NCBI GenBank assembly: GCA_002205965.3
Contig: NADL03000590.1
Location: 439,001-503,000 of the forward strand
DNA from: Kappaphycus alvarezii
Lineage: Eukaryota > Rhodophyta > Florideophyceae > Gigartinales > Solieriaceae
Length of the DNA: 64,000 bases
Reading direction: 5' to 3'
A program made the position numbers and the translations under genes. Positions within the stretch are counted from its first letter, which is position 1. Each line of letters begins with the position of its first letter. The notes below the pieces were generated by a model. The model saw only the letters and a list, made by a program, of their open reading frames with translations. It did no database searches and was not told the DNA's origin. Positions 1 through 64,000 of the stretch are shown here, piece after piece.

Positions 1-1340
1 ACGTAAGTTCCTGCGTTCAATGGTATCCAAACCATGCCTTTGTTAAGCAGGTGGGAAGTTCCAGCCGCGGCTTGTACAATTTCCTTGGAAACAGATGTGT
101 ACGAAGTGAATGAGGTACGATTATGGAAGAAGTGATGCGTCGCCCTTGAATGAATGTATGCTGTGTCCGTTTTCTTGTTTCCGAGGGTTGCCACATTGCT
201 TCGAAACTTGTACTTCGCCACATTAGCTCTGAAGTGTGGCTTTCTATCGAAAGGGGGACTAGGAGCCTGTTTTCCTGATGGCTGTTGCGAGAACCATCGG
301 GAGAATAGCAGTGTTGGCAGACGGAGTGAATAGCTGGTTTGGACCCGTGGAGCAGGCAGGGTTCGGACCGGTTTGCTGTGGATCCCAATTTTTATTGTGG
401 TTGTAAGAATGTTGTCCATATGATCCACGTCCTTTGTAGACCTTTCTAACTCGTCTGGTACGTTCATTCTCAAGGCGTTTATAGCATACGCTGATGAAAT
501 GGCCTGGCTTCCCGCAGTATTGACGATTGCCTGGTGTCCTAGAGCTTTGACCTTCAATACATTGAACACGACCGTGTCCGCGACCTCTGCTGCCCCGATT
601 ATGCCAAATACCTTGCCCCCGGGAAGCATCCGCCATGTTGGCCCCAATGTTGTATGGTTTGCGAGAGGGATCGTTTTGAGGGTTATTTGCGTTTGATTGA
701 CGGGCGAGTGCGGCCTGAACGGCACTCATAAAATTTTCGAAGGATGTGTTGGTGAGCAAGGAGACCAGATCATGTACAATGGGGTAAAGGACAGCGGGAG
801 AGACCTGATGAGTTTTGATGTTTTTTCTTTTTCAGGAAACTCATCATTTTATTTTGTTAGCTCACCGCAAATGCTGTTGAACTGTGTGGCGTGCTGATAC
901 CAATCTTCGCCCTCATCAAGGACCTATGAGTCCAGTTTGTTTCCTATGTTCCAGATGTACTTTTCATTGGAAGAGGTATATATGCGCTTCAATTCGTTCC
1001 AGACGTTCAAGGCCGTATTTGAATCGTCGTCAGCACCTCGACGTACAAGAGCCATGGCTGATGCACCTATTTATATAGTGATGACACTCTTTGTATTGGC
1101 AGAGAGTTTGGTCCATTCATTCAGAGATGATGTCGTATTGGAGGCAGGGGATTAGCGCAGTCCGAAGCTCCGAGCCCAAGTCCGCATCGGAGGCGCTGGA
1201 GCACGAGCTCGCGAGCTCGTAGTTGCCGCAGCAAAGGACGTAGGAGCGGAGGCCCCACCCATTGGAGGGCCACCGCCACCGCCACCCCCTGACCCCGTCG
1301 CAGCCAAGCAGCCCAACATCGCATCCATCATTAGCTTCAT
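1..1340 (-). pseudogene. Degraded Ty1/copia gag-protease fragment, cut by the window edge
   Basis: Read on the minus strand from about 1340 downward. A Gly-rich N-terminus is followed, across frameshifts and in-frame stops, by a typical copia Gag core: an ALNVWNELKRIY block near 970-1020, then the KLIRSLPLSF block near 790-830. A CCHC zinc knuckle near 490-527 reads YCGKPGHFISVC, with the first Cys position replaced by Arg. At about 130-160 the retropepsin active-site region reads HSRATHH where the family has D-S-G-A-T-H-H, so the catalytic Asp and the Gly are both lost. It is therefore a dead element. The rest of pol would lie left of position 1. No LTR was recognised on the right. The family call is firm; the exact limits are not. 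Confidence 0.8.
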
Positions 1341-2860
1341 CTTCTTTAGCTCGAGCTCCCCAGTTTTTAATGATGAGAACTCATTCGGAATAAGTTATTA
1401 TTTCAATTAAATTTAATGGTCAGTGGTTCAACAAAAAGATTTACTTGACTGTAATTTTTCGTGCGCACGTGAAGCAGTCAATATAGCTACCTAGTAAGCT
1501 GTTCATATGAGTGATACTTGTTGCGCTGTCATTATTCAGCGAAATACAATATTCAGTATTTACCACATTACCGTTTTCAGAGTGAATTTTCGGGTGACTA
1601 AATTTGATTTTGCCGAATTAAAATTAAGAAGTCGACTCAAGGTTCACCTGTTCACTTGGAGCACCGACCGTTGGAGATGTACCACATATAAAGCTACGCA
1701 ATCTGGTACACATGCACATTATCGATAAATTGTCGGACCCCACAACACACAGGCTTTCCCTCCTAATAGCCACCTAGTGCATCGCAATGACCTTGACGTT
1801 GAATTACCGTGCAGCACATTAGCATAGCTGAAGAAAATATGAATACAACTATTGCTTGTATTCAAAATTCGGCAAATTTACAAATGCGAAATTTATTACG
1901 AAGACACAGTGCATCAGTATATAAGAGGACATGTTGGCAAACTTATTTACATGTGTACGCGTTTATTTTATTTGGTTTTACTCGGGGATTCTTCAGCTTC
2001 GAATCTTGTCTTTGCCTGCAGTCCCCAATATGTCTCCATGATATATGACTGTGGTGGGTGATCGATCTTTAGAATTGAAAGTAAACTGTGTTCGGAGGCG
2101 TACTATGAAAGATTGACAGAACACATTGGCGCATGACACATGCTCACTAGTTTGTGTCAATCATATGCACAATTCTGATAGCACAAGTTGATCTCACAGG
2201 GGGTTGCTTCCTCTGTTGGATGATCGCTACCTTTTACTGCAGCGAACTCACTCTAAGATTCAGATTTATATCTACTTCTACCAGCCTTGCAACCATATCT
2301 GATGATGGATTACCACTACAGTCAAGCTGGCGGTATTCGTGAGTATTACTCCTGACTCAGTAGTCTTGACAGCACACGAGACTCTCCCATCCTACTTCCT
2401 TTGGTGCGATAGGTTGATAACAACTTAGCTTCTTAGACAGTCTTCATGAATGCAGGTGAATCAGCATAATTACCACCGTGTGACCCAATGAAAGGTTACT
2501 TTATTAATTTGGCGGTTCCTGACAGAGTAAACGCACATGCAAGGACCATAGCAAACAGTACAACGGGTTACCGCTGCGGTCTGATGAGGCACGCTAAGGT
2601 GATTTCACTCATGAAAATATCGCATGCATAACAACAAGCATTTTTATCTAGAGCAACAATCAAGTGACAAATTTCCATACCAAAAAATACCGTGCTGGAT
2701 CAATACTGACCCTCAACGATGGATGAAATATCACTTTGATGCTTCGTCACCTCTATGGAACCATTCCAGTTCCCCGATTTCAATAAATTCAAGTTTGTGT
2801 TTTCCTAGTACAGTTTTTTGAATTGTGCATTACATGAATGTCAAGTCGGGATACTCTGTC
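1341..2860. other. Non-coding stretch between two copia elements
   Basis: Only short, unconvincing open frames occur here, with no recognisable domain, tRNA or repeat. The 5' LTR of the minus-strand copia fragment would be expected just right of 1340, but no second copy is available for comparison. Confidence 0.5.
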
Positions 2861-3389
2861 TGGCGATGATGAGGAGTGCCAGGTTAAACGGCGGTCTAAG
2901 TAATTACTAATTTACTGTACTTGATATACTGTACAGTGTGTACAGCACTGCCCAGCTTCAAAAAGAGCCAGGCTAAATTCTGTGCTATGCAGGATGGGGC
3001 GTTTAGGATACTATGTGGAGCGAACTAACTCTGAGCTCCCCTAAGTTATTTGCTTGATACTGTATTGAACACGTTGATTCTGTTTATGTAGGTTTTTTAG
3101 TGAGTTACTATATGTTAATCGCACATTGGCGAATAGCGCTAACGTGGCACGATCTGTTTTGAATAAAATGTGATGCCCTCCCCGCCGTTACGGTGAATGA
3201 GGACACGAGGGTTTTCTAAAGTAATAGTAGTGACATTGCTATCACTTCAAACGGGCGCGAAGAGACTCACTCACCCCTCTCGACCAGCAACACTGTATCC
3301 CTCATTCGTGTCACCACAGCGCAACTAACACGCGCTTTCAGATTGTACTGGTTCATTGCTGTGCTGGGGAGCCCAAGCGGGGTGGTTCA
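2861..3389 (+). repeat. 5' LTR of copia element E1
   Basis: It matches 9616-10144 over its full 529 bp, starts TGGCGATGATGAGG, and ends GGTTCA. A polyadenylation-type AATAAA lies at 3162-3167 and is conserved in the other LTR at 9917-9922. The leader after the LTR contains ATCCGGATT, which recurs at the same place after the E2 LTR, a possible primer-binding region. Confidence 0.9.
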
Positions 3390-3513
3390 TACGATGATCC
3401 GGATTCCTGAGCCGTTCCGGCTGCTTTGGTGCACTAGAGATCTTGTATTTGAAGCTTCTTGTTACCGTCTCACTTTTCCGTAAGTAGTCATACCACCAAG
3501 TACGAGAGCCCAA

Positions 3514-5140
3514 TTGGTAGTCAGATACGAGCGGTTGAAACGAACACCGTCGATTGTCGAACCTACTACAGAAATTGGTAGGGATCTTCGAGACTGTACG
3601 TTAAATACACCCTCAACATCTTCCCGTTATCTGAAGCTGGTGATTCTACATCATCAAATACCTCACCAACTCCGGAAGAAGTTGAAGCGATGCTACGGAG
3701 TCTTTTACCGGCACCTGGACGGATATTGAACAGGTATTTCTTTTGCTCGCCACTTTTTACCATAACTATACTTCAGGATTTCGCAATAGTTTATTTTTTC
3801 GGAGACGTGTCCGGAGGCCTTACCAGTACTGTTAATCTCAGCTCGAGGGAGATTTCAAATTTGTCAATTGTGACACAAGTTTGGTTTATGGACTTATTGG
3901 ACTTTTCCCCTGAAGCTGTTCGCGATGGAATCGATATGTATCGCAGAAGTGGCGGAACAATGACATTATCTCCAAGAGCAGCGGCAGGTGAGACCCGTGA
4001 GAGTGTCCTTAGGGACCACCCCTCTGTATCAATTGTTGAACAGGCTATTCAGCAAGGCCAAAAAATTGCACCTCCAGAAAATAGACCATACAATGAGTCA
4101 CCCGGTGAGCATGGCACGGAACTTCGAAAACTGAAGCAACCATTTGCTGCTCCCAGGGCGGATGGGGGATAATGTAATACTAGAAGATACAAATCGAGAA
4201 GATACTCGCAAAGCAAACTATTTCCTTTAACATTTTAAGGATATTCGTTTAACAGGTGATCTGAACCAATCTATTTAAATCACGCTTAGGGGCTATAAAG
4301 TTTGTGCACATCAGCACGGGCTAATCATATCTCAAAAGGCTGACTACTTCGTTAATATTTTGGATGGTCTTGCCCAAACTTTTTTTCAATAACGCCGATG
4401 ATTCAATGAAATTCAAAGACATGGCACAGACGATGTTTAAAGAATATAACAGCAATTACCGCCAGCTCCAAGTTTAAAGAATGATGAACACTATGAGGAT
4501 AGACAAGGTAATGGCTGAGCAGGAACTGAATTCATATGCAGAGGGGCTCACAAAATTATGACAACAATTGAGGAGCTTGTCCCCCAATGTCCGCTGTATT
4601 TCCGTTCCGAGTTCCACCAAACTGGGTACTTTCATAACGCTGTCCTTGGATTCTCTTGGGCTAATAATCCCATTAGCAATATCGAGACATCCATTTATTC
4701 TTTCCATGGATTCATTACCGCATTGCGTGAGTACATGCAGCTCGAGAAAGAGATAATAGAAGTGACGAAACGGACTGAGGACTCGCGATACATGCGGGAA
4801 GACACTTTCATTCAGCGCTACGGTCGTAATTCTCAGCATCTTCAAAAGCATCCTTCAAAGAAAAGTCGCTCTATGCCACCATTTGGATCACGAAATACTC
4901 GACTCAGAGGAAATCTTGGACGCACTTTCGAAGAGATTCGACGCGGAATGAGTGCCACAAATGTCGCGCTCCATGGACCCCTGGACACAGACGCAAAGCT
5001 GGAGCGACCCGCGACCAAGTTCATCAGAGAATGAAAACGGTGAGTCGGCGGTTCACATTATGTCTAAGCTGGTTTTAGGATTGGAAGGAGAAATAGCTGA
5101 GCGTTCCTCAGGTAATTCTAGCAATGAAAAGTAAACGGTT
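3514..5140 (+). pseudogene. E1 Gag, broken
   Basis: Fragments at 3514-3763, 3690-4172 and 4558-5034 lie in different frames and align in order with the E2 Gag. The LRSLLPAP block near 3690 corresponds to LRDLLPPP in E2, and the QCPLYFRSEF block near 4580 corresponds to PCPRDFRTDA. A zinc knuckle near 4938-4990 reads CHKCRAPWTPGHRR. It has the unusual C-x2-C-x8-H-type spacing seen in E2, with the final Cys replaced by Arg. There are several frameshifts and stops, so it is not functional. The protein would form the virus-like particle in an intact element. Confidence 0.75.
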
Positions 5141-5399
5141 GAAGAGCCTGAGGTGATCCGCTTATTTGAGTCTCTGACGTCTACTACTAATGATGATGGT
5201 CATACACATGAAGAAACTGACAAGGAATGGTACACAAACTACTTGTCCTCCATGATACATAACCATAACTATTCTCTCTCCAGTCATAATACAAAATTGA
5301 CGTCAGAAGAGCAGTATTTTTAACAAGGCGGCAAGAAAACTCGCCTTAACCTCGCCGCCTGTCAAGCTATGCAGAATCTTATCGCAAAGCGCACCCGAG

Positions 5400-6917
5400 G
5401 CGTAAAGAATCTACCTGTATTATTGAAGTGGATTTAACAGAAATAAACGTTATAAGAATAGTCAAAGAACACAGAGCATCCTGACTTCATGGATTCTGTG
5501 TCGATATTGGGGCACCAGAATCTGTTGTTGGCTACAAGGAGGAGCGACGAATTTTCGGGTACCATAAACTCGAAGTACCCAAGCTAAGCAAACCAGGCTT
5601 ACCCAAGCTATTCCGCTTCGCAGATAAGAGCTTCGAGTCGCTAGTCCAAGTTACTGTACCACTCGCAACACCGCCTGGTAACCACCTCATCCAAGTAGAC
5701 CTAGATGTGTTGCGTGCAGATATTCCTGCACAATTGGGGGTTGAAGTGCTAGATCGGGAATCCTTGATTGCCTGTACTGTGGCAAATAGGCTCACCAAAA
5801 GATCCAAGTTCACTTGTGCTGATGGGATAACAGAGTACGCCGATGAATGGTTTGTACCGTTACGCCGCGCAAGGAGTACCCATGTATTCGCCGAAGTACT
5901 CCTCCCAAAACTTTCTTTTTTCACTACAACTCAGCTTGGGAAACTACAAAAACAGTTTTTCCAACCTTCTGCCCAGAAGCTACTCAACCTACTGAAGAGA
6001 GAGCGACCGGAGGAGACAACACAGGACACCCTTGCATGTTTGAAGGATATTAAAAAAGGTGTGATCCGTTCCAGAGGATACATAACGCTCCAACCCGCTT
6101 CCGGGTGTCCTTCGGTGCAGAAGACGGCCAGTTCAACGAATGAATAATATTAGATGTAATGCATATCTACCGCCGGTCCGTATTACATATTGTCGACGAA
6201 GACACCCTATTTTCAGCCGCTACCTTCCTGAAAGACGTGTCGACGAAAACAATACGGAAAACCATTTTGTTATGTTGGGAAACCATTTTGTTATGTTGGG
6301 CAGCTATCTACAGAAGGCTCCCTAATCGCATGTTGGTGGACTAAGGTGTAACCTTTGGCCCCGTCTCCGTGGATATAGGTGCACTCACCAATTTGGAAGT
6401 CGAAAGGACTGGTATTGAAGCGCCATCAAGTCTGGGAATCGCTGAAAGATACCACCAACTTCGGAGTACCTATCGCAAGATTATGTCACAAGAACCGAGT
6501 ACGGAACCGAAATTCGCCCTGTCATTGGCTGTTAAAGCTATGAATAACACCTTAGGGCCTGAGTAGCTTGTATCTTCAGTAGTTGTGTTCGGATAAATCC
6601 AGAGAATGAACACCAGCTCTGAAGACCCTGAACACCGTGCCACTCTCCTCAGCAGGGCAAAGCTCGCAAGGTCCGCAAGAAAGGAAATTAAGAAGCATAT
6701 GGAAAAGATTCGTATATATAGAGCACTCAGATACTCAACGCCACCTTCAGCCAACTTCATTCACAATTTCAGAGACCAAGTCTTGGTTTGGAGGGATAAG
6801 ATCGTAGACAGTCGCATTGGAGAATGGGTATGGTCATTTAAATTGAAGGCCTTTGATCATAATAAAATACTATTCTTCATTCAAGATTCCCTTATAGGCG
6901 CAGCACGACCTTTTTAA
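5400..6917 (+). pseudogene. E1 protease and integrase, broken
   Basis: The protease motif DIGAPESVVG is at 5503-5532. An 'H...Q FFQPSAQKLLNLL' block near 5935-6000 corresponds to the pre-integrase zinc-binding segment. The integrase core is recognisable at 6170-6560: LHIVDEDTLFSAATF near 6187, and GIAERYHQLR carrying the catalytic Glu near 6440. The VVFG block expected after the core follows a TAG at about 6563. A 21-bp unit is duplicated in tandem at about 6257-6300, which adds residues inside the core. Many stops and frame changes make it non-functional. Confidence 0.8.
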
Positions 6918-6955
6918 CGTGTCACAAGTGAAGCAATACTACGATCCAGAATCAC

Positions 6956-8452
6956 TTGCTAACTCATGCTTCACAGATTCGTCATAGCATACGTACCTTT
7001 TCAACACCGAAAGAAAGTTCAATCTACCTCACTGAAGTTATCCACGCAACCGATCCCAGAGCCAGATCCGAGCAAATGAAAATAGCAAAGAAAAGGGAAA
7101 TCACAAATTTACTTGACCAAGACGTGTTTAAAGTCATTCTGAAAGAGGATATCCCTCCTGATGGAAACTTTTTTCACGGGAGGTTCGCGCTGACAATCAA
7201 ACCGACTGAGGAAGGTGGAACAAAATTCAAGGCTATATATGTCATCGGGGGACACCGTGACCGGCTAAAACAATGTTCCGCTCAACGTTTACTCTCTAAC
7301 CGCAGTCTATAAGGATACTTCTATGTCTTGCAGCGATGCAAAATTTTCACGTCTGGACATCATATTTCTGGCAGGCCTATCTTCAGTCAGCCGAGCCACC
7401 AACACGCGAAGTATTTATCACGAAAACATTCCCGGAATTTGAGCTTGACAAATCGTCATGTTTGCAACTCTTAAAGCCACTCTATAGTTTGTGTGAGTCA
7501 GGTAATATGTGTTACGATGCCCTGTGCAGACACCATTTAAACGATCTACGGATAAAAAGACTCCAATTTGATCCCGCTCTATACATACTTATGCACAATG
7601 GAATTCTAAAGTGATTATCAGGTAGATAAATTGGTGACCTTTTAAGAGCAGGCGACGACTTTTTCAAAAAACTGTGCAGATGGACTCATGAGAAGTTCGA
7701 TATGGCAGAAGAGCAGTCCCTTCTATGCACTTTTACTGGTATCGATTTACACAAAACGGCTGGTGGCTCTTTCGTGCAGAAACAAAATTTATACCTTATG
7801 AAGTCAGAGGAACTCTCCACAGACGCGCCATTTCATTTATTCCTATCTATGAGAATGAAAGTAGCTTGGCTTTCGAGCAAAAGACCGGACTGCCTGTTTG
7901 AAATATCACAGCTGGCTCAGGTTACCGAGTACATGTTTGAATCAGCTCGTGACAAGATTATACGACAACTCACCAGGGAAATACAATATGAAAAGCAACA
8001 AATGGTCCATCTGTAACTATTTAGGCTCGATAGAAACAGTTTGAGGGTGATTGGTTACTAAGATTCCTTGTTCGCCAAAAACTCTGATTTATCGTCACAG
8101 CTTGGGCACATTTGCCTAATTGGAGATGAGATGGGAGCTGTAGTACCCATACATTTCAAATCCTGTAATTCTCGTAGAGTAACAAGATCTACGATGGCTC
8201 CCGAAGTTATAGCTTTCAGTGACCTCTTCGATATTGCAGCCACGCTTGTGGATGAGCTGAGTGCCATGATGGGAAGGAAAATAACAATACAGCTATATCG
8301 GAAAGCAAATCACTCTTCGATTTCATTTCTAAAGGGTCAAGAACTAACATAGCTGACGTGCTTACCGCGTACAAGAGTCAAGCTGAACTACGTAATATTT
8401 TAACTTCGGGACGCCTTGATATAACTGCGGAGCAATGGATTATTAAGAAATG
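6956..8452 (+). pseudogene. E1 reverse transcriptase and RNase H, broken
   Basis: The RT N-terminal block (LLDQDVFKVILKEDIPPDG) lies near 7110, and the FWQAYLQSAEPPTREVFI block near 7365. The YVDD catalytic box expected near 7630 is destroyed by stops. RNase H begins near 8060 with a segment matching E2 (LSSQLGHI) and retains EVIAF with its Glu near 8205. The end reads ITAEQWIIKK then stop, matching QIDQWIVRS in E2. Domain order is gag-PR-IN-RT-RH, which defines copia and not gypsy. Confidence 0.85.
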
Positions 8453-8540
8453 ATTGGTAACATAACGTCGAAATGGACTTTACTAATGACATTCCTTACT
8501 TACGAGAGCAGTACAGCTCGCGCCCCCTGGCCACATAGAA

Positions 8541-9383
8541 TTATCTTATATTTTCATCACCACAAACACGTAGAGAACGCTCACAGAGTCGCATTAGTTT
8601 TTCCTCCTCACAATCCACGATGTCCTTTCTCGGTGCATCGATGACAACACAATGATAAACGGTTTTTCCAGCACGCAGTCTCACAATGAATACTCCGATC
8701 TCCAAATTGGCAAGCCAAGAAAACTTTTTCGCCCGAAACTTGTCATCTTTGACCTTGAGCAGGTTGTAGTGGGGTATGACTTTTTGTGAACCGTATATGC
8801 GTACTGCCAATTGAAGGAAAACATCCTTCAATATTTTCAAGCTCTGCACTCACAAGCGTTCCTGCTTTTTCACTGACAAGCCGGGCAGGGCAAAATAATT
8901 AGATATGGAGGCAAAAAGACAATTACCCTTCCGTCTGTGCCCGATGATAGGTATGCCATTGTCAGTGTAGTACTCTTTTGCAATTGTACTCTTGCGTCGT
9001 GAGTCAGGACCATACTGGGCAAGTGGATTCTCAAGGCACCAGGATCGAACCAGATTGCGCTTAATGGTGATAGCTCGCCTGTAGTTGGATTTCGTGGGTT
9101 TTACGACCGGTGCCTGTGGGAGGCCATTGGTATCGGCATGGCGTTTTGCAGTAGGATATTCAGCCCGAACTTGAAACGAGAAATTCTTGTAAATCCTCGA
9201 AGAATACGAGTCAATACTCACGCCATACATCGACGAAATAATATTCTGGGCACTTCTTGCCGTGAAGAAGGCTCCCTTTTGAAATAGCCGCCCCTTGATT
9301 CGAGAGTCGTCGCCGGCTATAATTTTTTTAATGCTAGTCTGCTGACCTGCATTTGAGGTACTCCCCATATTTAGTACCCCCAC
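8541..9383 (-). CDS. Antisense accessory ORF of copia E1, possible papain-fold cysteine peptidase
   Basis: The frame is continuous on the minus strand for 281 codons, interrupted by one TGA (8850-8852), and it lies between RNase H and the 3' LTR. It is homologous to the antisense ORF in E2 (55215-56300). Shared blocks are an N-terminal [RK][LV]F[QE]KG motif; a KGNCLFAS motif with its Cys codon at about 8919-8921, aligned with LDCVPAS in E2; and a C-terminal G[VI]xxVRL followed by HCVVIDAPRK (His near 8652), aligned with HCVAIDARRR. Cys followed about 90 residues later by His and a nearby Asp is the order used by papain-fold and OTU-like peptidases. That function is a hypothesis; no family was recognised with certainty. 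It is far less damaged than the pol of the same element. Confidence 0.6.
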
Positions 9384-9420
9384 AAGCCCCTCGTTAGGTA
9401 CTGCGGCATTACTGGGAGGT

Positions 9421-9544
9421 CTAGCCTGTGTCTGAGAGGTGTAGGGGCGTTCTAGCCTGTGTCTGAGAGGTGTAGGGGCGTTCTATCCTGTGTCTGAGAG
9501 GTGTAGGGGCGTTCTAGCCTGTGTCTGAGAGGTGTAGGGGCGTT
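9421..9544. repeat. Minisatellite, four copies of a 31-bp unit
   Basis: Four head-to-tail copies start at 9421, 9452, 9483 and 9514. They are identical apart from one base in the third (CTATCC instead of CTAGCC). It sits 38 bp upstream of the antisense ORF start (9383), in the position of a promoter or leader for that ORF, and just before the 3' LTR. Confidence 0.95.
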
Positions 9545-9615
9545 CGCGTGATTGGGGACCTATGAATACAACGTCATCACTTATAGTCAAAACATTCGTT
9601 AACAAATGGAGGGAG

Positions 9616-10144
9616 TGTCGATAATGAGGAGTGTCAGGTGAAACTGCGAACTAGGTAACTACTAATGTACTGTACTTGATATACTGTACAGTGTGTACAG
9701 CACTGCCCAACTGCGAAAAGAGCCAGGGTACATTCTGTGTTGTACAGGATGGGAGGTTTAGGATACTATGTGGAGCGAGCTAACGCTGAGGTCCCCTAAG
9801 TGATTTGCTTGATACTGTATTGAACACGTTGATTTTGTTTATGTAGGTTTTTTAGTTAGTTACTATATGTTGATCGCACATTGGCGAATAGCGCTAATGT
9901 GCTACGATCTTTTTTGAATAAAATGTGATGCCCTTCCCGCCGTTACGGTGAATGAGGACACGAGGGTTTTCTAAATTAATAGTAGTGACATTGCTATCAC
10001 TTCAAACGGGCGCGAAGAGACTCACTCACCCCTCTCGACAAGCAACACTGTATCCCTCATTCGCGTCACCACAGCGCAACTAACACGCGCTTTCAGATTG
10101 TACTAGTTCATCTCTGGGCTGGCCAGCCCAAAAGGGACGGTTCA
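9616..10144 (+). repeat. 3' LTR of copia element E1
   Basis: Direct repeat of 2861-3389, 529 bp, TG...CA ends, AATAAA at 9917-9922. It contains the dispersed GTACTGTAC-type motif near 9668. Confidence 0.9.
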
Positions 10145-10224
10145 TGTGACACTGTCTGTCTGCCATTCACATCTGTTTCCGTAACTTATATTTGAACTGA
10201 TACTATGAGATTTACGCTACATTA

Positions 10225-10242
10225 GTGGACGACCCCTGAAAT
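10225..10242 (+). repeat. Harbinger left terminal inverted repeat
   Basis: Starts GTGGACGACCCC after TTA at 10222-10224. Confidence 0.9.
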
Positions 10243-10442
10243 ACTAATTGTGACACTCACAAACTGCTAGGAAAACAAAGTAAATAGTAGTAGCAAATCA
10301 AAATTCGGCACGGAAATAATTGCATCATTTTGTGCTCTAACGCCTTTGCAGAACTGTATGTAGTGCTCATAGTCCAAGCTTCCGTGCCATCCGCTCAACC
10401 TGCACATAAATCCACAATTGTCAAGAGACTGATGCATTGATC

Positions 10443-11626
10443 ATGTCGCTCAGATCGCTCTTACCGCTCCTTATTTTACGTCGACGCCGAAGACAAATTG
10501 CCAATGAATCCTTCCGTTCTACCCTCACCGCGGAAGGATGACGACGTCGAGATAGAAGAATAAAAAGGCGTGCTCTTCAGAATCCAACAATGTCTGCTTT
10601 CGCAACTTTGTTTGGATCAGGGTGTGATCAGTCACTAATAACACTAACCGGGTTTGACTTCCGAGCCTTCCACTATGTTCTCGAGCGATTCGAACTTTAT
10701 TTTAACCAGTTCTCTCCCTATTGTAGCGATGTTTATATACGTCGCTTACCAGTAAGAGAACGTACGCGTGGACGACCAAGATCAATGTCGGCTAAGACTT
10801 TAGGACTCGTACTTGCGTGGGGGAGAACTAGGGGATCTACTATGGTTCTATGCATGCTTTCCGGAATCACGTCGTCCGTTTGCTCACATTTTCTTCGCTT
10901 TGGGCGTCGAATTCTACTTCATGCGTTATCTAGAGACCCTCAAGCAGCCGTCAGAATGCCAACGGACGATGAAATTGACTCTTTTCAGGCAGCAGTTTCT
11001 TCTAAGTACTCTATGCTTGAAAATCTTTACTGCGCTGCTGATGGCCTTAAACTCTACTTGGAGCAGTCTAGTGACTCAATTATACAAAATATGTTCTATA
11101 ATTGCTGGACGCATGATCACTATGTCGTAAACATTTTCGTCTTCGCTCCCAACGGCGCTATTATAGCTTACGCAGTTAATGCCCCGGATCCATGCATGAC
11201 TCTCTCATTTCTGACTGGGGTGGTATTTACGCTAAGCTTGGAGATGTATTCAACCCTTCTGGAGGACAGTGTGTTGTAGATTCCGCGTTCTGCAAGTCAT
11301 CATATCCATTTCTTATCAAATCGTCGCAAGATCCGTTTCTGTCAAGTGGCGGAAATCCGTCACTTCGAACCCTATATTCGCAAGCAACGTCTGTGCGAAG
11401 AGCATCCGAGTGAGGCATGCGCGCGCTGAAGGGCTCCTTTCCCAGGATCAAGGACATATTTGTATACAAAGAGCGCGGAGAGCTTAAAATCGTTCTATTT
11501 ACCGTTGTATTGGATTTTAATCTTCGCACCAGGCTCTTCGGTATCAACCAACTGCTTACAACATTTATGCCTCATTTTAGTGTTGAAGAAAACCACTTCC
11601 TTGCCACCGAGGTTGGTTTACTGTAA
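10443..11626 (+). pseudogene. Harbinger DDE transposase (HARBI1-like)
   Basis: This enzyme would cut and join the element ends. An upstream ATG at 10443 is in frame with the open stretch from 10590, with one TGA at 10539-10541 between them; the Arg-rich segment there suggests the true N-terminus is 10443. Family blocks follow: GFDFRAFHYVLERFE, a GRPRSMS...LGLVLAW stretch, and FYNCWTHDHYVVN. The catalytic triad is visible as Asp in AADGLKL (about 11040), Asp in MHDSLISDW (11198-11200, after a frameshift near 11185) and Glu in ASE (11408-11410). The Glu is followed directly by a TGA where the family has Trp. It therefore carries one frameshift and two stops. Confidence 0.85.
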
Positions 11627-11688
11627 CTTCGATACTCGAATGTACTATACTAAATGTATCGCTTAGCCAGAGATGTTTTCTCTGGCAG

Positions 11689-12963
11689 CTATTGCGTATT
11701 GGGACATCCATAAGCTGTACGGATTTGTTGAGAATTCTGGCTGCCTAGTAACATCTTCATCATGGTTTGCATCATCTGATCATGTCTCTTCTCCTCCCGT
11801 TCGCGACGCAAGCGTTCCCCGGTACGATCTTTCTCCCGTTCCTCCCGTTCCTCCTGTATCCTCTTTCGTTCTTCCTGTCGCTCTTCAAGCCTCAATTGGT
11901 AGTCTTGTTCGCGTCTCTGCTGCTCTTGCAGCATCGAAAATTTAAAAACAGACATTAACTCATCTTCTGCACCGTCCGTAATACGTCGAGGACCCCCTTT
12001 GCTAACAAGTGGACGCGGAGATGGCGTCACAGATGGAGATCGCCTACGACACTCGTTATGCGCAGGACCGCTTTCAACCGGACCGGGGTTACCTCGTTGA
12101 TATAGATCGTTACAAGCCGGCAAATCAACCGTCTCTGGTGTTAAATGCGTCTTGCCTGTTGATAATGGCTCAATACGCATATCTTCAATTTCATCTGCAG
12201 CTTCTTCACCATCGCCTATATCTGATCTTCTTGTCATACGTTCACGAATCTTTTTAGCACGAAGAATATCGGGGGGAATCATGGGGTCACCAGTTGGTAC
12301 ACGTTTGTGGTATAGTGTAGCGAACTTACTTCGCATAGAATCAGCAGTTCGCTCCATTTCGGGAAACCGTAGATAATGTTTCTATGAGACACCTTCCCAC
12401 TCATCTCGGCCAAGAGGCAGATTCTCGTCAAGAAGATCTAGAAGTGCGTCCGTTTCCATCTGTATGGGCCCCGTTCCGCGCCAGCCAGCTGCCGAATTTC
12501 CTCTTTGCTTGTTTATGTGAGCGTTTCTCTTTCTTATAGTTCTACGAATCGGAAGACGAGCAACACTGCGGGCGCCTGCAGTTGGATTTGTTTCGGAAGG
12601 CCTTGAAGGCGGCATAGTAGATCTAGGTGCAACAAGCACTTCACGAGGTGACGGGTTGTTGTGGGCAACAACGTCATTGCCATTAGGGGGGGAATTCGGT
12701 TGACGATTTGAGTCATATTCGGCAGTGGAATAGAGTCGCGTTGATCGTTATTATTCGACGGATCTTCATCTTTTGGAGTTACTAAAGCCCCGCTTGGGAC
12801 TTGTCGTCTTTGCATAGAGGGAAGTAAAAGAACGTTCTCATCAGGGATGTCTTCTGTCGCACTGTACTCATCCCTTGATGTGGCAGTTGTCTGTCTGCGG
12901 CTAGAGGCGGTATAAAGGATCTGGGAAGGTGAAAGAGAAGGGTTTTGCTGCTCAGTTGGCATT
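11689..12963 (-). pseudogene. Harbinger-associated Myb/SANT-like DNA-binding protein
   Basis: In Harbinger elements this partner protein binds the element ends and helps bring in the transposase. An N-terminal Ser/Thr-rich region starts at an ATG at 12963. A frameshift lies near 12640-12695, next to a run of seven G. Then comes a trihelix/Myb-like block: LLDLLDENLPLGRDEWE, a TAG near 12385, then RSKFATLYHKRVPTGDP. The C-terminus (about 11700-11930) is a highly charged Glu/Arg-rich coiled coil. Its position inside the TIRs and opposite the transposase supports the call. Confidence 0.75.
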
Positions 12964-13174
12964 ATAAAGATGGACTTGCTGTTATTATGTTCCCCGCGCT
13001 TGGCAGCGCAAAAGGAAATTCGAGTTAGCATGCTAGTCGCACTTGGCGCCAAAACAGAGATTTGTATGGCATTTCTTTCAACCTAGCAGGGGTGACCACG
13101 TCGACCAAAATTTCAATTTGTGCACACACAAATCAGGATTTGTGGATTTACGTGCTCTCAAAACAAAACTTACG

Positions 13175-13192
13175 ATTTCAGGAGTCGTCCAG
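13175..13192 (-). repeat. Harbinger right terminal inverted repeat
   Basis: Inverted copy of 10225-10242, followed by TTA at 13193-13195. Confidence 0.9.
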
Positions 13193-13439
13193 TTACTTCT
13201 GCTGAGCATCCCCCTGCTCTACTTGAACCTCAAGTAAATTTAATATGAAAACATTGTTCTTGATCAATGAAGTCCGGGCAGCTTCCGCTCACCCGTTACA
13301 GCTACAAAAAGGTACCTCTGTTCCTCTACCGCTACTGCTACCACTGCTAAGCGCTGCTCCGTCTCGTGATACCTTGTGACCTGCTACTGAGTCCCTGCCT
13401 CGTGACCCATTGTCCGATGACCCTTGATTGTTATGGGCA

Positions 13440-14352
13440 CAGCCAATGCTTCTTCGTGGCTTCATTCTCGCCCTCGCTTCGCATGGGCCTTGAAATCGGT
13501 TCCGTTTTCAGACGGAAAAGTCAGTCAGTAATAGTATGCCTCTGCTGTCTCCATTTCGTCTACTTTCCAAGACAAACTGGCGGACTCGAATCCCAATAAG
13601 AGTCCTGCTGATATTCGTGGGATTATGTTTCAGATTCAGCGCTATTGACGCGGTAAAGAGCTGTGCAAGAGAATCCCTGATGGGACCATACAATCTGCTG
13701 CCGATGCTAATTTGATAGTGAAAGTGATCTACAATCGTGACTCACTTTCTACCATAATGATGTCTACCAGGACTTCATGATATTGCTCGACATGGAGCGA
13801 ACAGAACGAGACGTTCGGCAATTTCGAATTCGGTTCGAGGCGAATGTTTCCAGGTTCTACGCGCACTCCACTACTTCGAAAATTCCTGTCGCTCTCTTGG
13901 CTCTCATGCACCTTGCCAACTCAAACGTGGACAATAGCCAACGCATTTATGTGCTTGCCTCTACCGCATCCGCAGATGATGCGTCTGCTACCACCACTGA
14001 TCAGTTCCTCAACCCGATCACCTACGATTCAGTCGCTTCTGTTCTCCGCCTATTTGATCTTTCCAGGAACAGCGAACCGTCTTCTCAATTGCATATTGCA
14101 CTACACGCAAGCAGTGCGTCGGCCTCTAACGTACGAAGTGATAACCGTCGCAGGAAAGGACGGAAGAGGCTAAATGTTAAGCAGCTTGCCGATCTGAAAA
14201 AGGACACGGACTGCAGATCGTGCAACAAAAAAAGGACACCGGGAAGGAAAGACCGCGGATGCGACTCCAGGTTTCGTGGACGCTGTGTTTCGGGGAGTTG
14301 GGTCGGCCGCCCAAACATCGACGCGCCAGTGCAACTTAGCCCTGGCTTCTAG
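13440..14352 (+). pseudogene. Gag remnant of an LTR retrotransposon
   Basis: Two frames join near 13760. The first, about 13440-13760, contains PADIRGIMFQIQRY and IVKVIYNRDSLSTI. The second, 13777-14352, contains DMERTERDVRQFRIRFE and MHLANSNVDNSQR, and ends in a Cys-rich segment CRSCNKK...C near 14215-14285 that looks like a decayed zinc knuckle. This is typical of a copia-type Gag; no protease or pol follows. It is intermediate between the TE block and the gene island. Confidence 0.6.
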
Positions 14353-15469
14353 CTGAACCCTGCTAAGGGGGTTTGAGTTTTGAAAGGTGAAGCAGCAAGA
14401 AGTTCAAGGCCGAAGAGGCCGAGGCCGAGCTTGGGCGATTGAGCGGGGACGTCAGTCAGGAATGTTGCTAGTGACGACCGGACCTGTCCGAGAACGAAGT
14501 ACCGGTCCCCGCATAGTGGGGTATGCTCCGGATCCTTTCCGGATCCGGAGTACTGTAGACCGAAGGTGCGAAAGACAGTAAAAGATGCTGACCGTTCGCG
14601 GGGCGGTGCAGCGTCAATGATGCTCGCGGCGGCGGCGCCGTGGAGTGACGGGCGGAAGAGTGAGAAGCCCGGCCCGCCCATCTGAAACGGCAGGCATACT
14701 AGCTAGAGTCCAGGCGGCGTCGGTGAGAACGATGCCACGCAGCCTCTGATACGAAACTTCTGGACGGCTTCGAGGGAATCTGCTGGCGGAGCGGCGTGGC
14801 AAGGGTGGGCGAGCTTGAAAGCGTGCATCAAGAGGCAGGCGGATGCACATATCCTGTGCATGTGGAAGCGGGCACGGGGATCGCGGATGTTGTGGAGGGA
14901 AGCGATGGTGCGGCTACAGGCCTCTTGCAGACTATGGCGACGCTAGCGACGCTGGTGACAATACTGTAATTCCAACAGCGCATGCTTTGTAGGGAATCCA
15001 ATGTCTTTTCTCCATTCGATGGCTGCGCGTACACATGTCCACGTTTGGTCCACTTACAGTACACAATTCGTTTTGGTGACAAGTGAAGGGAGGTAAGTCG
15101 CAGAGCAGTAAATTACTGTAAAGCAAGCATTTGCAGTGACCTCATTGAGTTTTAGCTGACAGAAACCCAAAATCAATTGTCTAATAGTTCACTTCCACTT
15201 GTCGCAGAGTGACGTGTTCGGTCCACATTGTCAGTTGAACTGGTCCGCACCACCCGCCCAATTTGCCCCACTCACTAATTCCGATAAGGATTCCGCGTCT
15301 TTTGACGCCACCAGGCACCCCTCGCGTTGGCCCGTTCAACACACTCTGCCAATAGCAACAAACCACCCGCATGGCTCGCCGTCGGTACTTTTCGGCCACC
15401 CTCCGCCACGCAGTCATATTAAGCTGCCTTTCCGCCACCGCCATTGCAAGGTTTAGATAAAATCAAAAC
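14353..15469. other. Non-coding stretch upstream of the PA2G4-like gene
   Basis: No convincing ORF. The 14350-14930 part is GC-rich with short palindromes such as GGATCCTTTCCGGATCC near 14529; the 14940-15180 part is AT-richer. The promoter of the next gene should lie in its right end. Confidence 0.5.
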
Positions 15470-15531
15470 CCCCGCTCTTCGTCCCTCCCAAACTCACCTC
15501 TCCTCCTCTACTTGCCTCCCCCTCCCCCGCG
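15470..15531 (+). promoter_or_regulatory. C/T-rich leader immediately before the PA2G4-like start codon
   Basis: The 60 bases before the ATG are almost purely pyrimidine (for example CCCCCTCCCCCGCG just before the start). The same feature precedes the other three island genes. It may be a 5' UTR or initiator element; its function is inferred only from position. Confidence 0.45.
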
Positions 15532-16718
15532 ATGGACTCGACGGAGGCTGCGCCTGAGCGCGGCATAGATCAATCAGATGTGTTGGAAAAGTACAAGGCC
15601 GCCGGCGCAATCGCCGACCAGGCCATGGATGTCTTGCGAAAAGCGGCATTCGGCGGAATGTCGGTTCGAAAGATGTGCCAGTTGGGTGATGCCGTGATCG
15701 AGAAGGCGGCCGCCGGGGTGTATTCAAAGGCAAAGACGGATACTGGTGAAAAACTGGAAAAGGGTGTTGCGTTTCCCACGTGTGTGTGTGTCAACAACTG
15801 TGCGGCGCATTTTTGCCCTATCGAAACAGATCCGGAGGCCGCTGTGGAGTTGACGCAGGGCGATGTGATTACAGTGCAGGTCGGCGCACATATTGATGGT
15901 TATTCTGCGTTGACGAGTCAGACTCTGGTGGTGAGAGCGAGTAAGGAGGATGATGATGTTGCGCCGTTGGAGGGTAAAAAGGCAGACGCTGTGATGGCGG
16001 CATATACGGCGGCGGAGGCTGTGTTGCGACTGATGCGACCTGGTAAGACTAATGAGGAGGTGAGTGACGTTATTGGGAGGGTGGCTGAGATCTACGGGGT
16101 TCAGGCGTTGGAGGGTGTGCTGAGTCACCAGATGAAGCGGTATGTTATTGATGGGTCCAAGGTTATTGTCAACAAACAGACGCTGGAGTGCAGGGCCGAC
16201 CGTCGGGAGTTTGAACCGTACGAAGTGTACAATTTGGATGTTGTCATGTCCACGGGCGATGGTAAGGCGATCGAAAGAGATACGCGTGAAACAATCTACA
16301 AGCGGCAGGTGGATGTTGATTACAAGCTCAAGATGAAGACATCGCGGCAAGTATTTTCGGAGATCAACAAGTCGTATCCCACTATGCCGTTCACTCTGCG
16401 GGCGTTGAGTGATCCAAGCGTAGCCGGATGGCAATGACTGAGATGTTGAAACATCAGTTGGTGACATCATACCCCGTATTATACGAAAAGGACGACGCCG
16501 TCGTAGCGCGGTGCTCGTTGACTGTCCTGATCACGCCCAATCAAACGATGACGGTTTCGAAGAGCCAAATGCCAAAATTGAACTGCGGCATAGAAATGAA
16601 GGACGAGAAGATTGCGGCGCTTTTGGCAACATCTATGGACAAGAAGAAGAAGAAGAAGAAGAAGAAGAAGGTTGCGGTAGAGGAGAACGGTGAGCAGGAA
16701 GATGCGATGGAAACGTAA
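15532..16718 (+). CDS. PA2G4: PA2G4/EBP1-like protein (methionine-aminopeptidase fold)
   Basis: This is the eukaryotic proliferation-associated 2G4 family: a pita-bread-fold protein without peptidase activity that binds ribosomes and RNA and acts in growth control. From the ATG at 15532 the frame runs 301 codons: GMSVRKMCQLGD, KGVAFPTCVCVNNCAAHFCP, LTQGDVITVQVGAHIDGY and PFTLRALSDPS are characteristic. The C-terminal part (YPVLYEKDDAVVA, then a run of ten Lys) continues in the -1 frame from about 16428. One missing base in the CC at 16424-16425 explains this. The joined length of about 398 residues fits the family (human protein 394), so the gene is probably intact and the sequence short by one base. 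Intronless. The Lys-rich tail matches the nucleolar/ribosome-binding C-terminus of the family. Confidence 0.92.
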
Positions 16719-18272
16719 CAAGGGGGTGGGTAGGGACGGGAGGTTGCGATGGGAGCTGTAAGCGGCGGGAGGAATAACGTGAGCCAAAACGGTGTAGCTT
16801 ACTGTGCCACGTCAGACATGCAGTGGTCGGGGGTAATGCTGGGTGAGTTTGCTGTACTAGAGGCCTGGATTGAAGCGGATGCGAGGGCTGAGGCATGTAT
16901 GACACTGTAGCGGGCTGGTCGTTGCGAGTAGGAGTAAGCAGGACTAGGGACAAGCCGTGGGTTGAAAGTCAGCACCATTTTTAGTTGTAAATACAGCACT
17001 GCGGTGAAGGGCAGGCTTGGTGGAGGTTTTGTTTGTGTTACATATCCTCCCGTTTGATTCAAATGGACACTGATGTGCAATTCAGGAGCGGCAAAGGTTT
17101 GAGAAGTGCGTATTTCTGGTGCGGTAAACGAAAACTGGTGCGACGCGGGGTGTGCAAGATACGTCCAATCAAAGATTTGCTTTGTGGAGGGGGGCAGGAT
17201 GTGTTTACGTATGAAACGGCAGGAAGTGCAAGTTTTGTCAAGGTTGACGACTTTTTGCAACGGCATTTGGAAAATAAAGCGTGCACAAGTTATGATATCC
17301 GGGCTCAAGCGGAGCGGGGTTGGTTGCAAATGTATTCTGTTTTGAAGAATATATTCATAGAGTCATGGTTGGTGAAAGGGCTGGTGGGGAGTGTACTTGT
17401 TTAAGCGATGTGGCATGAGCGAGAAATATAGACCAAAGATTCGGTGTCGGAGGTTGGTGGGTGGTGGAGGTAAGGAGCGAGTCGTCGTCGATGTGTGGTT
17501 AAAATGTTGGTGACCACAAACTGTGCCATGTAGCGCTGTGCGTTGGTTGAGCGACTGTGGTGCGGTACGAGATGGAGTGCAACTGGCGAATGCGGGAGGC
17601 CATTGGTGGGTGATGTGGTGGGGTTGAAATGAGGGCGCGCGCCAGTAGGATATGCACGCAATTTGAAATTGTGTGATCGCGACGCGATGCAACGGGGATT
17701 GATTCGGCAGGTACATACATTGGGGCTACATCATTGATGATGTGTATATTGGAATGGCGTCAGTGGCATGAATGGCATTGGCCATTGAAAAAGGGGCGTG
17801 CGTGTCATCATATCGGGCTTGGTCGCACGACAACGACAGGGGGGTTGGGAGTCCAGTTTTGCATTCCACAGTTGTTTGAAACGAGCAGGTTTGGCGTATG
17901 CAAACGGTTGGCAGAGCTGTTGCAGACACACGTTTAGGCATTTCTGTTAACATTACCCTGGGCAGGGTTTGGGTGGGGGTGGGTGAAACCGGAGGGTATG
18001 TTCGGGGGTGGGTGGCCAGAATGAGGAATTTTTGAAATGGGCAAGTGCTGTCTTGATCGGCAGTGCTCGGACGCGTGCTATGCGCTGGTTGAAATGTTTT
18101 TCGGGGAATTGTTTTTCGAGGATTTCGGGGCGGGGTGGACTCGGCGTGACCAAGTCACGTTATTCTTGTTGTTTTGGTTTTCTTAATCGAGACAATGTCC
18201 ATTTGCGGCTTTGGTTTGGACTCTTGTTGAGGTGTGACATGGTGCGGTGTCGCGGTCTTGTCTCAATACTAT
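16719..18272. other. G/T-rich tail downstream of the PA2G4-like gene
   Basis: Strong excess of G and T on the plus strand, with no credible gene. An AATAAA-like site occurs near 17274 but is far from the stop. Long minus-strand open frames here are by-products of the base skew. Confidence 0.5.
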
Positions 18273-18305
18273 AGTACAGTACAGTACAGTACAGTACAGT
18301 ACAGG
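18273..18305. repeat. Short tandem array of the pentamer GTACA
   Basis: About six copies of GTACA in tandem. Related single or inverted copies (GTACAGTAC, GTACTGTAC) recur many times in the intergenic DNA of this window. Confidence 0.9.
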
Positions 18306-21300
18306 ATACTGTTTTTGGCGGGTTATTGTTGACATCAGAGGGGCCCTCTGGCGGCATTTGGTGACTCATTGTTGCTGCAGAATGAGTCAAACTCGTTTGG
18401 AGAGACTTGATTTTGTGCAGTATGCTTTTCGGAACGCGCTTCCACTGTTCAGCTGTTCACCATACTGTACTGTGCTACAGATCTTGTGGTTGCATCTTTC
18501 AAAGCATGCACTAGAATATTTCGGGCCACAACCGACCATATTTTTCAAATATCAAGTCACCCCACATTTTCCCCTTGGAATTGTACGTACAGCACACTTG
18601 ATTCTTGATCCTTGACCTGCGCCTCCCAACAATATCTCCGAAACAGAGCAACATGTCACATTTGCAAAGACCAAAGTTGGCAACATACTTTGGTATAGGC
18701 TACATCAGCACGGAAAGCACAACGTTGTATTTAACGCTTGAACACTCCATTCTACCCCTCATCATACAGTACTTGCGAATATCATTGCAGCACGATCGTA
18801 ATTATCGCAGAAGAAGAAAAGTTCCATACACCCGTGCCTAGTCCTCCCCCGCCGCGCAAGCCCAGCCAATTCAGAAGATGCCATACGAACACTGTATCAA
18901 ATCTGGGCATGTCTCATACAACGTGCCCTTCGCTGCTTCCCAGTCTGCGCTGTCGACTCATTTCGGGAAACAACTAGGGTGCTCCTGTCCTTACCTGCGA
19001 GAACCCTCCCAGTCGTACAAGAGTTGCTGTCTACATGTCGATACAAAACCTAGGTTTACCCGTAACGCTGCCCCGCTTTTGCCTTTTATGCCCAGTCGTC
19101 GTTACTCCGCTTGACGGCACTCGCACGATGATATGTACCCGTCGGCAGACCTGATGCCCGCGTTTGTCATCGGGCTGGATGGATTTCATGGCCCATATGT
19201 GTGGGCTAGTTATTTTGATCAAATGCTGAGGATCGGTCTTGTCGTGCTTCTTTTTTCTGGAGAAACGGCACTTGTGTTGAGAGAGCCCATTCGATGTAGC
19301 GCTTATCTGTGGATCCGGTTCATTGGTTTGTTCGGCAAATGTCTAAATCCGGTAAGGGGTGAGAAGCACATTAGTATGGTGCGCGAATGGATCAAGGAGC
19401 TTTCCCCTCAATGGCGTCTGAAAATGACAACTTTTTGGTTTTGCAATGTTTGTGGGTTGATATGATAAGTTGCAATTCCAAAATGTCCCTGGAGCAACAC
19501 GTCAGAATCGAAAATGATCGGCCCAACGATGCGATGGAGCTGCAATTTAACTTCTTGTCACCAAGTTACACGACCACATGCACAGGAATGGCTAATGGTT
19601 GCTTTATGTATAGTGTGGTTCAAAAAATCCGAGCACTGCAAAAAATTGTAAAGCCATTCTAGTACCATATCGAAAGTTTGGCCTCAAAATGGAGGTGAGT
19701 CTAGCGGGTGATCAGCAAGAGGCCGATTGCAGCGGGGCTTGATCGCTATGCCTAGTCGGATCCAATAAGTAGCTTTCCCATTTCGGGGGAGACATTCCAC
19801 GGTAAGTGCGGACTTGGATTCGATTGAAACGCCTCTTTTCCACCGAGCTGCTGCGGCAACATTTGTTCCCTATTCAGTCCAACCTTGTACTGTAATGCCC
19901 TATAGCTGGATCCTGCAGTGGACACCATAGAAACTATTTGCTGTATAAACTGTTTACACATTTATGCCACATAACAGACGCAATGGCCCCTTGATCCAAT
20001 TCAAATGGATCATTGAGCCACTCGTGTGCACACGTTGTACCCACCGGTGTTCCGTGCGCAGCACAGAAGGAAAAGAGTTGAGCTCCGTGATCCATTCTGC
20101 GGCTTGCAGTGTGCACGATAGATACTCATTGAAGTAAAGTTTCTCTCAAACCAGCACCGGTTTGAAATGCCAACAATTTGTATCGAAAAGTTAAACTAAA
20201 TTTTCCGTTGTCAAGATTTTACAAAGGCAGAAGTGGAATTGCGAATGAAAGCATGATGCAAGTTTTTTTTGAAACGCAGCCAATCCGTCGTCGTTGTCTG
20301 CATCACGATTTCTTAATTGTCATATTTGTACGGCACTGTCACTGTACGAAGCTTTGTTGCCCTATTCCGTTGGTGCACAGTACAAAATATGTGCAGTCAA
20401 TATGTAGACGGGCTCCTCAGTAGTACCTTTTTGTACATTGTCGTTAAAATGTCTCGTTTAAGTCATGTTCTCAGGCTTTCACATTGGATGTCATACGCTA
20501 TCTGGACTAAAGTGGACTCCCTTCTGCTGTTACTCACTTTCATACATTAAAATAACCCAATATTCCCCTTCTGCAGAAAGGGTGTTTGCGAGGGACGTTA
20601 TAAAACGCAGATCCATTCAGAGTGCTACTGTAGATGCGGCATTATACAGGCTACAGGAGGAAAAATGGGGTTTAATTTAATGCTTGAAAGATGTAATCAA
20701 GCTGCAGTGCAGTACAGTATTGTCACATGTGTTGCTCTGAATAGGGATCTACAAACACCAGAGTGGAATTACAATTCACTTCATTCCATCACATATAATA
20801 AATTACCCAAGAATTTCCCCTTCATTCCACTGTGTGGTATTGTACTGTACCGTACAGTGCTGTATTCCAACACTCACCGTATATTGTACTGTAGTAACCT
20901 GCGCAGAAAGATGCTCTACCGTACTGTACTACTGTACTCTGTAAGTAAATTACACCGTTCCACCAGCCATCCTGTAGAACCTTTCCACAGAAACTACTCG
21001 GAGATACAGACCCGAGCAGGAGAGTGCTTTCTCACATCTTCCACAGTATTCCGCATTTTCAACTGAGCTTCAGCACATCCAGGCCCATCATTGTGTTGTG
21101 GAGTGCTGCAGAGAGTTTTCAGAGATCAAAGTGGTGCAGATACACTATCACTCTCGACAATTTCACATATTTTCATGCCAGTAGCAAATCTTTTCCTGTA
21201 GACTAAACCCCGGCCGTGCTGCAGACGCAACCATGTCAGCGAACAGGAATGCAAAGTACAGTACAGTAGAAAGCTATGCGCAATTCAAGCTGTGGTGAGG

Positions 21301-22659
21301 GCCATTCAGCACGCAATTTTTTTCCTCTGCAGACATTTGTATAGAACAGGTACAGTAATCAGCCGTAAAAGAGTATGGGTTGTACGGTAAATTACAGTAT
21401 TACAGTAACAGCGATTCAAATTTAACTTTACAGTTGAAGCGTAGGTATTTGCTGTATTTCAGCTGCCCTTACAGTGCGACTAGTGTACTGTTATTGGTGC
21501 AAGTCAATTACTGGACATGTGATACTGTACAGTACTGTACATAATAATAATAATAATAACGCACACAGTTCGCCACCAAAACTGATCGACAGATGAATTG
21601 TTGTAGCTATTTGAAAGGGTTGAAATATTTTCGGAAAAATAGGTAGATAATACTGATAGCCCTCTGTGTTACGTTGAGCTACAGGAGATACTGTAATTAT
21701 TTCCATGTAACGGAAAAGGAAAGGCTACTAGAAGCCATTGCGGAGCGCTGGCAATATTAGAGCATGTGAAGGCATGGTTTTTTCTTTTTTGTTCCATCGT
21801 CATCTTGGCAGTCGTGTACTGTGAACTCCACAGTACAGTTCAAGAAGATTCTGTCAAAACTAAACAGTTCAATGTAAATGCGGAAAATTCCGTCAACAGC
21901 ACGGCGCAGGGGAGATGGTTCACAAAAAAAAAGAGATTCGAAACAAGCCATCATAAGAAAATGCAATTGCTGAAAGACTAGGAAAGCGTTTGCGTGACTT
22001 GTTAGTACTGTAGTGTACTGTACAAAACCGTATAACACTTTACTGTAGACCGGCGAGCGCAATTGTGTCAGAAATAAGTTGGTCAAGGTTCTTTTTTGTA
22101 ATATCGGAGAGTGTTTGGAACCTCTAACTACATTGTGTACACCATTTGGAGAATTGAGGGGATGAAGTGGTATGAAAATGGACACCGGCGCATGTCCACA
22201 TTGATAGCAGTGACACACATAGAGTAAACTTGACTCAAAAAAGTGTCCGAGCTTGAAAAGGCGATGTGCATGGCTCGGAGCAATTTCATTGGCTTGTGAA
22301 AGAATAACAGCAATTCCAAAATTATAAAAAGCTGCAAGGTATCATATGTTGCAAGCATGGAAAAAAATTAAATTTGTCAATTCCACGGCGCAAAATCAGT
22401 GCCATCACGGAGTACGAGTACAAGCTAGTCCTGCGAGGGGCTGGTCGCAGTAGTACCCCACAGTTGTCTTGTTGGTGGAGGTAACCAACTACCATAGATA
22501 GGGCAAAGCAAGCAAAGAAACACCTCGGGGAACCGTTCAAAGTTACATACACGACACAACCAAGGCCGTCGTCATGTCATTCGCCCACCTCTGTCTCCTT
22601 GCGGATACCGACCAACGCATTTCGGCCATACTCACCCAGTGCTTACCTGTCGCAGTCTA
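18306..22659. other. 4.3-kb intergenic region without recognised genes
   Basis: Only short open frames with no domain signal. It contains many dispersed ACTGT/ACAGT motifs (for example near 20845, 20930, 21250, 21525 and 22010) and a TAA microsatellite at 21541. Confidence 0.5.
21541..21560. repeat. (ATA)n microsatellite
   Basis: About six ATA repeats directly after a GTACAGTACTGTAC palindrome. Confidence 0.9.
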
Positions 22660-23291
22660 GTTGCCTTCCATCCCCCCCTCGCTTGCTCACCTGCTCAGTC
22701 CCCACCTCACCACTAGCTAGGTCTGCTTAGCGTGACAAACCAACCCTGTGTCGCCATTCTAACTTTTCCACAGTCAACAACCTCTTGTCCGTCGTCCTGC
22801 CACTCCTGTCTCCCTAGCCCACTACCTCCTCCACCCCTCTCCACGGCACTCTACCCCCACCCCACCCCCCGAATATCCTCCCCTACCCACATACCACCCA
22901 CCCATACTTTACCCACCGACCACCCGCACACGTTCCACGCAAACTCTATATTTCGCCACCTCTTGCACAACTGACACACCGCTCGCCTCGTGCCCTGTTT
23001 TCTACACTCCACCCCCCCCAAAACTTTCCCTATCTAAACTTTCCCGTTGCCTAGCCTACCCCTTCAAGCCACCCCCCCCCTCGTCTGCGCCGACGGCGTG
23101 TCACATCCTCCTAGTTCACTTGCTGCCTCCCTCACATTCCCCTTCCTTCCCTCCCCGCCCTTCCCCTTCCCCCCCTTCCCCTTTCCCTCCCCCTCTTGTC
23201 ACAGTCAACCCCGATATTTTTCTAACCTCCCCTTCTTCCCCGTGCTTTCGCCCTTCGTCTTCCTCTCTGCATCCTTCTCTCTCTCCACGAC
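22660..23291 (+). promoter_or_regulatory. C/T-rich upstream region of the KH-domain gene
   Basis: More than 600 bases strongly enriched in C, nearly free of G in places (for example 23140-23200), run up to the ATG at 23292. It is probably promoter plus 5' leader. It parallels the pyrimidine-rich leaders of the other island genes. Confidence 0.4.
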
Positions 23292-26200
23292 ATGCATTCC
23301 CCGTCTGCTCCCCCCGCCGGCCCGACGACATCTCCGGACCCAGGTGATAGCGATGAGCCAGAGGCCCCCTCAACTCCACAAACTTCCGTGTCCGTGCCGT
23401 CATCAGCCTCTCAAAACCCGGATGACCCCCCTCGTGTCAAGATTTCAGTCGCCGTGCCGCGAGAGGCCGTAGGCTTCATTATTGGAAAACGGGGTGAAAC
23501 CGTACGCAACATGATGAGCAAATCAAGCGCGTACATCGCTGTTGACCGCGAAGATACCAATCCCCATGCACCCAGCCGCCTCTTCCATATCGAGGGCGGC
23601 AAGACTGCCGTCAGTGCTGCACATGCGCTAATTCGCGAAAAGGTCGCTGCCGTGCTCTATGGCAGAACTCATCCTCGGGTTCATGACCCCGCGCTAACTC
23701 CCTTGCCGGGCAGTCATTCAGCTGGCCATGTCGATATTCCCATCGATGACGCTCCATTATCTGAGCCGTTGGAAATGTGGATTCCGCGCGGTTGTGTTGG
23801 AATGATAATTGGGCACGGAGGACAGGTCATTAACGAGATGCAGGAGCGTGCGGGTGCGACAATCGTCGTTCACAACAACAAAATGGACCTGAATGGTTCA
23901 AAACTCTTGACTATTTCAGGCGGGGAGCGCGAAAAGCACCACGCCAAGGAGCTAATACAAAACGTCCTGGATCGAGTCGGTTTACGCAACCGATTCTCAG
24001 ATCACCCTCCACATGCTCAGGAAACTCAGTGGGGCTTTGTGCCCGCACAGCAACATCCGCAACCACACCCTTGGTACTTTAGCCACCCAAACCCCCCGTG
24101 CAATTTGACCCGCGTCATTTTTCGGAATTCCCCCCGCGATACCCGCCCCAATGGCTGCCTCCAATGAACATGCATCCGTCACCAGGGGGGCAACAATCGC
24201 AAATCGTTCCGCCTCCGCAAGTGCAGCCGCAAACCCGCAACCAGCACATCGGCAATCGCCGGCCGGGCCGCAAACTCCTCCGCAGCAGCAACACCCGCAA
24301 CTATCGCTTCAAGTTCCTCCACAACACCAAGACCAGGCAAGACAGCAGGCGATGCACCCGCAGCTGCACTCGCCTCCTCTACTACAGCCACCAATTCCGC
24401 AACCACCTCAACCATCTCAACAGCAGCCGCAAGTTTCGCAGCAACTGGCCCCACCCCAGCAGCAACAACCGCCACTGCACACTCAACTTCAACCGAACCC
24501 GATGGTTCCAGGACCACATCTAACTACACTTGTGAACCCAATTTACCCACAACAGATATCACCTGCAGGACAGCCAATGCCATGGAATCCAAGCCAGGTC
24601 CCATACCAGCTGACTCAGGCTGTGCCTCCTCCCTTTGACAGCAATCTGATGGCGGGACCGCACATGGGACAGATAGCGACCAAGGCAGTATTTGTACCAT
24701 CTTCCTGCGTCGGGATTATAATTGGTCGAAGCGGTGAGACAATCAGAGATTTACAGCAAAGATCGGGAGCTCACATTAAGGTCACTCCTGACAGGGATGC
24801 TAAAGAGGACGCCCCACATCGAATTATCCACATAAGAGGCACACCTGCGGCGTTGAAACTCGCGCAGTCCCTCGTCAATGACGTCATTAATGAAGGACTG
24901 ACTCGTAGCTATCGAGACGGCCTTGAGCCACGACCTGGCCCACAGCAGCAAGGCCAAAGCAGCGGTGAACGTCAGTATCAAAGTGGGGACGACAAGGCCA
25001 GTGACGGTGCGTCGACAAAACGAGATGACGATGGGGCTGTTGGAAAAACCGACGGCAGTGATAAAAAGACGCTAAGCAAACTGAAAAACAAGATCACGCA
25101 GAAAGCAAGCCTCAGGCTGCGGGAGGTGAGAAAGTGAGTTCAGCAGCTTTTCCTGAAACTAGGACTGTCCGTGAAGAGGACAAGTCGACAGGGAGGAGTC
25201 AATTTGATGCTGTTGGTAATAACGAAAAAAAGCCAACAGAAGGAACGGAGGGAAACTCCGAACTATCTCAGACATGGGCCGGAGATGAAGTTGATGGTGA
25301 TGACCAATACGAGGCACTGCAAGAATACGACCAAGAAAACGACGATGGGGATGGGGACAACATCTCTGTGCCATTCACGGGGAAGGGCGGCTAGTAGAGC
25401 GTCCGGTCACCAACTACCCAGTAATTCGATCTCTTTCCAAATGAAGATCCCCCATGCAAAAGTCGGGTTATCATTGGGAAACGAGGGTCGACAATTCGAT
25501 TACTACAGCAGAGATCCGGGGCGAGAATTGTTGTTTCAAAGAAAATCGACATGTCTAAAGAAGACAACCCAAGGGCCGTGACAATTACGGGTCCCGAGCC
25601 ATTTGTGGAAAACGCTCGACGCCTCATTGTTGCAAAGATCAGCCCGCCTGCCGGAGAATTGTTGAAAGCGGATGAGAAGGACGTCGGAGCAGATTCCCTC
25701 GACTATGGCGATGGGGGTTTAGGGGACGAGGCAGCAGTCGAGTCGCTAGCAGCGGAATTCGGCAACCAGTCTCTCAACAGCCCTCCTGCGACGACAATGG
25801 TAACGGAATCGCCGCACCCATCTCCACTATGGGGGTTCCACACAACCCGCAATTTGGTCCGTATCAGAGACCCGTACCGTTTATGGGTCCGATGCCGGCA
25901 GTGCCGTTTCCAAATGTGACCCACCCTCAGGGCGTGAGGCCTGTGACGCGCTCTGATATGCCAGAATTTCAATCGATGGACCCGCAGGCGCATCAACATC
26001 CACAATTCCCTCCGCAGTTCATGGGACCTCAACAATATACTAACCGGATGGCATTGGGAATTGGGTTTCCATTCTCTCACAACGTGGAGGGTGGCGAGTC
26101 GCTACAAGCTGGATACGGGGAGTTTCGGCCCGAGCACTTTTTTCCTCACCCAGGATCCAGTTTTGCAGGAATGGCAATGGATGGATCGGGCAACTTTATG

Positions 26201-26326
26201 GGCGAACCTATGGCGCATGCCGGGTATGCATCTGGAGGTCAGGACTTTGTAGGGGAGGATGTGATGTACGGGTACCAGGGGGAGGAGCACGAGCAGCATG
26301 GGCGGGCGTCAGCGTCGGCGGTGTAG
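23292..26326 (+). CDS. Four-KH-domain RNA/ssDNA-binding protein, FUBP/KSRP-like
   Basis: About 1000 codons with four KH domains. Each has the GxxG nucleic-acid loop: KH1 IIGKRGETV (near 23475), KH2 IIGHGGQVI (near 23810), KH3 IIIGRSGETI (near 24715) and KH4 VIIGKRGSTI (near 25466). KH2 and KH3 are separated by a Gln/Pro-rich linker (about 24100-24600). An acidic Gly/Asp/Glu segment precedes KH4, and a Gly/Met/Pro-rich tail ends at 26326. Four KH domains is the arrangement of FUSE-binding proteins, which regulate transcription, splicing or mRNA decay. The frame changes at least six times: the C run at 24092-24097, about 24225-24245, the A run near 25065, twice at 25385-25450, and about 25760. 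Conservation on both sides of every break suggests undercalled bases and not a dead gene. Polyadenylation signal at 26497. Confidence 0.85.
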
Positions 26327-28219
26327 TGTGTAAACGCTAACTTTTCAAGGCAGTGGATGCGCTGCGGTCGACGTGAAACGAGCTAACTATTGTTCACTGC
26401 AACAATGTAATGACATGGATAACTGGCACAAGGAGGACACAACAGCTTTGGTGGAAGACAAGTACCCCCCAGCCCCCTTGCGGACCGGGCAGGGTGAATA
26501 AAATTTGTAGGAGCAGAGAGTGTGTGAAAGGACCGTGGAGAGTGGAAACGGATGGTTTGAGGTACATTTACAGTGCTCTGAGGTTGAGTGTTTGTGCAAG
26601 TTTTGGTTGTAAAGGCCAGTGACAGAGGGTTGACGCCAACTCGACATGGGAATGGGCAGGCAGGTAGCGAGGACGCGAGTGGAGAGTAGGGCGAGAGGTT
26701 GGGAGGGCGGTGGTTGAAATGTGGAGCAGGGGTGGTAGGGGTCAAGGACCGAGGGTTACGGACTGGATGCGAGCGTGGACGTGGTAGCATGGTGGGATGT
26801 AGAAATAAGCATGTGCAGGGTGTACTTTAAAGCGAGTGTAAAAACTTACACAGACTAAATGGTGCATGTGTTTGGAGTGGGTGTGGATATTGTGCGGGCG
26901 GGTTGCAGGCGGTTGTGTTGTGTGTGTGGATGGCGGAGGGGAGGAGGTTTGTGGGGGGCTATTGGTTGTGTGTGGTGTGGGGGTAGGGTGCGGGTGTGTG
27001 TGTGTGGAGGGGGGTTGGGGTGGGGTGGGTGAAGGCATTGGTGAGGGGGGAGTGGGATGGTGGGTGTCGGAGGGAAAATATCTGTGAGCGTCATTTGATG
27101 TGTAGATGATCATTTGGGAGTTGACTGTTTTTTGTGTGTGTGTTTCATTTGTTGGGTTCGTACTGCGTGGACGGGGCGGGAGACGATTGGAGAAATGAGG
27201 TGTGAAGGTTTTCCCAGACTAGGGGAGTATTGTGTGGAGTTTGGATGCGGTTGCGTGGGGAGTTTTGATTCTGTTGAACCAAAGTGTGGATAGTCTTGCG
27301 AGCGGACGAGGGGTTGGTTGGATTTGAAGGTGAATGGTGCGTAGGATGTGTGGGTTTTGCGGGAGAAAGCGACGGGTATGTACTGTGGCTTGGGGATGGT
27401 GAAGCATGATGGACTGGAATATTTGTTGTGCAATATGCAGTTGGTTGTTTGTGGACAGTAAAAGCGCAGAGCGCAGAGTGAATGAGTCATGGCGCTGCAC
27501 CTTGCGAGCGATTGGTATATGTAGCTGCCTTGTTTGATATCAACAATGACAACTCATTCCGTCCAAAGAGTCAGTGCGATGATTTGAGTGTAAATTACAA
27601 TCGGCAGTCGTTGTGCTCGTTGAAATTATTTTTTGGACAAAGGTTGCAGGTTGCAGCCTATGGGTCAGAACCACCCTCGAGACACCAAAACGGAATACGA
27701 TTGGATTGTATACTGCATAGTATCGCAGAGTATCGTAACAATCGCCAATTCCGACGTCAGTCAAATTGTCATTCGTCAATATTTACAGTACAGTTCACCA
27801 TAACAGACAAACGGCTCATTCTCCAATGGTTATCTCCAAGCCAAGCCACAAGTCAGTGCAGTGCACTTCAAGCCGCCCGCAATACAACAACCAGCGCTCA
27901 CCAAATTCAAGCTTACTTTCAACACTCCCGCAAAAGAATAAAACTCTGTGCACTCTTCTCAAGCCGAAACAATGCTATTTTCATTTGCAACAAAGTTAGT
28001 TTCCAAACTCTGCAACCTCAGCACCTATACCTCAATAATAATACTCCCTACAACTTGCAGTCATTGCTATCCGTCCTAACGCCCAACTCCATCCCCCCCT
28101 CTACTTTCCCAGCCCAACGTCCTGCGCTTTCCGATCCAGCGACAACCGCCCAATAAAATGCGACGCCACATCTCTCGAGCGCTGGCGAACATGTCCTCGC
28201 CTCTGGCCATGCCCGCCAT
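26327..28219. other. Intergenic region between two convergent genes
   Basis: The left part (to about 27480) is G/T-rich on the plus strand. The right part (about 27800-28219) is C/A-rich, which is G/T-rich on the strand of the kinase gene. The skew therefore switches between the two convergent gene tails. A 224-codon plus-strand open frame at 27482-28156 has no recognisable domain and is not called. Confidence 0.5.
26497..26502 (+). promoter_or_regulatory. Possible polyadenylation signal AATAAA of the KH-domain gene
   Basis: AATAAA lies 171 bases after the stop codon of the KH-domain gene, on the same strand and at a usual 3' UTR distance. Confidence 0.4.
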
Positions 28220-30035
28220 TTAAAGGCTTTTCATTTTGCCGATCCCCCCTTTTGTCTTGCCCTCCTCCGTACCCTTCCCCATCGCCTCCTTACGCCGGTC
28301 GATAAGCGCGTTGACATCATCCACATCCCCCTTTCCCATTAAAGACAGCTGCCTCGTCGAACTATGTCCTCTCGTCAATGACCGCAACCGAAATACCGCC
28401 ACAAATGCCCGTGCTGTAACAATCAGCTTTCTTCTATACCGCAACGCAATCGATAGCTGTTTCTGCACCACCGCAGAGCTCATCAACCGCTTCATTCGCG
28501 ACGGGTTGTCGCTCGCAACCCGTTGCAGCCCAAGTTCCGCGATAGCCCGCACAGACGGTGTCATTTGCAACCGAGGCTGCACACCCAGGCTTGATGAGCT
28601 GGATACCTGCTGCAACGACCGTTGCGAGGTCTGCATTCCAAGCAAAGAGGTCTGGCGTTCGCTAGACTCGCTGCGCTCCTGGGTGCCCTCTAGCGGTGAT
28701 TGCGACGATGCCGACGACGCTGCTCGACTCAGATTCGACAGTGATCCGGGAGTCTGTGGGTTTTGGCGGCGACCGTCCGTGCTCGTGTTGCCAGGTGAGC
28801 CGCGATCGGCCGTTGGAATGCCTGCCCTGGTGGTGGGCGATGTCGGGCAGGAAGCGTTGATCGAGGCCGGGCGCGACAGCTGCACTCCAGGGTTGAGCCA
28901 CCGGTGTTGCAAGGACGCCAATGCGCTGATTCGCTTGTGAGGATTCCTTTGCAATAACTGTAGGATAAATCCCTTGGCATCGGGCGAGATGTTCTTCCAA
29001 ATAGGGTTGTCAAACTTGACGACGCCCTTTTTGATTTTCTCAATCACCTCTCGATCCGATCGGCCACGGAAAGGGAGCTCCCCCGACAGCATTTCGTACA
29101 GCACGACACCTGCTGACCATATATCGACGAGAGGACCATATTTGAGTCCGCGGCAGATATCGATGCATATGTAGGGCGGGACGCCAATCATAGTGGTAAG
29201 AACGTCGTGGTTGACATGCTTGTCGGATACAAAGTTGGCGTCTCCGAAATCACCGAGGGCGATGGACATGGGAAACTTGGCTGCGGAACAAAAGATATTG
29301 TCGGGACGTACGTCACGATGGACGATATTTTTGCCGTGAATGTGATTGAGGCGGTGACCAGCTCACGCATGACGACCCGAGCGTACGACTCTGGGAGGCG
29401 GTTGTGTTTTGCGAGAAGATCGGCAAGGGTGCCTCCACGCATGAGTTCAAAGACGATGTGGTCCTTTTCGACGGTAGAAAACATGTCGACGGCTTGGACG
29501 ATAGCAGAGTGATTGAGGACGGAATTGACGTGACGTTCGCGGCGAAGCCATTCCGAGGCTTGTATATCATGGGCCTCTTCTTGATGACCTTTACAGCAAA
29601 GACTTTCTTAGGGTCATCGACGTCGTAAGCATAGTAGACTCTAGAGTGGGAACCTTCTGCAATCAAGGGACCCAAACTGTAGTAGCGCTCAAAGCAGCGC
29701 TCACTAGCAAACATTAAACTTCTCGCCCAACTCTGCATTTCCTCTGCTGAACCGCAGTAGCATGTGAAGACTCGCCTTCCCGAGACGATGCGGAAGCTCT
29801 TCTTTGCATCGCGATCACTAAACTCGACGAGGGCGCCATTGACATCAAATTCGTCTTCCGGGAGATGGTTCTCTGACTCATGAAAGGAGAGGACCTCACC
29901 ATGGAGCTTTGCAAAACGAGGATGACGACGAGCGATGCGACCGACCTTGACAGTGAGCCAGCCGGTCATACGGACTGGCATTCCATTGCGGAATTCTGGT
30001 TGGTCGGATTCGGCGACGGCGGAAGCGAGTGGCAT
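28220..30035 (-). CDS. PH-domain protein kinase of CAMK type
   Basis: N-terminal pleckstrin-homology domain (about residues 18-110; starts MTGWLTVKVG, ends with the conserved Trp in MQSWARSLMFA) predicted to bind phosphoinositides. It is followed by a Ser/Thr kinase domain: nucleotide loop AEGSHSRVYYA, VAVK-type Lys in FAVKVIKK, catalytic loop HRDVRPDN, DFGDANF, DIWSAGVVLYEMLSGELPF, and a CAMK-style end ISALASLQHRWL. Then follow a Ser/Pro-rich linker and a basic C-terminal segment. Two features are unusual: the catalytic-loop Lys is Arg, and the APE motif reads CID. The frame changes at about 29557-29562 and 29350. Adding one base at each place restores a continuous domain, so these are probably sequence errors. 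The PH-plus-kinase order recalls AKT, but the kinase lobe is CAMK-like and not AGC. Confidence 0.88.
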
Positions 30036-30235
30036 AGCTAATTGTTGAGGGGTAATAGGTTGAAGAATGAAGAAAAGGGAGGAGACGGGAGGGAGAGGGT
30101 CGGGAGAGGTGGTGGAAAGTAGAGACGGGAGAGGGATTCAAGGGGGATGGAGGGGGAGGGGAGGTTGAAGAGAGTGATGAGGGGGGACGTGGAGGAGGGG
30201 GAGGGGGTGAGGGTTGAACGGAGGAGGGGCGCAAG
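30036..30235 (-). promoter_or_regulatory. Pyrimidine-rich leader of the kinase gene
   Basis: On the minus (coding) strand the 200 bases before the ATG at 30035 are strongly C/T-rich, seen as GGGAGG-type purine runs on the plus strand. Same pattern as at the other island genes. Confidence 0.45.
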
Positions 30236-31928
30236 TGGACTGAGCGGTGGTGTTTTATATGTAATCCACTTGATAGCGAGAAAGGGGGGCCTTGCTGGGA
30301 CTCCCGGAGGAGTAGGACGAGGGTGGCAATGGGGCTATATTACTTCGTACTGTATATTGTACAGTAATTGTCAATACGATTGTTCAGCGAGCAGCGTTAG
30401 CTGTACAGTACAGTAAAGTACAGCATTGCCGGGGAGGGGAGGAGGGGTAGCGTAAAGAAGCCCCAAAATGAATAGACGTTGTAAATATACTGTAGATAAA
30501 AGTTTTAATTCCCGCATTTAATGAAAAAGGAAAAAAAATCGGGCAGGAATCGAAATGTTTTGTTTTATTTTAAATAAAATCAACTGTTTAGCAATAGGCA
30601 CATGGCATTGGATTGCACTGTACACTAGTGTACAAGAGTACAGAAATATTATCGAGGCAAGGCCGGTGGCATTACCACGCAACAACTTGTTGGTGTTGAC
30701 ATCATCACCAGATTTTTCAAAACCTCATACCGTCCGTCCATTGCATCATTTGACAAGGACAAATGAATCGACCCAATGCGCTCGGCATTGAGCAGTCCAG
30801 TCGTCGACTCCATCAAGTCAGCACGTGTGATTCTTGCCGATACTTTCAATCGTTTGGTTGTCTTGCCTCAACGTTGAGCTCCGTATAACAATGGAACACG
30901 TGTACTCCTCTCCTTGATTCATTCAAAAAATTATCAAAAAAGTGGGGTAAGTTGAAAGCAATTACTGTTGCTCCCTGAATCGCATCGAAATCGAGAAACC
31001 CAAATAAAGCAAAACGGCACTGCCCCGCATGGCCGGCGATGCATGTGCTGTACAGTACAGTACAGTACAGTACTGTACTGTACACTAGAGAATTCGAGCA
31101 TATCTCGCCGCATCATAACCTGATTGTACTGTACAGTAGCCAAGACTAATCTAGTACAAGCAATACAGTGACACAATACTTTACCATATACAGCACAGTA
31201 TGTACAGTACAGTACAGTACACTACATCAATCCATCCTCGATACATGGTACATTGCTGCGTCATCTTCACACCCGGCCCACGCTCCCATCCACAAAATTC
31301 CGCCCTTTCCTCGCCAACCACCATTCCGTCATTCCGTAGACCCAACGCTACACATTACGCCCCAATCCAACCACCCTCCACCGCCCTCCACCGCCCGCCA
31401 CTGCCCTCCACTGCCCCTCCACTTCCCATACTCGACTGTAAGCTGTAGATATCAACTTACCATCCTCAATCCACTGCCGCCTCTCACCACCGACAACAGC
31501 AACGAGAGAGACGCAGCCCGTCTCTCTCGTTCCCTCTCAATCCATTATCTTCCCGACTCTACGTTTTCCTCTTTCCCAAACCAACGCTCTTCCTATCTGC
31601 CCAAACTCCCATCCACACCGTCCCGCCTACGACGCATAAACTCAATATGACATATCTCTACTCATTTACTTTCTGTTTTTCCCCCACCTCAATGTTTCTC
31701 TACCAATCTGGCATACAGGTCCTCTTCATATTCCACCATACCCCCACATCATCACAATCCCCTCCCCAACCCCTACATCAATTTCACACGCCTCGTCACC
31801 TCAACATCCCTCCACTCTGCCAACCATTCCTCCAACACTTACTACCTCATCCCCATCACCCACCGCTACGCAAACTCTACCCAACCATCGCCCCACCTCT
31901 CCTTTCTCCCCCCTCACCCCTCCACATC
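30236..31928. other. Intergenic region with GTACAGTAC arrays
   Basis: No gene recognised. GTACAGTAC/GTACTGTAC clusters occur near 30345-30420, 31048-31083 (a tandem run that inverts to form a perfect palindrome), 31126 and 31198-31220. The right part (31270-31928) is C-rich, that is, G-rich on the coding strand downstream of the RING gene. Confidence 0.5.
31048..31083. repeat. Palindromic (GTACA)n array
   Basis: Four to five GTACA repeats followed by the inverse order GTACTGTACTGTAC, so the array can fold into a hairpin. Confidence 0.9.
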
Positions 31929-33248
31929 TCACTCCTTACACTCTCCATCCTCCTCTCGAATGCTCTTCTTACAAAACGGGCACGTCTTATTCACCTTCAA
32001 CCAACGATCCACACACTCCGTATGAAACAAGTGATAACAAGGCAACGTCTTCACCATATCCCCATCTTCAAACTCTCCCAAGCAAATCGCGCACTTTTCC
32101 GCCTCCTCATTCTCCCCACTCGTCTCATCCATCCCCTCGCCCCACCGCTACTACTCCCAGCCCTTTCATTCACCCCATCCCTCCTCAACCGATTCCTCCG
32201 GTTCCGTTCAAGCAGCCCCTTGCTAAACCCTCCGACGGCAAACGTCCAATCTCCGCATCACTCGCCCCGCGGTTCGAACTGCCCCCCATCCGCTCAATCA
32301 AATCCAGCCAGTCTTCATACTGCCTCGGTTCACCTCCATCGGGCATCACATTTCGCAACCACTCCCCAATATGCCCCATCCCCCCCAACCCGACTCCCAT
32401 CCCAGGTCCACCGCCAACCACAAACCCTCGGCCCTCCCATCCATCGCAATCATGTCCGCAAATATAGCGTTAAACATCTCCCCCACATCTCTCACCGCCT
32501 GCTGTTGTCTCGCACCATTCTCGTACATCTCATACGGCCCCGTCTCGCGCCGCTCCGCCTGTTCAAACGCCCTCTGCTCCTGCTGCCACCCACCAAACTC
32601 CCTCCTTCTCTGCTCCCCATCCCCTGACCGCAACCCTCCCGTCCCCATACCTCTCCCCGCCCATCCCCTGACCCCCGACCCTCTCCCCCGCATCGGCATC
32701 CCCATCCTCACCGCCTCTCCATATCTCGCATCACCCTCACCGACACCTTGTCCACCCCCTCCTCCCATCCCGTCCCAAAAACGCCTCTGCAATCACATCC
32801 ATAACATCCATCCCCCTCCCCTCATCCCTCCAAACTCCCCATGTATCACCCCCCCCATCCTCGCATGCTCAAAATCCTCCACCCCCATCATCCCCCCCCT
32901 CATCCCACGTCGTCCAAACATAGCATGCGCCTCCCTCCTCCGACGAAACAAATCCGTCAGCACATCCCCCGCCGCAGACTCCTCCCTTCCTTGATGAAAC
33001 GCCCGCGGCCCACCCGCTCCCATCCCACGCGGTCCACCACCCATGGATGCGCCGGCCCGCGGGCGCGGTTCCCCAGGGTGATGGCCATGGCCATGCGGCT
33101 GTGGCATGCCCATTCGCGGCGGCGGCGGGACCGCTCGATTTCCTGGAAATATCGAAGCGTTGAACCGTTCCGGCGGGGATGCGTACTCCTCCTCTTGTAG
33201 ACGGCGGGCTAGCGCGGCGTCGGACTCGATCTGATCTCTTGTTGACAT
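31929..33248 (-). CDS. RING-H2 E3 ubiquitin ligase, RNF126/RNF115-like
   Basis: Predicted ubiquitin ligase. The N-terminus has SDAALARRLQEEEYA, a UIM-like helix. A long Gly/Met/Arg/Pro-rich disordered middle follows. A segment SDAEIGRLPSE comes before the RING, as in RNF126-type ligases. The C-terminal RING-H2 (31929-32132) shows CAIC, LPCYHLFH, EC and CPFC with C-x2-C-x14-C-x-H-x2-H-x2-C-x10-C-x2-C spacing. About 440 codons from the ATG at 33248. The reading frame is broken by about five single-base changes, beside G or T runs: near 32800 and 32776, about 32400, about 32195 and about 32155. The low-complexity G-rich sequence makes undercalls likely. No introns seen. Confidence 0.85.
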
Positions 33249-33330
33249 GATGCTTGGCAGGGGGAATGGCGGTGTGGCTGCGGTTGGTGGGGGAGGGGTA
33301 CGTGTGGAAACAAACGGGGATGGTGTAGTG
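33249..33330 (-). promoter_or_regulatory. C-rich leader of the RING-H2 gene
   Basis: On the coding strand the 80 bases before the ATG are C-rich with CCCCTCCCCC runs (GGGGGAGGGG on the plus strand near 33286), as at the other island genes. Confidence 0.4.
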
Positions 33331-36300
33331 TTGGGCTACGGGATTTTGTCGGTGGGTGGCCGAGGGGGTGGTTTTATGGTTATTGGTGTTTGCTGTGTTG
33401 TTTGGCAAAGGTTAGTTGGTAGAGTCGCTAGGGGTTGGGCTAGAGCGTCGGAAGTGTTGAGAAACTCGTATCGGTGAAGGCAGGGTGTATCTGCGGGACG
33501 ACTGTGGAAGGAAAGGTCAAGGTTTGAGGGATTTGTAGTAAGTCTTGGGCAAAAGAAGTGCGCCGAGGAGGGGTCTGGAATTTCGGCATTTAGCCAATCC
33601 TGTTTTTCCATTTCTGCGCCCGATTTTGTAATTGCATATTTTTTACTCTCGGCCACTCCGGAAACATCCATTTCTCAAGAAAAAATTTCTGGCCACTCGC
33701 CTCTTTTCTCGCCAAAATGTACTGTTTCAACTGCAAGACGGCATTACAGACTTACACAGTTTAGCGTCGGATATTTACAGTGGAGTAAAGAACTGAAGCC
33801 TTTAGTGCTCGACACAATGCTATACAGTACAGTAATGTTCTGTATTCCTGATTACCCTCTATACTGTACTTTGCACCGAGGACTCGGAGGCTTCCCGCAA
33901 GTCCCACCTTGCACCATCACGATGAACAGGGCAACAGGCCCGATATGTTTATTGGGTAAACTACCAAACGTACAACTGTTCCAGGTCGCCTGGACGGGAG
34001 GGTCATTTCAAAATACTGTACAGCTTCAAGCTTGCCAGTGAGTTTCTGTCACGTCTTCAAGCTGAAGCCACTTTGTACTGTATTGACACCGACCACATCA
34101 GTCCAGTCATCAAAACACAGCAGTCTTTCGCACTAAACCGCCGCTTCAAGCCAAGGGTCGGCCTCAACCACAAACAAAACTTGAAAGTTCTGGCTGCTGG
34201 ATGCGAGGGATACAGTTTACCCTATGATCCATTAATCTTGCATTCAACCTACAGTATGGTACTCAAAGGTATTCTCTGCTACAACGTTTTGATTAAACAT
34301 GAAACAAAGACGTGTTACTTTATATGGACAGTTTAAAGCCCAGGCACAGGACCAGCTCGGGCGTGATCTGTTCGAGCGCAGTACCGGCTTGTAGTTTCCG
34401 AGTCGAATGCATGGCTTGAATCCGTCGCATAAATAGCGCCTACCACTGCCTTGGTTGAAGGTTTTAAGTTCACTGTAGTATAAACGTAATCAGAAGACCC
34501 CACTATGTACAGTACCACCAGTCGCTTCTCATCCCGCCACGCACCCGCCACGACACGAATTGGATCCATCCCATCCTTCTCACCTCCCCCATCCTCGAGG
34601 GCCACCCGCATCGTCTCGCAATTCGCTGGGTTCTGCACTGGTTCCCACATCACCCAGTGTCAACCACTACGCCCCATACAACTGCTAGACAGACCATGGA
34701 ACTCCGCCGGAACAACGCCCTCACCGACAGCCAGCTCTTACCATTAAGGGACGACATCACTGTACTATATTCTCATCGCTGGCGCCCACTACATCGCATC
34801 TCCCTACCATCTGCATCTCCGAGGGGCCCTTATGACGCACATTCAATTCCGACCAAACAAGATTCATCACAATTCTGCATTACAGCATTCACTTGCAAGA
34901 TTACCCTGACAGCATTGCCCTTTAGGAAGCTTTTAGTCACGAGATAAATAAAAGTTCACCATACCAGTACTTCGGCATCCGACATGAGCCTAACTTTCTA
35001 ATTCACGGACTGAATGCCCGACATGCGGACATCCTCGTCCACCCTCGGTCCACTGAAGAAAACATCACGCCTCCCCTCCCCGTGCCGTACCATATTACAG
35101 TATCGCCGCCATTCCAACGGAGCTACATGTATCTAAGAGCACGAAACGTGCGAGCGGTTGCCAACGCTGCAGGCTAACGGCAAAAGAGGGACCTGGATAT
35201 GAAATTGACGACCATTCCACAAGACCTGCTACCGAGACCACGGCAGCTGGCCTGGAAACTTGCGCCATTACCTTTCGACTCACTGGGATCGCCGTCTGAC
35301 GCATCAACAAAAGTCAGCGAAGCATGGGCAGTCGTCACTGCTCGCAACGGATGCTCGAAGGGAGCGGTAAAGACCCGGCTGGACGAAAAGCTCAGCGATG
35401 CAATATGGTCAACGTGTGCGGCGTCCACCTTAAGTCGAGGGGGAATTTTGGGGTTATTTTAATGTATGGAAGATGTAGTCGGTTAAGGTAAGTAATAGGT
35501 AAAGACCCTTCTTTTTTGTTGTATCCGCGCCGGTAGTGCGTTGTGCGGGATAAGTCGTCGCTGATGGGTAAGGAATTCAGTCGTGCCGCGCAATATCCTG
35601 AGTATGATAGTCATCCTATTCAAAGCAGTGGTCAACAAGATGGCTCTTGACCATTTTCCATGACATCTATTAGAAATCCTAATAGAATCGCATTACACTG
35701 AACCAAAATTTTAAAACTTATTTTCTGCATTTCCTAGTTGCACTTGAAATTACAGAAGAGCAGGTGTGAAATACAAATTACAGTACTTCCCAGTTAAACG
35801 CATCAAAATGGTAGACATGCTTTGTATGTACGAATAAGCGGGAAATGCACATTGACGAGAACGGGCCCAGAAGCGCATGCACAGTACAGTACTGTAGATT
35901 ATAGATACTTAATGCAATAAAATTAAAACTGTACAGTTGTGAATTGATGACTGTATTATGACTATTTACACGCAGTACAGATGTTGTACGTGTATGCTTG
36001 ATTGATTATGTTTGGATTTTTGTATATGAAAGACTTGCAGTGGTTTTACATGCGTCGGGGCTGAGGTATTCTGAAATGAGCGTTATGCGCGCCAGATGCA
36101 AATGTGGCAATTGAGCTTCGAGTCCCTTGAGGAAAGGCTGACACTGACATGGAGAAAGTAGATGCAGGATGCCGACTGAAATGCAGAATGGGACCAGAGG
36201 GGGCTCGTGCCAGTGAGTTTGTTAATGAGAGGTACTATGTTTGTTTAGCATATTGGCGCAGTATCACGGAGTCTAAATGCAGACTCACTGTCGTAATCCA

Positions 36301-37124
36301 CATCGGTTGGAAAAGGGCCGACCGAGACAAGCGCATTGAGAATGCACTTTGAGATAAGTTGAGGGCAACGAATTCATGTCTATAAAAGGAACAGGGTTGT
36401 GGTGGAGAGCGGATTCCACCAGGACCCCAGCAGATTGGTGCTGACTATCTTGCCTGCCGACCACCTCGCATTCAACTACACCTTTACCCTCAACAAAGAT
36501 TCCTCTGATCATACAGTACATACCGGATCTGCTTCCGGTGCGTAATGTCTATAAACGACCAGAACAAATCTTCAACAGTAGGGTACAATACAGTGCAGTT
36601 GTGGTGGCAAATCTTTACGGGTTGTAGAGTGCAGGTCCCACTTATTTGATGCGCTTTGGAACATGAGCTAACATATTTTAACGTCGGTACTGAATTAGTA
36701 TAATAAACGACATCGCTGAGGAGGGATCGACTTCAAGGACTCGTAATTTGATCCCAAAAAATTTATAAGTATCAACATTCTTATATAAAGTACTTGCGAA
36801 GGTTAACTAAAACACAGGATTACGTGAAATGTTTAATGGATTCTTATGCGGAAATTATCAATGTTTCAAATGTGTGCCAATCTCTGCGATTGCAGAGCCC
36901 GTAGATAGGGTTAGTATGCAATTTGTTGAAAGCGCGGAGGGGGTAGGGAGTATTCGCGCGCGAGGACGTAGGGGGAAGGGATGTTGGAAAGGCGGAAGAG
37001 TTGTGGAGGGTGAAGGACGGAAGGAGAGGAGGGGATAAGGAGCAAGGTTAGTTGTCACTTTAATGTCGCTAGGTAGTTGTCTAAACTCCCCCGCAGGTTA
37101 TCTTACCACAATCCTATTAAGTAA
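33331..37124. other. Intergenic region between the gene island and the distal TE block
   Basis: Apart from one weak candidate ORF (34333-34653) no gene is recognised. GTACAGTAC-type motifs occur near 33825, 34015, 34070 and 35881. The 36940-37040 stretch is purine-rich. Base composition becomes AT-richer towards the Tc1 element. Confidence 0.45.
34333..34653 (-). CDS. Hypothetical small protein (106 codons)
   Basis: Not recognised. Starts with ATG ATG, with an alternating hydrophobic pattern (DPIRVVAGAW, KRLVVLYIVGSSDYVYTTV) that looks more protein-like than the surrounding frames. No pyrimidine-rich leader or domain supports it, so it may be a chance ORF. Confidence 0.25.
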   Translation of the reverse strand: MMWEPVQNPANCETMRVALEDGGGEKDGMDPIRVVAGAWRDEKRLVVLYIVGSSDYVYTTVNLKPSTKAVVGAIYATDSSHAFDSETTSRYCARTDHARAGPVPGL

Positions 37125-37126
37125 TA

Positions 37127-37322
37127 TATTGCGCGACAAAAACATAGCCCACCCCTACTTTTGGAGCATATTTCCTTTTAAAAAACCCCATTTAAAAAGA
37201 AAAACAGACCATTCATATTTATTTTTGATGCTGACTATGCTCCTGAAAGGATTCCTTCTCAATGCTGTTATTTTTATATTTTTTTGGAAAAAGGCTACCT
37301 CGGTGGCTGACGAAATGATAGC
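37127..37322 (+). repeat. Tc1 left long inverted repeat
   Basis: Pairs with 38481-38659. Matching blocks include GCGACAAAAACATAG at the tip, CCATTTAAAAAGAAA in the middle and AAGGCTACC at the inner end. Confidence 0.85.
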
Positions 37323-37407
37323 CCATTCGACCGTAACACAAAGTGTGCTCCAAAATAAAAGTCAAATTCGCTCCATATCTTTGACAGGACATCCCAGTGA
37401 CCCTCTT

Positions 37408-38437
37408 CGAGACTCTGGATCCTTCTGTCAGCAATCCCACAATTGGCAAGGGCCTAAAGTTGAAAGAAATTGAACGTGCCCAAATTGTGGCATAATCAGA
37501 CGCCAAATGGACGGTTGAGTCGATTGCCGTGAAGCTAAAGCGGTCTCGAAAGATTGTAGCAGCATTACTGAAAGACAAGTACGGCTATGGAAAGAATAAA
37601 TCACCAAGGAGGCCCCGAAAATTGACGACCGAGACAGAACGCAGAATAATTAGGGAGCCAATTAAGTCCAATATGACGGTAGGAGACATTCGTAAGTCCA
37701 CTGAACCCTTCGCTTGGAAGTGAACCACCATCTGCGTGCTTTTCCGAGCCCCGTTAATGAAATTACAAAAGGTTAAGCAGTATTTTCTACTCACGTCTCA
37801 GCACATTACCATCCGCTTGGCCTGGGCTGTTGAGCATGTTCCCTATCGCCCTTAAGACTGGGCAAGATTCGTCTTCTCTGACGAGAAGAAATTCAATATA
37901 GACGTTCCTGACTGTTTATAGTCCTACTGGCATGATTTTCGTGGCGACGAAACCGTGTTATCGAAACGGCAGATAGGGGGGTTCGTTGATAGTGTAGGGT
38001 GCTTTTCGGAGGCGGGTAAGTCACGTGTGGCTACCGTGTCAGGAAACCAGAAGGCAGAGATGTACACAAGGACTTTGGAAGACTATTTGACCATTTTTTT
38101 TGCCGCAAAGTACCCCTTTACATGGCAGTTTCAACAAGATAACGCTCATATACACTCAGCGAAGTTGACGAAGTCGCGACTTAAAGACAAGAAAGTTAAG
38201 GTTTTAGTATGGCCTGCTAAAAGTCCTGACTTCAATCCGATAGAGAACGTTTGGAGCTTACTCGCGCGGAAGGTTTTATCGAATGGCAGACAGTTTTAGG
38301 ATCTTGGGGAACTCAGAAATGTCGTCCTTGACGAATAGGAGAATATTTTGATAGCCTACCTTCAAACTTTGCTTAGAAGTATGCCCAACCGTGTTAAGCA
38401 AGTCTTAGAAAGAGGAGGGAAGAAGGTGGACTTCTAA
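37408..38437 (+). pseudogene. Tc1-like DD34E transposase
   Basis: The N-terminal helix-turn-helix region (LKEIERAQIVA, a TAA, then WTVESIAVKLKRSRK) should bind the inverted repeats. Catalytic residues are the Asp in FSDEKKF (near 37880), the Asp in QQDNAHIH (near 38140) and the Glu in NPIENVW (near 38245). Thirty-four residues separate the second Asp from the Glu, which defines the Tc1 group. The end reads QVLERGGKKVDF then stop at 38437. In-frame stops near 37493, 37722, 37851, 37918, 38298 and 38335 show it is inactive. Confidence 0.88.
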
Positions 38438-38480
38438 ATGCATCATCTTTTGCTCTAAACTAGGTAGACTGGACTGCGGT

Positions 38481-38659
38481 GCTATCTTTTTGTGAGCCAC
38501 CAAGGTAGCCTTCTTTAAGGAAAACTAAGAAATAACTGGCCTTCTTCAAAACGGTTTAAGGTGCTGAGCTAGTATCAAAGTTAAATAATAATGGTCAGAC
38601 TTTCTTTTTAAATGGAAGTTTTCATAGGGAAATATGCCCTATGTTTTTGTCGCACACTG
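38481..38659 (-). repeat. Tc1 right long inverted repeat
   Basis: Inverted copy of 37127-37322, about 17 bases shorter because of a deletion near the tip. Confidence 0.85.
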
Positions 38660-38661
38660 TA

Positions 38662-39303
38662 AATATCACGATTTGACCTCAGTACCGCCCATCCCGAGAG
38701 TCCTTTGAAACTTCTCGAAGAGCCACGTTTATGACTAAAAGGTGGCGGGGCGAATATAGTACCTGCAAAATACATACTGTACACGATAGTACAGAGCCTA
38801 CCTGTTACCTCTGCCTCTCCCTTGGCTACCTCCACAGCTAAAGCACAATTGAATGTGGAACCAATAAATGAAGTTAATTTAACAGGGAAAATTCCATGAT
38901 TAGTCTGTACTACTTCGCAGGGCTCCTTGGCAATTATTTGACACGCTAATGAATTGATAATTTGTAATGGCAATAATAAATTGAATTTAGGTATTGTTAG
39001 TGTAATTCAATTTGGATGTAATGAACGACTACAAATTGACATAAGGAGTTGATTTGAAGGTGCAAGCTATTTTTCTATATGGTATACCCTTCCCGAGATT
39101 CCAAAATATGGTTCACTTAGTTAAGCTTTGAAATAAAAACAAAATTAAAGGAATTATCCGTTTTCAGTCAATAAAATCCTATTCAACTCAGCGCGAAAAG
39201 GCAATAAATGTACTTCCCTTTTACTCTGAATTCTGACTAATGATTGTCCTTGAAGCCCATTTGACGCTTCAACAAACCAGGTCCGCATTAAAATCAAACT
39301 GAT
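38662..39303. other. Stretch downstream of the small spliced gene, beside the Tc1 insertion
   Basis: A minus-strand open frame (38608-38973) looks weakly protein-like (PVKLTSFIGSTFNCALAVEV) but has no recognisable domain, and it runs into the Tc1 inverted repeat. The rest is AT-rich. Confidence 0.35.
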
Positions 39304-39712
39304 TTAATTTTGCGCAGAGGTTTCGCTCGACACAGGAGCTACTTTGTTCGCTTTTCTCGCTGCTTCGAGAGCGGATTTTATCGAAAAAGAATCACCCATG
39401 GCGTCGGATGGGACATCAATGACTGTAGTGGCGGCTACAAAACTGCCGACCCGGCCTTCCTCTTCACTCGCTTTGACGTAACTTTCCGCGGTCTAAAAAG
39501 ATAAGAAAGAGGAGAAAGCAAAACGGGCAACTATTTCCTTTGGTCACGGAACTTGTTATCTACCTTGTCTTCTAACTTATCCTGCTTTTCCTTTCGTTTC
39601 CGCTTCTGCTCCGTTTCCTTTGCAGCAATTTCATCACGGCTGCGCTGAATAGTTTCCTCCAACTTCAAGAACTCCACAGGGGCTGGTGGTCGGTATAGAG
39701 TCCGTGGCACAT
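39304..39712 (-). CDS. Small two-exon gene of unknown function, coiled-coil product
   Basis: Exon 1 (39564 to about 39712) encodes PRTLYRPPAPVEFLKLEE and a Lys/Glu-rich helix ending KLEDK. A 5' splice site AAG|GTAGAT follows at 39563. The 71-base intron (39493-39563) ends in a pyrimidine tract and TTTTTAG. Exon 2 (39304-39492) continues in phase 0 with TAESYVKASEEE and ends SSETSAQN, TAA. Without splicing the frame stops within the intron. The start is uncertain: the only nearby ATG (39710-39712) is one base out of frame, as with the undercalls in other genes, and is preceded by a pyrimidine-rich leader. A charged coiled coil is likely; I do not recognise the family. Confidence 0.55.
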
Positions 39713-40384
39713 GCACGAAATTGGGCAATGTGCAGCAAAGAGTTGAGAAGTGTGATGCGAAAAGAAATGAAATTGGTGCAAAGAGCTTTCATAGAAGGCA
39801 AACTATGAGATTTAATATGCGAAACAGTTTGGCAAAAAAGTGCAGAGTGGGCATAAGAGGGTACCGAGACATACGAGAAAAAATGGGGATCGAATGGGTG
39901 CATACGGAGCCAAAGTTTGGTCGCACTAGTTTGCGGGAGCACAATGTTTTGGCGCGCATAGTAAAACCCACGTGCAAAATCTGGCCTTTCGGGACGGGTA
40001 CAATGCAGAAGTCTAACCATTACAGGATTTAATCCATATCAATTTTTTACAATTTTCGTAGAAACGCATTCAACGGCAAACATCCGTCAAACAGTGTACA
40101 AGAAGGGGAAATGTGGGGTGATTTAACATTTGAAAGTTATAGTAAGTGTGCAAAAAATGAACGTTTGTGCTCCATCAAAGCGACCTTTTCCCTTTCCAAT
40201 ATTGCAACAATTATTTGGAAACATAGGCCTCATTTAGACCACTAAAAGCCATCAAAATCATTCCGTAAAAATTATTCAAAATATAGAGCTTTCTAGGTAA
40301 ACCACTTTAAAAAGAAATTGGAACCCTAAAGTAACGAAAGTTCAAACAAAACAAGAAACTAAAATTCGCTTTACTCCGAACTCA
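39713..40384. other. Non-coding stretch upstream of the small spliced gene
   Basis: It contains the pyrimidine-rich leader of that gene (on the minus strand, about 39713-39790). A longer minus-strand frame (to 40020) has no recognised domain; an additional 5' exon here cannot be excluded. Confidence 0.4.
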
Positions 40385-40610
40385 GTACTTTGTGGGCTCA
40401 AACGTCGCGTCAATAACTGCTAGCATACGCTTGGGGGACTGCATTACAACGTCAAGATAAGTTGTTTTTGATAGTTGCCCAAGCACCCTCAATCCCTGTC
40501 CTCAATTACCCAACAGTCTTGTAGCGCTTTCCGCAGGGATAAACGCGACGAGCCAGCATGCCTAAGACGTTTTCAATGATGTTCAAGTCCGGGGACTTAG
40601 CTGTACACCT
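40385..40610 (-). pseudogene. C-terminal fragment of a second Tc1-like transposase
   Basis: On the minus strand, SPDLNIIENVLG (40565-40600) carries the third catalytic residue (Glu) of a DDE Tc1 transposase. GIEGAWATI follows, and after a frame change MQSPKRMLAVIDA near 40430, ending TKY and stop. The sequence differs from the element at 37127, so it is another copy or family. No inverted repeats were identified. Confidence 0.7.
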
Positions 40611-41439
40611 GTGGCTTTTTGATGTCTCACAGGATGACGACCCTCGACCAACAGGATTACTGAAAGCCTTGTTGTACAGTAAGTAACCTTATAGAAAGGA
40701 TACAGGGAAAGGATAGGTACGCACCGTCGGCGGTTGGAGAAGATGAGCTCGCGGCTCACCCTAATACTCCCTTCCAGGGCTTGTATCTTTTACCTAAACG
40801 GATAGCGGAGAGCTCCTCTAGAGAAGCGGAACCTGTACAGTGGAGCTAGTGAGTCTTTAGACTCTTTAGTTTATGTAATGAGGTCAATTCTAACCGTAAA
40901 GTAAAGACGCAAGCAAACTTGAGTCCTCAAAACATACCCCACGTTTCCAAGCCGCCCGCAATAACCTGCCTTCATCACCCCAGCTGATTACCCGCCCGCC
41001 TATTGAACGCCTTAAATCTTTTGCTTCCTTGGTTTAATTTCTATCCATTTTTGGTACTACTGTAACCATTAGATTTATATTTATTTTACTACTCTAAATC
41101 ACTACTGAAGAACCTAAGCAATGGGGTTTTTATCCTATAAATTGGTCCACTGACCTAGAAAAACTTTATTTGTTTTTCTTTGTGACGGTAGAGCCGGTCT
41201 TTCCAGAAGGAATCATGCTCCCAAGAAGGGTTTCAAGAAATCAACCAGAATCAAGGGGCTCCATCATTTTCCTTATGCCGAAAAAAATTATGAGATAAAC
41301 CCGTGCGTCCGGTGCTCCCGTTGTGCCGCCCCACCCGAACCCGAGAAGACAATTAAGAGGAATCCAAGTGGTACGCCCCCATCCCCACAGGTTCTAGTGC
41401 AACGTCTCAACCCCAGGTACACCGCCTAATATCCACAGG
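40611..41439. other. Non-coding stretch before the gypsy remnant
   Basis: No gene. It may contain the leader or LTR of the gypsy remnant, but no second LTR was found for comparison. Confidence 0.4.
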
Positions 41440-43298
41440 GTGGCTACCGTGCCCCTTTCGGACAACAGGCAGCATTGGTTGAATACAGAGTTGACGCCCC
41501 GCCTTACCCACTGGTTACAAGACGAAATAGAGCGGCATCCCATTTTTTCGGATCAACCTTTGGTGGGAAAGTTTCTGGAAGAGACGGTACCGTTTTCCCT
41601 CCCTGAGATGGTTAAAGTTACATTACCGAACATTATGGATGAATGGAAGACCTCTCCCGAGTCCAATCGGATAAAGGAAATCACCCGTCTCATGGTTAAT
41701 CAGATGGGCACATCAGCCACTAGTTAGGGAATGTCTTGCTAACCTCCCTTAAAGCCCAACTCTCCCTAGATGGAAGATCTTTAGTCGCCCCGAGCGGATG
41801 TTCCCGAGCCCAAGGGGTAATTCTTCCCGTAACACCGAGTGGAAAATACTCCGGAGAGGTTCACGGAGAGCACTAAGGAACAGGGAATCATTGGACTCGT
41901 CATCGGGAGATGACAGCCGCCGCGAGCCGCTGCGATGGTCGTCGAAGAAGTAGCTCAAGCTGTAAGTAAAGGAGGTCCAGGCGGGATAGAATGAGAAACC
42001 GTAAATTAAGATGTCGATCCAAGTCATTATCCTTGGCGGGAAGCTCGAACTAATCGGAAGGGGCGAGTTCCGAAGAGGATGGGCGTCATCGCCGTCGCAA
42101 CAGTGCCAGGAAGCACATCGATCGGGTCGTGCCTTTGAATAAACTGCTTACAAAGGGTAATAGACTACAGTTCCAACATGTAGGAATGCCGTTATAAGGC
42201 GTTCTCGAAGAGCAAGGCTAAAAAGATATAGTCGATAGCCAAATGGTTAGCAGTACAGATGCCCAAAGACCGGTTCACAGGGCTTGATCCCATAACTGTT
42301 TTGGGGTTACTGACAGAATTTAGGAACGCGTGTGACCACAATGGTGTTCTGGAAGGCCCAGCACTTTGGTTATTTCAGTATTTCATAGAAGTTGCCTCGA
42401 AATAAAATCAAAAATCACGGTTCCAAACAAGATAAAGTACGGGCATGGAGGAGGAGGACGCGGATAACAAAATCAGTACGTCTTCCGGGGCAGGTAATTA
42501 CTTGATTAAGACGTACGCAACCGATAAGGCTATCGCTCGCGCCTATAGGGAAGTAAAGGGGATGAAACAAGCCCCTGACATGACGGAGGAAACCTTTTGC
42601 GGAGCTGATAAGAGGTAAGTGTCGCTGTTATGGTTCTGAATTTTCTGAAAGAAGGCTGAAGTACATCTTTTTTGATGGTTCACACTGGAGCATCCGGACT
42701 TCGACCCACAACCATCTTTTAATGAAAAAACCTAACCTTCTCGGATATAAAGCAGTACGCAATGGCCAAGGAGGATCATGAAGGAAAGAAGACCAGACGT
42801 ACCAGGGAGATAGAGTATCCGATGAGGAGAAAAGCACAGCAGTTTGCAAAGGTGCGTCTGGCGAAAGAGGAAGACACCATTTTGTCTGATACAACTTTTA
42901 CCAACCACTCGGGTGAAGATTTCGAAGGGATATTATGCACCCATAGCAGCGGCGGACAGTGCCCGTCTAGTCTCGCTGCCATCACCTGCGGCCTCTCCAT
43001 CGGTGATTTCCGTGGCTAATCACCTTTGTTGGATATGTGCTAGTCGCGACCATTTCGCCGGAGACTGCCAAATGGTTGACCTATCCATCAGGAATCGCAT
43101 CCTAGAGGAACGTCGAGCCAACATCTCCAAGTTTCAAGCGGACCGCCGTCACCCTTCCGGAAGAAAGAAGACTATGCCAAACTCGAGTGGCCGACCGTCG
43201 GACCCTGCGGGAAAAAATCAAGAAGCCCGGAGGTTCACATCCTCCAGAAGGAAAAAGAAGAGAAGGAGTAGAAGAGTCACCTACGTCCTTCAGTATTG
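41440..43298 (+). pseudogene. Gypsy Gag, broken
   Basis: The N-terminal part at 41440-41727 (WLNTELTPRLTHWLQDEI) is followed after stops by KDRFTGLDPITVLGLLTEF near 42263. The zinc knuckle CWICASRDHFAGDC at 43027-43068 has perfect C-x2-C-x4-H-x4-C spacing, and the C-terminus is basic. Several frameshifts. Confidence 0.75.
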
Positions 43299-43399
43299 AG
43301 CGCACTCACTACCCATCGGTTCAAGAAAAAGAAGTTGAGGTACCCCAGGAGGGTCGGAGGATACTGCTGAAAATACAGTATTATTCCTGAAAAAGAGCC

Positions 43400-45233
43400 A
43401 TTACAAGTTGTCTCTTTCCTATGGGGGTACATAGTCACTACTGCTATCATTCAAGCGCGTTTTAGATACCGGAGCGGGAACAAATTGTAATTTATGTTAA
43501 AAAATTTCCAAACAACTGGAAAAGTTTTCATTGCCACATGAGGTCCGTGCTAGGTTGCTTGGCGCGTCTAATCATCCGATACGACCGATTGGGGTAATTT
43601 ACCTCCATTTTAGGATGGGTAACTATTGGTAACTGTTGGAGAAGGTGAAATTCCTTGTGGTTTACAGATTGGAAACGAGTTGCATCCTGGGAACGAGCTT
43701 CATCAACAGGTTTTTGAAGGCGATCATCCCTGAAAGAAGGAAGGTCGTTTTATAAGACTCTCTGTCGGTAGCGATCCTACCGAAAAACTTTGGAGGCAAG
43801 AGAAAGTCACTCTAAAATTAGCAAACAAATCCTTGAAGGTTCGAGTCGCCAAGTCCATAGTTGTTCCTGCCTTCTCCAAGATGGCTGCGCTCGTCCAGTC
43901 GGATGCAGCAGTTCTATGGTTGATCCAAAATAATCCACGGACGGCTACGCAGAACTTCACCGTAATGGCGAACGGTGTCCAGGATTTTCATCCTACGGTG
44001 CCCTTCCCGTGGTGCTTTTGAAATTCACTGAAAAGTCGGTCAAGGCAAAAAAGAACCAGGTGCTGGGTCACGCTTTGCCTGCCCCACAAGCTATTTCTTC
44101 TATTAAATCAGAGAAGGAGGTTGCCGCCGAGAAGATCCAGGAGCAGGATTTGGACGAGACGGTCTATATTTTTGTCGAAGATCTGTATACAAAGAAACTG
44201 GTCCTAAACATGTTGGAAGTCTTCCAATACATGTGCTATGGCCACTTGGGACAGATCGAAGCGACAAACTGTAGGATCAATCTCATTCCGGACGCCCAAC
44301 CAGTTCACCAACAACTATATCAGGCTGGGGTGAGGGCCAGACAGATTAAGCGGATAGTGAAGGAAGGAGTAATCGAGCCATCGGATTCGGATTAGGCAAG
44401 CTCTGTGGTTCTGATTCCCAAACCAGATGGGGCTCCCCGCTTTTGCATTAACTAAAGACGGCTGAATGCACCAACCGTGAGGGACTCTTACCTAATCCAG
44501 AGGGTGGACGAGTCCATAGATTCCCTGCGGAATGCTGGAGTTTTCACAAATTTGGATGTATATTGCAGATATTGACAACTTCCGGTAAGCCGAGCAGATC
44601 AGAATAAAAATTCTTTATTTTTCATTCGGGATTGTAAAAATTTATACGAATGCCATTTAGATTGAAAAATGCTCCTGCAAAATTCCAAAGGGCCCTCGAC
44701 ATCATTCATGCGAGATAAAAATAGCAGTACGCCCTATTTTACTTGCTCAGCGTCATTATCTATTCCAAAAAGAGGACGGAACACTTCTCTCATCTCCGAC
44801 CGGTTATGCAATTTCTCCGAACGGCTGGAGTCTCCCTTAGGCTGAAGAAGTGCAATTTCTTCAAATCCACCGTGGATTAACTGGGTCAGGTCATCCGTCC
44901 CGGAAAGCTTGAAGTTGTCCAATAGAAAATTGTAGGCCTTCATACTACCTCCCTCCGTTGGATCAATCGGAACTTCGATCCTTTTCGGATATATGCAACG
45001 TTTATCGCAGATTAGTACGGCACTACGCGAACATTTCGACGCCCTTGAACCGCATGTTGGGAAAGTACAAACTGTTAACTTTTGAGAGTCTAACTGATGA
45101 GGAGTACGAAGCGTTCAACACGCCCCACAAGGCTCCACTGTATGCTCACATCTTCGATGTGTACTTAAAAGCTGTTTTCAGGCAAAAGTCACTGATTTAT
45201 ATTACAGTGTCCTATGTCGTGTTTAATATATGA
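43400..45233 (+). pseudogene. Gypsy protease and reverse transcriptase, broken
   Basis: The protease active site LDTGAGTNC is near 43460. RT blocks: RQIKRIVKEGVIEPSDSD, a TAG, ASSVVLIPKPDGAPRFCIN (44390-44450), MPFRLKNAPAKFQRALD near 44650, and the catalytic YxDD box changed to YLLS at about 44740-44751. KCNFF near 44845 and ELRSFSDICNVYRRLVRHYA near 44965 are the thumb/connection region. Loss of both catalytic Asp residues shows a dead enzyme. Confidence 0.8.
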
Positions 45234-46390
45234 CAATAGCGGTAAGTGCATGCGGTAAGATATTCAGGTAACATAAATGGGATTGAATAAAGCCGCGGTT
45301 CGATTGGTGCAAATGATCAGTTTGGATCTAATGAAATATCAGAAATGAGAGAGAAAAATATTCGACTGATCGTCTCTATTGTTCTATGGCTGATACTTAT
45401 GTATGATCCGTTACATAAAACCGCGGAAAAGGCTTATATAATTATAAAATTTATAATGAGTAAATTAGAGAGTTGCAAAAAGCATAAAATTCGAGTAAGA
45501 TTTTCATAGAGCAGCTGGGGAATTGAGAATGAAAGCGGAGTTTCAACCAAAGTGCGTACCAGAATAATTAGGTAATGAAGGTAAAAGATTTGAAACGATG
45601 GTAATGAAATGAACATTGTTATTATAGGGCATTGATGAGAGAAAAATGAAATACAGGAGTCCTAAAATCCGCAACATCATCAGCGAATTATATGGATACT
45701 TATTCCCAAGTCGCTTGTGTTGGCTAGAAATCCAAAATTTATAGTATAAAATCTGCTCTTGCTTCTATTTAACGTACCGAGTACTGTACTGAACTGTAAC
45801 ATTTCAAAATTTACGCGCACAGAGTTTCATATTTTTCAAACGCATAAATACCAGTAAGTCAATGTTTTCAGTTGCAATTGAAAATAGACGAGCTCTAATT
45901 ATTGTATTCACAATACTGAGTGGAGCTACTATTTCATTTTTCCGATTTTTGATATAATTTACTAAAAATAATGAAACTAGTAGAATTCTGGTTCTCCTGA
46001 GTCTGCAGATCCTGTTGAGACTTTTCGTTTATGCTTCGTTTGCCGTTACTCATCTAAACCATTCTATAAGTACAGTTTCCTGTAAACTGATGATAGTAAC
46101 GACCCAGTATGTCTATAGCGGCACCAATGCGTGTTAAAGACACACATGTAGAACAAGCAGTCACATATCGCCAATGGATGTGTGCGTTTTTCGTACATAT
46201 TAAGTAATCCTGACTATCTATCACTTCACTTCTCAATGGCCTATAGGAACAGCGATTGTGGCCACTCGAGTTGAATCAAAATGTAAACCATACGGATGCA
46301 AATGCATAAGCGTATAGTCCTAGATAATCATGTCTTCTATCATACTCGAATATCCTCAGCACTTGCCTTAATTAATGAGCGAGAACTAAC
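45234..46390. other. AT-rich non-coding stretch
   Basis: Clearly AT-richer than the gene island. No open frame of note, no recognised element. Confidence 0.5.
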
Positions 46391-46657
46391 TTGTATGGTG
46401 AAAGATACACAGAGAATGTGCAGAGCACAAGTACAGCATCATTGACACGCGCCCGGTACATGCGCGAGAGTCGCACAATTTTAAGAACGTTTTCCTATCT
46501 TAACTTCTCAGATATATGTGGTACGGTATATGTTGAATCATTTTCAGGGTACATATATTTTGTCTCGTTTATTGACGAATGCATTGGCTTGAGCATTATA
46601 CATGACGTCTGTATTTGTTTATTTGTAAGCTTCAAAGATAGATTAATTCTCAAATGA
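46391..46657 (+). pseudogene. Copia integrase fragment
   Basis: The block FSDICGTVYVESFSGYIYFV (46493-46558), continuing SFIDE, matches the start of the copia integrase core, whose usual form has H-SD-CGPM and FVSFIDD, with the first catalytic Asp in the SDICG motif. Nothing else of the element is clear in the surrounding AT-rich DNA. It belongs to a different copia lineage from E1 to E3. Confidence 0.65.
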
Positions 46658-49628
46658 TGGGCTGCGAAGATTTTATTGCTGTATCAATATTATTATGATG
46701 AAATTTTGGGGTTATAAAATATTTTATCAGAGATCTGCAAAAGTAATTTACTTGGTAAACATTAATTAGACGAAATTACCCTGAACTATACAAAAGGGCG
46801 CGAATTTAAGGGATTGGAAACCCTACTAATGTAAATGTTATCTTTAAATATCGGTATAAGTATAGAACTACGAATAAATAAGAACAAAATTTAATGCTAT
46901 TTATCTGCTATTGCATGAAAAATTTAAACGCTTGAATATAACTTATCAAAATATATTCGAAGTGAATTAATTAAAGTGCAATACATTCTCAGTCACTCAC
47001 CGTACCTTCTGAATTTGCTTAAAGTGTCGAAAACATTACTGAAATATCTTAGAGAATAACTCAAATGCAGTACACAGGAAGGGAGTTTCTTAATTCCATC
47101 TTCAGTATTGCCATGACGCCTTTTCTTGCTGTTCTATAATTAGTATTGTGATAGTCTGTATTTTTCTCATTTAGTATCTTAATTCCCGTGGAAGTGATCT
47201 TCTTTATGCAGGGCGCATTTTAGATGAATACAAAGAAGGTCCTCTCAAAAGCTGCATGGTCGACTCCGCTTTAGAATATTTGTTGCGAATAACTGTAGAA
47301 AGACTGACATTTTCTACAGCTTAAAATGCATTAACAGTGTTATTAAAACCCCCACGCACTAAAAAACTAGTCCTCATAATTGAATACTTTCTAAAGTCTG
47401 GCACGAGTTAAAAAAATTACTTACGAGGAATGAAATATATTTAGATGTACTATTTGGTCGTCAAACATGGGCCATTTACGCGAAAAGCCCTGTTGGAGAT
47501 TTTTAAATCCTAGATCAAATGACAATAAAGTCGCAAGCCTTAGTCATTTGAATTGATATTCGGTTTTAGGCTTTTCATCTTCATAACAGTGGAATAACTT
47601 ATATTTTGTATAATGTAGAGGAAATCTTGATCTGGAAGGCTAAAACTACCGAGCTAATTTGCAGGTTCATGCGGGTGTTCTCATTAAATCTTTGATGAAC
47701 GCTAGTATTTAATTCTACTCATGCTTTATTCTCAAAGAATCGAGTCGACTGATAAAATGGGAAAGAAAATACATTTTAATGAAAATGTTCCAGTATTAGT
47801 TCAAAATTTCAGTCAAACATTCACAACATCGCATTTATCTCTATGAAATCTCGTGTGAAATCTATTCCAGTGGTACAAACTACTCTTCATTAATACCTAC
47901 ACATAATAATATATGGAGCTGAAAGTCCACAGGTAGCTCATGAAGGGGTATGCGATCTGGATTGCATACAGGAAAAACTGGCAAAAAAGATATATAAAAA
48001 TGGATTGGAACTCGAAGAGCAGGCCACGCTTTCGGCATTGAATTAGCCTAAGAATACCAAAAAGTAACGGGGGGCTGGAAAGAAACGGAAAACTTGGAAC
48101 TGATAAGAAATTATACTTTTACTGAACCAAAAGGGATTCCACTAGATAGGATGTCAATATGATGAAAGAAATATATTAGTGGTGATTTCAAGTCAGCTGG
48201 TAGAAAATAAGACCCTTCACCAGGAACCGGGCGAGGTTATGGAACAGTCTATAGCGAAACAAGTTTGCGCTAGCAAATTGATTATTTCTAAAAAGAAGGG
48301 AACAGCTATTCATAAAAATATGTTTACTGGCTTATAACAAGGAGTCTAATCTGTGCTTTTAAATGGTGCCAGTAAGAAAGGCATCTGCCACGCTGGAACT
48401 CATACTAGACCGAGATTTCGTGATAATTTGTTGAGGAATGAAATCCTGGTTGAACGGGGAGTGCATTGCGGTGGCCCAGGAAGATCGAGAAATACTGTAG
48501 AAGTTTTTTAGTGGAAGCCACTTCACGTATGAAAGCAAAAGGAACTAACGTCCAGCTGCGAGTATCTAGACGAATCTGCGAAGTTAAGGGCCTGCTGAAG
48601 CCTGCGAGAGGGGGCATTCATGCTGTCCTCATTAGTGAGGCTAAAAGCAGCCTGCGGACCGGCGTCAGTGTGAGGAGAAAAGTAGGAGTATTGTAACGGG
48701 TGCATTGCGGAATGCAAAGGCAGGAGGAAGGGTAACTGAAAAGAGCATCGGAGTTATTTTTGATTGTTTGACCTGATGAGAATTGGTCATTTTTTCGCAG
48801 GGGAAATCTTTTTAAACGTTCAAAGCTCTGCACCATGCAGGCGGTGGGTTAGATTAGACTGAAAGAATTCTCCAGACAACGGCTGAACGATTCATCTACT
48901 GCAACAAAAAGAGGGGGAACAGAGGACAATTGCATAACCAAACATCATGACTTCGCCTTAATTAGATAAAATACCATGTACCGTACATAAGAGATGAATA
49001 CAGCTTGAAAAAATTCTAAGTGTGGCCGCTTACAGACAAAGATGAAAAAACAACGAAAAGTCCGGACGAACTTGGCGACGGACTGACAGGGCTGCACATT
49101 TCATATTCCTTCGAAAACTGTAACAAATTAGGTTGAAAAATGATTTGGTTCTTTAATTTTTGAAAGGTGTGGTTCGGCTATCCCCCAGTGTATGCTAGAC
49201 ATGCTCAGGATAACGGGTAATATGAGTCATGTGCCTAAATGGCTGGCGCGAAGCCTGTCCGCAGGCATGATGCATTGGCCATCACCGCTGCTGCCGCATG
49301 CCTTAGGTTGAAAAACGATAGGAAACAACGAACTCTGTAAATCCTGTTCGAGTGGAAGAGCCGTCTTTGCAAGCTTTTCCTAGGTCGCCTCACGAGCCCT
49401 GAGGGCGCGGGACGACGATCTACTCGAAATAGCGATCGAAAAGAGCCTTTGTGAGATATGAATTGCCATTTTCTGCTTTGATTCGGAATTTGAACCCGAT
49501 CGCCTATCAAGACTTTAGAAATGGCTTTGTGAAATTCCACGTAAATACTGTACCTTCCTCAAATAAAAAACTGCCAAATTTGACAAGTTTGATGCAGGGG
49601 AAAATAGGGTATGTATTTAATATGCTAT
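46658..49628. other. AT-rich region, probably ancient transposon debris
   Basis: About 3 kb without a recognisable gene. Short open frames at 48405-48696 and 49235-49672 have no domain. The frame at 49451-49672 runs into the LTR of E2, so whatever was there has been interrupted by that insertion. Confidence 0.4.
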
Positions 49629-49963
49629 TATCGCACAGGACAGCGCAGCAATTACAACTGTATACTGTATAGTGTACTACGCACTGTAAGAAGTAGCCGC
49701 ACGTCGATGCCACTGTAATGGCATCGACTCGTTGGGTGCGCGGGTATCTACCATTAGTAACGCCGTCGTCCGTCGTACCACCCCACACCCTACGATCATC
49801 ATCAAGAGAAGTTTCAGGTGCGTAGACAGTTGTCCGCTGTACTGCCGAGGCATCCGCCCGGGCCTTTCTCAGTAAAACCTTCCTTTATTTCAATACTGTA
49901 GCGATCCTATCTCCACGCCGATTGCTATCGTTTGGATCGCTAGCCGTGAAATCACGGATCTCA
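49629..49963 (+). repeat. 5' LTR of copia element E2
   Basis: Matches the split 3' LTR from 56596. The first base pair reads TA where the other copy has TG. The right end at CA (49962-49963) is inferred from the motif ATCCGGATT in the following leader, which also follows the E1 LTR; the last 70 bases cannot be checked because the window ends. Confidence 0.75.
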
Positions 49964-50061
49964 CGACAATCCGGATTAGAGGCTCGTCCTTTTGCGGCAA
50001 CATCCACCCGTAACCAATTTTATCTCCCCCTTTTCTATTCTACAAGCCTTTTGATCCGTTC

Positions 50062-51928
50062 TTGCTGAGATATCTACATCACACCGAGAACGATGGCCCT
50101 GACATCTATCGGGACATACTGTCCAAAAAACGCAAAATCATCCGTATGATCAGTGCCGCTAAATTCAAGAATGAGTACTTAAGCGATATTTTACAAGCCG
50201 CAAGGTCTACTTTCGAGTACTTCGCGCTCGAAAAAGAAGATAATGAAGAAGTTAACGTACCGTCTTCAGTTTGGGAAGCTACGCAAGACCAAGAAGTAGG
50301 TGACTTCCTTCGCGATTTGCTTCCGCCTCCGCATGCAATGTTCTGTGAAGACTTCTTTCAGTCTTCACTCTTTCCGTTTCGTGTGCTGATTCAAGTTGCC
50401 GAGTTTTTTTCATTCGGGAAGATACCTATGGACTTCATGGATGGATTGTACCTTACCAGCGCAGAAAAGAATGATAAGCGTATTTTCTTGTTAGCATGGT
50501 TATGCTACTTCATGGACTGCAAGGTTGAGTTCGCGCTTTCGGTGATTCGAAAGTACAAGGACTTCAACAACGCTCCTGTCCCTGCTATCGGCGTTATACG
50601 CACTGGAATCTATAGTCCGTCCGACCCGAACGGAAGCACAGTCCCGCCGGAACTAGTAACCAAAGAAGGCAGGAACAGTAGCTCTCCGAATCTACCAATT
50701 CAAGTGTCAGCGTCACCCGGGGCTTCACTCCCGACAGTCAGGCAAAAGACATCGTCAACTGGAGCACCGAAAGTTTCCCCACTAGATCCTCCCCAACCCG
50801 AAGTATCAGCGAGATATACAGACTCGCATGGCATAAGGGCAGTGAGGACGCACGGAAGGCCAATTATATCCAACAAATGTTCAAGGATATGAAGTTTTCA
50901 GGCGAAATATCACAGGATATTCACGAAGCACTTAAGCTGTACAACGTTGTATCGCGCCAATACAGCCTTTCTCCTATGCAGAGGGCTGACTTCTTCATTA
51001 ATTGCTTCGGCGGAGCAGCCCGAAAGTTCTTCTTTGACATTTGCAACGATTCAATGTCGTACGAAGAACTGGTCAACGTCATGCTCTCAGAGTATGTCAG
51101 CGATGCCCGACAGCTCCAAGTCAAAAAAAAACCCTGGAAACACTACACCTGCGCTCTTTCTTGCATGATAAGGGTTTGAGTGACGTCTCCCTTGGCTTAA
51201 AGACGCTCGTGGAACACATCAACGAGCTCGTTCCACCTTGCCCGCGAGACTTTCGCACCGACGCACATAAGATCAACTATCTCAGAAAAGCCGCGACTGA
51301 GTTACAACCGTGGTCTCGCATACCCATTCAGAGCATAACATCCCAAGGTTACTCCTACAATAAGCTCGTCACCACGTTGCACGAATCGATACAGAACTTG
51401 CGTCAACTTGACCTACTCACCGGAGCCCAGGACCAAGACTACGGCAGGCTCACTGGGATCGTAGCAGAACACAACGGGCAAGATACACAACTTACTCGAT
51501 ATGGCCGGAATCCACATCAAAATGCTCGATTAAACCAACGATCAACAAATCAAAACAACCGCAGAGGGCATATTCGCGATAAGAGTTACCATCAAAGGGC
51601 CCCGACCTAAGACAAGGTGCGATACGGAGAATGTTGGAAGTGTGGAGCGCCAGAATGGTCCCCCAAGCATCGATGTGGACCAGAGGCAGTCGCAGCATTC
51701 GCTCGAAACCGCTTGCAGAGGGGGGAGTCGGCGGTCCATATCCTAGCCGACTTCATCAAAGGTGAAGACGAACCACCCCAATCGGACTCAGAATATGATA
51801 ATGTTCACAGTGCAATGTTGCTTAACGAGCATACGGAACTTGCCACGCTCTATTCTTTACTTTCGGACGAAAAAGAAGACAACGATACCCACTTCACCTA
51901 CACGACAAAACTTTGTGGATTCGAGTGA
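50062..51928 (+). pseudogene. E2 Gag, nearly intact but frame-broken
   Basis: Frame 1 covers 50062-51179 and frame 2 continues to 51928; the change lies at a run of eight A near 51123-51131. A TAA at about 51607-51609 separates the zinc knuckle. The structural part includes FLRDLLPPPHAMFCEDFF and YNVVSRQYSLSPMQRADFF. The zinc knuckle CWKCGAPEWSPKHRC (about 51636-51680) has C-x2-C-x8-H-x-C spacing in place of the usual C-x2-C-x4-H-x4-C. No ATG fits the start of the open frame at 50062, so the true start is unclear. Confidence 0.75.
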
Positions 51929-53500
51929 AACCGTAGAAGCCGCAGATTGCGAAAGCATGACGCATCACGTCGCTGCTGCCATTCACCCAAACGCGCTAGC
52001 GCCATACTCGCGAAATGTTGCCTCAGAATACCTCTCTCCTTCGGTGGTTGCCGAACCCAGTGCTGACCAAGCGCAGAACTCCGCCAGCTCCGAAATACTT
52101 ATTACCGACACGTTCGTACGGGAGCTCAATGAGAAAGTCCGTAGAAGCCGCACACTAGGTTTCATCTGTGATATTGGTGCCCCAAAGTCAGTAGTTGGCC
52201 GCAAAGAGCTGAACCACATATTGACGGCTCTTGGGATCCACCGTAGAAAGATAGTGCCATCTCAGAACTCGTTTCGCTTCGCTGACGCTTCTTACAGCTC
52301 TCTTGGATGCACCTCCTTAACTCTCCAAACGCCACCGGGCATCCTTCGCGTCTTTGTGACTATGGAAATTGTGGATGCTGATATCCCTGCGCTTCTCTGG
52401 ATGGACGTAATGGACAGGGAATCACTGAACCCATGCACAGTCTCAAACCGCCTTTTTCATTGCATTCTGCATTCGCTAGGAGATAGCCAAGTAGTATGTG
52501 TGGATGAATGGTTCGTCCCGATGACGCGCGCCGCGAGTAACCACCTTTACGTTCCTTTCCATGCAAGCTATCGCATTCACTTCACAAGAACGCAGCTAGC
52601 TCGGCTTCATCGTCAATTCTTCCATCCCACTGCTAAGAAGTTATTCAATCTGATTGCCCGCTCTCGCCCGGAAGAAGCCACCCAGAAACGCTTAAGACCC
52701 TCGAAGATATCTCAAGGCGTTGCGATCCCTGCCAGCGGATCCAGCGCGCCCTTATTCGTTTTCGTGTATCCCTTGGAGCATAATAAGTTCTTTCTTTTTA
52801 ACGAGCGGATCTTCCTCGACATCATGTACATCGATGGAGCTCCAGTCCTCCATATCGTCGACAAAGGGACAAGGTTCAGCGCTGCACGCTTTCTCGATAA
52901 TGTGTCGACGGATCACATCTGGGCAAAGATTATCGAATGCTGGGCAACTATCTACACAGGTCTCCCGAACAAGATACTTACCGTCCGTGGCTCTGCCTTT
53001 GGGCAAAAGTTCATTCATCTCGCAAAATTAGCAGACGTAGACGTCGATCGTACTGGGATTGAAGCACACTCAAGTCTCGGTCTCGGAGAGCGATACCACG
53101 AACCACTACGCACACCGTTCCGCAAAATACTTTCGGCATACCCGACAGTCAATAAGTCTGTTGCCCTTGCTTGTTCTGTCAAGTCTATGAACGATACACT
53201 AGGTCCAGAAGACCTAGTCCCATCTGCTCTTATCTTCGGAGAATTTCCACGGATTCGAACTTCATCTGAACAGCACCATATCCATCCGACCACGGAAGAA
53301 AGAGCTGATATTACCGCGCTTGGGAGAAGCTAAATGGCTAAACACATGGCTATGCTACGCCTCCTTCATGCACTTAAGCATGTAGTTCCCCCAGCATGCG
53401 ACCGTGCGTATGAACCCGGAGAAAAAGTACTTGTCTGGCGCAAGAAAGTCATCGCAAATCGCATCGGCGAATGGCTAGGCCCTTTCCCTTTTGGGCAGCT
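51890..53500 (+). pseudogene. E2 protease and integrase
   Basis: Open in one frame from 51762 to 53333. The protease shows FICDIGAPKSVVG (52161-52199), with DIG in place of the usual D-S/T-G. The pre-integrase zinc-binding block is LARLHRQFFHPTAKKLFNLI near 52597. The integrase core has LDIMYI (first Asp, near 52818) and LGERYHEPLR (Glu, near 53083); the second Asp position reads TVRGS, so the triad is incomplete. PSALIFGEFPR near 53222 is the post-core block. The frame is +1 relative to Gag, which could reflect either frameshifting or one missing base. Confidence 0.85.
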
Positions 53501-55212
53501 TTGACCCCGGGAAGAAGCTTGTATTCGTCCGCGATACCGACGCAAGCCCTCCGAGGCCCTTCAACTTGGTACAAATGAAGCCCTATCTGAACCCTGAGAC
53601 ACTTGCGCACACCTTTCTCACCGAATTTGCTCATGGCTTCAGCAACTTTACGTCACCTTCGGAAGACACCATTCTCGCCGTCGAAATGCTAGACCCAGAC
53701 GACGACCGTACAATAGGAACCGAAATGTCAAAAGTCAAGAAGGAAGAAGTACGAGGCCTGCTTCAACGTGGTATCTTTAAGGTCTTCTTGCGTGACGAAG
53801 TGCCAGAGGATGCCAACGTGCTACCAGGACGCTTTGTACTTTCATTGAAATCGACGATGGACGACAAGGTTAAGTTCAAGGCCAGGTACGTCATCGGAGG
53901 CCATTGTGACAAAATTAAACATCTGTTAGTGCATTAGTCGACTACAATTCAACCACAATCGGTCCGTCTCCTTCTAGCCATGGCTGCAATTTTCGGCTTC
54001 GATGTGTGGACCGCTGATATCACCCAGGCATACTTGCAGTCCATCGAACCCCTCACCCGCGATATATATATCGGCAAACCTGCTCCCGAGTTTGAACTAG
54101 ATCCTGAACAATGCCTCAAGCTTTTGCGACCGCTATGCGGACTATGTGATGCCGGTGACCTCTGGAATGCCATAACTGACAAACAATACCGCGAAGACCT
54201 TTGGATGCGGCCGCTTTGCATCGACCCAGCCCTGTACTACACCCTCAACAACGGTATCTTGAATGGAATGAGCGACGCTTACGTTGACGACCTCATGTGC
54301 TGCGGATCTGAAGGCTTATGTTATTAATCCGATATTACTCGTCGCAAATTCGAGATGAAGCCTGACGAGTCATTACCAGCATAGTTTACGGGATTCATCG
54401 TCGGGAAGGAAGATGACGGCTCATTCTTCATTGACCAAAACAACTACCTTCGCAAGCTTGAGTGCCTCTCATTAGAAGCATCCTTCTCCGAATTTAGGTC
54501 AATGAAAATGAAACTGCGATGGCTTTCGAGCTCAAGGCCGGACTGCCTTTTTGAAATATAGCAGTTGGCTCAAGTAACAGAGGACAAGTACATCAAGGAG
54601 CGCGCTTCTATCATTCACCGACCTAACAAGGCCGTGAGATACGCTATTTACAATCGACTAAGGCTCCTTATCGGCAAACATGACCTCCTTACGCTTTGGA
54701 TCGTGGGCTTCTCGGACTCCTCCTTCGCAAACAACCGCGATTTTTCTTCCCAGCTTGGACACATTGTTTTTCTAGGCGACAACTCAAACTACGTAGTACG
54801 ATTGTCCTTCAAATCCTACAAGGCTCGCCGTGTCACCGGATCAGCTATGTCTGGTGAAGTCATCGCTTTCAGTGTTATGTTCGTCATGGCCGTAGCTATC
54901 GGTCAAGAACTTGAGGTCATCCTCAACAAACGCGTCCCCATTCACCTCCTAACTGATAGCAAGAGCTTGTTCGACGTTATTTCCAAAGGGTAGCGGACTT
55001 CCGAGAAACGGATGATGATCGATATCGCTGCTGCTCGAGAAGCTTTCCGCGACAACGTAATTTCCGATATTGGTTTCGTGCGTAGCCAAAAAAACATCGC
55101 TGACGGCTTAACGAAACCCATGTGTCAGTTAATGCTCCGTTACACTGTATTAACAGGGCAACTAGACGTTCAAATTGATCAATGGATCGTTCGCAGTCCA
55201 GACATCACCTGA
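53491..55212 (+). pseudogene. E2 reverse transcriptase and RNase H with in-frame stops
   Basis: RT: LLQRGIFKVFLRDEVPEDAN, DVWTADITQAYLQSIEPLTR, KLLRPLCGLCDAGD, and an intact YVDD box at 54280-54291. RNase H: Asp in VGFSDSSFA, Glu in SGEVIAF, Asp in LTDSKSLFD, then NIADGLTKPM and an end at DQWIVRSPDIT. In-frame stops occur near 53935, 54326, 54382, 54559 and 54991. Domains keep their catalytic residues, so decay is recent or partly due to sequence errors. Confidence 0.88.
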
Positions 55213-55214
55213 AT

Positions 55215-56300
55215 TTACTCCTGCACTAACTGGAACACTTCCGCTACCTCCAACTTTGGTGTGTCTGGCCCGCTGCACATCTCCATAGTCCTTGCCGTCA
55301 ACTGAATTGGGTACCTTTCCGCATTATCAAGTATAATACGGCGTCGCGCATCAATTGCAACGCAGTGGTCCACCCTTGGTAAATCGCGCGCCACCTGCGT
55401 TAATCGTACAAGCCAAATGCCGCGCTGGTACCCCACAATCATCGCAAAAGCTGTCCTTCCACGGTTTTCAGCATTCTACGCCTCCTTGCATACAACTCCT
55501 TCTTGTCATACGGTTTACGCAAATTCAACCCCCGCTTGACAGTTTGAAGTACTCCCGTTAAAAGCCCAAGCTTCCGAAAGTGCGCATCAGCTCTACTTAC
55601 GTAGTCACGAACCCTAAAGCCAAGCACAAAACCGCCTAAACAGCTTGCCGCGCTTACTGCAGACGCTGGTACGCAATCAAGACTACCTAACACGCCGACG
55701 AGCAGGAATCTCAATTCTCGGTTGAAATAAGGATCCAGCTCGAGTTTACCATCTCGTGCGCCGGGCCCAAACGTCACTACTGCAACTTCCGGATTGAGAA
55801 GACAGAAGTTCTTCACGAATGCCAATGCAAGCCGCTCATATTGCTTCATATCACTTGCTTGCGCCCTTGTAGGTTGATACGGCGGGACTACGCATTGTCG
55901 AGGCATTTTTTTGCCGCTCGGCATCGCAATCGACTGCGTTTTGAAAGCAATGAGATCTGGATGAGCATGTCTGCGGAGACATCGAAGATTCTACGATCAC
56001 AAAATAGCCAAACTTGTCCAACGCATTTGACATCGTCTCATACCACTTTCCCTTTTCGAATACTTTCCCACCAACATCCACCCCGCTGCCGTACAGCACT
56101 GCATCGATGCTGTACTGCTTATTGTCAACCACGGCGGTCTGATTTGCCGATGCAGTAGCAGTGGAACCCCGCCCTCCTTGAACAACCGCAGACCCTCCCC
56201 CATCGCTGCTGTGTGTCTCACGCTTCTTCGCTTTAACCTTCCTCCAAAATTCTTCCACATCGCTTGACTCTTCTCCGAATATATCCTCATATGCCTGCAA
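55215..56300 (-). CDS. Antisense accessory ORF of copia E2, possible papain-fold cysteine peptidase
   Basis: Minus strand, immediately downstream of RNase H (3 bases from its stop), about 360 codons in three frame segments (55851-56300, 55439-55924, 55215-55442). The joins lie within the 55850-55980 overlap, which includes an A7/T7 run near 55908, and near 55440. Homologous to 8541-9383 of E1. An N-terminal Ser/Lys-rich part precedes GGKVFEKGKWYE. LDCVPASAVSAASCLGG has its Cys codon at about 55673-55675, and GIWLVRL then DHCVAIDARRR has its His near 55365. These are candidate catalytic residues of a cysteine peptidase; the family is not certain. It ends EVAEVFQLVQE. Conservation between two diverged elements argues that the antisense reading is a real gene. 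Confidence 0.65.
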
Positions 56301-56595
56301 CAGCTCCCTTTATTCAGCCGTCAGCACTTCTCGTGATCTCTTCATTCTCGTTAAGGGATTGGAACGCTCCTTGGTCAACCCCTGTGTAGGCTAGATCAGC
56401 AAACATGGGGAAGAAGGGGATGGGACAAACGCCAACACAACCGAGGATTTATTCTACCGTTTCTGCCGATGGCGCCCTGAGAGTTCCGCCGCATCCCCAA
56501 ATACCGACAATTCGTATTTTGGCCCAGAAAATTTTACTTACTATAAGTTCATTTGGCGCCCATTACCGCACACCACGTTGTACCACTGGGAGGAT

Positions 56596-56610
56596 TGTCG
56601 CACAGGACAG
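56596..56610 (+). repeat. First 15 bases of the E2 3' LTR
   Basis: TGTCGCACAGGACAG corresponds to 49629-49643. It follows a purine-rich stretch (GGGAGGAT) that may be the polypurine tract. It is interrupted here by E3. Confidence 0.85.
56606..56610. repeat. Target site duplication GACAG, left copy, of E3
   Basis: Identical to 63730-63734. The unoccupied site is seen once in the 5' LTR of E2 (49639-49643). Confidence 0.95.
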
Positions 56611-56896
56611 TGTGATCGTACTGCATTGTTCGCGTACAGGCCTTCGACCGACCTGTTGTGTCGGTGAGCGCGCTTTCCGTCGACGGAACAACGCGGGCGA
56701 GACGGTTCAACGAACAACACACGACGAAGACGAGAAGGGCGTGAGCCCCCCTACTCGCCACGCCCGTCGTCTGTATTTATTGGAGACATCGACGTTCGGA
56801 GCAACGAGCACTGTAGGGCGTAAAAATAATGGTAAAAGACTAAACCTAAAAAACAAGCCGATTGAATTAACAATGCTCTCTTCCCGTCGATTCACA
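56611..56896 (-). repeat. 3' LTR of E3
   Basis: Near-identical to 63445-63729. On the minus strand it is preceded by a purine-rich tract (AAAGAGAAAAATGCGGGAG), the likely polypurine tract. Confidence 0.95.
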
Positions 56897-56913
56897 CTCC
56901 CGCATTTTTCTCT

Positions 56914-58300
56914 TTAGGGAGCCGGCTCTGAGCGTACTACCCACTGACTCGCCAGACAGCTATCGACTCCGGTTAGCAGGAGCTTTTGCAATGCTCCGTT
57001 GCCCTGCACCTTAGAAAGATCATCGGCGGGATTATCAGCTGAGCTTACAAGTCCAATGTGAGTGATTTCTTTTATCTTGTAGGCTTGGCGAGTAGCGCAT
57101 ATATATATCATCAAGCGTTTCTCGGTAGTATGCTGCCACCTCGCAACTGCATCGAACAGTTATTTGGAATCAGTGAGACAGTCAAGAGGAATTTTGACGC
57201 CTAGCATACGTTCTAAGTTGTGTTTGATTAGAAATGCCCTGTCGAAGCCGTCGGAAAAAGCATAGACCCTTCCTCCCATAATCGACCTGACGACACGTTT
57301 GGACTTCTTACTAGAGTATTACAAGACGTGTGCATTCCCCGAGTTGTCTTCGAGCAAAATCAGGAACCAAATTTGTGATGATAAATCGTCATAAGTCGCA
57401 AACGCGACGTCTGCGTACATCTTCATCCGGATTGAGGCAATGTCTAGCGGTTTATGTATTAGCCCAGCATCTTGAGTTCGCTTTGCTCACTGACTGCCTT
57501 GTTGTACTCCGTTAACTTATCACTTGAGAATGAAGTCTCTGTTACTTGAGCTGCCCGGTTATTAGGCCAACATAGCTCGGAACGAGTGTTTGACATCCAA
57601 GCTAATGACGCTCAATACTTCCGGAACCCATCGAAGGTGCAAGTATCAGGTGCGGTCTGAAGCCGCATCGCATGTCGCTTTTGGGTCATCTTGAATTCAC
57701 CTGGCCGGATGGTTTTGATCACAGTTCCGAAAAAATCGGAGTTGTCGTACACCCTTGGCTTGGAATCAAACATCTCAAGAGTTTTCTTAGTCATCTCCTC
57801 GAACCTTTTGTTCCCAGCATGGATTTTGTCATCAACATAGATTGCAATAACTCCTTCTAGCTCTCCATCAGAAATTTTGAGGTACATTGCGGGGTCGCTC
57901 TGGCTTGGGGACATTCCGAGGTCTTTGTCGGCATGTAGATGGATGGTGAAACCCCATTAGTCACCTGCATCGCACGTACCGTAGAGAGGCTTCAAGGTAG
58001 CTATTAATCTGTTCGGGATATCCCCCGGAGCTATCTACGACAGCCTTAGCCCGGTCCTTACCCTATAGGAGTTTCGCCGCGACTCTCCCCAACAAGCCTC
58101 AACAGCCATTCCAAAAACTAATCACGTCCGACTAGTTCCTAGTAATGTATCACCTCCAGTATTAAGTTCCTCAGGCTTCAGCAGTTCCAGGAGTTCTTCA
58201 TTTGTTACACCAAGAATATCAACGTCCTCCTTCTTCGGTAGGATGAATACCCTCCTTGTCATCGGGTCCTTACTCTACACATACGCTTGGTTCATGTCAT
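56914..58300 (-). pseudogene. E3 reverse transcriptase C-terminus and RNase H
   Basis: The block ELLKP (near 58185) is interrupted by a 190-bp repeat, and RT resumes at LKPLYGTCDAGD (near 57990-57960). YVDDKIHAGNK near 57830 carries the intact catalytic box. RNase H retains DCLTDSK near 57170 and NPADDLSK near 57030 and ends QWVVRSEPAP. Multiple stops. Confidence 0.85.
57993..58182. repeat. 190-bp repeat, copy A, inside E3 reverse transcriptase
   Basis: Aligns without gaps to 62152-62341, with about ten differences by eye. In RT it is flanked by TGAAGCC on both sides, as if that target were duplicated. No coding potential. Confidence 0.85.
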
Positions 58301-59745
58301 GAGAGAAGACTATGAATCCCTTAATGACTGCGAGAGAGAGTATGAGCCGGATGGAGGAGGAACGAAGCGTAGATACCTTGTGCATCATGAAAGGCTTGTC
58401 CTTGTCTTTGTGACCCTGAGCAATGTATCGTGCCTTCGCCTTCTCGTCCTTGATTCCGATGTTCTTTAGAGACAGTACGAATATGCCCCCAAGAATGTTG
58501 GCGTTTGGAGGGACGTGGGACTTGTGTATGACTTTGCACACCTTGCGTTCCTTAAGCCCGCTGATCTCTTGTAATTTGGCGGCTTTAAACGATTCGTCGT
58601 CTCTCCGCGGGTCTAAGCGAGACAGTAACTCTGTAATGTGTATGCCTGCGTAGTCGAGTGTTGATGGTGTATCATCCAATGCGTCTTGAATCCTTCTTTT
58701 GTCTCTATTTGCCTGCTGCATTTGGCCCAACATATCTATGAGTTCTTCTCCTTCATTTTCATCACCTGTGTTACCGAGTCCTATATCTGGAGCTGTGTCC
58801 GCGATGGGGACGCTTGTGTTCTCTTCCTCAGCGAGTTGGTTTTCAGGTTCTGTGACGACCTTCGGGATGATTGCGCTGAGATCCTCGATGGGTGGTGGGC
58901 CGTTGCTTTCAATAAAATGCTTGACCTTGTCAATTGACGCTCGGATGATGCGATCTCCACTGTCCAATGATAGCATTTTACCTTGAATTTTTCTAACCAC
59001 GGAGGGTCCAACCCATTTAGCGGTAGGCCTTTCTCTGTACATCAATATTTCTTCCCCAACTGGGAACGATCGGTCTGCTGCGCTAGACACGTTAGTGCGA
59101 AGGGCTGTGTGTAACTTTGCTTGATGAGAGATCCTTACCATTTCCTTTCAAGCTTCAGTCAGCATCTTTATCCGCTTATTGTGGTCTGGGAGATCCTTTT
59201 GTATAAATGGGATGCGAGGTAGGACTCCAAAGACCAGTAGAGTCGGGACCAATCCGGATGGCCCAGCTGTGTCCTTGATTGCCTTCACTGCAAGTTTTAG
59301 GGCCAAGTCGCGGTTAATGTTCGTGTCTTCGGTCATAATTTTGTTGAAGATGCGTCGGAGGAATGAGTGTTATCTTTCTCCAACGCCAAGTGCATTGTGA
59401 CTCTCCATTCCCGAAGACTGTTCCGATATTCCAGCAGCTCGCAGCAAGCTTTTCCATTCCGAGGAATCAAACTGTGGTCATTGGTCAACAGAGATGTTAT
59501 CTGGAAATCCTAGGTAGGTGGAGACCCATATTTTCATGAATGCGTTCCATACTTTGGCCGTGGATTCCCCTTCTAAGAAGCATCTTGCACCAAACTTCTT
59601 GTCTTTATCGACAACGTGTAGAACTGCGCCTTGTGCAAGCTTCATAAGGTCTAGGCACACTGTTAGGTTGAAAACACAGTCATGGTGGGGTGCAGATACT
59701 CGGAATCTGTGATGGGCGTCTCCTTCTCTTTGACATAGCTCGCAA
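58275..59745 (-). pseudogene. E3 integrase and start of reverse transcriptase
   Basis: Integrase: first Asp in CLDLMKLAQGAVLHVVDKD (near 59650), second Asp in ISVDQ (near 59485) followed by a stop, Glu in LGVGER (near 59385) followed by TAA. LVPTLLVFGVLPRIP near 59225 is the post-core block. The chromodomain-like GPSVVRKIQGK near 58990 precedes the linker. RT begins near 58560 (LKERKVCKVIHKSHVPPNAN) and reaches SHDMNQAYV at 58280. Confidence 0.85.
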
Positions 59746-59759
59746 GCGGCCGTAATGCG

Positions 59760-60700
59760 TTAGATATCCTTCATGAGCGCCGGTGAGGTGGAATCAGGGT
59801 CAGCATGTTTGATGATTGCGTAGAGCTTCCTAAGATGTGGATGGTGAAAGTGGCGATGTACTTTGCGTAGCTCGGAAGATTTTAAAAACACATTTACACA
59901 CCATTCGATGTACATGTGACTGCTTTTTCTCACCAACGGAAGGGTCCATCCGTCTGCTTTGGAGTATGCAGCATCTTCGGCGAAGTCTAGGACCATTTTG
60001 AACTGCGTGAGTATGTCGAGGCCGAGGAGCAGTGGGACGTGTACGTCGACAACTTCAGCCACAAAGGACATGAAGTAGTTGTTGCATACCGGGATTCGGA
60101 TTGGTATGTGTCCCATGCCCTGGTGCCTGGATTCGCCAAACGTGAGCAAAAACTTCTTTCCCTTAAGTAAATTCGGAAGATCAACATTAAGAAGCCTGCC
60201 GTATGCTTCGGCTTGAATACTTCCGATCACTGTCTTCTCTGCGCCTGAGTCAATGCATCTTCCCTGAAAGGTCTTCTCTGTAGGAGGCTCCCATGATTTC
60301 GACATAACGAATATCTCATGTGGGTCAGAGTCTGTTTCTGTATAGAGCTCGTGGAGTCCCGTTACAGGAGGGTCGGGATTTTCTGCTTTATATTCGCCTC
60401 GAAGTGCCGCCTGGAATATTTCGACGTCATCATCATCATCTTCTTCGCCTGCCCCGTCTTCGTATTGAGGTCCGTCCAGCTGATCGCAAAGTTGCGCGAG
60501 AACCATGTGCACCGAGTGCTTTTTAGAGTCCTTCTTGCGGTAGTACTCAAGCTTCATGGCAGCAACCCTGGCAGCATTCAGCGGTCGCGGGCAATCTTTG
60601 AGCATATGCCCTGGTTCTCCACAGTTGAAGCAGCCAGCGATGTCGAGAGGCTTACCTGGCATTTTGCGGGGCTGCTGGAGCCGTCGATTGACGCTTCTTG
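59760..60700 (-). pseudogene. E3 zinc knuckle and aspartic protease
   Basis: The canonical zinc knuckle CFNCGEPGHMLKDC (near 60590-60635) is followed by an acidic linker. The protease has CIDSGAEKTVIG (near 60225-60260) and LLLGLDILTQFKMVLD. The HRHFHHPHLRKLYAII pre-integrase block is at about 59815-59862. Open over 300 codons, ending in a TAG at 59760-59762. Confidence 0.88.
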
Positions 60701-60905
60701 GGTTGAAACTATACCTGCCTTGTCTGGCATAGTGTATCCCGATATTGGTACTGTTGTATACGTGGCTTCGTCCAAGTACATTATCCGTCGCGATCGCCAG
60801 CTTCGCTTACTTATCCAGCTGGAGCGCGGCCACCAGCTTACCATAAAGCATTTGGAATGAGAGATTGTCGGTTGCGACACGGCTTAGCGGCTCACGCGAC
60901 CATGG

Positions 60906-61787
60906 TTATCCGACTGTAGCGTTTCGCAAGAACTCGATCCTGTGCGAATCTCCGCGGTGGGATGCTGGTACCTGGCGAGATAGCTTCGTTATCTGCTTGT
61001 ACACCTTCGCAAGAGCAAGCGAGACTTCAAGGCAATTCTTAACAAGTTCCGAAACGCGTAGGGTATTAAGATAGTTTTTCACTCTGGTCTGTCTCATGGG
61101 CGAATTGTACTCTTGGTTGATCATGTCCACAGCTTGCGCGAAGGTCTGGGCATAGGTTTCTACCTCCGCGAGATAGAATTGACTCGCATCCTTCGAAAGC
61201 AAGTTATGGAGGTATTGGAGCTTTTGCGTGGGACTTAGGCCACAGTCCCAGGCAATTTGTGAGTACTCGTCCACGAAGTCCATCCAGCACTCGCCGAGGT
61301 CGCTAAAAAATTTCTTGTCCGAGTCCTTGAGCCACATAGCAACATTGTGGGTGAGCCTACCTCCATCTTTTACACCCTGTACTTCGTTTCCAACCGAGTC
61401 GCGAGTTTCTATAACTGTAGGCTCCTGACATTGCAGGTTGGGTCGAACTTTACGGCCGGCGGCGACGATGAGATTAGCAATTTGAACAGCGGGGTCCCAG
61501 TCCTCTGCTTCGGGGTAGAGGCCGTGAGCCAGCGTGAGTATGATTCTTCTCGAAGAATGCTGCGGAATGTTTGCACCTCTAGCATTGAGGAAGTTTCGCA
61601 GTTCTACCCATACAGAAGGGAGATCGTATATCTCTTGTGCGAAGAGGTTCGCAGGCGGGAATAATTCTGCAATCATTTCCCGAAGTTGTTCTCCCTGAAG
61701 GTCCGGATCTAACGGTCGGATTGAGACAATGAAACTATTTTGAGCACTAGTAAGTGAAGTCAACTCGCGAGCAGTGATAGACTTCAT
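60906..61787 (-). CDS. E3 Gag N-terminal part
   Basis: Open for 293 codons from a good ATG at 61787. Contains FSDLGECWMDFVDEYSQIAW and LSPTQKLQYLHNLLSKDASQ, which resemble E2 Gag (MQRADFFINC...), as well as EFLRNATVG at the end, matching the NYLRKAATE block of E2. It stops at 60906, before the zinc knuckle, which continues in another frame at about 60700. Confidence 0.8.
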   Translation of the reverse strand: MKSITARELTSLTSAQNSFIVSIRPLDPDLQGEQLREMIAELFPPANLFAQEIYDLPSVWVELRNFLNARGANIPQHSSRRIILTLAHGLYPEAEDWDPAVQIANLIVAAGRKVRPNLQCQEPTVIETRDSVGNEVQGVKDGGRLTHNVAMWLKDSDKKFFSDLGECWMDFVDEYSQIAWDCGLSPTQKLQYLHNLLSKDASQFYLAEVETYAQTFAQAVDMINQEYNSPMRQTRVKNYLNTLRVSELVKNCLEVSLALAKVYKQITKLSRQVPASHRGDSHRIEFLRNATVG

Positions 61788-61995
61788 GAACTGCAGTGGT
61801 AAATCATCTTCCTCAGGTGTGCTGGGACCTGGTAGCGACGTTGTCGATGTTGATTCTCCCGAGGGCTACAGTAGTATGGCTAATGTCAGCACGGAGACTA
61901 AAAAGAGATACCAGCAGAGATAAGCAGCTTCCCGATTGTCCGTTCGAACCGGGCCTTGTGATCTCGAGTAAAGGTAGGAGGGTTCGACCCTGGGC

Positions 61996-62063
61996 GGCCA
62001 GTCCCCTACTGGCGGAGGGTTCAGGGTACTCCGACCATTGGCGACCGGTCCCCTACCGGTGGA
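61996..62063. repeat. Tandem hairpin repeat in the E3 leader (47-bp period)
   Basis: Two units 47 bases apart, each with a perfect inverted repeat: CCAGTCCCCTACTGG and CCGGTCCCCTACCGG. The second differs from the first by paired changes on both arms, which keeps the stem intact. It lies about 210-280 bases upstream of the Gag start. Confidence 0.85.
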
Positions 62064-62151
62064 GGATTCGGGTACTGACCCTTGGCACGGAGTCGCCCCC
62101 ACTCCGGAGAGGGAGCCATTTTCAGCAGTCTAACCAGGCACAGGCCTAGTG

Positions 62152-62341
62152 CAAGGTAACTATTACTCTGTTCGGGATATACCCCGGAGCTATCTACGAC
62201 AGCCTTAGCCTGGTCCTTACCCTATAAGAGTTTCGCCGCGACTCTCCCCAGCAAGCCTCAACAGCCAGTCCAAAAACTAATCACGTCCGATTAGTTCCTA
62301 GTAATGTATCACCTCCAGTATTAAGTTCCTCGGGCTTCAGC
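62152..62341. repeat. 190-bp repeat, copy B, in the E3 leader
   Basis: Same orientation and exact length as copy A at 57993-58182. On one side it shares GCTGAAGCC with the RT site of copy A. Confidence 0.85.
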
Positions 62342-62889
62342 TCTAGCTGCGTGGATGAGCTTCAATGCACTTAGGAAACGATAAAGAGATAATCCACCCT
62401 GGTCCACACGTAATATGCCAGTAGACTGTGCAGCAATTATTCGGGAGTGTCTTGAACGAAGCGAACTGCAATCCCCTCTCGAAAGAGTAGTCATATAGAC
62501 GGGGGTTTAGTCGTTAGGACCACTTCCCCTGGGACTTCCCTCCTTGCCTGGGCGATTGAAGTGACTGCAGGCGGCAGCTCACAGTATGTGACGTAGGATT
62601 TGCTCCCTGAATAACTGTACCCTGTGGTGCGCAGGGCGTTAACAGCTTCAGCCCACCGACAACACCGGATCACGCACAATCGTCGACTGCTGCCCCACCA
62701 AGCCAAACAACACTCCACGCAAGACCAGAACTTCAGCGAGCTTCGTTCAAGTGTGCAGAAATATAGCTGCAAGAGTAGCAACCACCGCTGATATGTGAGC
62801 CAACAAATCCTTTTAGCAACCAGGGGCCCAGCAACCACTGGCCACAGGTGCTGTCAACAACCAGCAAAAAACAACAACAGAACACAAGC

Positions 62890-63190
62890 ACCAACAGCCC
62901 CGATTACAGTAGTGAACAATAGCGATCAACTGCAAACAAAAGAACCCACAGCTTTGACAACAGTAGTGACCAACGGCAGTCAGTTGCAAACATAAGCACT
63001 CGCGACCTCAGCAACATTAGTGGGAAACGGCAGACGGCCGACAACCAACAGCAGCCAGCAGTAGTGAACGACAACCACAGGCAACCGCCAACCAACAACA
63101 ACCAGCAGTAGTGAGCGATACAACAGACAGCAGTAGTGAGCGACAACAACAAACAACCGACAATCGGCAGACAACGACCGACAATCAACA
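62890..63190. repeat. CAGTAGTGA-containing imperfect repeats in the E3 leader
   Basis: At least six CA[GT]TAGTG[AG] units (near 62905, 62960, 63016, 63060, 63106 and 63130), each followed by CAAC-rich sequence. Non-coding; it lies between the 5' LTR and Gag of E3. Confidence 0.7.
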
Positions 63191-63444
63191 ACCAGCAGCA
63201 ACAGGGCCAACGGACTCTGCTGTACAAAAAACGATCTCAGCAGCACAAACCAATTGGGGATTGAAGTTTTTGGGTGGGGGGAAGGGGTGCAGAAGTGCGG
63301 GGGTAAGTGGGAGGGGAATGGGGGTGAAGAAGTTCGGGGTAAGTGGGGGAGGAATGGGGGTGAAGAACGGAGGATGGAGTGCCGGCGCGGGGAGTTTGAC
63401 GTGGTGTCGAGAGACGAGTGCGTCGGTACGACGTTACTGATTAG

Positions 63445-63729
63445 TGTGATCGTACCGCGTTGTTCGCGGACATGCCTTCGACCGACCTGTTGTCTCGGTG
63501 AGCGCGCTTTCAGTCGACGGAACAACGCGGGCGAGATGGTTCAACGAACAACACACGACGAAAACGAGAAGGGCGAGAGCCTCCCAACTCGCCACGGCCG
63601 CCGTCTGTATTTATTGGAGGCATCGACGCTCAGAGCGACGAGCACTGTAAGGCGTAAAAAAATGGTAAAAGACTAAACCTAAAAAACAAGTCGTTTGAAT
63701 TAACAGTGCTCTCTTCCCGTCGATTCACA
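63445..63729 (-). repeat. 5' LTR of E3
   Basis: Near-identical to 56611-56896, with perfect TGTGA/TCACA ends. Confidence 0.95.
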
Positions 63730-64000
63730 GACAGCGTAGCAATTACAACTGTATACTATACAGTGTATTACGCACTGTAAGAAGTAGGCGCACGTCGATC
63801 GATGCCACTGTAATGGCATCGACTCGTTGGGTGCGCGGGTATCTACCGTTAGTATCGCCGTCGTCCGTCGTACCACCCCACACCCAACGATTATCATCAA
63901 AAGAAGTTTAAGCAGCGTACACAGTTGTCCGCTGCACTGCCGGGGCGTCCGCCGGGGCGTCCGCCCCGGCCCTTCTCATTAAAACCTTCCTTTATTTCAA
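63730..64000 (+). repeat. Remainder of the E2 3' LTR, running off the window
   Basis: Begins with GACAG, the right copy of the E3 target duplication. It then continues the LTR from CGTAGCAATTACAAC, matching 49644 to about 49893. Contains one extra CGTCCGCCGGGG-type duplication near 63940-63965. Confidence 0.9.

Follow-up and report, generated by a model that had tools for sequence, protein, structure and literature searches.

In the 64,000-nucleotide stretch of Kappaphycus alvarezii DNA analysed here (the window), we identified two diverged copia elements, E1 and E2, each carrying a gene on the strand opposite gag-pol, and a copia element of another type, E3, nested in E2. The features of E1 are as follows.

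2861-10145, gag-pol on the plus strand: E1, copia element
2861..3390, plus strand: E1 5' LTR, 530 bp, 91.5% identity with 9616-10145
9616..10145, plus strand: E1 3' LTR, 530 bp, paired with the 5' LTR
3582..8453, plus strand: E1 gag-pol remains, as open frames, the RNase H frame ending at 8453
8541..9368, minus strand: E1 antisense gene, broken copy, from homology; ATG 9366-9368, stop 8541-8543
8919..8921, minus strand: candidate catalytic Cys (GNCLFAS), from alignments
8652..8654, minus strand: candidate catalytic His (YHCVVIDA); 34/73 positions across this region identical to the relative P0003
8613..8615, minus strand: candidate third catalytic residue, Asp (KDIVD), from alignments including that with P0003
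9420..9545, strand not given: tandem repeat with a 31-bp unit, 4.1 copies and 97% matches, located upstream of the antisense ATG and ahead of the 3' LTR

The gag-pol remains of E1 include an aspartic protease site that reads VDIGAPESVVG (frame 5485-6147) and a weak RVT_2 match (7300-7614, E 4.3e-05) that falls under Pfam's own cut-off. The antisense gene is placed between the end of RNase H (8453) and the start of the 3' LTR (9616). It falls in two open minus-strand stretches, 8850-9482 and 8541-8849, which share one frame and are separated by a lone TGA (8850-8852) between the candidate Cys and His. The motifs LFQKG, NCLFAS, GVFIVRL and HCVVIDA occur in this order and are followed by RKDIVDCEEE. 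The 31-bp repeat marks a possible promoter region for this gene. The corresponding features of E2 and E3 are listed below.

49634-64000+, gag-pol on the plus strand: E2, copia element running past the window end
49634..49893, plus strand: E2 5' LTR (matched part), 86.6% identity with 63726-64000
63726..64000, plus strand: E2 3' LTR, truncated where the window ends
50014..55212, plus strand: E2 gag-pol, with RVT_2 in 53938-54327 (E 1.3e-11) and the RNase H frame ending at 55212
55215..56309, minus strand: E2 antisense gene, broken copy in three frames (55851-56309, 55439-55990 and 55215-55475)
55673..55675, minus strand: candidate catalytic Cys (LDCVPAS)
55365..55367, minus strand: candidate catalytic His (DHCVAIDA)
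55326..55328, minus strand: candidate third catalytic residue, Asp (RIILD)
56609..63729, minus strand: E3, the other copia type, nested in E2, with LTRs 56609-56896 and 63443-63729

The aspartic protease site of E2 is CDIGAPKSVVG (within 52134-52226), and only 2 bases separate the pol stop (55210-55212) from the antisense stop (55215-55217). The E2 antisense translation contains VFEKG, DCVPAS, GIWLVRL and HCVAIDARRRIILD, so that the motif blocks named in the original prediction were found in both elements. Neither copy in the window is intact, with an in-frame TGA in E1 and frame changes in E2. The predicted location between RNase H and the 3' LTR was confirmed for both, except that the E2 3' LTR (63726-64000+) lies beyond the nested E3, which separates it from the antisense gene. 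E3 served as a negative control and lacks the gene; its aspartic protease site is CIDSGAEKTVIG (within 60195-60287). The gag-like frame of E3 matches Pfam DUF1759 barely above the cut-off. Elsewhere in the window, host-gene-like frames at 23292-25137, 15532-16437 and 28220-29269 correspond to KH-domain proteins, to a protein of the Peptidase_M24 family and to the C-terminal portion of a protein kinase domain. In the assembly as a whole, the phycobilisome-linker family PF00427 gave 17 matches spread over many large contigs, a few of these being two pieces of a single gene, and PF00502 gave three, which most likely marks the host as a red alga.

The claim that the two diverged elements share an antisense gene was borne out by comparison of their C-terminal pieces (32% identity, E 6e-9, in a single comparison) and by P0003, which aligned with the C-terminal piece of E1 (47% identity, E 1e-18). 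A profile of seven relatives (A2) also matched the two E1 pieces, at E 4e-20 and 2e-13. Because this profile, made of six E2-type rows and one E1-type row, already includes E1-type sequence, the independent support for E1 homology comes from P0003. In a genome search, P0003 recovered E1 at E 8.4e-14 and the sister copy of E2 (C169) at 1.2e-15; the E2 copy of the window is not among the matches listed. On these alignments the antisense genes of E1 and E2 are homologous. Protein searches across 5.8 billion sequences returned six relatives, all from one source, and one of these, P0001, seems by eye to be the same as L048, a copy in the genome. No Pfam family was matched by the antisense protein at E <= 1, nor by four of the six relatives at E <= 5, and the Peptidase C39, OTU (PF02338) and Josephin profiles were likewise unmatched in the Pfam searches. 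PDB-sequence and Rfam searches gave no useful match for the gene, and no relative turned up in a single pattern scan of viral contigs. A match to AFTRAX (E 0.004) was rejected, as it covered only 60 positions and was gone with a second profile.

The original prediction suggested searching the genome for further antisense copies, and such copies proved abundant. The gene forms a repeat family with 232 merged places in the 336-Mb genome, a figure merged from 32 of the 38 E1-query matches and 59 of the 128 P0003-query matches (the new ones, chosen by eye), among other matches. The E2 query and L054, an open copy, gave 124 and 123 matches, respectively. Copies open from stop to stop include L054 and L059 (373 codons each) and L034 (456 codons). 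L054 sits in an element, L061, whose LTRs are 99.4% identical and whose pol frames are interrupted. As in E1, the antisense gene of L061 lies between pol and the 3' LTR, and its stop and that of pol converge to within 7 bp. The open genes of L054 (C458) and L059 (C590) are nearly identical (98% identity, pN 0.009, pS 0), which could mean that the element moved recently, that the place was duplicated or that the assembly contains two haplotypes.

The antisense gene is linked to one kind of pol. Of 150 pol places found with the E1 protease-integrase query, 67 are followed by the gene in convergent orientation, at a median distance of 2.55 kb (mostly 2.4-2.9 kb); at 83 no antisense gene was detected downstream on the opposite strand. 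There is also one same-strand pair, and in one pair the gene is opposite but upstream. Five pol places without a detected gene were fetched, and two of them hold remnants on the expected strand while three do not. With the E2-integrase query, the gene occurs within 5 kb at 39/82 places. Among E3-type copia elements, 0/75 tested places (75 of 128, compared with a list of 164 antisense-gene places) have it within 12 kb. Chance linkage to copia was rejected on the basis of 40 observed pairs against about one expected, together with the E3-type result. Identities to E2 of the integrase and of the antisense gene correlate (rho 0.70, n=29, hand-paired from the 40 linked pairs), which is consistent with the antisense gene having been inherited together with pol.

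Sense-strand coding does not account for the conservation in the open stretches tested. Eight open antisense stretches (235-414 codons) contain 3-21 stops in every one of the three sense frames. Among six open stretches the antisense frame scores best in 15/15 pairs, followed by the sense frame with coinciding third positions. Given stops throughout and lower frame scores, we rejected the sense strand as the source of conservation for the open stretches tested.

Selection was estimated by the Nei-Gojobori method for 55 pairs among 11 sequences, none of them E1-type copies. Between lineages, pN is 0.28-0.50 and pS 0.71-0.87, with dN of 0.35-0.84 and dS saturated or above 2. The dN/dS ratio, which the original prediction proposed to compute, is far below 1 between E2-type lineages and 0.33 between E2 and its sister copy L032; in three young pairs it is 0.95 (L034/L035), 0.69 (L038/L039) and 0.54 (L043/L048). 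All differences between L054 and L059 are nonsynonymous. The third-position share is 0.37-0.62 (mostly 0.5-0.6) between E2-type lineages and 0.21-0.51 within E2-type subfamilies; E1-type pairs are mixed (0.18-0.62). Purifying selection acts on the antisense frame across E2-type lineages. The constraint appears to fall on lineages that move, with dead or young copies left to drift; a functional retrotransposon gene should behave in this way. The E2-type sequence evidence indicates that the antisense gene codes for a protein.

The open copies and a full-length relative comprise about 310-415 residues, beginning with a variable N-terminus, followed by a conserved N-terminal part and ending in a C-terminal domain about 145 residues long. 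Two low-confidence AlphaFold models, both derived from one set of ten sequences, place the Cys at the N-end of a helix, the His in a strand and the Asp where the following strand ends. The candidate triads in these models are Cys175, His259 and Asp272 in P0003 and Cys60, His144 and Asp157 in P0006. Both models resemble papain-like cysteine peptidases, including C39, staphopain and Josephin entries. The models therefore support a predicted papain-like (clan CA) cysteine peptidase layout for the C-terminal domain. The papain-like layout of the original prediction is retained in that Cys, His and Asp follow the expected order in these low-confidence models, but its suggestion of OTU or another named deubiquitinase family is not supported by any sequence test, no such family having been matched in Pfam. 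No OTU entry is among the structural matches listed for either model, an absence that carries no weight against an OTU fold. The Cys that directly follows the candidate His (HC motif; 8649-8654 in E1) is kept in 42/42 loci, more often than the His itself (35/43), in counts that include overlapping loci.

Based on these observations, we consider it probable that the antisense gene is a selected accessory gene of one copia clade in this red alga, whose antisense transcript would give rise to a trans-acting cysteine peptidase aiding spread of the element. The gene lies tail-to-tail with pol and would be read from near the 3' LTR back toward RNase H. The element would probably be transcribed from both ends, with gag-pol read from the 5' LTR and the accessory gene convergently from near the 3' LTR. 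The product would most likely be a cysteine peptidase acting in trans. As a first guess its substrate might be a ubiquitin-like conjugate or a host restriction factor, and as a second the Gag-Pol of the element.

In a narrower form of this explanation, the product would be a deubiquitinase-like enzyme of Josephin or OTU kind that frees Gag or integrase from ubiquitin or a ubiquitin-like tag, or dampens control by the host. We regard this as a tentative possibility. The top Foldseek match is Josephin-2 for model 1 and BpJOS, titled a ubiquitin C-terminal clippase, for model 2, and excerpts of an earlier report document recurrent OTU and Ulp1 peptidases in Ginger1, Helitrons and Mutator (PMC2836005). 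However, in a second structural comparison PCAT1 outscored Josephin for both models (Z 10.0 versus 7.5 for model 1 and 8.1 versus 6.5 for model 2), as did staphopain, and the protein matched no ubiquitin-peptidase family in Pfam.

Another explanation, that the antisense protein matures the Gag-Pol of the element and shares or takes over the work of the aspartic protease in pol, is suggested by the composition of the protease site. E1, E2, L061 (5870-5962) and L045 all carry D-I-G at this site. Among 20 other fetched elements of the clade, read by eye, 10 have D-I-G, eight D-T-G and one E-I-D, and one is unreadable. E3 and 20/20 E3-type elements have D-S-G or D-T-G, with D-I-G in 0/21. L061 combines D-I-G with its nearly identical LTRs. 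A short tree shows the D-I-G and D-T-G states alternating within the clade, but this tree covers only about 100 residues with modest support, and a D-I-G protease may still be active. Judged by coordinates, the antisense gene lies downstream in 8/8 D-T-G elements; of the 10 D-I-G elements, seven have the gene, one has a remnant and two (L068 and L077) have none listed. D-I-G therefore does not track the antisense gene within the clade, and simple replacement of a lost aspartic protease is weakened, since all eight D-T-G elements carry the gene. We thus find a maturation role unlikely. The more specific proposal, in which the papain-like peptidase is a second maturation protease, the pol site has been freed from D-[S/T]-G to switch between D-T-G and D-I-G, and an enzyme encoded on the opposite strand processes Gag-Pol, strikes us as quite unlikely. 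Where a clade has a second peptidase, constraint on the aspartic protease may be looser; alternatively, isoleucine may do no harm at this site.

The protein could also be a non-enzymatic regulator or a structural protein built on a peptidase-like scaffold, as has been supposed for the antisense proteins of plant elements. The candidate His varies in 8/43 loci (overlapping loci included), as such a role would allow, but P0003, L054, L059 and L034 retain both Cys and His (with Glu as the third residue in L034), and we consider this explanation rather improbable. It is very improbable that the antisense transcript acts through double-stranded RNA and its open frame is incidental: the nearly abutting convergent stops of E2 (2 bp) and L061 (7 bp) would give overlapping transcripts, and excerpts of a review discuss such roles for plant elements (PMC7264820), but the antisense frame is conserved at the codon level across lineages.

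The accessory peptidase gene that we favour occupies a position known for years to hold antisense genes in plants. According to excerpts of two papers, the LTR elements Grande, RIRE2, Retand and PvRetro13 carry antisense ORFs (aORF-3R) between pol and the 3' LTR (PMC7264820, PMC11963269). The 2020 review states that for these proteins no clear resemblance to others had been described (PMC7264820), and the 2025 paper reports TRP28, predicted to be DNA-binding, and a few other domains in Retand, with function unknown, as well as tandem repeats between pol and the 3' LTR in about half of the Retand clusters (PMC11963269). The gene described here likewise lies between pol and the 3' LTR (E1 and L061), is antisense to gag-pol and is kept in many copies (67/150 pol places), and it shares with the excerpted description of Retand the presence of tandem repeats in the same stretch (in E1). 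As far as those excerpts go, it differs in belonging to copia elements of a red alga and in its predicted peptidase-like fold, whereas Retand is a Ty3/gypsy element with TRP28. A search of titles and abstract beginnings, with most subscription papers outside its scope, found neither an LTR element with an antisense peptidase gene nor a red-algal copia element with an antisense gene. The combination of copia, red alga, antisense orientation and a predicted papain-like peptidase was not encountered in the literature searched. A large family outside plants now offers a recognisable predicted fold with named candidate catalytic residues, which opens the role of an antisense retrotransposon gene to biochemical test. 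A natural comparison is also at hand, since elements that carry the gene and elements that lack it share a single genome.

Among peptidase families, the closest structural comparisons are with C39 and Josephin. PCAT1, ComA and the C39-like domain of HlyB, which belong to C39, differ from the antisense protein, which has no Pfam match, is encoded by a retrotransposon gene, carries an extra N-terminal part and is not joined to a transporter. Josephin enzymes (Josephin-2, ataxin-3 and bacterial JOS enzymes) supply the top Foldseek match of both models, but scored below PCAT1 in both and show no sequence match.

Peptidases of the OTU or Ulp1 type occur in Dualen and NeSL non-LTR elements. Excerpts of one study place OTU and Ulp1 peptidases in Ginger1, OTU in Helitrons and Ulp1 in Mutator (PMC2836005). 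Excerpts of another describe other extra ORFs, some with enzymatic domains, in bdelloid LTR elements (PMC5408684), and in an article on retrotransposon accessory domains the terms OTU, Ulp1 and cysteine are absent (PMC6338049). Like the peptidases of Ginger1, Helitrons and Mutator, which the excerpts assign to the ubiquitin or SUMO type, the protein described here would be a cysteine peptidase carried by a transposable element. Unlike the peptidase of Ginger1, which is described there as a C-terminal domain of the transposase, it has an antisense gene to itself, in an LTR element, and shows no OTU or Ulp1 sequence match. It would thus add a separate, opposite-strand design to the ways in which transposable elements have recruited cysteine peptidases.
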